A stretch of 47,877 bases of DNA from a virus. Below, one piece after another: positions 1 through 47,877 of this stretch (within the stretch, counting starts at the first letter, position 1; every line of letters begins with the position of its first letter). A model generated the notes under the pieces. That model did no database searches. It had not been told where the DNA came from and saw nothing but the letters and a program-made list of their open reading frames with translations. Position numbers and translations under genes: made by a program. The stretch lies in IMG/VR virus record IMGVR_UViG_3300030102_007074, positions 1-47,877 of that record. One strand, written 5' to 3'.

Positions 1-4
1 ACAA

Positions 5-2665
5 ATGAAAAAGATAGCCGAGATTGGCAAATCTAAAGGCATCCCTGTTTATTACCACACAGACCTTGGTTCATACCGTATGGCTAATGACAAAAAGGCT
101 GTAGATTTTGCTCAGTGGGCAAAGGGTGCTGCTGATGCTGGGATTATTGAACCTGCTGTTGCTAGAAGTTACACCCCCGGTCCTCCTGACCTAATGAGGT
201 TGGAGACTGCTGTAAACGCGATTGAAGAACTGCTTATCAAAGGCACCTCATACAAAGACTTCTTGGACACCTTGTCAAGTGAAGAACTGTCTTATGTGAG
301 AAGGCGTTTGTTTTATTCTTTCAGTGGCAATGACATTGCTTCAAGAATAAGAGACGAACTAAACATCTACAAAACAAAACCAGAAGCCAGACCATTTATT
401 GCAAGACTTGGTAGGGCAATGACAAAACTAAAAATGAATCTGGCAGAGATTGGTATCAAACTCGGCGACTTAGTAGAAAAAGAAGTCCGTGGTTTGAATG
501 AAGATATGACTGTCAAGGTTCTTGGTTACGTCAAACCAGACAGCGCGTTTCATACGCTTGATGGTTGGGAAAACTTCGTAAATCGTGTATTACGACTCCA
601 AAAACAGGGTGCTAGTGTCCGTGGCGGCGAAATAAAAGGCAGTGATGAGCTTGTAGAGCTAATAAATTCCTTTTTTTCCTTCCAACTCGACACAGAAGTA
701 GAAAGATACGAATTATTGACTCGTAAGAATGTCATTGATTTTATTGAGGATTTTGTAAATCATCGCTTTTGGGGTTTGAAAAGAGAATTCGGTAGTTATT
801 TCCCCGACATAGACAAACTAAGATTCGCTTATTTTTACTCTCGTGGGGATATGGAACCTTATGTCCTTATTGATGACGAGTTCACAAAACAATTTTACGG
901 CGGTCTTGACAATCCATTAGAACTGAAACATTATACTTCTGTAAATGGAATTGAAAGAATTCAAAAAGCAATTGATAAAGGTGATGCATTTGACATTTCT
1001 GCATTCACAGTTATGACACAACCCTTTTTCAGAACAACATCAAATAAAATTATTACATTCAAAGGTAATGTCCGCGCAGCATTCCGTAGCGATGTCAAAT
1101 CATTTGCTACGTCAACTGGTCGCAAAGCCGTCAATCTGTATCGCTTGGAGTATCCCGGCGAAGAAGAAAACATTTGCCCAGACTTAGAAACACTGTGCGC
1201 TGATGATACAGAGACTTCCTTGTGGAATGAAATCATTGCAACGCCAATGGAAATCCTCAAAGTCGAAGATGTGCCAGAGGAACTAAACGAATACCCCGGC
1301 GACGATGACATTGACCCAGATGAGCCTTACGGTGATGACCTTTTTGTGGCTGGCGACGGTGAAACAGACCTTGAACGCTTTCAGTGGTCGCAAAAGACCG
1401 TAGCAAAGTTGAGAAGCTTTATCAAGAACACAAGCACAAGAAACAAAACAGAACTTTACGACAAACTAAAACAAATACAAGCTATGGCTGATGAAGGAAC
1501 GCTTGGCAGTTATTACGACGAACTAAAACCACCAGCAGGTAAAGTTTACCGTGGTATTTTTGTTCCAGCAAAGACTGCTATGTCTTGGGGGCTTTTAGAC
1601 CCAAACAATCTACCAGAAGAAGGCAAACTACAAAAAAAGAATAACTTTGTTTTTAAAGGTAGTTGGTATCCTTCTGGACTTACTTCTTGGTCATACGACC
1701 CCTCCGTGGCTTCTAGCTTCGTCGATCTTTATTCTGATGAATCAGAAGATGGTGAAAAGTATGTTTCTATTGTTTTAGCCGCTGACGCTGCCGATGTGGG
1801 CTTTATTTTGAACCACAAAAACGTAAAAATGTTAGATGATGCTGGCGAGAAAGAAGTTTTATTTATTGGTGACGAGCTTGGCACAACTGCTTACTACAAA
1901 TACTACGATGGTGGTGACGACAGATACGATGCAAGTGAGATCAAAGCCAGTGAACTAAACGAAGACGAAGAAGCCCGAGCAAGTTTTGCTAGGGGTTTGG
2001 AAAAAGTCTCACTTAAAGACCCAGATGTGGACAGCAGTAAGTATCAGCGTGTCCCGCGAAGGTCAACTAAAGTAGACTACGCCAAAGCTGGTAGAATCAT
2101 AAAACGACTTTACGCAAAATTAGCCGATAGACCCTTTCTCAACTCCCTGAAAACTGTTCACTGGGGTGGACGCGCTGAAATGATAAACATTATCAAGAAC
2201 TACCAGAATCTCAAACGAGATGAGTTAAGCGCGTCGGCTTACCTTCCAAACGAAGATGTTTATAAAGTGGGTCCATTTGGAATGGACTTTGGCGTTCTTA
2301 TCAAAGGTTACGTTACGCTTCTCGCTAACAACATGGACGACATTTCCTCTGGTAGTGGCAAAGCATATAAAGAAGAACTACCACCTGAAAGAACTGCTTC
2401 TTCTGGCGCAAACAAAGGCGTCGGTAGAGTTCGTTATCCCGGCGACTACGAAAAGTTCAAAATCTTTGTTTTCGACAAAGAAGACTACGACCCAGAAAAA
2501 GATTGGGCAGGTGGTCCACGAAACGAAGCATTGGTCGATAACTGGAAAATAGAAGCCGTTATTATCCCAGACGATGCCGATGCAGAAAAGAACAAAAAGA
2601 ACTTTGCTAAATACTTAGAAAAGATGGGCATCAACGCAAAAGTCGTGACCGCTGGAGAGCTATAA
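5..2665 (+). CDS. Large ADP-ribosyltransferase-like protein, probable injected head protein (5' end uncertain)
   Basis: 886 residues from the first ATG. The true start may lie upstream, because the window begins only four bases before this codon and no ribosome binding site is visible. Residues about 510-620 carry the layout of R-S-E ADP-ribosyltransferases: Arg516 in YRGIF, a TSWS stretch at 560-563 followed by the usual DPSVASSF, and an E-x-E at Glu615/Glu617 (GEKEVLF). Two flanking regions, about 290-430 and 700-880, end in similar NE-x5-I-x-V strands (NEIIATPMEILKV; NEALVDNWKIEAVII) and may be degenerate or related folds. T4 packages a comparable enzyme (Alt), which modifies host RNA polymerase. 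The next gene starts within the stop codon and has a capsid-targeting leader. The ART call rests on motifs only; the target is unknown. Confidence 0.6.
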   Translation: MKKIAEIGKSKGIPVYYHTDLGSYRMANDKKAVDFAQWAKGAADAGIIEPAVARSYTPGPPDLMRLETAVNAIEELLIKGTSYKDFLDTLSSEELSYVRRRLFYSFSGNDIASRIRDELNIYKTKPEARPFIARLGRAMTKLKMNLAEIGIKLGDLVEKEVRGLNEDMTVKVLGYVKPDSAFHTLDGWENFVNRVLRLQKQGASVRGGEIKGSDELVELINSFFSFQLDTEVERYELLTRKNVIDFIEDFVNHRFWGLKREFGSYFPDIDKLRFAYFYSRGDMEPYVLIDDEFTKQFYGGLDNPLELKHYTSVNGIERIQKAIDKGDAFDISAFTVMTQPFFRTTSNKIITFKGNVRAAFRSDVKSFATSTGRKAVNLYRLEYPGEEENICPDLETLCADDTETSLWNEIIATPMEILKVEDVPEELNEYPGDDDIDPDEPYGDDLFVAGDGETDLERFQWSQKTVAKLRSFIKNTSTRNKTELYDKLKQIQAMADEGTLGSYYDELKPPAGKVYRGIFVPAKTAMSWGLLDPNNLPEEGKLQKKNNFVFKGSWYPSGLTSWSYDPSVASSFVDLYSDESEDGEKYVSIVLAADAADVGFILNHKNVKMLDDAGEKEVLFIGDELGTTAYYKYYDGGDDRYDASEIKASELNEDEEARASFARGLEKVSLKDPDVDSSKYQRVPRRSTKVDYAKAGRIIKRLYAKLADRPFLNSLKTVHWGGRAEMINIIKNYQNLKRDELSASAYLPNEDVYKVGPFGMDFGVLIKGYVTLLANNMDDISSGSGKAYKEELPPERTASSGANKGVGRVRYPGDYEKFKIFVFDKEDYDPEKDWAGGPRNEALVDNWKIEAVIIPDDADAEKNKKNFAKYLEKMGINAKVVTAGEL

Positions 2666-3219
2666 TGAAAACACTATTAGAAAACTGGAATAAATTTTTA
2701 GAAGAAGGTGAGATGAACGAAAGTTCTCTTTCTCGTATTTATCAACACATTATGGAACACGACTGTGTTATTCTAACTGCATATAGAGGCGACCCAGCCG
2801 ACACATCTGCTTGCACAGATAAAGCATTAGGTTTGGATATGAACAACCCTGAGCGCAATAAAATGCTGAAAGATATTCTCATGAATGATTTGGGCTATGG
2901 TCCTACAAGTGTAGACGGCTCTTACATTGAGGATTTCGGCACAGACATAGCCAATGAAGTCAAAGAAGCAAGTTTCTTTGTTCAGAACTACGACGACAAC
3001 TCCAGCTTCTTGGGCATTATGGCAGACCTTGGAGAAAAGTTTTGTCAAGATTCTATTCTAGTGATTCCAAAAGGTGGTGAAAATTGCTATCTTTTAGGAA
3101 CAAACAAGGCAGACTTCCCCGGTTATGGAAAAAAGATGGTTGTTGGTGACGTTAAGTTTGGCACTGAAGCCGAGTTTATGTCCAGAGTTGGCGGTAGACC
3201 GTTTAGGACGGGCGAGTAA
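2665..3219 (+). CDS. DUF3293-like protein with capsid-targeting leader
   Basis: 184 residues, overlapping the preceding stop by one base. The N-terminus MKTLLENWNKFLEE|G resembles the T4 internal-protein leader and offers an L-x-E cleavage site after Glu14, so the mature protein would be packaged in the head. The rest matches the general pattern of DUF3293: an ILTAYRGD start, an N-x-RN helix, GYG, a SFFV strand and a final region with QDSILVIP. The biochemical role of that family is not known to me. Its place in a row of genes with the same leader suggests co-packaging. Confidence is high for the gene, moderate for the family, and inferential for packaging. Confidence 0.6.
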   Translation: MKTLLENWNKFLEEGEMNESSLSRIYQHIMEHDCVILTAYRGDPADTSACTDKALGLDMNNPERNKMLKDILMNDLGYGPTSVDGSYIEDFGTDIANEVKEASFFVQNYDDNSSFLGIMADLGEKFCQDSILVIPKGGENCYLLGTNKADFPGYGKKMVVGDVKFGTEAEFMSRVGGRPFRTGE

Positions 3220-3945
3220 ATGAAAATACTATTAGAAAACTGGAAAAGATTTTTGAACGAGGGCAAGAAAGTAAAAATTTTTCGCGCTCAACCTGCTTTT
3301 ACAAAGGTTATTAGAAAAAACGACTATGTTACTTTATCTCGCAAGTTTGCTGGTGATCATGCTGTGACCTCTGCGATTTACAACGATGAACCATTCTTTG
3401 TTGTTTATGCCTTTGTTGATGAGGACAAAATAAAAGAAGCAGACAACCCCGGCGAATACCGCTACATTGGAGATGACTTTGAAGCGAAGCCAAGTCAAAT
3501 AGCAGACACCGAAGGTAACTTGCGTTTTGCGCGTAATCTAAGAGAAGCAACAATCGTTAGAGGTGTCGATTTAGAAAAGATACTCCCACAAGAAGTATTA
3601 GATGGTGAAGAAGACTTTGATGAAGAAGAGGGAGAAGAAGGCGTCTTAGTAAAAAACATCCCGATGAAGGCACTTAGTATGCTTGACCAACAAGGGAAAA
3701 ATATTATGGGTGACATCGATCGCGGTGAACTTAGTATGACCGAAGGATTGCCAGTTCTTTTTTACCACACAGAGAAAAAGCAACTTATAGTTGATGACGG
3801 AAACCACAGAATCTTTCAAAGATGGTTAGCCGGTCAGGACACTTTTGATGCGTATGTGTATAGCGGATCTTACAGCAGTTATCTCAGACACGTCCACGAT
3901 GGCGAAGAAGAGTTTGATTGGAGTGAGAGGCATAGAGAAGAATGA
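3220..3945 (+). CDS. Leader-bearing protein with ParB-like C-terminal motif and possible ART-like N-terminal domain
   Basis: 241 residues, starting directly after the previous stop. Leader MKILLENWKRFLNE|G has an L-N-E site. Residues about 15-125 begin with KIFRAQ, then VTLSRKFAGDHA and later NLREATIV; this order (Arg, Ser/Thr, Glu strand) recalls a compact ADP-ribosyltransferase fold but is weak. An acidic linker (EEDFDEEEGEEG) follows. Residues about 145-225 contain IVDDGNHR at 190-197, the signature loop of ParB/sulfiredoxin-type domains, which bind nucleotides and sometimes cut DNA. A packaged protein with such a domain could act on incoming or host DNA. The gene is certain, the ParB-like motif fairly clear, the function inferred. 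Confidence 0.55.
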   Translation: MKILLENWKRFLNEGKKVKIFRAQPAFTKVIRKNDYVTLSRKFAGDHAVTSAIYNDEPFFVVYAFVDEDKIKEADNPGEYRYIGDDFEAKPSQIADTEGNLRFARNLREATIVRGVDLEKILPQEVLDGEEDFDEEEGEEGVLVKNIPMKALSMLDQQGKNIMGDIDRGELSMTEGLPVLFYHTEKKQLIVDDGNHRIFQRWLAGQDTFDAYVYSGSYSSYLRHVHDGEEEFDWSERHREE

Positions 3946-4619
3946 AACAACTCCTAGAAAACTGGAACAACTTTCTCAATGAAGGAATCGATGCTCGTAT
4001 CCAAAAACAGTTGGATGCTATTCTTGCACTTCCAGACATTGGAGTTCTTATCTACAAAGGCAGTGTGATGGGCTTTACAACAATGAGTTTTCGCTATGTT
4101 CGTATTGTTGACAAAGACACAAAAAAATATTCTATTCTAACTCCTCAAGATACTTTTATTCGCAAAGACAGAAAGACTGTCAAAACTGGTATTCCAAACG
4201 GTTATGTAGAGATTAGGGAACCTCTTCGCGCTGATGGTCCTTGTTTGGACGGTTGGGTTGTTGGAGGGTCATTAGCCACTACAGGTTTTGGTCCACTTTT
4301 ATACGAAGTCGCAATAGAATGGTCTTCGCAAAATGGCGAGGGTCTTACACCTGACCGCAAAAGCGTTTCAACTTATGCTGCTCGTGTTTGGGCAAACTAC
4401 ATGTCAAGATCAGATGTCGAGAAAAAACAACTCGACGCAACAAAAGAAGACCCAGTGCAAAGACTCACAAGACCTGTGGCTGACGATTGTTCACAAGTGA
4501 AATCTGTCAAAGCCGCTGGTGAGAACTGGATGAACTCGCCCTTTGCAAAAATGTACAGCAAATCAAACACAGAAGTAATAGATGCTCTTCGTGCAGCAGG
4601 GAGATTAATCGAAGAATGA
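3942..4619 (+). CDS. Leader-bearing protein, possible acetyltransferase-like fold
   Basis: 225 residues, overlapping the previous gene by four bases (ATGA). Leader MKQLLENWNNFLNE|G is nearly identical in protein and DNA to those of the two preceding genes. The body has a strand-turn segment, GGSLATTGFGPLLYEVAIEW, followed by LTPDRKSVSTYAARVWANY. A G-x-G before a helix next to a conserved DR-x-SVS is reminiscent of phage GNAT-like proteins, but I cannot see a secure acetyl-CoA loop. Two cysteines (GPCLDG, DDCSQV) are present. Probably a head-packaged protein; the activity is uncertain. Confidence 0.45.
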   Translation: MKQLLENWNNFLNEGIDARIQKQLDAILALPDIGVLIYKGSVMGFTTMSFRYVRIVDKDTKKYSILTPQDTFIRKDRKTVKTGIPNGYVEIREPLRADGPCLDGWVVGGSLATTGFGPLLYEVAIEWSSQNGEGLTPDRKSVSTYAARVWANYMSRSDVEKKQLDATKEDPVQRLTRPVADDCSQVKSVKAAGENWMNSPFAKMYSKSNTEVIDALRAAGRLIEE

Positions 4620-4861
4620 AATTAATAAAAATAGTTTTGTTCCTAACAATAGTTTGTTTTCTATTTGTTGGCGATGCGTCAGCCAAGCGAAGAACAAAGT
4701 TCTATGACTTTTCCGATCAAATGATTAACGGAGAAATCAAAAAACCATCCACTATTTACATCGACACAAGAACTCGTGCAAAGTTTGCTAAGCTTTTGAG
4801 ATTAAAACGCTCTTTCATCGAGCCGTTGTTGTTGACTGGCAAGGAGCCTGCTCTAAAATGA
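4616..4861 (+). CDS. Small secreted or periplasmic protein with signal peptide
   Basis: 81 residues, four-base overlap with the gene before. Residues 2-23 form a classic signal peptide: Lys at 2 and 5, then a hydrophobic core (IVLFLTIVCFLFVG) ending DASA|K. The mature part is small and basic, with KRRTKFYDFSDQ and a conserved-looking RLKRSFIEPLL helix. I recognise no enzyme motif. It interrupts the run of genes with head-packaging leaders and would instead be exported by the infected cell, perhaps acting at the envelope. Confidence 0.6.
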   Translation: MKLIKIVLFLTIVCFLFVGDASAKRRTKFYDFSDQMINGEIKKPSTIYIDTRTRAKFAKLLRLKRSFIEPLLLTGKEPALK

Positions 4862-5628
4862 AAAATTTTATAAACGAAAAAGTAGAACTTCCAAAAGAGA
4901 TTTACACTGCAATGGAAGACGAGTTGATGAAATCACAGTTCTGGACACAGGACAATGAATACGAGGACATCGAAGAAGATACTCCAATGCCCGAGACACC
5001 TGCGACCCAAGCACTTACACTGGCTATAAATAAAGCCTTGCAAAGAGCCAAACTAGATGATATCGTTGGGATTGCCCATAGTTCAGGTGATTATTCAAAC
5101 GATTTGTGGCGTTCTGCTACTATTGATGTTAGCGAAGACGGAACACCAGTTATTATGATACTGATGAATCTGTTTGATCCCGAAGAACTAGAGAATTTCA
5201 CACCAGAATCAAGTGTCAAGGAAGTTTCTGCTGCCCTTAGACACGAAATTGTTCACATTCAACAATTAAAAGCGCAAGCAAAAAAGCAGGGAATTGGTCT
5301 AGAAGATGCATTTGAGAAGATGATGGATGACCCAAAACAGGTCGCCGACCGTAAGGAATATGATACCTATGAAGAATTTATGCAGGCTTACCTTGCCAAA
5401 CACATTGAGGTTGACGCACACGCGCATCAAGCCGCTGAAAACCTCCTCGACAAGTACGAAGAAGAAGAAGCGTTAGACGTTATTAGTAAAGACATTGATT
5501 TAGATGATCCTGCTCTTCCAGACGAAGTAAAAAAATACCACAACTTCGATGTGGAAAAGAAAAAGATGGACAAATTCCGCAGTAAGATTTATACTTATAT
5601 AAAGAAGTTTGTTGAGGACAAAAAATGA
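4858..5628 (+). CDS. HExxH metallopeptidase-like protein with short capsid leader
   Basis: 256 residues, four-base overlap at both ends. The start MKNFINE|K is a shortened form of the leaders of its neighbours, with an I-N-E cleavage site. In the middle, RHEIVHIQQL supplies a zinc-binding HEIVH. Downstream, KHIEVDAHAHQAAENL offers a glutamate for the third zinc ligand, as in gluzincin-type peptidases. The rest is acidic and helical, with a basic C-terminus (KKKMDKF, YIKKF). If packaged, it would enter the host with the DNA and could cleave host or virion proteins. The zinc-protease fold is well supported by motifs; target and packaging are inferred. Confidence 0.6.
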   Translation: MKNFINEKVELPKEIYTAMEDELMKSQFWTQDNEYEDIEEDTPMPETPATQALTLAINKALQRAKLDDIVGIAHSSGDYSNDLWRSATIDVSEDGTPVIMILMNLFDPEELENFTPESSVKEVSAALRHEIVHIQQLKAQAKKQGIGLEDAFEKMMDDPKQVADRKEYDTYEEFMQAYLAKHIEVDAHAHQAAENLLDKYEEEEALDVISKDIDLDDPALPDEVKKYHNFDVEKKKMDKFRSKIYTYIKKFVEDKK

Positions 5629-6728
5629 AAAAGTGGAAACAATATCTTGTAGAAGCCAGAGGCACCGCAGAGATTTCCGCAGGAGTTTTATTATATAAGT
5701 TTGACGACGAATACAAGGTTTATCTCGTTCATGCTGGTGGTCCTTTCAATAAAAATAACCCGCATGCTTGGGGCATCCCAAAAGGTCGTGTTGAAGAAGG
5801 TGAGGGGTTACAAGTTGCTGCAAGGAGAGAGTTTGAGGAAGAAATGGGAATCCCCCTTCCCGGCAAACTCACTTATCAGTTTGGACCAATCAGAACAAGT
5901 GGCGGCAAGCAAGTTTATGCTTTCGCCTGCGAGGCAGCGCTATCAGACGACTTGAAACCAAACTCAAACATGACTACAATGAATTATAAGGGACGAATGT
6001 TAGAGTTCCCCGAAGTAGACGACGGCGCTTGGTTCACGCTTGATGAAGCCGAGAGAACAATAAACAAAAGACAAATGCCATTTGTTATAGAATTGCGAGC
6101 CAAACTGGAGGATAAATCACCAATTTATGAAGCACCTAAAAATTCCCCAAAAGCCATTTTTATGGCTGGTGGTCCCGGTTCCGGCAAATCCACGCTTCTA
6201 AAACAAATTGGTGCGTTTGATGATCAGATCCCTGTAGTAAACGCAGATGATTATTTTGAACCCATGTTGAAAGCCGCAGGACTGTCCTTAGACCTTGATC
6301 ATCCAGAAAAAGAAATTCGTTCTCAACAAGGGAAACTCTTTGTCCAAGCACAAAACGCTGCTAAGGCTCAAACAAGAGAACTAGTGACAAAAATGTCAGA
6401 TGTTATTATTGATGGCACCGCAGGTTCCTTACAAAATGTTCGTAAAGCAAAAGAGCGCTTAGAAGACGCCGGTTACGACACCGCCATGGTTTTTGTTGAT
6501 GTTCCTTTAGAAGTTAGTTTGGCAAGAAATGCTGAACGCGGTAAATTGGGTGGTAGAAAAGTAAAACCCGAACGTGCAGAAAAAAGTTGGCGTGCTGTGG
6601 ATAAAAACAAAGAAGCCTATAAAAGTTTATTTGGGCAGCATTTCTTTTATTTTGACGGGATGGCTGAAGACAAAGACTCCGCGATAAGCGATGTTAAAAG
6701 AAAATATAAAAGTTTTATGAGTTCATAA
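5625..6728 (+). CDS. Nudix hydrolase fused to a zeta-toxin-like P-loop kinase, with capsid leader
   Basis: 367 residues, four-base overlap with the gene before. Leader MKKWKQYLVE|A closely resembles the T4 internal-protein leader, with an L-V-E site. Residues about 15-165 are a Nudix domain: the box at 54-76 fits G-x5-E-x7-REUxEExGU exactly, including REFEEEMGI. Nudix enzymes cleave nucleoside diphosphates linked to another group, such as ADP-ribose, NADH or capped RNA. Residues about 178-367 form a P-loop kinase with GGPGSGKST near 182, VNADDYF and VIIDGTAGS, as in zeta-toxin/polynucleotide-kinase relatives. The fusion and its packaging signal suggest a nucleotide-modifying effector acting next to the ADP-ribosyltransferase-like protein. 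Substrates cannot be read from sequence. Confidence 0.75.
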   Translation: MKKWKQYLVEARGTAEISAGVLLYKFDDEYKVYLVHAGGPFNKNNPHAWGIPKGRVEEGEGLQVAARREFEEEMGIPLPGKLTYQFGPIRTSGGKQVYAFACEAALSDDLKPNSNMTTMNYKGRMLEFPEVDDGAWFTLDEAERTINKRQMPFVIELRAKLEDKSPIYEAPKNSPKAIFMAGGPGSGKSTLLKQIGAFDDQIPVVNADDYFEPMLKAAGLSLDLDHPEKEIRSQQGKLFVQAQNAAKAQTRELVTKMSDVIIDGTAGSLQNVRKAKERLEDAGYDTAMVFVDVPLEVSLARNAERGKLGGRKVKPERAEKSWRAVDKNKEAYKSLFGQHFFYFDGMAEDKDSAISDVKRKYKSFMSS

Positions 6729-6943
6729 TGAAAAAAGGCGAACTTGTCTATGTCGCTCTCAACGTGGTTGATTATGACAGCCACGGACGCATGACACAAA
6801 AAGATCTATGGGTAAAAGGGATCATAGTTAAAGAGTACCCATTTCAGCACTTATATAAAATCTATGTTCCAATGATGGGTTACACTGAAAAGTTTTTTGC
6901 CAGTCAAGTAAAAAAGTATGACTTGTTTGGTAATAAGCCTTGA
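6728..6943 (+). CDS. Small phage protein of unknown function
   Basis: 71 residues, overlapping the previous stop by one base. It is beta-rich and basic (KKGELVYVALNVVDYD at the start, VKGIIVKEY in the middle), as in a small SH3-like barrel, but no family is recognised. It has no capsid leader and closes the head-protein operon; a new promoter begins at its stop codon. Confidence 0.5.
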   Translation: MKKGELVYVALNVVDYDSHGRMTQKDLWVKGIIVKEYPFQHLYKIYVPMMGYTEKFFASQVKKYDLFGNKP

Positions 6944-6970
6944 CATTCTCCCCATTTGTGTTACTATAGT
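6940..6970 (+). promoter_or_regulatory. Sigma70-like promoter for the HAD nucleotidase gene
   Basis: Perfect -35 TTGACA at 6940-6945. The -10 is TACTAT at 6962-6967 (16-base spacer) or TATAGT at 6965-6970 (19-base spacer). It overlaps the preceding stop codon and lies just upstream of a GGAGGTG ribosome site. Confidence 0.65.
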
Positions 6971-6985
6971 ATTGGAGGTGAAAAA

Positions 6986-7579
6986 ATGAAAAGGTATCAA
7001 CTCTGTTGTGATATGGACGGTGTTCTGTGTGACTTTGCAAGTGGCGCATTAAAGATGGTGAATCAAACACTTGCAGAAAAAGATAAATACAAGAACACGA
7101 ACCCTGAACTGTACGACACAATCACAAAAGCATTGAATGAAATTGAAACCAATCAGGCTACATTTCATGATATTCGCATTGGGACTCCTCTCAAAAATGT
7201 TAGAAAACTTCTAAAAGACGTTTGCCGTCACAATGAAGATTTTTGGGCTAACCTTGATTGGGTTGAGGGCGGTAAAGAAGTTTGGGACGCCATCAAGAAT
7301 CATGACCCTTATATTTTGTCTGCCCCGATGGGCATGTCAGAAGAAAGCAAAGCCGGTAAAATCCGGTGGGTAAAAAAACATTTGGGTCTTCCAGATTCAA
7401 GCATTATCTTGGATGATGATAAATTTAATTACACCGAGTTCGATGGTAGAACAGGTGTGCTAATCGATGATTTAGATTATAATATCGGTCCTTATCGCAA
7501 GAATGGCGGTATTGCGATTCATCATAATCCAGCAACTGTTGAAAAAACGAAACAACTTATCGAAAAGTACAAAGATTAG
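6986..7579 (+). CDS. HAD-family 5'(3')-deoxyribonucleotidase-like phosphatase
   Basis: 197 residues from the ATG that follows GGAGGTG. An in-frame ATG ten codons upstream lies within the promoter and is rejected. The N-terminal CDMDGVLCDF is the HAD nucleophile motif I (DxDGV). ILSAPMG fits motif II, GKIRWVKKHLG the motif III lysine region, and LIDDL near residue 168 motif IV. This arrangement is that of the NT5C-type deoxynucleotidases common in large phages, which dephosphorylate deoxynucleoside monophosphates and help balance pools. It is first in a unit driven by its own sigma70-like promoter. Confidence 0.75.
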   Translation: MKRYQLCCDMDGVLCDFASGALKMVNQTLAEKDKYKNTNPELYDTITKALNEIETNQATFHDIRIGTPLKNVRKLLKDVCRHNEDFWANLDWVEGGKEVWDAIKNHDPYILSAPMGMSEESKAGKIRWVKKHLGLPDSSIILDDDKFNYTEFDGRTGVLIDDLDYNIGPYRKNGGIAIHHNPATVEKTKQLIEKYKD

Positions 7580-7583
7580 TTTT

Positions 7584-7847
7584 ATGAACCAAGAGAACTT
7601 ACGAGGAAGACGTGTACTCATTTATGGGTATACAGGCGCTGCGGAGATTGACCCTGCTTTGGTCAATGGAACGCAGGGCATTGTTCTTGATCAAGAGCGT
7701 CAAGCTTTCTTGGTTTTTTGTCCCGTTGTTAATCGAGTTTTGACTTTTTCTCAATACGAGATTGATGTTATTTGGCGAGAAAAAGAAGCCAAAATGGTAA
7801 AGGATTACCACAAAAATCTTTACATTTCTTCACAAAATAAACGCTAA
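7584..7847 (+). CDS. Small hypothetical protein
   Basis: 87 residues, beginning four bases after the preceding stop. The sequence is beta-rich: RRVLIYGYTG near the start, GTQGIVLDQ and AFLVFCPVV in the middle, then a lysine-rich tail. This recalls a small KOW/SH3-like fold, but there is no secure match. The longer frame upstream would overlap the HAD gene and is not used. Confidence 0.5.
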   Translation: MNQENLRGRRVLIYGYTGAAEIDPALVNGTQGIVLDQERQAFLVFCPVVNRVLTFSQYEIDVIWREKEAKMVKDYHKNLYISSQNKR

Positions 7848-7853
7848 AAACAC

Positions 7854-7881
7854 TTGACTTCTCCGCTCAATTTGGTATTAT
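7854..7881 (+). promoter_or_regulatory. Sigma70-like promoter
   Basis: TTGACT at 7854-7859, 16-base spacer, TATTAT at 7876-7881. It lies in a 66-base gap directly before the next gene, whose ribosome site is AAAAGGAG. Confidence 0.65.
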
Positions 7882-7913
7882 ACCTATGTTCTTGAGAGAA
7901 AAAAGGAGAAAAA

Positions 7914-8351
7914 ATGAAGTTAGCATCAGCGATTAAAAAGATTGAGAAACGCCTTGGCAAAGGCTGTGTCCAGATTGATGGGCGCAAAGCATGGGTCGCT
8001 TACAACGACCGTATTTTTTCTTTTTGGATTCAGAATGGTGGAGATGATTATTGTCATGGTTGGCACACTCGCCGACACGATGATCATACTGACACTATGA
8101 CTGACTACTTTGCAGGCACTTACCACGATAACTTGACGCAAGCGTTGAGTTGGTTGAAGCCTCCTCCGTCCAAGTTCAAAAAGGGCGATTCTGTCAAGTT
8201 CAAAAATACTAAGAAAAACATTCGTTGGCATCGCGCTAACAAAGTTGGTATTGTAGTTACTGATGAAGCCAACACTGACCGATGGTGTGTTCTCTTGCCA
8301 GACGGTACGAAACACACTTACTGTGGTGTTCGTGATATTGGTCTTGTGTAA
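7914..8351 (+). CDS. Conserved-type phage protein with SH3-like C-terminus, function unknown
   Basis: 145 residues after a strong AAAAGGAGAAAA ribosome site. The N-terminal half contains ASAIKKIEKRLGKG, a helix often opening small phage nucleotide- or protein-binding domains, then many His and Asp residues (GWHTRRHDDHTDTMTDYF). The C-terminal half, from about residue 85, reads as a small beta barrel: FKKGDSVKFKN, KVGIVVTDEA, RWCVLLPDG. No catalytic motif is certain. It is first in its transcript, with a short membrane protein behind it. Confidence 0.55.
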   Translation: MKLASAIKKIEKRLGKGCVQIDGRKAWVAYNDRIFSFWIQNGGDDYCHGWHTRRHDDHTDTMTDYFAGTYHDNLTQALSWLKPPPSKFKKGDSVKFKNTKKNIRWHRANKVGIVVTDEANTDRWCVLLPDGTKHTYCGVRDIGLV

Positions 8352-8578
8352 TGCTTAGATTCGCCGCTTCAATCGTCTCAGGATTGCTCCTAAGCCACCA
8401 TAACCAGTGGCTTGGAGTAATTCCCCTGTTTGCTTTTGTTTTGGACAGGTGGATGATTTGGGAAGCAAATAAATATAGGACTCTTGAAGAGATTTCCACG
8501 TTTGATAAGTTCACAATGATTTTACCAGCCGGTTTTATTTGGGCTTCATTGGTCTTGGCATTGTCCTACAAGACTTGA
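8351..8578 (+). CDS. Small membrane protein, two predicted transmembrane segments
   Basis: 75 residues, starting within the preceding stop (taATG). Hydrophobic segments at about 5-32 (ASIVSGLLL, LGVIPLFAFVL) and 54-72 (FTMILPAGFIWASLVLAL) flank a charged loop. It is the last gene before a strong terminator. Possibly an early membrane-acting protein; no family is recognised. Confidence 0.55.
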   Translation: MLRFAASIVSGLLLSHHNQWLGVIPLFAFVLDRWMIWEANKYRTLEEISTFDKFTMILPAGFIWASLVLALSYKT

Positions 8579-8622
8579 AAGTCACTTTCAATAGATTTTT
8601 CTTTATATTTCGGACTATTTAT

Positions 8623-8647
8623 GGGGAGCCTTTTGGCTCCCTTTTTT
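8623..8647 (+). terminator. Rho-independent terminator
   Basis: Stem GGGAGCC (8624-8630), loop TTTT, GGCTCCC (8635-8641), followed directly by six T. It ends the unit that begins at the 7854 promoter. Confidence 0.9.
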
Positions 8648-8660
8648 ATAGGTCCGAACA

Positions 8661-9110
8661 ATGTCTATTTCAAAGTCACAATTAAAACATCTCATCTGGG
8701 AACAACTTACTATCGTTGTTGGTGAGAAAGAGAAAAAAGATTTTAAATGTCCTGAAGCAACTCAAGACATTATGGTAAATCTTGCTAACCGAAACAAGGC
8801 GATTAAGGACCAAAACTATGGTCCTCCAGATCCATCAAAACCAAATAAGAAGTTTTGGGCTGCAAAGATGGAGATGTGGAATGTTGATACTGAAGAAGAG
8901 TTAAGGGGCATGGTATGTGGCACTTGTGCTGCTTTTAACTTAACAAAAGAAATGCAAGCCTGCATCGCAAAGGGTATTGGTGACGAGCCAACAGCAGACC
9001 CTTGGGCAACTATTGAGGCAGGTAATGTTGGTTACTGCCAATTTTTAAAATTTAAATGTGCATCAGAGAGGTCTTGTGACGCTTGGGTATCAGGCGGTCC
9101 AATTAAATGA
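8661..9110 (+). CDS. Cys-rich HiPIP-like protein, possible packaged or virion protein
   Basis: 149 residues. The start MSISKSQLKHLIWE|Q resembles the SQLKxII-type leaders of many marine phage head proteins and has an I-W-E site. The C-terminal half holds six cysteines in a spacing like small iron-sulfur proteins: VCGTCAAF, then QACIAKG, GYCQFLKFKC and RSCDAW ending in GG. High-potential iron-sulfur proteins and phage relatives show a similar C-x2-C...C...C-x-W order. Cluster binding is inferred from the cysteines. It sits directly after a terminator, with no clear promoter seen. Confidence 0.5.
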   Translation: MSISKSQLKHLIWEQLTIVVGEKEKKDFKCPEATQDIMVNLANRNKAIKDQNYGPPDPSKPNKKFWAAKMEMWNVDTEEELRGMVCGTCAAFNLTKEMQACIAKGIGDEPTADPWATIEAGNVGYCQFLKFKCASERSCDAWVSGGPIK

Positions 9111-9574
9111 GATTGTTTACCTCGGGCTGGGGCAGAGGAATCATATTAGCCCTTCTCCTTGGGGCATCAGTTTATTTTGCTAACGCTAAGTATGATAAAC
9201 TTTTTAAAGAAAATGTGGTTCTCTACAAAGAAAGGGCTAATATGATTAGTTATATTTCTTTATTAGAAGATTACAACAAAAAAACAAATTCAGAACTCAT
9301 TGCCTGTCGTTCAGATATTAGTAAAGCCGGACTAGAGATAATGGGGGCTTCTATACACCCTAGAATCGCTCTCCTCGCGAGATCTGTAAAAGGCGAGGTA
9401 AGTGTAACCAAAACAACTTGCAACGCGGCACAGGCTCGTTTAAATCAAATAATTTCTAGAATCAGCGAAAACGATAACTTTACACCCCCACAAAAGCGCT
9501 ACTTACTCGTTATTGTTAACTTTGAAAGAGTTTTCCACTCTAGAGTGTGTAAAGAAGCACTTGGCAAGTTATAA
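9107..9574 (+). CDS. Membrane-anchored protein with periplasmic helical domain
   Basis: 155 residues, four-base overlap with the gene before. One N-terminal transmembrane segment (GIILALLLGASVYFA, about 11-26) after a short basic start suggests N-in topology with a periplasmic body. The body is helical, with cysteines at LIACRSD, KTTCNAA and SRVCKEA. The layout resembles an inner-membrane spanin, but no embedded outer spanin frame is evident and the gene is not beside a lysis gene, so function stays open. Confidence 0.45.
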   Translation: MRLFTSGWGRGIILALLLGASVYFANAKYDKLFKENVVLYKERANMISYISLLEDYNKKTNSELIACRSDISKAGLEIMGASIHPRIALLARSVKGEVSVTKTTCNAAQARLNQIISRISENDNFTPPQKRYLLVIVNFERVFHSRVCKEALGKL

Positions 9575-9589
9575 AACTACTTATAGGTG

Positions 9590-10051
9590 ATGTATCATCT
9601 TGTCAACAAAGCAAAAATAGACACCGATAAATACGAAAAAGTTTTTGATGAGTTCTTTCCTTATGCGAAAGAACGTCTTGGCTTCGATCGCGATTTCAAG
9701 ATTGTATTTGAGAGTGATCCAGAGAACGCAAAAAAGTTCTTTGCTGGAACTGCCCATTACAACCCAGCCAATTTTACAATTACTGTTTATGTAGATGAAC
9801 GTCACCCAAAGGACATTTTACGCTCGGTGGCTCATGAACTTGTTCATCACGCACAGAATTGTCGCGGTGAGTTCGATGGGGATTCTGATATGGGTGTAGG
9901 ATACGCCCAGAACGACCCACACTTGTCGAAAATGGAAGATGAAGCCTATTTATTGGGCAACAGACTTGTAAGAGATTACGAGGATGGAAAAAAAACTAGA
10001 GGGGAAAAACTTTACGAAGCCCTCGTCCATAAATTTATTAGGAGAAAATAA
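9590..10051 (+). CDS. HExxH zinc metallopeptidase-like protein
   Basis: 153 residues from ATG at 9590. GTG at 9587 is an alternative but lies within the TAGGTG ribosome site. The motif SVAHELVHHAQN supplies HELVH, and the downstream KMEDEAYLLGNRL supplies a glutamate for the third zinc ligand. The stretch between, GEFDGDSDMGVGYA, is acidic. Compact proteins of this type are frequent in T4-like marine phages, but their targets are not established. It is shorter than, and only distantly like, the metallopeptidase at 4858-5628. It precedes two histone-tail-like proteins and head-type genes. Confidence 0.65.
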   Translation: MYHLVNKAKIDTDKYEKVFDEFFPYAKERLGFDRDFKIVFESDPENAKKFFAGTAHYNPANFTITVYVDERHPKDILRSVAHELVHHAQNCRGEFDGDSDMGVGYAQNDPHLSKMEDEAYLLGNRLVRDYEDGKKTRGEKLYEALVHKFIRRK

Positions 10052-10055
10052 TAAA

Positions 10056-10217
10056 ATGGTAGCACCACATATCAAAAGAAGAAGGAGAATGGCAAAGGTT
10101 GAAGAGACGACTCCCGCTCCTATGCCGAAGGCTAAAACAACAAAAGCCGCACCCAAAAAGGAAGCAGAGGCTCCAAAGAAAAAAGTTAAAAAGACCTACA
10201 AGAAAAAGGAAGATTAA
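10056..10217 (+). CDS. Lys/Ala/Pro-rich histone-tail-like basic protein 1
   Basis: 53 residues, after a GGAG ribosome site at 10041-10044. It begins with a run of arginines (KRRRR), followed by repeats of Lys, Ala and Pro such as KAKTTKAAPKKEAEAPKKK. It is strongly basic and probably disordered, as in H1-type tails that bind DNA. It is followed two bases later by a second protein of the same composition and length. Composition supports nucleic-acid binding; a role in DNA packing is inferred. Confidence 0.6.
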   Translation: MVAPHIKRRRRMAKVEETTPAPMPKAKTTKAAPKKEAEAPKKKVKKTYKKKED

Positions 10218-10219
10218 CA

Positions 10220-10381
10220 ATGGCTTCTCCAAAAGAAAGACGAGAAAAAATGAAGATGCTGGCTGCGCGTGCTGAAAAAGCAAAAACAAAAAAGCAACCT
10301 GCGGCAAAGCCAAAACCAGCACCAAAGGTAAAAAAGTCTGTCAAAAAAACAGCGACCAAAAATTCTGAGGAAAAGAAATAA
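10220..10381 (+). CDS. Lys/Ala/Pro-rich histone-tail-like basic protein 2
   Basis: 53 residues. It has a basic helix (ERREKMKMLAARAEKAK), then a Pro/Ala/Lys tail (AAKPKPAPKVKKSVKKT). Same length as the preceding protein, with a similar tail, so probably a divergent duplicate. Its stop overlaps the ATG of the next gene (taATG). Likely a DNA- or RNA-binding protein. Confidence 0.55.
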   Translation: MASPKERREKMKMLAARAEKAKTKKQPAAKPKPAPKVKKSVKKTATKNSEEKK

Positions 10382-10626
10382 TGAACCTCCGCGCAATGAC
10401 TAGAAAGTTTTTAATGGGTGAAGCGCACAAGGCTTCGCCTCGCAGCATTATGGAAAACCTCATGCAAGTTTTGGAGTCAATGTCTCCATATACAAAGCGA
10501 GACGTGAGAAAACGTGATCTTGCTTTGGAGCAAGCCTATAGGCTTCGCAAAGAGTATATGAGGTTAGAACGCAAAGTGCAGATGCTTGAGGAACAAGTAA
10601 AAACCCTAGAAGAGAGTAAAAAATAA
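10381..10626 (+). CDS. Coiled-coil protein
   Basis: 81 residues. The first part, MNLRAMTRKFLMGEA, ends in an M-G-E that resembles but does not fit the L-x-E cleavage pattern. Residues about 36-80 are a charged coiled coil (KRDLALEQAYRLRKEYMRLE, VQMLEEQVKTLEE). It overlaps both neighbours by one base. Position before a larger helical protein suggests a scaffold-type or head-assembly partner, but this is an inference. Confidence 0.5.
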   Translation: MNLRAMTRKFLMGEAHKASPRSIMENLMQVLESMSPYTKRDVRKRDLALEQAYRLRKEYMRLERKVQMLEEQVKTLEESKK

Positions 10627-11480
10627 TGATTGATCGTATGCAACTTATAAAAGAAGAAATTTTGCGTGAGTACATTCGCAAACAACTTCGTAACCAAGAC
10701 GTTTTGATTGAGCAAAAAGAAAATGCTCTCCGAGATGTTATCCGCAGTATGTTAGACGAGGGAGTTGACAAAGAAGGTACAACGGAGAACACTGGCATTA
10801 ATGCTTTAGAAAAGTTGTTGAGCGGTAATGTCCTAACCATTTTCAAGGATACATACCAAGAACTAACATCAGATCCAGCGCAACGTGTATCATACATCAA
10901 ACACATGCTTTCTTTTATTGACGACACTCTTAAGCCAGATCAGATCAATGACGAGGCTGCTGAAGAGGCGAGTCCAGATGCAGGCACCGAAGATTTGGAA
11001 GAAAAAGTTCTAAAACGTGGTGATAAATTTGTATATGTTGACAAAAAGGGTAAGGTCAGAGGTACCCATGATACCAAAAAAGCCGCTGAGAAGCAGGCTA
11101 AAGCGATTTTTATTAGCAGAAATGTCGGAGAAGGCTTAGAAGAGGTAAAAGTTACAGTTGGTGACGAAATTACTGACGAAGATGCATTATTTCCAGATAT
11201 TGACGATCCAGAAAAGAAAAAAGAAGATGCAGGAGACGAGTTCTTTTTAACATCTCTTGAGGGTCTGGATCAAACTGGTAGGGAATTTGCAATTAAAGCG
11301 TTCGACGGCGGTATGAACACACAGATTACAAAAGCATATTCAATGCTTCGTGGAAAGGACGCCGAGTTGTTCAAAAAATATCTTTTAAAGAATCTTGACT
11401 TACACAGAATGCAAGCCGAAAAAGAACTACCAGAGCCAAATGATGACTTGGCTAACTTGACCGCTGATGAGCTAAAATGA
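10626..11480 (+). CDS. Acidic helical protein, possible head or scaffold protein
   Basis: 284 residues. The N-terminus has LIKEEILREYIRKQL, giving I-K-E and L-R-E sites like packaged or scaffold proteins. A central KGKVRGTHDTKKAAEKQAKAI segment is a short motif (K-G...THxTKxxAxKQxxAI) seen in many phage proteins of unknown role. The C-terminal third is acidic then helical. No enzyme motif is visible. It follows two basic proteins and a coiled-coil protein in one compact unit, so a virion role is likely but unproven. Confidence 0.45.
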   Translation: MIDRMQLIKEEILREYIRKQLRNQDVLIEQKENALRDVIRSMLDEGVDKEGTTENTGINALEKLLSGNVLTIFKDTYQELTSDPAQRVSYIKHMLSFIDDTLKPDQINDEAAEEASPDAGTEDLEEKVLKRGDKFVYVDKKGKVRGTHDTKKAAEKQAKAIFISRNVGEGLEEVKVTVGDEITDEDALFPDIDDPEKKKEDAGDEFFLTSLEGLDQTGREFAIKAFDGGMNTQITKAYSMLRGKDAELFKKYLLKNLDLHRMQAEKELPEPNDDLANLTADELK

Positions 11481-11818
11481 AAAAGAAAAGAGAAAATTGG
11501 TCTCTTTCGCGAAAACTCAAAAAACAAAACAAAATTAATAACGAGTTTGAAGCAGTTCTATCGCACCTTTCACTTGAAGAGGTTGTTGCACTTAAAATAG
11601 AATTAGCCGCACGCGCTTGTGGTGGGAAATTTTATGGCAACTATTTATTGAAGGCAACTAAACATATTACTGATGAAGCCATCGTAAAATATGCATTATC
11701 TGCCTGTCAAACGAAAAAAGCCGCAGCGCGGTTTTTAGGGATAAACATCCAACATTTGAACGCGATTATGAAGTTTTATCACACAGAAGAACAACTAAAA
11801 ATGAGTGAGGAACAATAG
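11477..11818 (+). CDS. Conserved T4-like phage helix-turn-helix protein
   Basis: 113 residues, four-base overlap with the gene before. After a basic start, the segment FEAVLSHLSLEEVVALKIEL and AARACGGKFYG matches a protein conserved in T4-like marine phages. The C-terminal region KYALSACQTKKAAARFLGIN reads as a Fis-type helix-turn-helix, in which a helix repeats AAARFLGI before a recognition helix. It may regulate structural genes or act in packaging; the role is not established. The protein ends shortly before the large adhesin gene. Confidence 0.6.
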   Translation: MKKKRENWSLSRKLKKQNKINNEFEAVLSHLSLEEVVALKIELAARACGGKFYGNYLLKATKHITDEAIVKYALSACQTKKAAARFLGINIQHLNAIMKFYHTEEQLKMSEEQ

Positions 11819-11820
11819 CA

Positions 11821-14736
11821 ATGTCAGCATCTCCAAAATATGGTAGCGTAACCTCTTCATTGTGGACTCCCTCGCAAACAGGTAGTTTTTCTCTAAGCAC
11901 TCCCATTGTTGCTTGGCTTGATGCTGAAGATACTAACCAAATAACAAGTTTTACCGATAGTGGACTGAAATATGTTGCCACTTTTACAGATAAACGCCAC
12001 GACATTGCCTTTGGAGCGCCACCAAGCCACGAAGCGCCAAGATTGTCTGATGGTACAGCATCTTTGTTGATCAACAACAGAAACACTTTATATTTTTGGG
12101 AAGCCAACTTACAATTCACACCAGACACAGCATTGACTGCAACTTTAGATGCATTTGATGGTCACTTAGCAGAATTGAATGATCCCAGATATGCGTTTTT
12201 TGTTTATAAGCCATTAGACTATTATCCTAACGCCAACTTTCTTTACCAATACGGTCACGGGACAACAGGAAGAGGGTACGGATTGGCTTTGTGGGTCACT
12301 GGTTCAGGAGACCTCTCAGACACTGATCATTATTATTTTATGGCGTCTTGGGCTGGTGGCAACTCATATCGCCCAGATGAAAGTGATAGTAATAGTTTTT
12401 ATTATAACAACACTGGTGAAGGTAACCTTGTTTATCACCAGCACTCTGGTACTGCTGGCTATTTGAGTGCAGATGCTAATCAAACTACAGGTAGTTATTC
12501 TGGTGTGACTCTAATCACAAATAATTTTGATCAAGATTTAGAGTTTTGGGTTGGTGAAGAGATTGGCGGCGGCGGTAGAGGATTTGAATTTATCCTTGCT
12601 GAAATGATCATGTTCACTGGTAGCGGTTTTTCAGATAACGACCGCCAACTAGTAGAGGGATATTTAGCTCACAAGTGGGGTCTTACTGGTTCATTGTCGT
12701 CAAGCCACCCTTACCATTCGTCGCCACCGTTGAACAGTGATGGCGTATTAAATTTTACATTCACTGGTTCTGTCATTGCTCCGCAACTTAATTCAATAAC
12801 TGGGACTTATGCTGTTGAAAGAGATGGTGGTACAAACGCATTAACTGCTACAATTGATGTAACTGGAACTGCAACTCCCGGTGCGAACTATGTTAATATT
12901 TTTCCAAAGGAATTAAATTGGGAAGCAGGCGAAACCGGAAGTAAAGAGTTTACGGTTACGTTCTTATCGTTACCAGAACAGGGCGAAAAAACCTTTATCC
13001 CGTTTATTTCAGGTTCTGGGTTAGCTGCTACGCAAACGCCAACATCATCAGCAACCACTATTATTTACCCCGGTTTAACTCAATTCTCTTCTTCTTTAGA
13101 GGACACAATTTTGGAGGCAGGGGGAACAACCTTAGTTACTATTGTTAGAACCAGTGGTAGTGAAGGTGCCCTGACCGCCAATCTCAATTTAACGGGTTCT
13201 GCTACAACTGGCTCAGATTTTACAGTTGATGGATTAACTTTTGAAAGCGAAGAGGGCGAAATATTTGCAACTGCGTCATTTGCAGATGGAGAAAGCACAT
13301 ATACATTTGCTGTTACTGCATCTGATGACCTAAGTGACGAGACAAACGAAACACTTCAATTTACAATTGTGGGGTTAGCGTATCCTCTTTCTGGGACTAG
13401 GTTCTTTCCAACTGCAACAATTGGACCCAGAGCGCAACATACAATTACAATTTTAGATTTAGAAACGGGTTCTTTAAATTTCAGCCCAACTTTTGCTCAT
13501 GAAGTTCTTGTTACTGGCTCACAAACAATATCATTCGCTGTTGAAAGAACAATCGGCGGAGACGGCGCTGCAACAGCATCTATCTTTTTGTCTGAAGATT
13601 CAACCGCAACTGCTAGTGTTGATTTTGAAGACCCCGGTTTTCCAATAACTTTAAATTGGAGCCCCGGTGAAACAGGAACAAAAACCTTTAATGTAGAATT
13701 TAAAGACAGCGGCACTGGGATTGACAGGACTTTTACTCCTTTCATTAGAAATGCGACATCGGCTTCAATCGGAACTGCGTCATTCGCCAGCGCTTCAATT
13801 GTTCACCCCGGTACTTTGAACTTTAGCCAAACAGGCTCCACGGTTCTAGAGGGTGCTACACAAACTGTAAATATTAATAGACTTGGCGGTACGACTGGAC
13901 CAGTAACTGCCACCCTTGAGTTCACTGGTCCCGCAGTCACAGGTACAAATTATACTGTGAACAATCTAACTTTGGTTACAAGTAGTGCTGGTCTACTGGC
14001 TACTGCCGCTCTTGGACCGGGAACTTCATCATACACTTATGAAATTGTTACAGTGGACGATGCCGCTGATACATCAACATTAAGTATTGCTGCAACTATT
14101 GACTCGCTGGAATATCCACTTTCTGGCAATGCTTTTAATCCGAACGCTTCCATTGGAACTGGTTCTGTATTTACACTTTCTATTTTAGATAATGAGTCAG
14201 GGTCAGTAAACTTTTCAATCAAGGATATAGAATTTGGTCAACCGGGTTCTGGAACACCGTCCAGTGTAACTGTAACAGTTAACAGAGAGACTGGTAGTGA
14301 TTTTGCTGCAACTGCCACAATTGATCAAGTGGCTGGTTCTGCAACTAAAAATATAGATTATACTGGATTACCAGCAACTTTGAACTGGGAAAACCAAGAA
14401 AGCGGTAGTAAAACATTTACTCTTACTGGTATTAATGGTTTTGGTGACAATGGTGCAACAGTTATTATGGGGTTTTCTACGCTGGTAAATATAACCACCG
14501 GAACAGCAATTCCTTTTTCAACAGCAACAATAGCAAATACGATTATTTCAGAATCACCAGACGCGGAACCCCTTATCAGTCCCAACGGAGTTATTAATTC
14601 TTACGCTAACACAATAACCTCCAGAAAGACAAAAGGAAGGGCTATTCCTTTCGCATACTCTCAGAGAACAACACTGACAATAAGAAACCAAGATCGAACT
14701 ATTTCCGGTTCAATTGGCGGTTCCAAAAACGGCTAA
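11821..14736 (+). CDS. Large lectin-like/Calx-beta repeat adhesin or tail fibre protein
   Basis: 971 residues, the largest complete protein here. Residues about 1-300 look like a concanavalin/LamG-type jelly roll: IVAWLDAEDTNQITSF near the start, and the signature EMIMFTGSGFSDNDRQLVEG followed by YLAHKWGL. Residues about 305-920 are five Calx-beta-type modules rich in Thr, Ser and Gly, in alternating types. The C-terminal 45 residues are basic and may anchor the protein to the particle. There is no signal peptide, so it is probably a virion component. Such architecture suits carbohydrate or surface binding. Either a tail fibre or a head-surface fibre is possible. A promoter for the next unit follows its stop. 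Confidence 0.7.
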   Translation: MSASPKYGSVTSSLWTPSQTGSFSLSTPIVAWLDAEDTNQITSFTDSGLKYVATFTDKRHDIAFGAPPSHEAPRLSDGTASLLINNRNTLYFWEANLQFTPDTALTATLDAFDGHLAELNDPRYAFFVYKPLDYYPNANFLYQYGHGTTGRGYGLALWVTGSGDLSDTDHYYFMASWAGGNSYRPDESDSNSFYYNNTGEGNLVYHQHSGTAGYLSADANQTTGSYSGVTLITNNFDQDLEFWVGEEIGGGGRGFEFILAEMIMFTGSGFSDNDRQLVEGYLAHKWGLTGSLSSSHPYHSSPPLNSDGVLNFTFTGSVIAPQLNSITGTYAVERDGGTNALTATIDVTGTATPGANYVNIFPKELNWEAGETGSKEFTVTFLSLPEQGEKTFIPFISGSGLAATQTPTSSATTIIYPGLTQFSSSLEDTILEAGGTTLVTIVRTSGSEGALTANLNLTGSATTGSDFTVDGLTFESEEGEIFATASFADGESTYTFAVTASDDLSDETNETLQFTIVGLAYPLSGTRFFPTATIGPRAQHTITILDLETGSLNFSPTFAHEVLVTGSQTISFAVERTIGGDGAATASIFLSEDSTATASVDFEDPGFPITLNWSPGETGTKTFNVEFKDSGTGIDRTFTPFIRNATSASIGTASFASASIVHPGTLNFSQTGSTVLEGATQTVNINRLGGTTGPVTATLEFTGPAVTGTNYTVNNLTLVTSSAGLLATAALGPGTSSYTYEIVTVDDAADTSTLSIAATIDSLEYPLSGNAFNPNASIGTGSVFTLSILDNESGSVNFSIKDIEFGQPGSGTPSSVTVTVNRETGSDFAATATIDQVAGSATKNIDYTGLPATLNWENQESGSKTFTLTGINGFGDNGATVIMGFSTLVNITTGTAIPFSTATIANTIISESPDAEPLISPNGVINSYANTITSRKTKGRAIPFAYSQRTTLTIRNQDRTISGSIGGSKNG
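12733..14560 (+). repeat. Five alternating Calx-beta modules within the adhesin gene
   Basis: Modules 1, 3 and 5 share an LNWxxxETGxKxF strand (LNWEAGETGSKEF; LNWSPGETGTKTF; LNWENQESGSKTF). Modules 2 and 4 share a YPLSG-x3-F-x-P-x-A-x-IG strand then an ILDxE end. The order is A-B-A-B-A, which implies duplication of a two-module unit. Confidence 0.75.
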
Positions 14737-14744
14737 ATAAAGAC

Positions 14745-14772
14745 TTTACATTTCAGAAAATTCCGGTATAAT
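14745..14772 (+). promoter_or_regulatory. Sigma70-like promoter for the PurA/PurZ-family gene
   Basis: TTTACA at 14745-14750, 16-base spacer, perfect TATAAT at 14767-14772. It lies just after the adhesin stop codon, 113 bases before the next start. Confidence 0.65.
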
Positions 14773-14786
14773 GATTATTATAATAT

Positions 14787-14840
14787 AATCAATGAAATTG
14801 ATTCACAGAATAACTTTTCTTTATTTTGTTTCTTTCTGTG
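14787..14840 (+). promoter_or_regulatory. Two inverted repeats in the PurA/PurZ leader
   Basis: AATCAAT (14787-14793) and ATTGATT (14797-14803) form a seven-base palindrome. CACAGAA (14804-14810) and TTCTGTG (14834-14840) form a second pair around a T-rich loop. They lie in the transcribed leader or could be operator sites. A further TATAAC lies at 14862-14867. Function unproven. Confidence 0.4.
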
Positions 14841-14885
14841 TTAATCCTGTGGATCACATTGTATAACACACTCAAAGGAAAATCT

Positions 14886-15884
14886 ATGAAAGCAGACATT
14901 GTTGTAGATCTCCAGTATGGAGATTGCGGTAAAGGCAAAGTTACGCACCACCTTGCCAAAAACAGAAATTATACTCATGTTCTCAGGTACAATGGCGGCT
15001 GCAATGCCGGTCACACTATTTTCCACGAAGGAAAAAAATTCGTTACTCACCACATTCCAAGTGGTGTTTTCTTTGGAATCAAGAGTATCATTGGTTCAGG
15101 TTGCGTTGTAAACCCAACCCAATTTTTTAAAGAGATAGAAGAATTAGAAGCCGGTGGAATTGATACCAAGGGGTTGATTTACATTGCAAAAAATTGTCAT
15201 GTAATTACAGCCGAACATCTTGAAGAAGACGGTAAAGACACTAAGATTGGTACAACAAAGCGTGGTAATGGTCCTGCTTATCGTGATAAGTACGCGAGAG
15301 ACGGCTTCCTAGCGCAAGATATTCCAGAACTTCAGCCTTATTTGATTGATTTGGTCGAAGAATTCAAAAATCCAAAAAATTATGTTCTCTGTGAGGGCGC
15401 TCAAGGCTTTGGTTTGGATATTGACTGGGGAGACTACCCTTTTGTTACTTCATCTCACTGCACAACAGCAGGCGCTCTTCTGAATGGTATTCCTCACTGG
15501 GCAGTCAACGAGGTCTGGGGAGTAATGAAAGGATACGAGACATATGTTGGAACAAAAAAGTTTGAAATCAACAACCCCATCTTTTCAAAAATCCGCCAAA
15601 TAGGCAAAGAATACGGAGCAACAACAGGTCGCCCTCGTCAAGTAAACTGGACCAATATTAATTTAGTTCAGGAAGCATCGCGGGTCAACGGCGTTACACA
15701 TCTCGTAGTAAACAAGATGGACATTCTTGACGAAATAAAATCTTGGCGCTACTGGAAAAACGGAGAAATTGTAAGATGTCGGGACAAATTTGATTTTATG
15801 GGTCACATAGACCAACATCTAAAGATGGATCCAATGTCAATAGTCAAAGAGATTCACTTTTCAGAATCACCAGAAACAATATAG
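14886..15884 (+). CDS. Adenylosuccinate synthetase family enzyme (PurA or phage PurZ type)
   Basis: 332 residues from ATG 14886, preceded by AAAGGAAA; the longer frame with an ATG at 14826 has an implausible hydrophobic extension. The N-terminal VVDLQYGDCGKGK is the GTP-binding P-loop; NAGHT with His43 and ATTGRPRQVNW (aspartate-binding loop) also fit. The enzyme joins aspartate to IMP (PurA) or to dGMP (PurZ, the diaminopurine pathway). At about 330 residues it is shorter than the 430-residue bacterial enzyme and matches archaeal and phage forms. The catalytic Asp13 is kept, whereas classic PurZ has Ser there, so PurA-like activity or the Asp-bearing PurZ variant is favoured. No MazZ, DatZ or matching polymerase gene is in this window. 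Confidence 0.8.
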   Translation: MKADIVVDLQYGDCGKGKVTHHLAKNRNYTHVLRYNGGCNAGHTIFHEGKKFVTHHIPSGVFFGIKSIIGSGCVVNPTQFFKEIEELEAGGIDTKGLIYIAKNCHVITAEHLEEDGKDTKIGTTKRGNGPAYRDKYARDGFLAQDIPELQPYLIDLVEEFKNPKNYVLCEGAQGFGLDIDWGDYPFVTSSHCTTAGALLNGIPHWAVNEVWGVMKGYETYVGTKKFEINNPIFSKIRQIGKEYGATTGRPRQVNWTNINLVQEASRVNGVTHLVVNKMDILDEIKSWRYWKNGEIVRCRDKFDFMGHIDQHLKMDPMSIVKEIHFSESPETI

Positions 15885-15892
15885 GGAAAAAA

Positions 15893-16099
15893 ATGATTAA
15901 ATTTAAAGCACATTTTAAAAATCAAACCACTAATCAGGTGTATGATCACAACTTTAATGCAGATAGTTTTGAACAGGCTTACAGGTTTGCCCAAGAAACA
16001 CGGCTTGAACTTATAGAATTAGGCGCAGCCGGTTGGAGAGTGATTGGCGTTTATGAGATTCTGTACAATGTTGAAAAACTTTCAACTGTCATTCACTAG
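15893..16099 (+). CDS. Small hypothetical protein, paralog of the next gene
   Basis: 68 residues, after GGGAAAAAA. Predicted beta-beta-alpha-beta: FKAHFKNQTTNQVYDH, a helix with EQAYRFAQE, then WRVIGVYEI. The next gene has the same plan and similar ends (WKIAGIYDL), so the two are tandem duplicates. They follow the PurA/PurZ gene in one unit. No function recognised. Confidence 0.55.
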   Translation: MIKFKAHFKNQTTNQVYDHNFNADSFEQAYRFAQETRLELIELGAAGWRVIGVYEILYNVEKLSTVIH

Positions 16100-16117
16100 A
16101 TACTATAAGGAGTAAAA

Positions 16118-16318
16118 ATGGTAAACTTCCATATTACATTCTTTTGTTCTAAAACCAACGAAACAAAAATTTATAATTTAACACATCCAAATTTTGCGTC
16201 TGCTGCGTCTTGGGCTTATGTAGAAAAGCAATGTTTATTTGAAAGAACAGGTGAAGAATGGAAAATTGCCGGGATTTACGACCTTGAGTTCGATATTCTA
16301 AAAGTAAAATCTTCTTAG
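16118..16318 (+). CDS. Small hypothetical protein, paralog of the preceding gene
   Basis: 66 residues, after a good AAGGAG ribosome site. It shares with the previous protein the F-x-TN pattern in the first strand, an alanine-rich helix (ASAASWAYVE) and the ending EEWKIAGIYDLEFD. It is the last gene before the structured leader of clpP. Confidence 0.55.
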   Translation: MVNFHITFFCSKTNETKIYNLTHPNFASAASWAYVEKQCLFERTGEEWKIAGIYDLEFDILKVKSS

Positions 16319-16337
16319 TCTTGTAAATTTATCCGAA

Positions 16338-16442
16338 AGAGGAGGTGATATCCAATCATCAATACGGCTACAAGACGACCGCAGGGAGGCACGGGTTAAA
16401 AGGTGCCTCAACTTTTGCGTTATACGCGAGGAAACAAACTGA
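16338..16442 (+). promoter_or_regulatory. Structured leader upstream of clpP with 16S-complementary segment
   Basis: The segment at 16338-16352 closely follows the complement of the 16S rRNA 3' end (AGGAGGTGAT, then CC after two extra bases), much longer than an ordinary ribosome site. Then come a hairpin, GAGGCAC (16386-16392) with GTGCCTC (16403-16409), and a small one, GCGT-TAT-ACGC (16417-16427), just before the clpP ribosome site GAGG at 16428. A 34-codon open frame runs from GTG 16345 and stops in the clpP ATG, but its GTG lies inside the ribosome site. Confidence 0.4.
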
Positions 16443-17087
16443 ATGAGATATTATTGGGCTGACAAAGATAGCCAGAAAGCAAAAGAAGAAGAACTAAATT
16501 CCCCCGAAGCACAACCCCAAATTATTCTTTTGGGCGGCGGTGGCGGCAGTGACACTCGTTCTGTCGAGTCCCACGATAACGTGATTATGTTTTACGGTGA
16601 AGTAAACGAAGAAAATGCCAAGTCTTTGAATAAGGCTCTTCGTCAAATGGACAAAGATTTACAAGTAGTGAAGGTGAAATATGGAGTTGAAGTTCCAATC
16701 AAACTATACATCAGTTCTTATGGAGGAAGCATTTTTGCTGGTTTCTCAACGGTTGATACTATCAAGTCTCTCGGCACACCCGTTCATTCCTATATTGACG
16801 GTGCTGCCGCTTCCGCTGCTACACTTATTTCAGTAGTTGCCGACAAAAGGTTTATTCACAGAAACTCATTTATGCTTATTCACCAGTTATCATCAATGAT
16901 GTGGGGCAAGTATGAAGAGTTCAAAGATGAAATGGAAAACCTTGATTTGCTTATGACACGCATTAAAGAGATTTACAAAGAACATTGCACAATCCCGAAG
17001 AAAGAACTAACCGAGGTTCTAAAGCATGACCTTTGGCTCGACTCTGCAAAATGCGTAAAATGGGGCTTGGTTGACGAAATAGTTTAA
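16443..17087 (+). CDS. clpP: ClpP-family serine protease
   Basis: 214 residues. The catalytic triad fits ClpP spacing: Ser124 in GAAASAATL, His147 in LIHQLSS, Asp196 in LKHDLWLD. The His-Asp distance of 49 equals that of E. coli ClpP. The LYISSYGGSIFAG oxyanion strand and the C-terminal WGLVDEI are also present. The N-terminus carries an extra segment with a glycine run (LGGGGG). ClpP normally degrades proteins with a Clp ATPase; phages may use ClpP-like enzymes to redirect host proteolysis or for head maturation. It is not beside a portal or capsid gene here, so its partner is unclear. Confidence 0.85.
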   Translation: MRYYWADKDSQKAKEEELNSPEAQPQIILLGGGGGSDTRSVESHDNVIMFYGEVNEENAKSLNKALRQMDKDLQVVKVKYGVEVPIKLYISSYGGSIFAGFSTVDTIKSLGTPVHSYIDGAAASAATLISVVADKRFIHRNSFMLIHQLSSMMWGKYEEFKDEMENLDLLMTRIKEIYKEHCTIPKKELTEVLKHDLWLDSAKCVKWGLVDEIV

Positions 17088-17115
17088 AAAAAACCACATA
17101 ATCTAATAAAAAACC

Positions 17116-17144
17116 TTGACACAGGGTCTCAAATCGCTTATACT
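17116..17144 (+). promoter_or_regulatory. Sigma70-like promoter before the tRNA region
   Basis: Perfect TTGACA (17116-17121), exact 17-base spacer, TATACT (17139-17144). It should drive the two tiny membrane genes and the downstream tRNA genes. Confidence 0.8.
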
Positions 17145-17168
17145 GTATACACAAAGCAGGAGGAAAAG

Positions 17169-17282
17169 ATGGGAGCAGCATTCTATTTTTTGTATCTTTA
17201 TATCTGTGTTGGAATTTACGGTATCTGGGAATACCATTACGAAAAAAAAGAAAGGAGTCAAAATGAATCGCGACGTGTTTGA
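17169..17282 (+). CDS. Tiny membrane protein (37 aa)
   Basis: 37 residues, after a near-ideal GCAGGAGGAAAAG ribosome site. A single hydrophobic segment (FYFLYLYICVGIYGIW) is followed by a charged tail. It is the first gene after a strong promoter and overlaps the next small gene by 20 bases. Real expression is likely from its signals; function unknown. Confidence 0.55.
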   Translation: MGAAFYFLYLYICVGIYGIWEYHYEKKERSQNESRRV

Positions 17283-17346
17283 GGCTTTGGTAGCCGTTAC
17301 GTTTAGTGTTTGTGCAGTTATGTTTTTGCATTATTGTTTGTCCTAA
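17263..17346 (+). CDS. Tiny membrane protein (27 aa)
   Basis: 27 residues from ATG 17263 with AAAGGAG upstream, in a different frame from the preceding gene. After MNRDVFEAL it is almost entirely hydrophobic (VAVTFSVCAVMFLHYCL). A longer upstream extension of this frame is rejected because it would include the promoter. Confidence 0.45.
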   Translation: MNRDVFEALVAVTFSVCAVMFLHYCLS

Positions 17347-17352
17347 TACACT

Positions 17353-17436
17353 GCGAGCGTGGTGGAATAGGTAGACACAACAGACTTAAAATCTGTCGCC
17401 TGTATAGGCTTGAGGGTTCAAGTCCCTCCGCTCGTA
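17353..17436 (+). tRNA. tRNA-Leu (anticodon UAA)
   Basis: Acceptor GCGAGCG/CGCTCGT, anticodon loop CTTAAAA, long variable arm as in class II tRNAs, T arm GAGGG/CCCTC. The terminal CCA is not fully encoded (ACCG follows). Confidence 0.93.
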
Positions 17437-17456
17437 CCGGAACAAGGAAAAAAGAA

Positions 17457-17612
17457 ATGGTAGAATACCACAATAACAAATTTTTTATTCAAGGTCTCAT
17501 CAAAGAGTACGCAAAGAAAGTACCACAAGCTAATCTTTCCACAGAAGCTTGTCAAAAAGACTTAGCCACTTTTATCAGTGAGAGAATACAAAAACAAAAA
17601 GAAAAAATTTAA
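17457..17612 (+). CDS. Small hypothetical protein between tRNAs
   Basis: 51 residues from ATG 17457, preceded by GGAAAAAAG. A longer frame would run through the tRNA and is rejected. It is basic and helical (YHNNKFFIQGLIKEYAKK, ISERIQKQKEK). It lies between tRNA-Leu and tRNA-Arg. No family recognised. Confidence 0.5.
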   Translation: MVEYHNNKFFIQGLIKEYAKKVPQANLSTEACQKDLATFISERIQKQKEKI

Positions 17613-17620
17613 TTCGTTAT

Positions 17621-17697
17621 GCCTCCGTAGCTCAGATGGATAGAGCATCGGACTTCTAATCCGAGGGTCACAGGTTCGACTCCTGTCGGGGGTGCCA
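17621..17697 (+). tRNA. tRNA-Arg (anticodon UCU)
   Basis: Acceptor GCCTCCG/CGGGGGT, anticodon stem TCGGA/TCCGA with loop CTTCTAA, T arm ACAGG/CCTGT, encoded CCA. Confidence 0.93.
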
Positions 17698-17699
17698 AA

Positions 17700-17776
17700 G
17701 CGGGAGTAGCATAACGGGTAAATGCACGGTTCTTATAAAGCTGAGAGAGCGGGTTCAAGCCCCGTCTCCCGTACCA
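17700..17776 (+). tRNA. tRNA-Ile (anticodon UAU)
   Basis: Acceptor GCGGGAG/CTCCCGT, D stem GCAT/ATGC, anticodon loop CTTATAA giving UAU, T arm GCGGG/CCCGT, encoded CCA. The anticodon stem has two G-U pairs. It reads the AUA codon. Confidence 0.88.
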
Positions 17777-17785
17777 CAAAAATAA

Positions 17786-17860
17786 GCTCCCGTAGTTTAA
17801 CGGTCAGAATACCGGATTTTCACTCCGGTGGCAGGGGTTCGATTCCCCTCGGGAGTACCA
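17786..17860 (+). tRNA. tRNA-Glu (anticodon UUC)
   Basis: Acceptor GCTCCCG/CGGGAGT, anticodon stem CCGGA/TCCGG with loop TTTTCAC, T arm AGGGG/CCCCT, encoded CCA. Confidence 0.93.
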
Positions 17861-17877
17861 CTAAATTGAGAGGAAAC

Positions 17878-18081
17878 ATGTATCGTATTGAAGATTTCAA
17901 CATCGACGACAAATTATTTCGTTTTAACGGAACAAAGTGGGAATATGTTACAACAATTGTAGAAAAAAGTCGTACTAACTATGGGATACACAGCAAACAG
18001 ATAAAGGGTATTGTTGTAGTTGAAAGATTTATTCTAGAAAACGAAGGTCTTATCGCATTATCGAAAGAGTCTAAAAAATGA
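17878..18081 (+). CDS. Small hypothetical protein
   Basis: 67 residues from ATG 17878 after GAGAGGAAAC; the longer upstream frame overlaps two tRNAs and is rejected. It is beta-rich and charged (YRIEDFNIDDKLFRFNG, GIVVVERFILE). It overlaps the next gene by four bases. No family recognised. Confidence 0.5.
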   Translation: MYRIEDFNIDDKLFRFNGTKWEYVTTIVEKSRTNYGIHSKQIKGIVVVERFILENEGLIALSKESKK

Positions 18082-18281
18082 AAGAATTAAAAATAAAATT
18101 TCAAGATGATTTGTTTGAAAAACTGGAGAAGGTTCGCAAGCAAGAATCACCATCTCAAAGAAACAAAACATTTTGCAGAGATTTGATTATGGCAATGGTA
18201 GACGCCCTTGAGGCATTACACGAAAAGGAGAGAAAGAAAAATGTTCGTAAACGATCGACAAAACGAAAAAAAAGCAAATAA
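18078..18281 (+). CDS. Small basic protein, probable nucleic-acid binding
   Basis: 67 residues, ATGA overlap with the previous gene. An acidic/amphipathic helical first half (KFQDDLFEKLEKVRKQ) is followed by a strongly basic tail (KERKKNVRKRSTKRKKSK). The tail region also codes, in another frame, for the start of a tiny membrane protein. Function unknown. Confidence 0.5.
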   Translation: MKELKIKFQDDLFEKLEKVRKQESPSQRNKTFCRDLIMAMVDALEALHEKERKKNVRKRSTKRKKSK

Positions 18282-18354
18282 GATTTTTTATGCCTGCTTG
18301 GCGGCTGTGTCACTTGCGGTTATGTGGATTGGATTCATCGCACATAGCGTTTAG
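18241..18354 (+). CDS. Tiny membrane protein overlapping the basic protein gene
   Basis: 37 residues from ATG 18241, preceded by AAAAGGAGAGAAAG. A charged N-terminus (NDRQNEKKANK) precedes one transmembrane segment (FYACLAAVSLAVMWIGFIA). Its first 41 bases overlap the preceding gene in a different frame. The good ribosome site and clean membrane segment support it. Confidence 0.5.
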   Translation: MFVNDRQNEKKANKIFYACLAAVSLAVMWIGFIAHSV

Positions 18355-18356
18355 GG

Positions 18357-18385
18357 CTTAAAAAGCAGGACATTTCAGGTATAAT
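18357..18385 (+). promoter_or_regulatory. Possible promoter before the DUF3310 gene
   Basis: Perfect TATAAT at 18380-18385, but the -35 (CTTAAA, 18357-18362, 17-base spacer) matches only three of six bases. The gene starts at 18392, very near, so the transcript would have almost no leader. Confidence 0.3.
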
Positions 18386-18391
18386 AATATT

Positions 18392-18742
18392 ATGATTAAA
18401 AAGAAATATACAAGAGAAAAGGTGGATCCATTTGAAAGTCCCTCCAAAACAGATGGGCTTTATTATGACCACTCCAAGGTATATGAACAAAAAATAGCGC
18501 CACAAATAATGGAATCTAACTATCAGTTAAAAAAGTTGGGAGAAAAAGTCAATCACCCAGCGCATTATAACTCAGGTAAAATTGAAGCAATCGATGCTAT
18601 CTGGGACTGGCGACTTGACTTTATTGAAGGAAACGTGGTAAAATACGTTACAAGATCGAAACACAAAGGTGATCGCCTTGGTGATTTGAAAAAAGCCAGA
18701 TGGTATCTGGATTATTTAATTGACAAATTAGAAAAGGAGTAA
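18392..18742 (+). CDS. DUF3310 protein (nucleotide-kinase-associated domain)
   Basis: 116 residues. After an N-terminal segment of about 50 residues, the C-terminal part contains the DUF3310 pattern: NHPAHYNSGKIEAIDAI, FIEGNVVKYVTR, then DLKKARWYLDYLI. The domain occurs in many phages, including the T7 nucleotide kinase gp1.7, but its own activity is unclear. It lies between tRNA genes and a dUTPase, fitting a nucleotide-metabolism unit. Confidence 0.8.
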   Translation: MIKKKYTREKVDPFESPSKTDGLYYDHSKVYEQKIAPQIMESNYQLKKLGEKVNHPAHYNSGKIEAIDAIWDWRLDFIEGNVVKYVTRSKHKGDRLGDLKKARWYLDYLIDKLEKE

Positions 18743-18745
18743 GAT

Positions 18746-18931
18746 ATGTCAAAGGTTACTAATACACTACAAAACGTGGTTGATCAACTTTCACAGGCTA
18801 TTGTTGACGCAGAGAAGACTGACGCCGGTAATAAGGCAGCAGGCACCCGTGTTCGCAAGACAGCCCAGTTCGCTGTTAACGAGTTGAAGACTTTGCGTAA
18901 GCAGGTTCTAGAAGTTCGCAACAACGACTAA
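18746..18931 (+). CDS. Histone H1/Hc1-like small protein
   Basis: 61 residues after AAAAGGAG. The helical sequence contains AGNKAAGTRVRKTAQFAVNE, the NKAAGxRxRK pattern of small Hc1-like proteins in phages and bacteria, which bind DNA. It has no Pro-rich tail, unlike the two basic proteins near 10.1 kb. DNA binding is inferred from the family resemblance. Confidence 0.6.
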   Translation: MSKVTNTLQNVVDQLSQAIVDAEKTDAGNKAAGTRVRKTAQFAVNELKTLRKQVLEVRNND

Positions 18932-18945
18932 CGGTTAATCAAAAT

Positions 18946-18964
18946 GGGCAGGCTTGTCCTGCCC
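18946..18964 (+). other. Hairpin between the Hc1-like gene and tRNA-Thr
   Basis: GGGCAGG (18946-18952), loop CTTGT, CCTGCCC (18958-18964). No T run follows on the + strand, so it may be a weak terminator or a processing signal for the tRNA that begins eight bases later. Confidence 0.5.
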
Positions 18965-18971
18965 TACATAC

Positions 18972-19044
18972 GCCACAATAGCTTAGTTGGTAGAGCAATT
19001 GATTTGTAATCAATAGGTCACGGGTTCGATTCCTGTTTGTGGCT
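18972..19044 (+). tRNA. tRNA-Thr (anticodon UGU)
   Basis: Acceptor GCCACAA/TTGTGGC, anticodon stem ATTGA/TCAAT with loop TTTGTAA, T arm ACGGG/CCTGT. The CCA is not encoded. Confidence 0.92.
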
Positions 19045-19057
19045 CTGGAGGTGTAAA

Positions 19058-19519
19058 TTGGATTTGAGAGTTTATAAAATTAGAGAGGATGCTAAACTTC
19101 CACTTCGCGCACATGCTTCAGATGCCGGAATGGATTTGTTTTATTGTCCAGAACGAAAAGATCATAAAATGTATGGTTCAGATTTTTGTATTCATCCGTC
19201 TGAGTCAAAGATTGTTCCAACTGGGATCAAGGTAGAGATTCCATACGGTTACATGTTAGAAGTAAAAAACAAATCTAGTATCGCAGCAAAACGACAAATG
19301 CTGGTCGGTGCCTGTGTGGTAGATAGTGGATATAACGGAGAGGTGTTTGTAAATCTTCATAACGTTGGTGCAAAAGCACAAATTATTCAACCGGGACAAA
19401 AGGTAGCACAAGCAGTGCTTATTCCGGTAAAATCTTGTCGAGTTGTAGAACATCCGACAGACGATCTAAATCAAAATTCAACACGAGGCGAGGGAGCCTT
19501 GGGTAGTACAGGAGCATAA
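19058..19519 (+). CDS. dut: dUTPase
   Basis: 153 residues from a TTG start at 19058, chosen because TGGAGGTG lies five bases upstream and the frame further up runs into the tRNA. All five trimeric dUTPase motifs are visible: ASDAGMDLFY (1), EVKNKSSIA (2), VVDSGYNGEV (3), GQKVAQAVLI (4) and the C-terminal TRGEGALGSTG (5). It hydrolyses dUTP to dUMP, keeping uracil out of phage DNA and feeding thymidylate synthesis. Motif 2 reads KNKSS where the more usual form is RPRSS or RSSL. Confidence 0.92.
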   Translation: MDLRVYKIREDAKLPLRAHASDAGMDLFYCPERKDHKMYGSDFCIHPSESKIVPTGIKVEIPYGYMLEVKNKSSIAAKRQMLVGACVVDSGYNGEVFVNLHNVGAKAQIIQPGQKVAQAVLIPVKSCRVVEHPTDDLNQNSTRGEGALGSTGA

Positions 19520-19520
19520 A

Positions 19521-20012
19521 ATGGATATTCTAGATTGGAAAGATAAAATTAAAACAGCAGCAGATGGAAATATGCACAAGCGTGTTACTCTGGTTAATAA
19601 GGGTAACACATCCGTGTTCACTCATACTGGAGATGGCGAAGAGACTGCGCTTCGTGAGTTGAACTCATATGATGTATTGTCAGATACTGTTGGAGTGCAG
19701 CCGTTTACTTCACGAGGTGCTTGTAACGTTATTGACACTCTTCGCAACGAGTCTTTGCTTGACGGCTACTACCGTGGAAACATGGAGTTTCCAGAACATA
19801 TTGCAGAGGTGTGTAAACGAGATGGCACGGCTTTGGAACAAGGTTGGATTGAAGTCTCAATGGACCAGATGGACCACAAGCGAGCAATGGCAACTGTTAC
19901 CTGCACCATCGATACAAATGTGGAAACAGTTTTGAGAACAACCCCAAACCAACTTATTGGTTGGACAGCAGAAATCTACACCGATCTTGGTCGGCTTGAA
20001 ATTGAATGTTAA
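19521..20012 (+). CDS. Hypothetical phage protein
   Basis: 163 residues, starting one base after the dUTPase stop. It begins with MDILDWKDKIKTAADGN, with RVTLVNKGN and GVQPFTSRGACNV after it; the C-terminal half has KRAMATVTCTIDTNVE and ends in GRLEIEC. The fold looks alpha/beta. I do not recognise a family. Its operon is dut, this gene, a coiled coil and a DUF1415-like gene. Confidence 0.5.
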   Translation: MDILDWKDKIKTAADGNMHKRVTLVNKGNTSVFTHTGDGEETALRELNSYDVLSDTVGVQPFTSRGACNVIDTLRNESLLDGYYRGNMEFPEHIAEVCKRDGTALEQGWIEVSMDQMDHKRAMATVTCTIDTNVETVLRTTPNQLIGWTAEIYTDLGRLEIEC

Positions 20013-20022
20013 GGAGAAAAAC

Positions 20023-20169
20023 ATGACTTTGAAAGAGCAACAAAAACAAATTGATTATTTGCAAAGACGGGTTAATGAACTTGTTGATGAGTTGAAAATG
20101 ACCCAAAATGATATGGTCCAGTTTAAAAAAGCCGTTGCAAAAGATATGCAACGTTTAATTGACAAATGA
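20023..20169 (+). CDS. Short coiled-coil protein
   Basis: 48 residues from ATG 20023 after AAGGAGAAAAAC; longer upstream frames overlap the previous gene. It is a single heptad helix (QQKQIDYLQRRVNELVDELK). Its stop overlaps the next start (ATGA). Confidence 0.55.
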   Translation: MTLKEQQKQIDYLQRRVNELVDELKMTQNDMVQFKKAVAKDMQRLIDK

Positions 20170-20702
20170 ACCATCTCTATACTAGAAAGGTGAACGAAGC
20201 CATCGAGGCTACTAAGGTTTATCTAGAACAAGTTGTTGAGAAGTCAGACCCCGCTTTTGCGGGGTTTGCACCTTGTCCCTTTGCAAAAGGAGAAAGACTT
20301 AATAAGGGTATTATGTGGCACGCACAACGTATCAAGCCTCATGAACCAGATGAAAAAATTTTACAAATCTTAACAACTTTTTTGGACCAAAATGAAAAAA
20401 AATCGCTAATAATACTTGACCCCTTCTCGAAAATAGGGTATAGTGAGTTGCAAACGTTTGGTAGCCACTTTAAACGTTTTGTAAAGGAGTTAGGGCTGTC
20501 AGCACTTATTTTTCACCCAGATCACCCTTGGAGTATCGGTGGTATAAAAACTCGGTGTTCGCCTTATCCAATGTTAAATTTAGGTCTTGACAAAGACTTT
20601 AATAAGGGCTATAATGTCCTTCGTAAAACAGACTACTATTCAAAGTGGTCATTGAGTGAGTTGAGTAGAATCAGCCGAGAAAAGGAGTATAAGGATGGAT
20701 GA
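20166..20702 (+). CDS. DUF1415-like protein
   Basis: 178 residues. The start has an ATKVYLEQVV helix then APCPFAKG, and the later part has ELGLSALIFHPDHPW then TRCSPYPMLNL. DUF1415 proteins share a CPFAK box, a FHP box and an SPYP-x-L box in this order. Their function is unknown to me. Within the coding region are a terminator-like hairpin (20249-20266) and a consensus promoter-like site (20416-20444). The gene overlaps its neighbours by four and eight bases. Confidence 0.6.
   Translation: MNHLYTRKVNEAIEATKVYLEQVVEKSDPAFAGFAPCPFAKGERLNKGIMWHAQRIKPHEPDEKILQILTTFLDQNEKKSLIILDPFSKIGYSELQTFGSHFKRFVKELGLSALIFHPDHPWSIGGIKTRCSPYPMLNLGLDKDFNKGYNVLRKTDYYSKWSLSELSRISREKEYKDG
20249..20269 (+). terminator. 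Terminator-like hairpin inside a gene
   Basis: Stem ACCCCGC (20249-20255), loop TTTT, GCGGGGT (20260-20266), then TTG. It has the form of a typical intrinsic terminator except for a short T run, and it lies in the DUF1415-like coding sequence. Confidence 0.4.
20416..20444 (+). promoter_or_regulatory. Promoter-like site inside a gene
   Basis: TTGACC (20416-20421), 17-base spacer, TATAGT (20439-20444), within the DUF1415-like gene. It could drive the genes from 20695 on, including the Dam-type methylase. Confidence 0.45.
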
Positions 20703-20859
20703 TATCGAATTCAGTGTAAACCTTCCAGAAGGTGTTAACTTTGATTATTCTATGCGTGATTCTTTTTATGACAACAATCACGGCGTTCTTGGTCGAGCAG
20801 ACGAAAGCCTCTTCGACAGTTACGACGACGATGATGAAGATGATGAGGACCGTTGGTAA
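20695..20859 (+). CDS. Small acidic protein
   Basis: 54 residues from ATG 20695, after GGAGTATAAGG. The C-terminus is highly acidic (YDDDDEDDEDRW), preceded by MRDSFYDNNHGVLG. It overlaps the DUF1415-like gene by eight bases and the methylase start by one. Highly acidic small phage proteins often bind host DNA-binding proteins, but nothing here proves that. Confidence 0.5.
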   Translation: MDDIEFSVNLPEGVNFDYSMRDSFYDNNHGVLGRADESLFDSYDDDDEDDEDRW

Positions 20860-21356
20860 TGGATAAAACTACACAAAAAACAATGTTTAGTAGTGAGTCT
20901 AATGAGTGGGAAACTCCTCAAGACTTTTATGAACAATTAAATAGATCATTTTCATTTACCTTAGATCCTTGCTGTACAGAGTTATCTGCAAAGTGCAAAA
21001 AATATTTTACTGTGGAGGATGACGGTTTACAACAAGATTGGTCTGGTCACAGAGTATTTATGAATCCACCATATGGAAGACAGATTTCAAAATGGGTGGA
21101 AAAAGCACATAGCGAGGGTAATAAGGTTGGAACAACGGTAGTATGTTTGATTCCTGCAAGAACTGACACGAAATACTGGCACAAACACTGTATGAAAGCC
21201 AGTGAAATTTATTTTGTAAAAGGTAGATTAAAGTTCGGAGGTAAAGACAAGAATAACTCGGCTCCTTTTCCTTCAGCAGTTGTCGTGTTTCGTGGTCCAC
21301 CAGTGGAAGGAATGGCGAGAGAAGCAGTGCGAGTTTCTACTTTGGAGAATAAATAA
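20859..21356 (+). CDS. DNA N6-adenine methyltransferase (phage Dam type)
   Basis: 165 residues from ATG 20859, which overlaps the previous stop. WETPQDFYEQLN, FTLDPCC and the catalytic NPPYGRQISKWVEK motif are the hallmarks of the phage Dam-type family. The product would transfer methyl from S-adenosylmethionine to adenine N6 in DNA, either to evade host restriction or to mark phage DNA. The protein is compact and lacks a separate target recognition domain. No restriction partner lies beside it, so it acts alone. The site is not readable from sequence. Confidence 0.85.
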   Translation: MDKTTQKTMFSSESNEWETPQDFYEQLNRSFSFTLDPCCTELSAKCKKYFTVEDDGLQQDWSGHRVFMNPPYGRQISKWVEKAHSEGNKVGTTVVCLIPARTDTKYWHKHCMKASEIYFVKGRLKFGGKDKNNSAPFPSAVVVFRGPPVEGMAREAVRVSTLENK

Positions 21357-21517
21357 TGGGAAAAGTTGATGAAGTAATTAAAAGCATTTGTGAGTCAGAG
21401 GGTCTGACCACAGTTGAGGTTTTAGAAAAATATCCAGATTTGAAACGCCTAAAACACGAGGAAGAACTCCAAGAGAAAAAGGTAATCAAGGAAGATAAGA
21501 GACTACTTAAAGGGTGA
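21356..21517 (+). CDS. Small charged helical protein
   Basis: 53 residues, ATG overlapping the methylase stop. Sequence is helical and charged: VDEVIKSICESEGLTTVEVL then LKRLKHEEELQEKKV. The first half resembles a short helical-hairpin or HTH. No family recognised. Confidence 0.5.
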   Translation: MGKVDEVIKSICESEGLTTVEVLEKYPDLKRLKHEEELQEKKVIKEDKRLLKG

Positions 21518-21521
21518 TTTT

Positions 21522-21731
21522 ATGAGCAGTTACGAAAAATTCTACGAACAAGTTTCAAAGAAAGTCACAAAATGTCCTGTTACGGGACTAGAAGGACAAC
21601 CAGAACCCAACAACCCCTTGGTTTGGTTTGTGACATATAAAGGTAAGAAAGGGGAGCCTAAAAGTTCACGCTGGTCTTACGCCACAGGTCGAATTGTGAG
21701 TATGTCGGCAGAAAGTACAAATGTTTTATAA
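21522..21731 (+). CDS. Small hypothetical protein
   Basis: 69 residues. It has CPVTGLEGQPEPNNPLVWF then SSRWSYATGRIVSM, a compact beta-rich fold with one cysteine. It is the gene before the lipoprotein. A T4-late-like TATAAATA lies across its stop codon (21727-21734). Confidence 0.45.
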   Translation: MSSYEKFYEQVSKKVTKCPVTGLEGQPEPNNPLVWFVTYKGKKGEPKSSRWSYATGRIVSMSAESTNVL

Positions 21732-21734
21732 ATA
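21727..21734 (+). promoter_or_regulatory. T4-late-like TATAAATA box
   Basis: An exact match to the T4 late -10 element, read by gp55. However, the AAGGAG ribosome site begins at once, so a transcript starting here would lack it. Probably chance. Confidence 0.2.
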
Positions 21735-21745
21735 AGGAGAAAAAT

Positions 21746-22213
21746 ATGAAAGATTTTAGCATTATCATTGCCTTTTTGGCTATTATAGCAGTTGCTTGTA
21801 GTCCAAAGGAAGATGACTGTGACCACGATGGCAATCGTGCAGCAACAACAGATGTTGAGAAAGGCGAGGATGCAACTGATTTAGCAGATACAGCCACTTT
21901 GACTGACAAGGATTGTTATGTAAAATGTGTCAAATCAGACATGTCTGAACTAGACTGCAAGAAGGCTTGTTATGGTAATTGGACGAAGGAAGACAAGTGC
22001 AAGTCTTGTTATGACAAGTGTAAAGAAAAAGGTGGTAACACAGCAAACTGCAAGCTAGAGTGTTGCGATGTAAAGCCAAAAGATGATAAACCACTTCCAG
22101 ACGATGCGGGATCAAATCCCAAAGAGGAAGACGTTGAAGCGGACGCAGGTGCAACCGTGGAAACAGACGCTGGAGCAGATTTACCAGAAGATGTATCAGC
22201 CACAAAAGGCTAA
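21746..22213 (+). CDS. Cys-rich secreted lipoprotein
   Basis: 155 residues after AAGGAGAAAAAT. The N-terminal hydrophobic stretch IIIAFLAIIAVAC ends in a lipobox-type AVAC, so Cys18 should be lipidated and the protein held in the envelope. The body has about a dozen cysteines (CYVKCVKSDMSELDCKKAC, CKSCYDKC, CKLECC) likely forming disulfides, then an acidic Ala/Asp/Pro tail. Phage lipoproteins can block superinfection, and this one may do so. It stands alone before a strong terminator. Confidence 0.65.
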   Translation: MKDFSIIIAFLAIIAVACSPKEDDCDHDGNRAATTDVEKGEDATDLADTATLTDKDCYVKCVKSDMSELDCKKACYGNWTKEDKCKSCYDKCKEKGGNTANCKLECCDVKPKDDKPLPDDAGSNPKEEDVEADAGATVETDAGADLPEDVSATKG

Positions 22214-22236
22214 AATAAAAAAAAGAATAAGTTTGG

Positions 22237-22266
22237 AGGGGGGCGAAAGCCCCCCTTCTTTGTTTT
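22237..22266 (+). terminator. Rho-independent terminator
   Basis: Stem AGGGGGGC (22237-22244), GAAA tetraloop, GCCCCCCT (22249-22256), then TCTTTGTTTT. It closes the lipoprotein unit. Confidence 0.92.
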
Positions 22267-22283
22267 AAGAACTAATTATACCA

Positions 22284-23609
22284 ATGGCAAAGAAATCTTA
22301 TGTCTTAGACACTAACGTCTACCTAACAGATGCTCATTGTTTCAAAAAATTTGGCAGAAATGACATCATACTTCCAATAAAAGTTCTGGAAGAAATAGAC
22401 AAACACAAAAAACGACAAGACGGTGTGGGAGCAAACGCTCGCCACGCTATACGTCTTTTAGACGAACTTAGAGCAAGAGGCAATCTCCACAAAGGGATTC
22501 GTATCGGCAAAGGTCTAGGGATTATTAGAGCGGTATCCAGTGATGTTTCGCTTTTACCACCCACAATGGACCGCAGAGACGCTGATAACATTATTATTGC
22601 TTCTGCCCTAGCAGAACAAAAACAGTTTCCAAACCGTAAAGTCGCTGTTGTTTCATTAGACATCAACTTGCGAGTCCGTTGCGATGCTATTGGATTAGAT
22701 TGTCAGGATTATTCAGAGAACCAAGTAATAAAAGAAAAAGCAAGTTTCTACTCCGGTTTTATGAAACATTTGGTAGATGACGAAGAAATCGACAGATTCT
22801 ATGCTGGAGACGAAATTTTTATCGAACAGGACGCCGCACACGTCTTTCCAAACCAGTTTGTGATGTTGGTATCGTCCTTAAACGAGAAGAAAACAGCCCT
22901 AGCGATGTTTATCGACCATAACAAGCCTCTCAGAAAAACTACCGAGTACAAGAGAGGGATTTGGGGAGTAACACCCAGAAACAAAGAACAAACATTTGGT
23001 CTCAATCTCTTGTTGGACCCAGACATTCAAGTAGTGTCTCTAGTGGGTCAGGCTGGCTGTGGTAAGACTCTTTTAGCAGTAGCCGCAGGGTTGGAGCAAA
23101 CAATTGATTTGACCGGCAGAACGGAACCTAGATACAAAAAACTTTTGATTTCTAGACCAATCCAACCAATGGGTAAAGACCTTGGTTACCTTCCCGGTAC
23201 CATGGAAGATAAAATGTCTCCTTGGATCGCACCAATCAAGGATAATCTTCTTTTCCTAATGGATGACGACAAAGACGCTATGGAAATGTATTTTTCAAAA
23301 GGCGTGATTGACATTGAAGCAATCACCTACATTCGTGGTCGTTCTATCAGCAATGCTTTCATTATTATTGACGAAGCACAGAACTTAACAGCACACGAAT
23401 TAAAGACTATAATAACAAGAGTCGGCGAGAACACAAAAATAGTTCTTACTGGCGATGTTGAGCAGATTGATAACATCTATCTCGACGAACGCTCTAACGG
23501 TCTAACTCACGCATTTGAGAGACTAAAACCTTATGGTTTGGCAGGACACGTCAAATTAGTCAAGGGCGAGCGTTCTAAGGTTGCTACCTTGGCTGCAAAA
23601 GTCTTGTGA
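22284..23609 (+). CDS. phoH: PIN-PhoH RNase-ATPase
   Basis: 441 residues. Residues about 1-150 are a PIN nuclease domain: VLDTNVYLTD carries the first acidic site, and VLEEIDK, DRRDADNIIIA and VVSLDINLR the others. Residues about 225-441 are a PhoH-type P-loop ATPase with Walker A GQAGCGKT near residue 255, Walker B FIIIDEAQN and LTGDVEQID. Proteins of this fusion type couple RNA unwinding to cleavage. phoH genes are frequent in marine phages. There is no strong ribosome site upstream and the gene follows a terminator, so its promoter is unclear. Confidence 0.85.
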   Translation: MAKKSYVLDTNVYLTDAHCFKKFGRNDIILPIKVLEEIDKHKKRQDGVGANARHAIRLLDELRARGNLHKGIRIGKGLGIIRAVSSDVSLLPPTMDRRDADNIIIASALAEQKQFPNRKVAVVSLDINLRVRCDAIGLDCQDYSENQVIKEKASFYSGFMKHLVDDEEIDRFYAGDEIFIEQDAAHVFPNQFVMLVSSLNEKKTALAMFIDHNKPLRKTTEYKRGIWGVTPRNKEQTFGLNLLLDPDIQVVSLVGQAGCGKTLLAVAAGLEQTIDLTGRTEPRYKKLLISRPIQPMGKDLGYLPGTMEDKMSPWIAPIKDNLLFLMDDDKDAMEMYFSKGVIDIEAITYIRGRSISNAFIIIDEAQNLTAHELKTIITRVGENTKIVLTGDVEQIDNIYLDERSNGLTHAFERLKPYGLAGHVKLVKGERSKVATLAAKVL

Positions 23610-23615
23610 GGAAGA

Positions 23616-23864
23616 ATGAAGGTAAAAACAGAAGAAGAACTTCGTGAAGAAGATCCAAAGTATTTTCTTGTTAAGAACGATACTAAATTAAAAGAATTAA
23701 TTGTAAACTACGTTGGTGAACAACTTCACCCCCTCAAACCCGAGGTAACGGTGGAAGATATTGTAAACATCTTTGCAGATGAATTCCCAGAGTTTCTAAT
23801 GGTTGTGGCACAGGAAAACTTTCTCCGTGGTTACACAACTGGACTAGAAGACGCAAAAATTTAA
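23616..23864 (+). CDS. Small acidic hypothetical protein
   Basis: 82 residues, with MKVKTEEELREEDPKYFLV and VEDIVNIFADEFPEFLMVV, ending in LRGYTTGLEDA. It is helical and acidic, as in many small T4-like proteins. It immediately follows the PIN-PhoH gene. No family recognised. Confidence 0.5.
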   Translation: MKVKTEEELREEDPKYFLVKNDTKLKELIVNYVGEQLHPLKPEVTVEDIVNIFADEFPEFLMVVAQENFLRGYTTGLEDAKI

Positions 23865-23873
23865 AGAAAAAGG

Positions 23874-23907
23874 TTGACAAATTTCTTATTCTATGCCATT
23901 GTATAGG
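23874..23907 (+). promoter_or_regulatory. Probable sigma70-like promoter for the nuclease gene
   Basis: Perfect TTGACA at 23874-23879. The -10 is less clear: CATTGT at 23897 with 17-base spacing or TATAGG at 23902-23907 with 22. A ribosome site AAAGGAG follows before the gene. Confidence 0.5.
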
Positions 23908-23925
23908 TAAGAAAGGAGAAAAATT

Positions 23926-24561
23926 ATGGCTCATATTTCATTTTCTGAACTAGCCAAATGGGACTTCTGTCCCTACGCCCGTAAACTGATTTACGAGGAC
24001 AAGGTTAAAAAGTTCAAGGGTAACATTTTTACTGGGTTTGGTTCTGCCATTCACTCCGTTTGCGAGAAGTATTTTGAGTCTAACCGAGAGTTAGATAAAA
24101 AGTTTTTCTTTGGAGAAATGTTCCGTAAAGAGTTGAAACGTCTTGAGCGCACAGGTGAGCAGTTCACCGTAAAACAAATCACTGATTTTTATAATCAAGG
24201 TCTTGCTATTGTAGAAGAACTAGACCAAGCGTTTGACGATTACTTTGGAGATGACTTTGAGTTTATCAAAGCAGAGGATACCCTAATGGAACGTATCGGC
24301 GACTTCACTGTTGCTGATTACAAGTTCAAAGGATACATTGATTTAATTATCAAAACCAAAGATGGTAAGTACCACATTATTGATTACAAGTCCTGCTCGT
24401 GGGGCTGGGATGCAAAAAAACGCTCTGATCGTATGGTAACCTATCAACTTACGCTTTATAAAAATTATTGGGCACAAAAGATGGGTATTCCTCATAATAT
24501 GATTGAGACTCATTTTGCACTCCTAAAACGCACTGCGAAAGTTGGCAAGAAGATCACTTGA
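23926..24561 (+). CDS. PD-(D/E)XK nuclease, Cas4/RecB-like, apparently truncated by a frameshift
   Basis: 211 residues. SFSELAKWDFCPYARKL has the N-terminal cysteine of Cas4-like nucleases. GFGSAIHSVCEKYF and the core GYIDLIIKT...YHIIDYKSC (acidic and lysine residues) make the PD-(D/E)XK site, and YQLTLYKNYW is the usual closing helix. The frame stops after KKIT. In the -1 frame straight after it, NRLSCQRCEFFNTQHC continues, which supplies the missing C-terminal cysteines. The frame as read would lack its iron-sulfur ligands. The gene has its own promoter. Confidence 0.75.
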   Translation: MAHISFSELAKWDFCPYARKLIYEDKVKKFKGNIFTGFGSAIHSVCEKYFESNRELDKKFFFGEMFRKELKRLERTGEQFTVKQITDFYNQGLAIVEELDQAFDDYFGDDFEFIKAEDTLMERIGDFTVADYKFKGYIDLIIKTKDGKYHIIDYKSCSWGWDAKKRSDRMVTYQLTLYKNYWAQKMGIPHNMIETHFALLKRTAKVGKKIT

Positions 24562-24617
24562 AGAATCGTTTATCTTGTCAAAGATGTGAGTTCTTCAACA
24601 CTCAACATTGCACTTAG
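24552..24617 (+). pseudogene. Out-of-frame C-terminal Cys motif of the nuclease
   Basis: A 21-codon frame, shifted -1 relative to the preceding gene, encodes KNRLSCQRCEFFNTQHCT. C-x2-C-x6-C resembles the C-terminal iron-sulfur ligands of Cas4 and AddB nucleases. Its stop lies ten bases before the next start, as is typical of gene junctions here. So it is likely the original end of the nuclease. Confidence 0.55.
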
Positions 24618-24627
24618 GAATACTATA

Positions 24628-25890
24628 ATGTCAGAGGAAATTAAAAAGAAAAAAATATTGGTGTTCTCCGATCACCCAATGTCGCCATCGGGTGTGGGAA
24701 CACAAACTAAATTCTTCATCGAAGCCCTGCTGAAAACTGGACGATATCAGTTCATTTCTTTTGGTGGGGCTGTGGACCATAAAGACTTCCGTCCACAAAA
24801 AACAAATGAATGGGGTGATGATTTAGTAATCTATCCGGTAAAGGGATATGGTGATCACAATATAGTTCGTGAAGCAGTTTGGATTGAACGACCAGATGCC
24901 GTATGGATTATGACAGACCCCCGGTTTTGGATTTGGATGTGGGAAATCGAGGAGGAAATCCGTTCTCATTGCCCACTAGTTTATTATCATGTGTGGGATA
25001 ACTATCCATATCCAATTTTTAATCGTAAGTTTTATCGTTCAAACGATGCTATTGCATCGATTAGCAAAGTAACCAAAGATATTGTTGATGTAGTTTCTCC
25101 AGAAACTAAGCACCGCCACATCCCTCACGCAGTGCCACAATACTTTAAACCTCTAAGTGATAAAGAACGAGAGAGTTTTAGAAAAGAAAATTTTGGAGAC
25201 TATGCAGATAAGTTTGTTTTATTTTGGAACAATAGAAATGCTAGAAGAAAACAAAGCGGTTCGCTTATTTTTTGGTTTAAGCGATTTATTGACAAAATTG
25301 GGCACGATAATGCTATGCTTATTATGCACACAAACACAAAGGACAATCATGGTCAAGATTTAGATGCAATTGTTCAGGAACTCCGTCTAACAGATGGACA
25401 AGTAAAATTCAGTAGACAAAAAATGCCTGCGGAACACTTGGCTAAAATATATGGCGCGGTCGATTGCACCATAAATATTTCTGACGCAGAGGGTTTCGGA
25501 CTTGGCACATTGGAGTCTCTAAGTTGCGGCACGCCCATTATTGTCAATATGACCGGAGGCTTACAAGAACAGGTCACTGATGGTAAAAAGTGGTTCGGAG
25601 TTGGTATTGAGCCAGCCTCCAAAGCGATCATTGGCTCTCAGGAAATACCTTTTATTCGTGAGGATAGATGTAACGCTGATGATGTGGTAAATGCTTTAGA
25701 AGAGATGTATAATAAAACTCATAAACAACGCCGCAAAATGGGCGAACTAGGGAGAAAACACGCTTTGAAAAACTACTCTTTTGAGAAGTTTGAAAAAGAT
25801 TGGGTGGAGTTTATGGACGAGATCATTGAAGAAAACGGTTCTTGGGAAACTCGTAAAAATTATAAGTCATGGGAGCAGATTACATTATGA
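24628..25890 (+). CDS. GT4-family glycosyltransferase
   Basis: 420 residues from ATG 24628 (AGGA eight bases upstream); an earlier in-frame ATG at 24586 lies inside the nuclease tail. GT-B fold: an N-terminal VFSDHPMSPSGVGTQTKFF loop for the acceptor, and a C-terminal NISDAEGFGLGTLESLSCG with the E-x7-E motif that binds the sugar nucleotide. It would transfer one sugar from an activated donor to a growing glycan. It opens the 17-kb glycan cluster. Donor and acceptor cannot be named. Confidence 0.8.
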   Translation: MSEEIKKKKILVFSDHPMSPSGVGTQTKFFIEALLKTGRYQFISFGGAVDHKDFRPQKTNEWGDDLVIYPVKGYGDHNIVREAVWIERPDAVWIMTDPRFWIWMWEIEEEIRSHCPLVYYHVWDNYPYPIFNRKFYRSNDAIASISKVTKDIVDVVSPETKHRHIPHAVPQYFKPLSDKERESFRKENFGDYADKFVLFWNNRNARRKQSGSLIFWFKRFIDKIGHDNAMLIMHTNTKDNHGQDLDAIVQELRLTDGQVKFSRQKMPAEHLAKIYGAVDCTINISDAEGFGLGTLESLSCGTPIIVNMTGGLQEQVTDGKKWFGVGIEPASKAIIGSQEIPFIREDRCNADDVVNALEEMYNKTHKQRRKMGELGRKHALKNYSFEKFEKDWVEFMDEIIEENGSWETRKNYKSWEQITL

Positions 25891-27146
25891 AAAAAGTTAT
25901 TGTAAAAGGACCACTACTCTCGCAAACTGGGTATGGTGAACAAGCTAGGTTTGCTCTCAGGGCGTTACGTTCAAGACCAGATTTGTTTGACCTTTACCTA
26001 ATGAATTTGGAATGGGGTAAATCAAATCATGTTATTGAAGACGATGAGGAAAGGGCTTGGATAATCGAACAGATTAAAAAGACAGCACAATTCATTAATT
26101 CTGGTAATGCTGCATTTGATATTTCGTTGCAAGTCACAATCCCAAATGAGTTTGAAAAAATGGCACCAATCAATGTTGGCTACACTGCTGGTATTGAAAC
26201 AACAAAAGTGGCACCTCAATGGTTGCAATTGACCAATGAAAATGTGGATAAGTTAATTGTTACTAGTAATCACGCTAAGAACGTATTTATCCAAACTGTG
26301 ACAATGGCACAAGATCAAAATGGAAATAAATTTCCTTATAAGTTGGACAAGCCTGTTGATGTTGTCAGTTATCCAGTAAAACCAAGCGAGACAAAAGAGG
26401 TGGAACTCGATTTACCACACGATTTTAATTTCTTTGTAACTTCTCAGTGGGGCGCAAGAAAGAATTTAGAAAATACAATCCGCTGGTTTGTGGAGGAAAA
26501 CATTGATCAAGAAGTTGGCTTAGTTATTAAAACCAACTCCATTAAAAATTCCATGATTGATAGAGAGTTCACATATCGCCGTCTTGCGGCTTTGTTATCG
26601 CCATATCCAGAGCGTAAGTGTTCTGTGGTGTTGCTACATGGATATATGTCTGAGGCTGAAATGCAATCGCTGTATAGACACGATAAAATCAAAGCATTGA
26701 TTAATATCGCTCACGGCGAAGGTTTTGGACTGCCACTATTTGATGCAGCCGCCGCTGGACTACCGATCATCACAGTTGGTTGGTCGGGTCAATGTGACTT
26801 TCTCTTTGTACCAGAGAAAGACAAAAAAGGTAAAATAAAACAAAAGGCAAAATTCCTAAAGGTAGATTATGACATAGCACCTGTACAGCCCGAGGCTCAT
26901 TGGGGTGGTGTGATTGAACCCGACTCATCTTGGGCACATGCTAAAGAGGGTTCATATAAAATGGCTCTTCGCAAAATGAGGAAAGAACACCACATTTATA
27001 GAGGTCTGGCTAAAGAACTTAAAAAATGGGTTAATAAAACATTTACTAGTGAAAACCAATATAAACAATTTGTAGAAGCGTTCGACTATGATTCTCCAGA
27101 TGTTTGGTTATCTGAACTAGGCGATATAGTGAAGGAATATGAGTAA
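25887..27146 (+). CDS. GT4-family glycosyltransferase
   Basis: 419 residues, ATGA overlap with the gene before. GPLLSQTGYGEQARFALRAL is a glycine-rich N-terminal loop, and IAHGEGFGLPLFDAAAAGLP the GT4 donor-site motif with E-x7-D in place of E-x7-E. The TSQWGARKNL region fits the start of the C-terminal domain. Related in type to the preceding enzyme but not a close duplicate. Role: a second step in the same glycan. Confidence 0.8.
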   Translation: MKKVIVKGPLLSQTGYGEQARFALRALRSRPDLFDLYLMNLEWGKSNHVIEDDEERAWIIEQIKKTAQFINSGNAAFDISLQVTIPNEFEKMAPINVGYTAGIETTKVAPQWLQLTNENVDKLIVTSNHAKNVFIQTVTMAQDQNGNKFPYKLDKPVDVVSYPVKPSETKEVELDLPHDFNFFVTSQWGARKNLENTIRWFVEENIDQEVGLVIKTNSIKNSMIDREFTYRRLAALLSPYPERKCSVVLLHGYMSEAEMQSLYRHDKIKALINIAHGEGFGLPLFDAAAAGLPIITVGWSGQCDFLFVPEKDKKGKIKQKAKFLKVDYDIAPVQPEAHWGGVIEPDSSWAHAKEGSYKMALRKMRKEHHIYRGLAKELKKWVNKTFTSENQYKQFVEAFDYDSPDVWLSELGDIVKEYE

Positions 27147-28767
27147 GAAAGTAGTCTTTGTGGCAGATTTTTTTGTAGAACAGGTTCTTGGCGGTGGGGA
27201 ACTAAACAACGAAGAACTGATAATTATGCTCAGAGATTCTGGCTACGAAGTTGAAAAAACAAACAGCAAAGACGTAACCAGTAAGTTTTTAGAAACAAAC
27301 AAGGAAAGTTTCTTTATAATTTCAAATTTTGTTTTTCTAGAACCTAACCATCGCAACTGGCTTACTAATAACGCACAATATGTTATTTACGAACACGACC
27401 ATAAGTATGTAAAGAGCAGAAACCCTGCGTTTCACAAAGATTTTGAAGTTCCAAGTTCTCTATTGTTGAACTTTAGGTTTTATAGAGAAGCGCAGAGTGT
27501 TATTTGCCAGAGTCAATTCCATAAATCCATAGTGCTAAAAAATATAAAAACTGAAAATGTCACTAGTGTTGATGGTAACTTGTGGTCTGAAAAATCTTTA
27601 GAACTATTGGAAAAACTTTCCTTAAAGAACAAAAAAGAGACCCACGCATCTGTTCTAGATTCTCCGTTTGCAAGTAAAAATACACCGAAAACTGTATCAT
27701 TCTGTAAGCATAAGGGCATAGAATTTGAATTAGTTAAAGATAACAACTACGAAAGATTTTTAGAAAAACTTAGTAATAATAAGAAATTTGTGTTTCTACC
27801 AACAACCCCTGAAACTTTGTCCCGTATTGTTTGTGAGGCAAGGATGATGGGGATGTCTGTTTTAACAAACGAATTGGTTGGTGCATGTCAGGAACCATGG
27901 TTCAAATTGAAGGGCGCTGAACTAATTGATGTTATGCGGACCAAAAGAAAAGAGATATTTGACACAATAGTTTCAGAGATTGAGACTCCAAAGCAAGCCA
28001 AACAGAATCCAAAAGTTAGCATAGTTACGACCTTTCACGACGGAGAGGAGTATTTGGATGGGTTTTTAAAAAATATTGTTGAACAGTCTCGGTTTAAAGA
28101 CTGTGAACTGGTTATTGTTGATGCAGCATCGTCTGGAAACGAAAAAAAATTGATTGAAAAATATCAAAAACAAAATCAAAACATAGTGTACATCAGGCTT
28201 GAAGAAAAATTGAAACCCACACCCTGTATCAATTTAGCCATACAAAAATCTAAAGGGGAGTACATCCACCTATCTTTAATTGATGATAGGAAATCTCCTA
28301 AAGCCGTTGAACTTCTAATTGAAGGTTTGGAAAAAAATATAGATGTGGGTCTGGTGTATGGTGACGTGTTTGTGTCTACCAAGCCAAATGAAACATATAA
28401 ACAAAATAATAAAAAAGTAAAATCAGAACACTCTTCATTTGAGTTTAGCAGGGAAAATATGATTAAGTGTCTTCCCGGTCCAATGCCAATGTGGCGCTAT
28501 AATCTGCATGAAGTTTTGGGATTTTTTGATGATCTAGAGTGCAACTATGCAGATGATTGGGAAATGTGGTTGAGGATGGTCCAACATGGTATCTCCTTCA
28601 AGAAAATCAAACAGCCTGTCGGTTTATATTTAACTGGTGGTCGTTCCCAAATACAAGACAATCTGGACCAACGTAAGGAAGAAGCAAAGTTATTCTTTAA
28701 ATATGCTAACGTTTTCGGTTACAATTACAATAAGTATTACAATTACTTTAACCAATTTATGAGATAA
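27139..28767 (+). CDS. Bifunctional glycosyltransferase: GT4-like plus GT2 domains
   Basis: 542 residues. Residues 1-285 resemble a reduced GT-B enzyme, with ADFFVEQVLGGGELNNEEL near the start and FLPTTPETLSRIVCEARMMG near 235. Residues about 295-540 are a GT2 (GT-A) domain: PKVSIVTTFHDGEEYLDGFL, ELVIVDAAS, SLIDDRKSP (metal-binding acidic pair), and a DDWEMWLRM segment near residue 475, typical of the catalytic D-W-E/D. Two transferases in one chain would add two sugars in sequence. It overlaps the previous gene by eight bases. Confidence 0.75.
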   Translation: MSKKVVFVADFFVEQVLGGGELNNEELIIMLRDSGYEVEKTNSKDVTSKFLETNKESFFIISNFVFLEPNHRNWLTNNAQYVIYEHDHKYVKSRNPAFHKDFEVPSSLLLNFRFYREAQSVICQSQFHKSIVLKNIKTENVTSVDGNLWSEKSLELLEKLSLKNKKETHASVLDSPFASKNTPKTVSFCKHKGIEFELVKDNNYERFLEKLSNNKKFVFLPTTPETLSRIVCEARMMGMSVLTNELVGACQEPWFKLKGAELIDVMRTKRKEIFDTIVSEIETPKQAKQNPKVSIVTTFHDGEEYLDGFLKNIVEQSRFKDCELVIVDAASSGNEKKLIEKYQKQNQNIVYIRLEEKLKPTPCINLAIQKSKGEYIHLSLIDDRKSPKAVELLIEGLEKNIDVGLVYGDVFVSTKPNETYKQNNKKVKSEHSSFEFSRENMIKCLPGPMPMWRYNLHEVLGFFDDLECNYADDWEMWLRMVQHGISFKKIKQPVGLYLTGGRSQIQDNLDQRKEEAKLFFKYANVFGYNYNKYYNYFNQFMR

Positions 28768-28768
28768 A

Positions 28769-29176
28769 ATGAGAAAATACCTACCAACACTAAGTGAACT
28801 AATAGATAGACTTTCGATTGTGCAGTTAAAAGAAGTGTTTATCCCAGAACACAAAAAAGAATACGCACAAGAAATATCAGACATCTGTCATGATATACAA
28901 ATTATTCTTGATAAGTCGGAGGACGTATCCGCAGAAACAATAAGAGCGATTGTAGTCCTGTCCCAAATGAATCTGCACATTTGGCACAACGAATCAAATT
29001 ATCGCAAGGGCATTAAAGATGGAAACAATCTTGAACTGACTCACGGTATTAATGGTATTAGAAATACTGCAAAAAACAAGATACAAGAATTAAACGGCGG
29101 CAGAAAAGATTATAAAATTGACTGTCTTGCCGCAGAATTTAAAGACTGGGAGATAAGCTGGAATGAAAGAACCTAG
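28769..29176 (+). CDS. Hypothetical protein of phage glycan clusters
   Basis: 135 residues, one base after the previous stop. Mainly helical: LPTLSELIDRLSIVQLKEVF, VVLSQMNLHIWHNE and NGIRNTAKNKIQEL. I have a general impression of similar proteins beside LPS-type genes in phages and bacteria, but no function. It overlaps the DUF962 gene by 14 bases. Confidence 0.5.
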   Translation: MRKYLPTLSELIDRLSIVQLKEVFIPEHKKEYAQEISDICHDIQIILDKSEDVSAETIRAIVVLSQMNLHIWHNESNYRKGIKDGNNLELTHGINGIRNTAKNKIQELNGGRKDYKIDCLAAEFKDWEISWNERT

Positions 29177-29465
29177 CGACCTCAAAGAATACTATCAGTA
29201 TTATCTAACGTTACATAAAAATAAAACCTGTAGGAGACTACACGCGCTTGGACAACTTGTAACAGTCGTGTTTTTAACTATAGTGTTGTACACTTGGACT
29301 TGGTATTTACTACCGCTAACACCATTCGTGGTTTATCCATTTGCTTGGAGTGGACACTATTTTTTTGAAAAGAATACTCCTGCCGCATTTTCAAATCCTC
29401 TGTGGGCAAAGGCGTGCGACTGGATGATGCTAAGAGATATGTTAACAGGGAGAATAGAATTATAA
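29163..29465 (+). CDS. DUF962/Mpo1-like membrane protein
   Basis: 100 residues. YYLTLHKNKTCRRLHALGQ, a two-helix membrane part (VVFLTIVLYTWTWYL; PFVVYPFAW), then GHYFFEKNTPAAFSNPLWA and a C-terminal MLTGRIEL match the DUF962 family. Yeast Mpo1 of this family is an iron-dependent dioxygenase acting on 2-hydroxy fatty acids. The family's His residues (LH, GH) are present. In a glycan cluster it could modify a lipid carrier or lipid A acyl chain, but that is a guess. Confidence 0.75.
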   Translation: MKEPSDLKEYYQYYLTLHKNKTCRRLHALGQLVTVVFLTIVLYTWTWYLLPLTPFVVYPFAWSGHYFFEKNTPAAFSNPLWAKACDWMMLRDMLTGRIEL

Positions 29466-30391
29466 TGAAAAAAGTATTGATTACCGGCGCAGCCGGATAT
29501 ATTGGTTCAGAACTGATCAATTATTTATTAAAACAAGATTATCAGATAGTGGCGCTAGATAATTTGATGTACGAAAAGACCTCACTATTGAGGTATGCTA
29601 GTGATTCAAGATTTTCCTTCGTAAAAGGCGATGTAAGGGACCATAAATTACTTAAAGAGTTAATGAACGATGTAGATGTTATTATCCCTCTAGCAGCACT
29701 TGTTGGCTTTCCATTGTGCGATAAAGACCCCGAAGGAGCAACCGCGATTAATTACGAAGCGAACAAGTTTATTGCGGACAATAAAACATCGGAACAAAAA
29801 GTTATTTATCCTTGCACAAATTCTGGATATGGCACCAACGAGGGAGTCTGCACCGAAGAGTCTCCCCTTCGACCTGTCTCGCTTTATGGCAAGACAAAGG
29901 TTGAAGCCGAAGAGGCATACAAAAATGTTGAGAACCATGTAACCTTTAGATTGGCAACGGTGTTCGGTCCTGCTGCTCGTATGCGAACTGATTTATTGGT
30001 TAATAACTTTGTATTGAGAACTCTGAGAGATAAACTAATAGTTTTGTATGAGTGCGAGTTTATGAGAAACTATGTTCATATCCACGATGTTTGTCGAGCG
30101 TTTATGTTTGTATTGGACAACTGGGACCATTGCAAGAATGAAACATATAACGTTGGTAATGATTCTTTAAACATGAATAAACTACAGTTAGCAGAGAAAA
30201 TAAAAGAACACTTACCGCTTGAAATTATGAAAGCAGAGTTCACCAGCGACCCAGACGTAAGAGATTATGTTGTTAGCAGCCAAAAAATTTATGACAAAGG
30301 ATTTAGTTGTAAGTATGATTTGGATGACGGCGTAAAACAATTGGTCAATGCCTATTCAATTATTGAAGAGCCGTGGTACGCAAACTACTGA
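29465..30391 (+). CDS. NAD-dependent sugar epimerase/dehydratase (extended SDR)
   Basis: 308 residues from ATG 29465. Rossmann motif TGAAGYIGSEL, then DVIIPLAA, the serine site CTNSGYG, the catalytic Y-x3-K in SLYGKTKVE, and RLATVFGP. It would oxidise or epimerise the sugar of a nucleotide sugar. The specificity (4-epimerase, 4,6-dehydratase or heptose epimerase) is not readable. In this cluster it could form the 4-keto sugar needed by the ColD-like enzyme. Confidence 0.85.
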   Translation: MKKVLITGAAGYIGSELINYLLKQDYQIVALDNLMYEKTSLLRYASDSRFSFVKGDVRDHKLLKELMNDVDVIIPLAALVGFPLCDKDPEGATAINYEANKFIADNKTSEQKVIYPCTNSGYGTNEGVCTEESPLRPVSLYGKTKVEAEEAYKNVENHVTFRLATVFGPAARMRTDLLVNNFVLRTLRDKLIVLYECEFMRNYVHIHDVCRAFMFVLDNWDHCKNETYNVGNDSLNMNKLQLAEKIKEHLPLEIMKAEFTSDPDVRDYVVSSQKIYDKGFSCKYDLDDGVKQLVNAYSIIEEPWYANY

Positions 30392-30398
30392 GGAAATT

Positions 30399-31916
30399 AT
30401 GAGTAAAAAACTAGACATATTGTTTGTTCATCCAAACGCATCTAAGAAAATTTATCAAGGATTGAGTGACGAACACTCTGCTATCGAACCGCCAATTTGG
30501 GCGGCAATGCTGGCAAACCACGTTCGTAGTGTGGGGTATTCTACAAAAATCCTTGATGCGGAAGCAGAACGGCTTAACTTTGAGTCTGCCGCAAAAGAAA
30601 TCGATTACATTAATCCTAGAATAGTGTGTTTTGTTGTTTATGGACAGCAACCATCGGCAGGAACTCAAAATATGGTCGGCGCTGTTGCTACAGCAGACGC
30701 TCTAAAAAATATCAACTCTGAACACAAAGTTCTTTTTGTTGGTCCACATGTTTCTGCTTTACCAATTGAAACCCTTAGTAATGAACCAAGTATTGACATG
30801 GTTTGTTTAAACGAGGGTGTATATACCATTTCAAATTTAGTAGCCAGTGATTTAAAAACAGAGAATCTTAGAAAAATAAATGGTTTAGCGTTTAAGGACG
30901 GCGACCAAATTGTTAGGAATGATCCAGAGCGGCTAGTCAAACGTACAGAATTAGAGCATGTCTTACCGGGAATGGCTTGGGATTTACTACCAGATATAAA
31001 CAAATACAGAACCGCAGGTTGGCACTCTTGGTCTAATAATACGGACAAGAGTCCTTTCGGAGCCATTTATACTAGCCTTGGATGTCCATATCGTTGTTCG
31101 TTCTGTATGATTAATATTATTAACAGGACTGATAACTCAAGCAACATATCAAGTGCTAATAGTAACGTGTTCCGCTGGTGGAATCCTGAATTTATCATTA
31201 AACAGTTTGATAAAATGGCTGAACTTGGGATTAAAAACGTTAAAATCGCAGACGAACTATTTGTCTTAAACCCAAGACACTTTTTAAAAATTTGTGAACT
31301 TCTGATAGAAAGAGATTACGGATTTAACATTTGGGCTTACTCTAGAATCGACACTTGTAAGCCAAGGTATCTTGAAACATTAAAAAAAGCCGGTGTTAAC
31401 TGGTTGGGACTTGGAATTGAAAATCCTAACGAGGATCTAAGAAAAGAAATACACAAAGATTCGTTTAAAGAGGTGAGAATTTATGATATAATGAATCATA
31501 TGAGAGACGCTGGAATTAACATTGCTGCGAATTACATTTTTGGATTACCTCACGATACGATGGAATCAATGGAGTCTACTTTAGATTTTGCAATGAATAA
31601 CGTAACTGAGATGACCAATATGTATTGTGCGATGGCTTATCCCGGTAGCCCTCTTCATCTGGAGGCGAAAACCAAAGGACTGACGTTGCCCTCCTCATAC
31701 GAAGGGTATAGTCAACACGCATATGAAACACTAAACTTGTCCACTGATAAATTAACTTCAGCAGAAATCTTAAAATTTCGTGATTATGCTTGGGACAAGT
31801 ATCACACCAGTGATAAATACTTGAATCTTTTAGAGAACAAGTTTGGTAAAAAAGCGAGAGAGAATATTGTTAATACAACAAAAATTAAACTTAAAAGAAA
31901 ACAACTAGGAGACTAA
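30399..31916 (+). CDS. Radical SAM protein with B12-binding-like N-terminal domain
   Basis: 505 residues from ATG 30399. Residues 1-190 look like the Rossmann B12-binding fold (DILFVHPNAS, FVGPHVSALP), but the cobalamin DxHxxG is not visible. The radical SAM Cys motif GCPYRCSFC has Cys229, Cys233 and Cys236. GLGIENPNEDLRKEI and YIFGLPHDTMESM are typical of the barrel. Such enzymes methylate or rearrange unactivated carbons. A sugar or lipid substrate is inferred from the neighbours. Confidence 0.8.
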   Translation: MSKKLDILFVHPNASKKIYQGLSDEHSAIEPPIWAAMLANHVRSVGYSTKILDAEAERLNFESAAKEIDYINPRIVCFVVYGQQPSAGTQNMVGAVATADALKNINSEHKVLFVGPHVSALPIETLSNEPSIDMVCLNEGVYTISNLVASDLKTENLRKINGLAFKDGDQIVRNDPERLVKRTELEHVLPGMAWDLLPDINKYRTAGWHSWSNNTDKSPFGAIYTSLGCPYRCSFCMINIINRTDNSSNISSANSNVFRWWNPEFIIKQFDKMAELGIKNVKIADELFVLNPRHFLKICELLIERDYGFNIWAYSRIDTCKPRYLETLKKAGVNWLGLGIENPNEDLRKEIHKDSFKEVRIYDIMNHMRDAGINIAANYIFGLPHDTMESMESTLDFAMNNVTEMTNMYCAMAYPGSPLHLEAKTKGLTLPSSYEGYSQHAYETLNLSTDKLTSAEILKFRDYAWDKYHTSDKYLNLLENKFGKKARENIVNTTKIKLKRKQLGD

Positions 31917-31917
31917 T

Positions 31918-32880
31918 ATGCCAGCAGATAGTAAAAGCAAAGTAACAATTTTAAAGTTGCGTAGACAAAAGAAAAAGGGAACTAAGACAGTTTTAACCAC
32001 TGCATATGATTACCCACAAGCCATCATTGCTGATGGTGCGGGTGTTGATTGTGTGCTTGTTGGGGACTCTTTGGGTATGACCACGCTCGGTCACAAAACA
32101 ACCATCCCTGTTACAATGGACGATATGGTTCGCTCTTGTGAGGCGGTATCGAGAGGAGCAAAAAATGCTTTTCTTATTGGCGATATGCCATATATGTCTT
32201 ACCAGATTTCCAACGAAGAGGCTGTGCATAACGCAGGCAGATTTGTTCGGGCTGGTATGGACTGTGTTAAAGTCGAGGGAGCCATGATTGACAGAATCAA
32301 GGCAATTTCAGATGCTGGAATCATGGTTATGAGCCACCTCGGCTTGACTCCGCACACAAGGGCGAAACTCGGTGGATACCGAGTTCAGGGTAAAACAGCC
32401 AAGCAAGCAGAGATTATCTTGCAACAGGCTAAAGACCTACAAGAAGCGGGATGCACATTTCTTTTGCTAGAGGGTATGCCTCGCGAATCAGCCAAGATGA
32501 TTGCAGATAACCTTGAGATTCCTGTTTATGGTATCGGTGCTGGAGACTTGGTAGATGGGCAATTGGTGATCTTCCATGACTTGATGGGTCTGTTCTGGGA
32601 GTTCAAATCAAAGTTTGTCAAGCGATACTGTGAAGCAGGACAGATCATGCAAAACGCATTAAAACAATATGCAGAGGAAGTAAGAAATGGTCAATTTCCC
32701 GCAGAAGAAAACTTTTATGCTATTAAAGAAGAGGAATTGGAACAACTTTTAAGCCAAGGAAACTGGAAGCACGACAAGGTTGTTTACGAGACAGACCAAG
32801 GTTTTCCAACAAACCATTCAGCAACACCAAATACAACAACGAAAAAGGCGTCTTTGCCACAGCACGGGATTGAGCATTAA
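31918..32880 (+). CDS. panB: Ketopantoate hydroxymethyltransferase (PanB) family
   Basis: 320 residues. TAYDYPQAIIADGAGVDCVL, VGDSLGMTTLGHKTT and IGDMPYMSYQIS hold the two metal-binding Asp residues. KVEGA, SHLGLTPH, GGYRVQGKT and LLLEGMP complete the PanB signature. The enzyme adds a hydroxymethyl group from methylene-tetrahydrofolate to 2-oxoisovalerate. It has about 55 residues beyond the usual C-terminus, rich in Thr, Asn and His. Within a glycan cluster it may act on a different 2-oxo acid or feed a sugar side-group. Confidence 0.85.
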   Translation: MPADSKSKVTILKLRRQKKKGTKTVLTTAYDYPQAIIADGAGVDCVLVGDSLGMTTLGHKTTIPVTMDDMVRSCEAVSRGAKNAFLIGDMPYMSYQISNEEAVHNAGRFVRAGMDCVKVEGAMIDRIKAISDAGIMVMSHLGLTPHTRAKLGGYRVQGKTAKQAEIILQQAKDLQEAGCTFLLLEGMPRESAKMIADNLEIPVYGIGAGDLVDGQLVIFHDLMGLFWEFKSKFVKRYCEAGQIMQNALKQYAEEVRNGQFPAEENFYAIKEEELEQLLSQGNWKHDKVVYETDQGFPTNHSATPNTTTKKASLPQHGIEH

Positions 32881-32881
32881 A

Positions 32882-34729
32882 ATGGAATTAAAAGTAGCAG
32901 ACTACATCATTAATCACCTTTCGGATATCGGCGTTGACAACGTATTTGTTGTGTATGGCGCTGCAAACGGCAATCTAATTGATGCATTTACTAGAAATGA
33001 TAAAATTGAATATGTAGCCACCATGCATGAGCAGGGCGGTGGTTTTGCAGCAGAGGGATATGCGAAAGTATCAAAAAATATAGGTGTAGCCATCGCTACT
33101 AGTGGTCCCGGTGGCATGAATCTAGTGACATCGGCTGGTAATTGTTTTTACGATTCAGTGCCCTGCTTGTTCCTGACAGGACAAATTAAAACCAAATATA
33201 TGCGTCCTGACAAGTCTATTAGACAAATTGGCTTCCAAGAAGCCGATATGGTGGGTGTGTTTAAACCAGTTACGAAATATACAAAATTGGTAGAGAACCC
33301 CGAAGACATTAGGTATGAGTTGGAGAAAGCAATTTACATTGCAAAATCGGGCAGACCGGGACCAGTTCATTTAGATTTGCCAATTGACGTACAGAAGGCT
33401 TTGATTAACCCAGAAGAATTACTTGGGTTTGATGAGCATTTGGCTACGACTTCTTATAACTTGGATGTTGTAAACAGACAGTTAGATAAGTTTTTAGAAG
33501 ATTTGCAACAGTCTAAAAGACCCTGTTTGATGATCGGCGGTGGTGTCCGTTTAGCAAACGCCGAAAAAGACATTTTAGAATTGGCAGAATTGTTAAAAAT
33601 TCCTTGTTTCCCAACTTGGAATGCTTTGGATATAATTTGTTCAGACTTTGAATACTATGGCGGTAGAATCGGCACCTATGGTGGAGCCGGTCGAAACTTT
33701 GGGATTCAAAATAGTGATTTACTGCTCGCTATCGGTAGTAGAATTTCTGGTAGAATTACAGGTGGTGAACCTCACCTATTTGCCAGAGAAGCAAAAAAAT
33801 ATATGGTAGACGTTGACGCACCTGCAATGCAAAGAAAAATGCAACAGTTACCATTTGATGAATGTATTTTGTGTGATGCAAAATTGTTTATAAAACTTCT
33901 CAAGGACAGAATACAAAAAACAAAATTAAATGATTATTCGGAATGGATGGATAGAGTCGCAGGCTGGAGGGAAAAATATGATCCAGTAAGAGACGATATG
34001 TTTGAACCAACCGAGTTCGTCAATCCATATGCCTTTTTAAGAATTCTTTCAGAGGAGATGGGAGAGAATGATATTTTGGTAGGTGATTGTGGTGGAAACA
34101 TTGTTGCTATCAACCACTCCTTTAAAACAAAGACTGGTCAACATTACTTTACAAACAACGGTAACTCACCGATGGGTTTTTCTTTGGCTGGCGCTATGGG
34201 TGCCCGTTACGCAGCCCCAAATAGCAGGAAGGTGGTTTGCGTTATCGGCGACGGCGGCATGGCTATGAACTTGCAAGAGTTGCAGACCATTGTTAATTAC
34301 AACATTGATATCAAAATAATTGTTTTAAATAACCACATTTATGGTATTACAAAGGCTTTCCAAGAGGTTAACTTTGAAGGTCGTTCAGAAGCCTGTGGAC
34401 CAAAGGGATATGCTCCACCAGATTTTATTAAGTTGGCAAAGGCTTTCGGTATTCAGCCAGCCATCATTGATAGCGGCGAGGATTACGATGTTGTTCGTAA
34501 ACAAATTAGAGAATTACTAGATAGCGAAGGACCAGTTCTTTGTGACTTGAACTGTCACGAGTGGCACACATACGAGCCAAAAATTGTGGGCTGGTCAACG
34601 CCAATTGAGGATATGTATCCCTATTTGCCAAGAGATGAGTTTCACTCTAATATGCTAATTGAGCCTCTGGAGATTTCAAAAAATCCACCAATGCCTAGTA
34701 TTTTTAACGTTACCGAAAGTATGGAGTGA
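32882..34729 (+). CDS. Thiamine-diphosphate enzyme, acetolactate-synthase-like
   Basis: 615 residues, starting one base after panB. N-terminal Pyr domain with the catalytic Glu in MHEQGGGFAAEGYAK, a central domain with PCLMIGGGVR, and a C-terminal PP domain with VIGDGGMAMNLQELQTIV then LNNHIYG, the GDG...N motif that binds ThDP and magnesium. The length and order are those of acetolactate synthase-type enzymes, which join a two-carbon unit from pyruvate to a carbonyl. YerE of the yersiniose pathway is a relative acting on a 4-keto-3,6-dideoxy sugar. The ColD-like gene downstream makes such a role possible here. Confidence 0.85.
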   Translation: MELKVADYIINHLSDIGVDNVFVVYGAANGNLIDAFTRNDKIEYVATMHEQGGGFAAEGYAKVSKNIGVAIATSGPGGMNLVTSAGNCFYDSVPCLFLTGQIKTKYMRPDKSIRQIGFQEADMVGVFKPVTKYTKLVENPEDIRYELEKAIYIAKSGRPGPVHLDLPIDVQKALINPEELLGFDEHLATTSYNLDVVNRQLDKFLEDLQQSKRPCLMIGGGVRLANAEKDILELAELLKIPCFPTWNALDIICSDFEYYGGRIGTYGGAGRNFGIQNSDLLLAIGSRISGRITGGEPHLFAREAKKYMVDVDAPAMQRKMQQLPFDECILCDAKLFIKLLKDRIQKTKLNDYSEWMDRVAGWREKYDPVRDDMFEPTEFVNPYAFLRILSEEMGENDILVGDCGGNIVAINHSFKTKTGQHYFTNNGNSPMGFSLAGAMGARYAAPNSRKVVCVIGDGGMAMNLQELQTIVNYNIDIKIIVLNNHIYGITKAFQEVNFEGRSEACGPKGYAPPDFIKLAKAFGIQPAIIDSGEDYDVVRKQIRELLDSEGPVLCDLNCHEWHTYEPKIVGWSTPIEDMYPYLPRDEFHSNMLIEPLEISKNPPMPSIFNVTESME

Positions 34730-34730
34730 G

Positions 34731-35258
34731 ATGAGATTCACAAAAAACCACTCGGAAACAAATATTCCCGGTGTGTTTACAGGACAGTATGATTATTTTT
34801 CAGATTTGCGTGGTCAAATATGGACGATACATAGCGAAGAGGGATATCTGGCTAAATTTGTTGAAGATAAAATAACAATTTCTAACAAAGATGTCCTTCG
34901 TGGTCTTCATGGAGATAAAGAGACCGACAAACTGATATCGTGTTTGCACGGCAAAATCCAACTAGTTGTTGTAGATGCTCGTAAAAACAGCCCCACACAC
35001 GGCACTGTAGAAACGTTTTTCTTGTCTGCTGAAGAGCCAAGTTATGTTTTTGTGCCTGCGGGGTGTTTAAACGGGCATTTGTGCTTGAGTGATAAATGTA
35101 TTTTTTGGTACAAGTGGTCACAGAAATATACTGGAGCGAGTACACAAGAAACTGTTTTGTGGAATGATGAGGACTTAAAAATATCTTGGGCTTGTGAAAA
35201 CCCCATACTATCCAAAAGAGACGAAAACGGAAGTTTATTTAAAGAGGTAAGAATATGA
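34731..35258 (+). CDS. RmlC-like dTDP-sugar 3,5-epimerase cupin
   Basis: 175 residues, ATG one base after the previous stop. DLRGQIWTIHS, then VLRGLHGD carries the catalytic His, and QLVVVDARKNSPTHG and VPAGCLNGHLCLSD fit the cupin barrel of RmlC. Such enzymes epimerise 4-keto sugars at carbons 3 and 5, or only at one. It would act on a 4-keto-6-deoxy nucleotide sugar. It overlaps the next gene by four bases. Confidence 0.8.
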   Translation: MRFTKNHSETNIPGVFTGQYDYFSDLRGQIWTIHSEEGYLAKFVEDKITISNKDVLRGLHGDKETDKLISCLHGKIQLVVVDARKNSPTHGTVETFFLSAEEPSYVFVPAGCLNGHLCLSDKCIFWYKWSQKYTGASTQETVLWNDEDLKISWACENPILSKRDENGSLFKEVRI

Positions 35259-36169
35259 AGTTATTTGTATATGACAACGCTAAGGGTCATGTTCACGATG
35301 AAACAGAACACTATAAAAATACAGTGCCCCTGAGTAAAAGAGGGATTGAACAACATTTTGAAATTACAAAAAACCCAAACGAAGCAGATTACTTTTATAT
35401 GGGACAAATCGGCAACGATTCTTTTAGAGCCTATTCTCCAGAAACTTTTAAATACTTCAGCAAACACGCACATAAACACATTTGTGATGTTGAAGGAGAG
35501 GGCGGTGTGCAAATTGTTGATTGGCTGAAGGACGGAATTATTACAACGATGGGTCCATTAAAAGGACAAAATATTCCAAGATTATTTACAAGACCAACCT
35601 TTTCTACACTTTTGGTTGATAACGTCAATAACAACACTGAGCGCTTTGAACTACCTGATAATAAAACTTTTGGCTTTCGCGGGTATATGAACTGCAAGGC
35701 TCGCGGGTTTATGGTTTATGTATTACACCATATCGCTGAGATAGAAAAAGATATTCATATTAATAAGGTCTGGTCTGGTCCAGCCGCAATTGGCTCTGAC
35801 ACTCATAAAGTCTATGTGGATACAATGCTTTCAAATGCAGTATCTCTTTGTCCCAGAGGTAGTGGTATCGACAGTGTACGCTTTTTAGAAAGTTGTTATT
35901 ATAATAGGGTTCCTGTGATAATCTCTGACTTGGATTATCATCTAGTTGGCGAGGACCATCACGACATGAGTTTTTGTTTTAGGCTTAATATTCAGGATTA
36001 TAATCAGGAAAAATTGACTAAAGAATTGCTTGAAATTAATAATACTTCTCAAGAGGAACTACAGTTTAGGGCATCTAAGGCAAAAGAATATTTTGATCAA
36101 GTTATCGTAAAATATTTTGAAGATCCAACAGCATATTTTTTGGACTGGTTATCAAAACAAAATGACTAA
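35255..36169 (+). CDS. Exostosin-like (GT47-type) glycosyltransferase
   Basis: 304 residues. The C-terminal half contains SLCPRGSGIDSVRFLESCYY then NRVPVIISD, the donor-binding motif of exostosin-type enzymes. The N-terminal half is the acceptor part, with KNPNEADYFYMG. The enzyme would add one sugar. Family known from eukaryotes and bacterial surface clusters. No transmembrane anchor. Confidence 0.65.
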   Translation: MKLFVYDNAKGHVHDETEHYKNTVPLSKRGIEQHFEITKNPNEADYFYMGQIGNDSFRAYSPETFKYFSKHAHKHICDVEGEGGVQIVDWLKDGIITTMGPLKGQNIPRLFTRPTFSTLLVDNVNNNTERFELPDNKTFGFRGYMNCKARGFMVYVLHHIAEIEKDIHINKVWSGPAAIGSDTHKVYVDTMLSNAVSLCPRGSGIDSVRFLESCYYNRVPVIISDLDYHLVGEDHHDMSFCFRLNIQDYNQEKLTKELLEINNTSQEELQFRASKAKEYFDQVIVKYFEDPTAYFLDWLSKQND

Positions 36170-37337
36170 GAGTAAGATTTTTAATCCCCAAGCAAAGATT
36201 TACGCGAATGTAGACAGGGTTATCCAACATATCGAAACGGGCTACGCCCCACCAGTCTTGGTAGAAGTTGATCCAAGCAATGCCTGTAATCATTCTTGTA
36301 ATTTTTGTTTATCTGCTTACATCCACTTTGCCAAATATAAAGGCACAGAAACCTTTTCTCGCGCTATGATGTCGAGAGAGGTTTTAATGCAACTGTGCGA
36401 AGATTTTGTAAATATGGGAGTCAGAGCGGTTAATTGGACGGGTGGTGGTGAACCAACCCTTAATAGACATTTGAAAGAAGCGATAGAGTATTGTGGTTCT
36501 CATGGAATAAAAATGGGCATTTTTACAAACGGCTCATTGCTTGACAAAAGAGATTTGTTTGAAACGATGGTAGACCACATGACTTGGGTAAGATTTTCTA
36601 TCGACGCTGGAACAAAAGAAACCTACAACGATGTTCGTATTGCCAAGAAAGGACAAGATTGGGATAAAATGCTATCCAACCTTGGTCGTCTTGTTGAGGT
36701 AAACAACTCCAAAGGTAAGAAAATAGACATAGGCGTTGGGTACGTCGTATCTCCAGATACATATAAAGAAATTGTTGATTTTGCAAAAGTCTTTAAAGAA
36801 TTTGATTTAACATATTGTCAGTACAAACCTGAAATTATTATCAGAGAAAAGGGCGGTCAACAACGCAGTCTAGAATTCTGGCGCGATGAGGTACAACCTA
36901 GATTAGACGAAGCAAAAGAAATCTTAGGAGACAAGTTTCAGGTTAATGGTTATAAACTGGAAGACTTGGCACTCGATCGAGAAAAGTTTGGTAGGGATTA
37001 TAAGAGGTGTATTGGTTCTCAAATTTCTCCTTGTGTCGGTGCAGATGGACATGTCTATGTCTGTACCAATCATCGAGGCTGGAAACAATACAGTTATGGC
37101 AATCTGTACGACACCTCTTTCCAAGATATCTGGACAGACATAACTAAAAGACAACGAGTTATGAATCAAATTGAGAATGTTGAGTGTTTTAAAAATTGTA
37201 CAAAACTTTGTAAACCGCACGAAAGTAACAAAGCGGCTTGGTCAATTTACAAAACCCTTGATGATAAAAAGAAAGAAAAACTATTACAAGAACAAAAACA
37301 AATCAGGAAAGAGATAAAACATCCAGATTTTATATGA
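36162..37337 (+). CDS. Radical SAM/SPASM-type protein
   Basis: 391 residues, eight-base overlap with the gene before; start at 36162. CNHSCNFC with Cys42, Cys46 and Cys49 binds the radical SAM cluster. NWTGGGEPTLNRH and GIFTNGSLL are the GGE and substrate strands. Further cysteines (KRCIGSQISPC, VYVCTNHRG, ECFKNCTKLC) suggest an auxiliary SPASM-type cluster. Such enzymes may modify peptides or sugars. This is the second radical SAM protein in the cluster. Confidence 0.8.
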   Translation: MTKSKIFNPQAKIYANVDRVIQHIETGYAPPVLVEVDPSNACNHSCNFCLSAYIHFAKYKGTETFSRAMMSREVLMQLCEDFVNMGVRAVNWTGGGEPTLNRHLKEAIEYCGSHGIKMGIFTNGSLLDKRDLFETMVDHMTWVRFSIDAGTKETYNDVRIAKKGQDWDKMLSNLGRLVEVNNSKGKKIDIGVGYVVSPDTYKEIVDFAKVFKEFDLTYCQYKPEIIIREKGGQQRSLEFWRDEVQPRLDEAKEILGDKFQVNGYKLEDLALDREKFGRDYKRCIGSQISPCVGADGHVYVCTNHRGWKQYSYGNLYDTSFQDIWTDITKRQRVMNQIENVECFKNCTKLCKPHESNKAAWSIYKTLDDKKKEKLLQEQKQIRKEIKHPDFI

Positions 37338-37344
37338 GGTTAAA

Positions 37345-38301
37345 ATGAGAAAAAGAAAAGTATTAGTAGTCTACAACACTTGTGGAATCAATGGAGATAA
37401 TACAGAGTGGTATATTCATTGTTTAAACAGTATTTTGTCACAAAAATTTAAAGGCTTTAGAGTTGTCTTTTCTTCCTGTCTCAACAGCAAAGAGTGCATT
37501 AAAGAAATCGTTGGTACATTTAAGGACAAGATATCTTATTGTTTTCACTCTGAACCGCACACCGTTAATATAACTTTTAACAAGGCTGTTCGCGATGCGG
37601 TGAATGAATATGGTGAGTTTGAGAGTTATGTTTACGTTGATTCTGGATGTACGTTTGGAGATAACAAAAATATTTTATCCAATCTATATCAAAGCCATAA
37701 AACTAATGGCGCACAAATGGTAGCCCTGCAAAGCGATACGGATGAAGGTTTGCAGGTTTTAGGACCAGATTTTTTGTATGAATCAAAAGATGTGCAAATA
37801 ACAAAAGAGGACTTTACTATTCCGATTGGCAAGGCGATAAATCTACATGTTCAGTTGTTTGGAAATAAGTTGTATAAAAGTTATAAAGGAAAAATAATAC
37901 CTGACGTTTTTGCCGCTTATTGCACGGAGTCAACTTTTAGTTTTCTTACTGCCGCTGTCGCAAGCAAGTGGATAATATTAAAAGATTTGCAAGTCAAACA
38001 CCTCAAGGGCGTCGATGGTGCATCATCATCTCAACCACATGGCTCGCTAGTTTATGGCAATAGTTGGAATAATCTTCTTTATGGGCGCGATGCTAGAGAT
38101 TTTATATTCAATCAGGATGCCATTCAAAGTGGACTTGGATATGAAGAATGTAACAAAATAATGATGCATAAAGAAGATGCCTTTGACAAAGATGGCTTCA
38201 GTAAAAACCCAATTAAACTGAGAAGAAACATAAATAAATATTTTTTCTTATCCGAACAAGAATTGAACTACGATACCATTAAAAGTTTATTCGTACCATA
38301 G
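37345..38301 (+). CDS. GT2-like glycosyltransferase
   Basis: 318 residues. KVLVVYNTCGINGD, LNSILSQKFKGFRVVFSSCL and NKAVRDAVNEYGEFESYVYV followed by DSGC look like a GT-A fold with an acidic motif at the end of a strand. Later parts (HLKGVDGASSSQPHGSL) are less typical. Possibly a glycosyltransferase of the GT2 type, or a related sugar-phosphate transferase. The gene is clear, the family less so. Confidence 0.6.
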   Translation: MRKRKVLVVYNTCGINGDNTEWYIHCLNSILSQKFKGFRVVFSSCLNSKECIKEIVGTFKDKISYCFHSEPHTVNITFNKAVRDAVNEYGEFESYVYVDSGCTFGDNKNILSNLYQSHKTNGAQMVALQSDTDEGLQVLGPDFLYESKDVQITKEDFTIPIGKAINLHVQLFGNKLYKSYKGKIIPDVFAAYCTESTFSFLTAAVASKWIILKDLQVKHLKGVDGASSSQPHGSLVYGNSWNNLLYGRDARDFIFNQDAIQSGLGYEECNKIMMHKEDAFDKDGFSKNPIKLRRNINKYFFLSEQELNYDTIKSLFVP

Positions 38302-38307
38302 TATAAT
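38279..38307 (+). promoter_or_regulatory. Possible promoter within the glycan cluster
   Basis: TTAAAA (38279-38284), 17-base spacer, perfect TATAAT (38302-38307) just before the ColD-like gene. It would allow separate expression of the second half of the cluster. Confidence 0.4.
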
Positions 38308-38326
38308 AAATTAAATGGAGACAAAC

Positions 38327-39487
38327 ATGATTAAATACCCACTAGCAAAAGAAACGATTAACGACGATGATATTGATGCCTTGTGCAACTGGTTAAAAAC
38401 ATATCCACGTTTAACCAAAGGAGACTTGACGCCTCAACTTGAGGATGAATGGGCACAATTCATTGGCACAAAGTATTCAGTCTTTAATAATTCTGGCTCA
38501 TCTGCAAACCTTCTAATGGTATACGCAGCGATGTTGGCAGGCAAAATTAAAAATAAAAAGATTGCAGTCCCATCGGTTGGATGGGTCACAACTATTTCGC
38601 CAGCGATTCAATTTGGTCTACAACCAATTATGGTCGGCGCTGATCCAAAAACATATGGTATGGATTTAGATGAACTTGAGGAAGTGTGTAAAAGGGATAA
38701 TCCTGACGCAGTTATTTTTGTACAGGTTCTTGGAGTTCCACATTACAAAGAAAGACTGTTGGCTCTTAAAGAGAAATACGGCTTTGTATTGTTGGAAGAC
38801 GCTTGTGCCGCCCTCGGCGCTGAATATGCAGATGGCTCAAAAGTGGGTACAGTGGGAGATATGTCCTCATTCTCATTTTATTTTGGACACCAATTATCCA
38901 CAATCGAAGGTGGCATGGTTAATACAGACGATAAAGAATTGTATGATATCCTGTTGATGCTGCGCTCTCACGGATGGGGAAAGGACTTGGATAAAGAAAC
39001 ATATGATAAATTAATTAGCGACAACGGAGTTGATGATTTTCACAAGCCGTTCACGTTCTTTATCGCAGGATTTAATCTCAGGTCCACCGACCTTCAGGCT
39101 TTTATTGGCTTGAGGCAGATGAAGAAAGCAAAGTGGGTCTCCGATCGAAGAAACGAGAACCATCTTCGTTACGCAGAAAATCTTAGAGGTGTTGTAGATT
39201 TCCAAGAGTGGGGAGACGACAAACCAGTTTCTATTTCATTCGGCGCACTTGCCTCTTCAAAAGAACATCGTACTAGAATAGTTAACCGGCTCGTCGAAGA
39301 AGGAATTGAAACTAGAATTTATAGCGCCGGTAATCTTGGGAGACACCCCTTCTGGGTCAAGCGCTACGGTGAATATAGAGAACAACAGAGTGATTTGATT
39401 CATGAAACAGGCTTCTTCTTGCCAAACTATCCAGAACTAACATTGGAGGAAGTTGATTTTATCTGTGATGTAGTGAAGGGAGTATAA
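38327..39487 (+). CDS. ColD-like sugar 3-dehydratase (PLP lysine replaced by histidine)
   Basis: 386 residues from ATG 38327, favoured by GGAG seven bases upstream (ATG 38315 lacks a ribosome site). The start MIKYPLAKETINDDD and NNSGSSANLLM, LEDACAALGAEY and EGGMVNTDD fit the DegT/DnrJ/EryC1 fold. At the place of the PLP-binding lysine the protein has His188 (SFYFGHQLSTIEGG). That swap defines the 3-dehydratases ColD and RfbH/E1, which remove the 3-hydroxyl of a 4-keto-6-deoxy sugar, giving 3,6-dideoxy sugars. The overall similarity to ColD is strong. ColD itself regenerates its coenzyme with glutamate; E1 needs a reductase, and none is seen here. Confidence 0.82.
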   Translation: MIKYPLAKETINDDDIDALCNWLKTYPRLTKGDLTPQLEDEWAQFIGTKYSVFNNSGSSANLLMVYAAMLAGKIKNKKIAVPSVGWVTTISPAIQFGLQPIMVGADPKTYGMDLDELEEVCKRDNPDAVIFVQVLGVPHYKERLLALKEKYGFVLLEDACAALGAEYADGSKVGTVGDMSSFSFYFGHQLSTIEGGMVNTDDKELYDILLMLRSHGWGKDLDKETYDKLISDNGVDDFHKPFTFFIAGFNLRSTDLQAFIGLRQMKKAKWVSDRRNENHLRYAENLRGVVDFQEWGDDKPVSISFGALASSKEHRTRIVNRLVEEGIETRIYSAGNLGRHPFWVKRYGEYREQQSDLIHETGFFLPNYPELTLEEVDFICDVVKGV

Positions 39488-40227
39488 TGTCAAAAATTCT
39501 TATAATTGGTGAAAGTTGTTTAGATGTATTTACATATGGAACTTGCGATAGGCTCTGTCCAGAGGCACCAGTACCCGTTTTCAAATCAAATTATGTGAAC
39601 GAGAATCAGGGCATGGCGATGAACGTGTATAACAACGTAGAATCCCTTGGCGTTAAGTCTGATTTAATGACTAACACAAATTGGAAACAGATCAAAAAAA
39701 CTAGATTCATCGACGAAAGAACGAATCACATGTTTATCAGGGTCGATACAAACGATGATGACTATCAAAAATGTAAGATTAAAAAGATTAAATTTGACAA
39801 TTATGACGCAGTTGTAATATCTGATTACAATAAAGGATTTATATCAGAAGAAGATATAAGATATGTTAGCAAGAATCACCCGTTAACATTCTTAGACACT
39901 AAAAAGACATTGGGCGAGTGGTGTTCTGATATTACATTTATTAAAATTAACCTCGTGGAATACGAAAGGTCTAAGAAATTTGTGGATGAAACCCATAAAG
40001 GAGATGTTATTATTACGATGGGTTCCGAGGGTTGCCGTTACGGCGGCATAACTTATAGAGTCCCGAAAGTAGAAATCAAAGATACTTCAGGTGCAGGAGA
40101 CACTTTTTTGGCTTCATTCGTAGCCAAGTACCTTGATGGAAAAAACATTGAAAAATCAATTGAATTCGCAAATAAGTGTTCAACCCATGTTGTTCAAAAG
40201 CGTGGGGTAAGCGTGGTAAGTAAGTAA
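39487..40227 (+). CDS. HldE/HldA-like heptose-7-phosphate kinase
   Basis: 246 residues, one-base overlap. ILIIGESCLDVFTYGTCDRL then CPEAPVPVF is the N-terminal HldE signature. VVISDYNKGF and DTSGAGDTFLASF, with the PfkB catalytic Asp, confirm a ribokinase-family sugar kinase. It is shorter than the usual 310-residue domain, mainly in the part between about residue 50 and 90. It would phosphorylate heptose-7-phosphate at carbon 1. Confidence 0.85.
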   Translation: MSKILIIGESCLDVFTYGTCDRLCPEAPVPVFKSNYVNENQGMAMNVYNNVESLGVKSDLMTNTNWKQIKKTRFIDERTNHMFIRVDTNDDDYQKCKIKKIKFDNYDAVVISDYNKGFISEEDIRYVSKNHPLTFLDTKKTLGEWCSDITFIKINLVEYERSKKFVDETHKGDVIITMGSEGCRYGGITYRVPKVEIKDTSGAGDTFLASFVAKYLDGKNIEKSIEFANKCSTHVVQKRGVSVVSK

Positions 40228-40745
40228 TGCCTGCAATCTTGATAAACGGTAGAGGTCAACTTGGCGAGGAACTAAAGAAAAGAATTTCTCACCCATTGTA
40301 TTCGTACAAGAGTCAAGAGGTATTGATATATCACACTTGGAACATAGATGACAAAACAGAACCGGCACAAGAAAGAGAATATTTGAAGTTTGTCGAGTTT
40401 GTTAAAGAGAATCGTGAAAAGCGGATTGTTTTTATTTCAACATATTCTGATAAAGACAATTACTATAATTTTTACAAACACAAAGCAGAGTCTTATGTTA
40501 TTTTAAATTCTGTCGATGCGTTGGTTATAAGATTACCAACAATAGTTGGCAAGGGCGTGATAACAGATTTTATAAACGATACTAGCGTCCCATACGGTAC
40601 AATGAACTTAATTACAAAATCTCGCGCCGCAACAGAAGTTTTGAATCATGCCTTCAAAAAAACGTTAACAAAAAGCGTGACAATTGCAGGAGAGTCTATA
40701 AGTGCTTTTTTGATAAAAGGCATTGTTGATGAGATAAAAAAATGA
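40227..40745 (+). CDS. Reduced SDR-like protein
   Basis: 172 residues. ILINGRGQLGEELKKR is a Rossmann loop, RIVFISTYSD the serine strand, YYNFYKHKAE carries a Y-x3-K, and VIRLPTIVGKG matches RmlD/epimerase proteins. It is only about half the usual length and lacks most of the sugar domain. It may be a small reductase or a partner of another SDR. It overlaps the next gene by four bases. Confidence 0.6.
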   Translation: MPAILINGRGQLGEELKKRISHPLYSYKSQEVLIYHTWNIDDKTEPAQEREYLKFVEFVKENREKRIVFISTYSDKDNYYNFYKHKAESYVILNSVDALVIRLPTIVGKGVITDFINDTSVPYGTMNLITKSRAATEVLNHAFKKTLTKSVTIAGESISAFLIKGIVDEIKK

Positions 40746-41128
40746 AAACAATTTTTACTAACGGATGTTTTGACGTTTTACATCGCGGTCACTTTGAATT
40801 ATTAAAACACTGTCACTCGCTTGGTAGGGTGGTTGTTGGAGTAAATACGGACAGCAGTATCAAAAGATTAAAGGGTGCTGATAGACCATTTTTTAACGAG
40901 ATAGACAGAGCATTTATGTTGGAGTGCTGCAAGTACGTTGATGAAGTTATATTGTTTGATGACGACACACCATATAATTTAATAAAACAGATAAAACCTG
41001 ATATAATAGTAAAAGGTGGAGATTATAAACCGAGTCAGGTTGTTGGAAGTGACTTGTCAGAAGTAGTTATTTTTAATTACATTCAAGGATATTCTACAAG
41101 CAATACTTTGGCAGGAGTTAGAAAATGA
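40742..41128 (+). CDS. HldE/HldC-like heptose-1-phosphate nucleotidylyltransferase
   Basis: 128 residues. FTNGCFDVLHRGHFELL holds the HxGH nucleotide motif; VNTDSSIKRLKG, FDDDTPYNLI, VKGGDYKP and a C-terminal GYSTSNTL follow the C-terminal half of HldE closely. It would join a nucleotide (ADP in HldE) to heptose-1-phosphate. Here it is split from the kinase by one gene. Confidence 0.88.
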   Translation: MKTIFTNGCFDVLHRGHFELLKHCHSLGRVVVGVNTDSSIKRLKGADRPFFNEIDRAFMLECCKYVDEVILFDDDTPYNLIKQIKPDIIVKGGDYKPSQVVGSDLSEVVIFNYIQGYSTSNTLAGVRK

Positions 41129-41457
41129 AGTACGTTTTTGACATAGACGGAACTATTTGTACAAATTCATCACCAGAGTACCAAAACGCAAAACCATTTA
41201 AGGATAGGATACAAAAAATAAACGAATTATACGATAATGGACATACCATAATCTTTTTAACAGCACGAGGCATGGGCAGACACAAAAACAACCAATCCGC
41301 AGCGATTACGGAGTTTTATAAGTTAACAACGGAACAATTAAACTCTTGGGGTGTTAAACATCACGAGTTGTTCCTTGGAAAACCAAGCGGCGACATTTAT
41401 GTAGACGATAAAGGAATAAAAGATGAAGACTTCTTTAGAAATGAACTTTGTCCCTAA
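41125..41457 (+). CDS. Small HAD phosphatase of sugar clusters
   Basis: 110 residues, four-base overlap. MKYVFDIDGTICTNSSPEY has the HAD DxDGT nucleophile; HTIIFLTARGMG has the threonine; IYVDDKGI the last acidic pair. Such compact HADs accompany capsule and heptose genes. It could remove the 7-phosphate from heptose bisphosphate in the place of GmhB, though it is smaller than GmhB. Its end overlaps the cupin gene by 35 bases. Confidence 0.7.
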   Translation: MKYVFDIDGTICTNSSPEYQNAKPFKDRIQKINELYDNGHTIIFLTARGMGRHKNNQSAAITEFYKLTTEQLNSWGVKHHELFLGKPSGDIYVDDKGIKDEDFFRNELCP

Positions 41458-41782
41458 AGGATGGGGATTTGAAAAATGGATAGTAAACTGTGATGAATAT
41501 TGTGGTAAGTTGCTTTATTTTGTCAAAGGAAAAAGGTGTTCTTGGCACTATCACAAATTGAAAGACGAAGTTTTCTATGTTCAGTCTGGAAAGTTGTTGG
41601 TGAAGTATTCGGAAGAGGATGATCTTGAAAAAGCATGGACGATTACTTTGGAGAGAGGAGACAACTTTCACGTTTACCGAGGTTTACGACACCAAATGAT
41701 TGCCCTTGAAGACACTGAATTATTTGAGTTTTCTACTCAACATTTCGATGAAGACAGTTACAGAATTATAAAAGGAGATTAA
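41423..41782 (+). CDS. Cupin sugar-phosphate isomerase-like protein
   Basis: 119 residues from ATG 41423, favoured by AAAGGA upstream although this overlaps the HAD gene by 35 bases (ATG 41441 has no ribosome site). NFVPKGWGFEKWIV, KRCSWHYHKLKDEVFYV then GKLLVKY, and GLRHQMIALED supply the His and Glu ligands of a cupin. HAD-plus-cupin pairs are often seen in phage and surface sugar clusters. The substrate is unknown; the family includes mannose-6-phosphate isomerase-like proteins. Confidence 0.7.
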   Translation: MKTSLEMNFVPKGWGFEKWIVNCDEYCGKLLYFVKGKRCSWHYHKLKDEVFYVQSGKLLVKYSEEDDLEKAWTITLERGDNFHVYRGLRHQMIALEDTELFEFSTQHFDEDSYRIIKGD

Positions 41783-41971
41783 ATGAATTTATCAGATCAG
41801 GCATGTGGCGCTATTATGATGGCTTTACAACGAGCAATCATGGACCAAGAGGATGTAACCAGCATTCTTAAAAAATTTAATTTTATTTTTGATGAAAACG
41901 ATAATCTTAAGGTCTTAAATCCACCATCTGTAAAAGTAGCAGAAGAAGAGGAACCGGCAGCAGATGCCTAA
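41783..41971 (+). CDS. Conserved small T4-like phage protein
   Basis: 62 residues, starting directly after the cupin stop, after AAAGGAG. DQACGAIMMALQRAIM then EDVTSILKKFNFIFDEND and an acidic C-terminal tail resemble a small protein found beside the gp55 region in marine T4-like phages. Role unknown. Confidence 0.55.
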   Translation: MNLSDQACGAIMMALQRAIMDQEDVTSILKKFNFIFDENDNLKVLNPPSVKVAEEEEPAADA

Positions 41972-42227
41972 GTACACCTATCGCTGCAACACATGCGAAA
42001 AGACTTGGGACGAGTGGCATTCAATGTCAGAACTTATTACTGAATGCGAATGTGGCTCAACCTTTGTCTTTCGTGTGCCTAACACGTTCACTACGCTTGT
42101 GATGGACGATAGAGGAAGAGATAAAAAGGTCGGCGAAGCCACCAAAGAAGGGATAGAAGAAAATCGCGAAGTTCTAAAACAGATGAAAGAACAGGCGCGT
42201 TCAAGGGAGTTTAATCCAAATGATTGA
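41964..42227 (+). CDS. FmdB-type zinc-ribbon protein
   Basis: 87 residues. The start MPKYTYRCNTCEKTWDEWHS then ECECGSTF is the FmdB-like zinc ribbon, with two pairs of cysteines. The C-terminal half is charged and helical. Such proteins may regulate transcription or bind RNA polymerase; position just before the sigma factor is suggestive. Overlaps both neighbours by eight bases. Confidence 0.75.
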   Translation: MPKYTYRCNTCEKTWDEWHSMSELITECECGSTFVFRVPNTFTTLVMDDRGRDKKVGEATKEGIEENREVLKQMKEQARSREFNPND

Positions 42228-42516
42228 GTGGATAATTATTATAATATTAGTTCTTTGTTTGGGCGCTCTTGTTAAAGTGCTGCGAAATGTTGTTAAAACA
42301 ATGGATAATATGCGTGTCCGTCTCATTGAGGTCACAGCGGTAATAGATGATTATAAGGAGTACCTTGAAAAATTGAATTCATCTGAAACTTATTATGGTG
42401 ATCCAACTGTAGAGGCTTTTGTCGAAATGACAAATGATGTCGGTGAGGCTCTAGACGACATTCTAAACATTCGACGTGAATTAACCGGAGAAGAGAATGC
42501 CGAGAAAGAGAACTAA
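42220..42516 (+). CDS. Membrane-anchored helical protein
   Basis: 98 residues. N-terminal transmembrane segment (EWIIIIILVLCLGALV), then a helical cytoplasmic part (NMRVRLIEVTAVIDDYKEYL). It overlaps the sigma gene by 20 bases. Small proteins of this shape often sit next to gp55 in marine T4-like phages; function unknown. Confidence 0.5.
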   Translation: MIEWIIIIILVLCLGALVKVLRNVVKTMDNMRVRLIEVTAVIDDYKEYLEKLNSSETYYGDPTVEAFVEMTNDVGEALDDILNIRRELTGEENAEKEN

Positions 42517-43174
42517 AAGAAAATATTTTACAAAGGTCCATGAAGAAGCAATAGTCCAATATTGTTTGTCAAAGGACCGATATGAAAAAGAAATATTATA
42601 TGCAAAACTTATTCACCCCGCATTTGATGAATTGGTGGATAAAATCGTTTATACTTACAAGTTTACAACTTTACCAAATATCGACTCACTGCGAGAGGAG
42701 TGTAAGGCTTGGTTAGTTACCATCTTAGACAAATACGATCCAAGTAAGGGTTCAAAGGCTTTCTCTTATTTTTCAGTGGTGACCAAAAATTGGTTTATCC
42801 ACAAAGTAAAGAAAACAACCAAAAGATTAAAAACAGAGAGCAGTTTAGATCAGCGACAATTAAGCGAAGAAGTGTTGATTAGTGACAATCCTTATGAATC
42901 GGACAGAGAAAAAACAGAATTTATTAAACATTTTCGCGGCAATCTTGATGAATGGCACGACGCCGCTGATAAAGAAAATGAATTAAAAGTTATTAACGCC
43001 ATTAAAGTCTTGTTTGAACACAGCGATGACATTGAAATTTTCAATAAAAAGGCTATTTACTTATATATGAGGGAGATTACCGACCTCAATACAAAACAAA
43101 TAGCCACGGTTTTGACCAAATTGAAAGTTAAATATCGTGGATTTAAGGCTGATTGGGACGATGGCGAAATATGA
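42497..43174 (+). CDS. gp55-like late-transcription sigma factor
   Basis: 225 residues. The basic start MPRKRTKRKYFT is followed by a helical part; GSKAFSYFSVVTKNWFIHKV reads as the sigma region 2 core helix that grips RNA polymerase and melts the -10. Length and layout match the T4-like gp55 family, which has region 2 but little of region 4. T4 gp55 recognises late promoters with TATAAATA and needs the sliding clamp and gp33. Neither is in this window. The factor would direct late (structural) transcription. Confidence 0.75.
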   Translation: MPRKRTKRKYFTKVHEEAIVQYCLSKDRYEKEILYAKLIHPAFDELVDKIVYTYKFTTLPNIDSLREECKAWLVTILDKYDPSKGSKAFSYFSVVTKNWFIHKVKKTTKRLKTESSLDQRQLSEEVLISDNPYESDREKTEFIKHFRGNLDEWHDAADKENELKVINAIKVLFEHSDDIEIFNKKAIYLYMREITDLNTKQIATVLTKLKVKYRGFKADWDDGEI

Positions 43175-43460
43175 CAAGCTTTTAGAAGAGGCAATCCAAA
43201 ATATAAGATTAGACCGAGAGGCTACCAATACTGCCCTTGATGAACTTTGCCAAGATATACACAGTGGCAAACTTGATCATGGGCGATCCGGTATGGTGGT
43301 GGCTAAATATCTTGAAACATTACAACGCTCCAACGAGCAGTTGGTAAAGGTCGCGGGTCTAATGGCAAAAACTACAAAACAAACCGAAACTATAACTTCA
43401 GCAGATATAGACGCCATCTATGATAATATAAGCAACGAAGAGGAAAAGCAAGATGACTAA
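43161..43460 (+). CDS. Possible small terminase subunit
   Basis: 99 residues from ATG 43161 (a longer frame from 43137 is mainly overlap with the sigma gene). The helical segment GMVVAKYLETLQRSNEQLVK then VAGLMAKTTKQ parallels T4 gp16 (a helix with a conserved Lys/Glu pattern before the linker). Small terminases bind the DNA to be packaged. The resemblance is weak; another role is possible. Overlaps the next gene by eight bases. Confidence 0.4.
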   Translation: MAKYDKLLEEAIQNIRLDREATNTALDELCQDIHSGKLDHGRSGMVVAKYLETLQRSNEQLVKVAGLMAKTTKQTETITSADIDAIYDNISNEEEKQDD

Positions 43461-44862
43461 CGCCTTGCCTCTGACCAGTGGCGCAGGAGTTGAATCTCTC
43501 AAGTCGAACTTAGAACAAAAATCAAACGTTCACGAAAGAGCAGGTTTATACGCAGGTAAAATATTACAGATTTTAGGACCAGCCCCAATCCCCGGTGGTT
43601 TCTTACAAGAAATTAGGGATAGAGGCTACTCTGTACAAAAAGACCAAAGTTATCAACAAGTTCGTATTAGAGTCAACGATCTACATGCTTTTCTTGATGA
43701 AAAGAAGGACATTGAACTTCATCCGATCGCCGTGGTTGGTAATGCAACTCCGGTAGCTATTGGCTCTGTAGTTCAGGTCTCGTTTGAAGACAACTTTTCA
43801 TCGAAAGGTGGTTTTGTTGTTAGCGCCGCAGGCGGCATAGGTGGCAAAGGCAACACTAATAATAATGACACACCTAACTCTGACAATCGCAAGGCAGGCA
43901 AGTTTCCTGCTGGCGGTGGACAACTTGAAAAAGTAAAATCAAAAACAAATTTATTGGAATCGTTTACTGCACCATTTACCATTGAAGTAAAAGGCAAAAC
44001 CTCCAATGTTAGATTAGAATTAATTAAAGAATTGGAAACTATTGCCCTTGTCGCAGGGTGGTATTACGGAGTTAAATTTAACTCAACTGTGTATGTAACA
44101 AGCGGTTTTCGAGAAGCAGAACCCGGTGGTAAACCTCCCGACAAAGGGAACCACTCGTCTGGTAACGCCGCTGATTATTATCTTGTTTTAGATGGATTGA
44201 ACATAGGCTATGCGGAGAGTTTTTCTTTTGTTAACGCACTCCGCGCCGCCAAACAAGCAAGCGAAAACGCTGAATTTCCAAAGGAACAGTTTCGCTTTTC
44301 TCCTATGGGTGTAGGTCTTTATAGTGGCAATGGACTCTCAGACAAACAAATCGCTGAATCCTATAGGATTAGCGGCACTAGTGCAAGACCACACTTTGAC
44401 ATAAGAATTAAAACTTCTCCCGGTTGGCACTGGTTCAAACCAGTAAAAAACAACAAAGGCGGTCGCGGACAGTTTGCCAAAACTTATAAAGAGTTCATTG
44501 AAGAAGACAACACTATGCATGTTGCCCTTAATATTATTGAAAGAGTAAACCAGATTTTTAAGGGAATAACAAGCCCCGATGGTCCATATGCAAAAAACAA
44601 AGCCTTGTGGATAGTGTTGAAAGAATCAGCCGAAAAGCAAGTGTCGAATTCAACGAGCGTGCTTGCAGAGGCAAATGCTAAGAACAAAGCGCAAACTGAT
44701 TGGAACTCGGGTGGAATCAAACCTCGGTTCCCTAGATACGGTATAGATTACGATGTAAAAGGACAGTATAATTTTAAGAAAGAAATTCTCACAGATATTA
44801 AGTTCAATGCACCAGAAAAGCAAGAATCTAAAGAGGAAGATGCAGCCGACGAAGAATCATAG
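43453..44862 (+). CDS. Baseplate hub-like protein with M15-type peptidase domain
   Basis: 469 residues. The first 125 residues (YAGKILQILGPAPIPGGFLQ, VRIRVNDLHAF, AIGSVVQVSFED) look like an OB-fold domain of tail hub proteins. Residues about 215-320 have VTSGFREAE, then NHSSGNAADYY (H-x2-G-x-A-x-D), then ARPHFDIRI, the zinc ligands of D-Ala-D-Ala carboxypeptidase-type M15 enzymes. Such a domain would cut peptidoglycan peptide links as the tail enters. T4 gp5 combines an OB fold with a lysozyme; here a peptidase takes that place. The C-terminal 110 residues are charged. Confidence 0.7.
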   Translation: MTNALPLTSGAGVESLKSNLEQKSNVHERAGLYAGKILQILGPAPIPGGFLQEIRDRGYSVQKDQSYQQVRIRVNDLHAFLDEKKDIELHPIAVVGNATPVAIGSVVQVSFEDNFSSKGGFVVSAAGGIGGKGNTNNNDTPNSDNRKAGKFPAGGGQLEKVKSKTNLLESFTAPFTIEVKGKTSNVRLELIKELETIALVAGWYYGVKFNSTVYVTSGFREAEPGGKPPDKGNHSSGNAADYYLVLDGLNIGYAESFSFVNALRAAKQASENAEFPKEQFRFSPMGVGLYSGNGLSDKQIAESYRISGTSARPHFDIRIKTSPGWHWFKPVKNNKGGRGQFAKTYKEFIEEDNTMHVALNIIERVNQIFKGITSPDGPYAKNKALWIVLKESAEKQVSNSTSVLAEANAKNKAQTDWNSGGIKPRFPRYGIDYDVKGQYNFKKEILTDIKFNAPEKQESKEEDAADEES

Positions 44863-44875
44863 GTTTAGATAAAAA

Positions 44876-45865
44876 ATGAAAAAAGAAGCAATAGATAGAA
44901 ACAAAAATAAAACGACCCCTGATAAGCGCCGAGCAAGAGAGGGCATCGAATCCTCCACAGCCGCAGGAGTGCTTCTACAAAATTTACCACTTGATAGTTA
45001 TCCTGATTATATCGCAGCAGGTTGTGAACGGGTGCAAGCCCATGGCAACTGCTATATTGTCCAAGGTCTCGATCGAACTGGGAGAAAAACTTTATTTTCT
45101 AGAGACGGCGCTCGTCTTGAAAGACCAAAAGAGGTGGGTTATGGTGTTGATGGCTATGATGGTTCTTATGCATTAGATCTAGTCGTAGGTCGTGCCCCGC
45201 AGGTACGAGCAGACGCTGCTAATAACAAAGAAATTGTGGTTACGGCTCCAAATTTTGATACCGATGCTGCAAGAATTTATTTGTCTCAACAAACTGATAT
45301 AGATTTTACACTTGGACTCCGTTCATCTGTTGACGGCGTTCCAGAGTCCATTGGTCGCTCTGCAATCGGCATCAAGGCAGACGCAATTAGAATTGTAGGA
45401 AGAGAAGGAATTAAAATTGTTACAGGTGTTGGAATTGACGAAACCAAAAAGAACTCACAGGGTGGTCCTGTTGGGTCGGCAAAAGGTATTGATTTAATTG
45501 CGTCAAACAGAGTTGATGGTGCATATGATTTACAGCCAATTCCCAAAGGGTTAAATTTAGCCAATTTTGGAATTGAAATTGTGAATAAAATGCAAGACCT
45601 AATTGACCTTAATATTAAATCACTTGAAGAAATGGACAAGGTTTACGATCAAATTGATGCTCACGTCCACAATTCCCCATTCTTTACAGCGCCAACAACT
45701 CTGTCGTTACAACTTACAACAGGTAAGGCTTCAAGAAAAATACAAACAAAAAAACTAAAGTTAAGTTACAACAGTTTAAAAGACCTACTTGTTTTTGTAG
45801 AACAAGAGTACCTAAATAGCGCGGGTGAATTTTATATCAATAGCATCAACAACAGAACTAATTAA
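44876..45865 (+). CDS. Virion structural protein, possible tail spike
   Basis: 329 residues. A beta-rich pattern (NCYIVQGLDRTGRKTLF, AIGIKADAIRIVGREGIKIV, GIDLIASN) repeats in the style of beta-helical phage spikes. The DAHVHNSPFFTAPTTLS stretch near 260 resembles phage-spike ends of the type DxHxH. The C-terminal 70 residues are helical. It stands after the hub-like gene, so a tail or baseplate spike is likely. Confidence 0.55.
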   Translation: MKKEAIDRNKNKTTPDKRRAREGIESSTAAGVLLQNLPLDSYPDYIAAGCERVQAHGNCYIVQGLDRTGRKTLFSRDGARLERPKEVGYGVDGYDGSYALDLVVGRAPQVRADAANNKEIVVTAPNFDTDAARIYLSQQTDIDFTLGLRSSVDGVPESIGRSAIGIKADAIRIVGREGIKIVTGVGIDETKKNSQGGPVGSAKGIDLIASNRVDGAYDLQPIPKGLNLANFGIEIVNKMQDLIDLNIKSLEEMDKVYDQIDAHVHNSPFFTAPTTLSLQLTTGKASRKIQTKKLKLSYNSLKDLLVFVEQEYLNSAGEFYINSINNRTN

Positions 45866-45868
45866 GAT

Positions 45869-47877
45869 ATGTCGGCAATTTCAAGAATATACATAGAAAC
45901 AAACTGGGAAACCTTTACTACTCCTTATTACGATTTGGAGGAAGATAAAGTATATTTTACTTATTACACCGAATTAACTCGTCTAAACCCAAATGAGACT
46001 TGGACTCAATATTTTGCAAAGTACGAACCAGAAGTCAAAAAGTTTTTTAAAAAGAGAGAGTATTCTTTAATACCACTCAATATCGAAAAAGAACCACAAA
46101 TCAAATTCCCTGTATTTGAGGAAGACGAAAAAGAAATTTGTAAATTAGAAGGTGAACCAGAGAAAAAGACCGAAAGCAAGTTTATGCTTCAATACGGCAG
46201 AAAAACAGTGGACCCAAGACCCGATGGTGTTGTAAAGTTGTCTTACGTCGTGAATGACGCATCAAAATTTCTAGATTTAGACAAAATAAACGAGGATTTT
46301 GAAAAGTTCACTGCTGGAAGGTCCATTCCTCCCGGTTTAGCTAAACCAATACCAGAACCAAAAGACTTTAATATAAAGAATTACAAAGATTTTTCAAAAG
46401 TAAAAAACATTAAGAGTCTTAAAGACGCCAATGATTTCCTCGGTGCTGCCTTATCAAAAACTAATAACGCCCGAATGGCTGCAAAGATTGGTTTGTCAGA
46501 TCCGAGCCAAGCAGTCAATCTGGAATTCGCAGACAATTTTAGGCAAGACGTTCAAAAAGATATAAAAATTAACAGCTTGGCTGTTAGTGATGAGTCTTTG
46601 GCAGCATCAAGAAGTGTTATGGATAGTGCCCAAGGTAGCTTAAACTTTCTTACAACAACAACGTCTGCATTAAAAGCATATGGATACGCGGAACAGGCAA
46701 AAGAGCTTGAAGCAAAACGTAAAAAAATGCAAAAGAAATTTAATGAGTTCGCTGCATTTGCCAACAAGTGGGGGCTTACTGGTTTACTTGAGTGTCAATT
46801 GGCTCATATAATTAAAGAAATGGAACTCTCAGGGGATATTGAATCTGCTAGAAAACTTGCATTGGAACTTGAAAGGCTTCAAAAAAACGCAACAGAAATA
46901 AAATTGCAATACAATGATATAAAAAAGATTTTTGAAAAAGGACTGCAAATATCGGGTGGAATTAGAAGGCTGGATAAAAAGAAAGGTGCAGGCTCAAAGA
47001 TTGTTGAAGAATTCAAAAAAGCAGGGCTTGAAGCAATTAAGCTCGCAGTTCAAGCTGCAACACAAGCATGTTTGTTAGATTTAACCGAAGATGACTCCGG
47101 CGAGGATTTTGATTTTGGCGCTGTGGGACCGGAGATTTTCCCTAACCCCGCGCTTAGTCCTATTACTCTACCAGATTCTAACGCTGAAACACCGAACCCC
47201 ACACAAATTCAAGATTTTTTAGCTGATATTCTTGCAAACATTACTAAAAAAGAATTATGCAGATTGTTACAAGGTGCGGCAGACAATAAATTGTTGTTCT
47301 TTATCCAAACTAGGTTAAACAAGCACCCCGCCATGGCAAAAGTGTTTGAAGACCAACAAACACTAGCCTCTTATTTTTACAACTTGGGTTTACAAATCGA
47401 CATTACGTTCTGTAAACCAAGTAAAACTCCGATTACACCAAACAACAATCTGGTTAGTTACTGTGGTTCAAAAATAAATAAAACGTTGGCAAACTTATAT
47501 AAAGATAAACTTCCGAATCCTGATGTCCAACCTGACTTACCGTCAATTTCGGCAGCCGACCTGCAAGAAGCCCTGTCACCAGATTTCTTTCAAAATCTAT
47601 TGCCCCCAGTTGATTTTACACCATTTCTAGAGGACTCATACAGGAATGCTCAAGAAGACTTGTTCTCTTACGAATCTTTATTCAAACAAGATGTGTTGAA
47701 CAAAATCCAAGCACCGACTCAAAAAACAACTAAAAAGCTATCCAAAGAGGAAAAGGAAAAACAAAACAAAGCCCTCGATGACGCTGGACTAGAATCTGAC
47801 GGCGCAAAAGGTGCCAAAGGAAATAATGATGGAGACTTGGGAATAAACCCCAGCATCACAGGCTCAATAAATGAAAT
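45869..47877 (+). CDS. Large virion structural protein (3' end beyond the window)
   Basis: At least 669 residues from ATG 45869, open through the window end with no stop. It starts with MSAISRIYIETNWETFTTP and a long, Lys/Glu-rich helical part, with Gly/Pro-rich linkers (LSPITLPDSNAETPNPTQ). No enzyme motif is visible. By position after the hub and spike genes it is likely a baseplate or tail component. Internal ATGs exist, but the first, four bases after the previous stop, fits the compact layout. Confidence 0.6.
   Translation, partial: MSAISRIYIETNWETFTTPYYDLEEDKVYFTYYTELTRLNPNETWTQYFAKYEPEVKKFFKKREYSLIPLNIEKEPQIKFPVFEEDEKEICKLEGEPEKKTESKFMLQYGRKTVDPRPDGVVKLSYVVNDASKFLDLDKINEDFEKFTAGRSIPPGLAKPIPEPKDFNIKNYKDFSKVKNIKSLKDANDFLGAALSKTNNARMAAKIGLSDPSQAVNLEFADNFRQDVQKDIKINSLAVSDESLAASRSVMDSAQGSLNFLTTTTSALKAYGYAEQAKELEAKRKKMQKKFNEFAAFANKWGLTGLLECQLAHIIKEMELSGDIESARKLALELERLQKNATEIKLQYNDIKKIFEKGLQISGGIRRLDKKKGAGSKIVEEFKKAGLEAIKLAVQAATQACLLDLTEDDSGEDFDFGAVGPEIFPNPALSPITLPDSNAETPNPTQIQDFLADILANITKKELCRLLQGAADNKLLFFIQTRLNKHPAMAKVFEDQQTLASYFYNLGLQIDITFCKPSKTPITPNNNLVSYCGSKINKTLANLYKDKLPNPDVQPDLPSISAADLQEALSPDFFQNLLPPVDFTPFLEDSYRNAQEDLFSYESLFKQDVLNKIQAPTQKTTKKLSKEEKEKQNKALDDAGLESDGAKGAKGNNDGDLGINPSITGSINE

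Follow-up and report, generated by a model that had tools for sequence, protein, structure and literature searches.

A five-gene module within a large sugar-gene cluster

The window, that is the whole stretch of DNA analysed here, is a fragmentary contig of 47,877 bases, and at 39487-41457 it carries four open reading frames on the plus strand whose start and stop codons overlap by 1-4 bases: a compact HldA-like kinase of the PfkB family, a compact SDR protein, an HldC-like nucleotidyltransferase and an EcbF/BcbF-type HAD phosphatase (Table 1). The initial annotation had placed a four-gene set here, with the SDR between kinase and nucleotidyltransferase and the HAD last, and the reading frames confirm this arrangement. 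It had also described the kinase and nucleotidyltransferase as the split halves of HldE; the two are indeed separate genes, but are better named HldA-like and HldC-like. Gene order varies among phages, with the nucleotidyltransferase preceding the kinase in P-SSM2 and S-CAM1 and the order kinase-SDR-nucleotidyltransferase in S-SM2 and the window, and because the order of kinase and nucleotidyltransferase differs in this way, the pair is not one gene that got cut. A cupin gene overlapping the HAD gene is the fifth gene of the module.

Table 1. Coordinates of the module, the surrounding sugar-gene cluster and two further genes of the window
Feature	Position	Strand	Family matches and other remarks
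Adenylosuccinate synthetase	14826-15884		
Three glycosyltransferases (two GT1/GT4-like, one GT2)	24628-28767	+	family search
Mpo1-like protein, 100 aa	29163-29465		PF06127
NAD-dependent epimerase	29465-30391	+	family search
B12-binding radical SAM protein	30393-31916	+	family search
PanB-like ketopantoate hydroxymethyltransferase	31918-32880	+	PF02548, E=3e-99
Three-domain TPP-dependent enzyme	32876-34729	+	PF02775, PF02776, PF00205
RmlC-like 3,5-epimerase	34659-35258	+	PF00908, E=5e-39
GT47-like glycosyltransferase	35255-36169	+	weak match, PF03016, E=4e-4, below cut-off
Radical SAM/SPASM protein	36165-37337	+	PF04055, PF13186
Conserved cluster protein	37345-38301	+	no family match; homologue in G024:C3
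DegT/RfbH-like PLP enzyme	38315-39487	+	PF01041; RfbH, E=4e-58
Compact HldA-like PfkB kinase	39487-40227	+	PF00294, TIGR02198
Compact SDR protein, 172 aa	40227-40745	+	S and YxxxK kept; homologues and model fold
HldC-like nucleotidyltransferase, 128 aa	40742-41128	+	TIGR02199; HxGH motif
EcbF/BcbF-type HAD phosphatase, 110 aa	41125-41457	+	TIGR01689; DxDxT, K and DD motifs
Metallocupin	41423-41782	+	Cupin_2, phrog_7851, T4-GC 307; HxH-E-H ligands

The sugar-gene cluster to which these genes belong is far larger than four genes and extends from about 24.6 to 41.8 kb. By eye, the RfbH-like protein has a histidine (in SFYFGHQ) at the position of the PLP-binding lysine of aminotransferases, as do 3-dehydratases of the RfbH/ColD type, and the conserved protein encoded at 37345-38301 is probably a glycosyltransferase. 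Further upstream, a PanB-like enzyme is followed by the three-domain TPP-dependent enzyme, a pair that may carry out a branched-sugar step; three related clusters (L025, L030 and L033) have a two-part E1/transketolase-like enzyme in its place. The Mpo1-like protein is encoded near the start of the glycan cassette, and at another locus (L097) a similar protein, identified by eye, lies directly upstream of the kinase. Elsewhere in the window, an adenylosuccinate synthetase matches a phage family annotated as 2-aminoadenine-type; the aspartate of its YGDCGKG loop is kept (by eye), and the enzyme may be PurA-like or PurZ-like.

Families, folds and catalytic residues

The kinase matches PF00294 (E=1e-20), and its best family by far is TIGR02198 (rfaE_dom_I; E=1e-34), with a score of 120 bits that falls under the 345-bit cut-off. 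It measures 246 aa, compared with about 300-315 aa in HldE and HldA, and lacks a segment of about 25 residues around HldE positions 74-100 as well as a shorter insert, both of which are also missing from the compact relatives compared; the G and D at HldE 74-76 are lost. In alignment it nevertheless keeps most of the residues conserved among 26 full-length HldE/HldA kinases, including R22, P25, P28, P30, N46, N50, K71, R73, R85 and D87, along with SDYxKG, N155, E158 and GAGD, and it retains the motif PEAPVPV. The closest PDB fold to its AlphaFold model (pLDDT 93.8) found by Foldseek is Burkholderia cenocepacia HldA (4e8y, E=1.6e-18); Burkholderia HldA structures occupy the first seven ranks of the PDB matches, with ribokinases below. 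Judged from alignment and model, the kinase looks compact yet intact. For the nucleotidyltransferase, TIGR02199 (rfaE_dom_II) is the best family (E=1e-41; 142 bits, under the 181.5-bit cut-off); the protein is 42% identical to the C-terminal domain of Salmonella HldE and has both the HxGH motif and the GGDY loop in the alignment. By sequence, kinase and nucleotidyltransferase are thus nearest to heptose enzymes, the kinase also by fold.

The HAD protein matches TIGR01689 (EcbF-BcbF; E=5e-14) with 52 bits against a cut-off of 162 bits, has the HAD motifs, and finds 9iqw and 1xpj in the PDB; at two other loci (L022 and L072) the HAD is fused to the nucleotidyltransferase. An assignment of the HAD as GmhB was rejected, since the canonical GmhB model TIGR00213 matches nothing in 20 records (the window and 19 related ones) and detects the E. 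coli control. The name 'phosphoheptose isomerase' that PHROG 1238 and GenBank give to the EcbF-type HAD of many cyanophages looks wrong and is misleading. The earlier reading, that the genes supply a kinase, a phosphatase and a nucleotidyltransferase for making a nucleotide sugar, is upheld.

The SDR reading frame matched nothing in the family libraries at the thresholds used, nor in the phage collection, and its assignment comes from homologues and a model. Five homologous reading frames of 175-185 aa in IMG/VR phage contigs keep S, YxxxK and a degenerate GxGQLG motif, and the model (pLDDT 82.6) resembles extended SDRs such as GDP-fucose synthase and RmlD. HldD was considered and set aside: the protein has no family match, is too short, and its fold is nearest to the GDP-fucose synthase and RmlD types. 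The cupin keeps its HxH-E-H ligands; its profile matches D-lyxose, mannose-6-phosphate and L-ribose isomerases and also other cupins, including quercetinase and oxalate decarboxylase, and the homologue in L025 matches MannoseP_isomer and Lyx_isomer weakly. The names 'cysteine dioxygenase' and 'nucleotidyltransferase', under which the cupin appears in PHROG 7851 and GenBank for many cyanophages, look wrong and misleading as well.

Recurrence of the module in phages and cells

The kinase is encoded on at least 578 IMG/VR stretches or contigs. In S-SM2, P-TIM68, P-SSM2, S-CAM1, S-CAM3, S-SSM7, S-T4, Sf-CH5 and Sf-FS3 its family is linked with those of the nucleotidyltransferase, the HAD and the cupin. 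Catalytic motifs are kept in 149 of 150 kinases, 109 of 117 nucleotidyltransferases, 106 of 107 HADs and 131 of 132 cupins; these proportions, from 109/117 to 149/150, together with the E-values exclude chance. The lineage of the window itself was recognised by its late sigma gene; of 24 distinct cupin-seeded contigs in this lineage, 13 carry kinase, nucleotidyltransferase, HAD and cupin upstream of the sigma gene.

The glycan cassette is mobile and passes between unrelated phages. A Prochlorococcus single-cell genome contains a T4-like phage contig of 130.6 kb, G024:C3, in which 14 window genes between 28769 and 41782 have counterparts (27-77% identity); none of the window genes outside this block of 28.8-41.8 kb matched it. 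A classification of the window itself as a cyanophage was not retained: blastn of 42.2-47.9 kb matched no phage record, and what G024:C3 shares is glycan genes only. In S-CAM1, P-SSM2, S-SSM7 and Sf-FS3 the neighbours of the module are tail-fibre, structural or neck genes, and carbamoyltransferases and often 2OG oxygenases lie alongside. This position in relatives suggests that the sugar may decorate the virion.

Of 80 cupin-seeded IMG/VR loci, 48 contain the kinase, the nucleotidyltransferase and the HAD in a range of 7 kb, and 25 contain neither an HldA-like nor an HddA kinase over the same range; some of these 25 adjoin sialic-acid-like genes (by eye). Phage Bellamy and its relatives have an HddA-like kinase (best curated model, E=7e-83) and an HddC-like nucleotidyltransferase, and the cupin, often with the HAD, lies between the two, the order being HddA-HAD-cupin-HddC at L186, L187 and L189. 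No GmhA was found near the kinase at these seven HddA loci, and the two clusters in which a SIS-type GmhA is present lack a cupin of their own. Phage-type heptose clusters with a GHMP kinase, a SIS-type GmhA, a HAD-nucleotidyltransferase fusion and an epimerase occur at L004:17568-20644 and L116:9258-12346.

Compact kinases are also cellular. In many cellular genomes the neighbours of the kinase are an E1/transketolase-like enzyme and an alcohol dehydrogenase, and no heptose genes were seen nearby; L101, L103, L106, L112, L114 and L119, from Patescibacteria and other cellular genomes, pair it with the E1/transketolase-like enzyme, and with an alcohol dehydrogenase where this was read. The patescibacterial locus L114 contains the compact kinase, GmhA, GmhB, an HldC-like gene and HldD in one stretch of 16.7 kb.

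Proposed pathway, alternatives and known systems

We consider it reasonably probable that these five overlapping genes together produce a single nucleotide-activated sugar, destined for a glycan that the phage encodes. The genes themselves, their families, the conserved catalytic residues and the recurrent linkage are observed, and from them we infer substrate, nucleotide, order of steps and destination. The HldA-like kinase would phosphorylate C1 of an aldose phosphate, most likely of the heptose-7-phosphate type, the HAD would take off the other phosphate, and the HldC-like enzyme would attach a nucleotide, AMP being the probable one; an intermediate would be isomerised, epimerised or reduced by the SDR and probably by the cupin too. 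The glycosyltransferases of the cluster would then decorate the virion or the host surface with the sugar, and the module itself belongs to the mobile components of glycan clusters in marine phages. In favour of this pathway are the agreement of family, fold and residues, the recurrent linkage, the HAD-nucleotidyltransferase fusions, the L114 locus, the company that HAD and cupin keep with HddA and HddC, and the position of the module near tail-fibre, structural or neck genes in relatives; against it are the missing GmhA and GmhB in the relatives tested, the scores below cut-off and the cellular kinases found with an E1/transketolase-like enzyme.

The bacterial ADP-heptose pathway runs GmhA-HldE-GmhB-HldD, and its GmhA step converts sedoheptulose-7-phosphate to heptose-7-phosphate. 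A search found no GmhA in the window, in agreement with the initial annotation, and none in nine of nine complete module-bearing cyanophage genomes, the same search being positive in SynMITS9220M01. The proposal of an ADP-heptose-type pathway thus survives in part: kinase and nucleotidyltransferase are nearest to heptose enzymes, but the HAD is not GmhB and the nine complete relatives lack GmhA. Heptose is plausible as the sugar, and HAD and cupin may stand in for GmhB and GmhA.

A less likely alternative is that the module activates a sugar other than heptose, the HldA/HldC ancestry having been kept and the substrate being another aldose or ketose phosphate supplied by the TPP enzyme, a dehydrogenase and the SDR. 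This would agree with the absence of GmhA from the complete cyanophages and with 34 loci in which a fused or two-part E1/transketolase-like enzyme lies directly upstream of the kinase; only 6 of these 34 kinases have the HldE-like PEAP, and 25 have PDxP. The module is moreover present on L119, a 250-kb contig with actinobacterial-looking genes, and the genome of L119 gave no GmhA match. However, the window kinase has PEAPVPV and no E1-type enzyme adjoining it, and HAD and cupin are found with HddA too, which the best curated model identifies as a heptose kinase.

This last association bears on a more specific idea, which we advance tentatively and think rather doubtful, namely that marine phages possess a full nucleotide-heptose pathway assembled from non-orthologous enzymes, with the cupin for GmhA, the EcbF-type HAD for GmhB, and either an ADP-type branch (compact HldA and HldC) or a GDP-type branch (HddA and HddC). 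Two kinase/nucleotidyltransferase pairs that are not homologous share HAD and cupin, which is what one would expect if these two carry out the isomerase and phosphatase steps common to both branches, but a strict replacement of GmhA by the cupin is weakened by the cupin loci that have neither heptose kinase. If the idea is true, a phage could put heptose on the surface of a host that makes none. The question is thereby sharpened to which enzymes replace GmhA and GmhB, if the sugar is heptose at all.

It is improbable that the module serves canonical ADP-heptose synthesis, in which the host would give GmhA and GmhB and the phage would add kinase and nucleotidyltransferase, feeding the host LPS core. 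That the two phage enzymes are HldE-like speaks for it, but of 151 genomes from the Prochlorococcus/Synechococcus family, to which the Prochlorococcus carrying the related phage G024:C3 belongs, only 28 contain a GmhA-like match, and host supply therefore cannot be assumed; the single-cell genome with that phage has no GmhA-like match. Cyanobacterial LPS has been described as free of heptose and Kdo (PMC4390846), a point that would apply if the host of the window phage is a cyanobacterium, and no GT9 heptosyltransferase was found in the window, a fragment. These points speak against a use in host LPS core. Nothing supports the suggestion of an ADP-heptose immune signal, which should be dropped, since the genes are in keeping with a marine phage glycan module, of which there are many. 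Functionless stuffer DNA, considered for LPS genes of large cyanophages (PMC3037559), would suit the patchy distribution and frequent rearrangement, but is highly improbable for genes whose catalytic motifs are kept in all four families and whose linkage recurs across lineages.

Compared with the bacterial ADP-heptose pathway, the window shares the families and residues of kinase and nucleotidyltransferase, but no GmhA, GmhB or GT9 was found in it, and it encodes a separate compact kinase, an EcbF-type HAD and a cupin. With the GDP-heptose route of Bellamy and its relatives it has HAD and cupin in common, whereas the GHMP kinase and NTP_transferase of that route are non-homologous to its own enzymes. 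Closest are the cyanophages P-SSM2, S-SM2 and S-SSM7, with T4-GCs 304, 305, 306, 307 and 308; seven LPS genes, including T4-GCs 304, 305, 307 and 308, co-occur in three cyanophages and are perhaps functionally linked (PMC3037559, 2010). The kinase, nucleotidyltransferase, HAD and cupin of the window are of these families and lie just as close together, likewise with no GmhA, but the window belongs to another phage lineage, its late genes having no DNA match to the phage collection, and has the compact SDR instead of the T4-GC 308 epimerase. A 2021 review of cyanophage clusters (PMC7824862) lists PfkB kinases, HIGH-superfamily nucleotidyltransferases, cupin sugar isomerases and HAD phosphatases and describes the opening steps as NDP-sugar synthesis; the window shares all four with the NDP-sugar/capsule clusters of jumbo cyanophages, as well as epimerases and glycosyltransferases. 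That review nowhere uses the word 'heptose', and the present analysis addresses the relation to HldA and HldC and the GmhA/GmhB gap. The initial idea of a phage version of such a pathway is not new either, since both papers describe this module (PMC3037559, PMC7824862); virion decoration is plausible from gene position in relatives. The HldA-like kinase occurs in hundreds of ocean phages, often alongside the HldC-like partner, together with HAD and cupin, and with no GmhA or GmhB in those tested. We conclude that the module was already known from cyanophages and that the window most likely adds a further phage example, an NDP-sugar module of HldA/HldC ancestry whose product goes into a glycan encoded by the phage.
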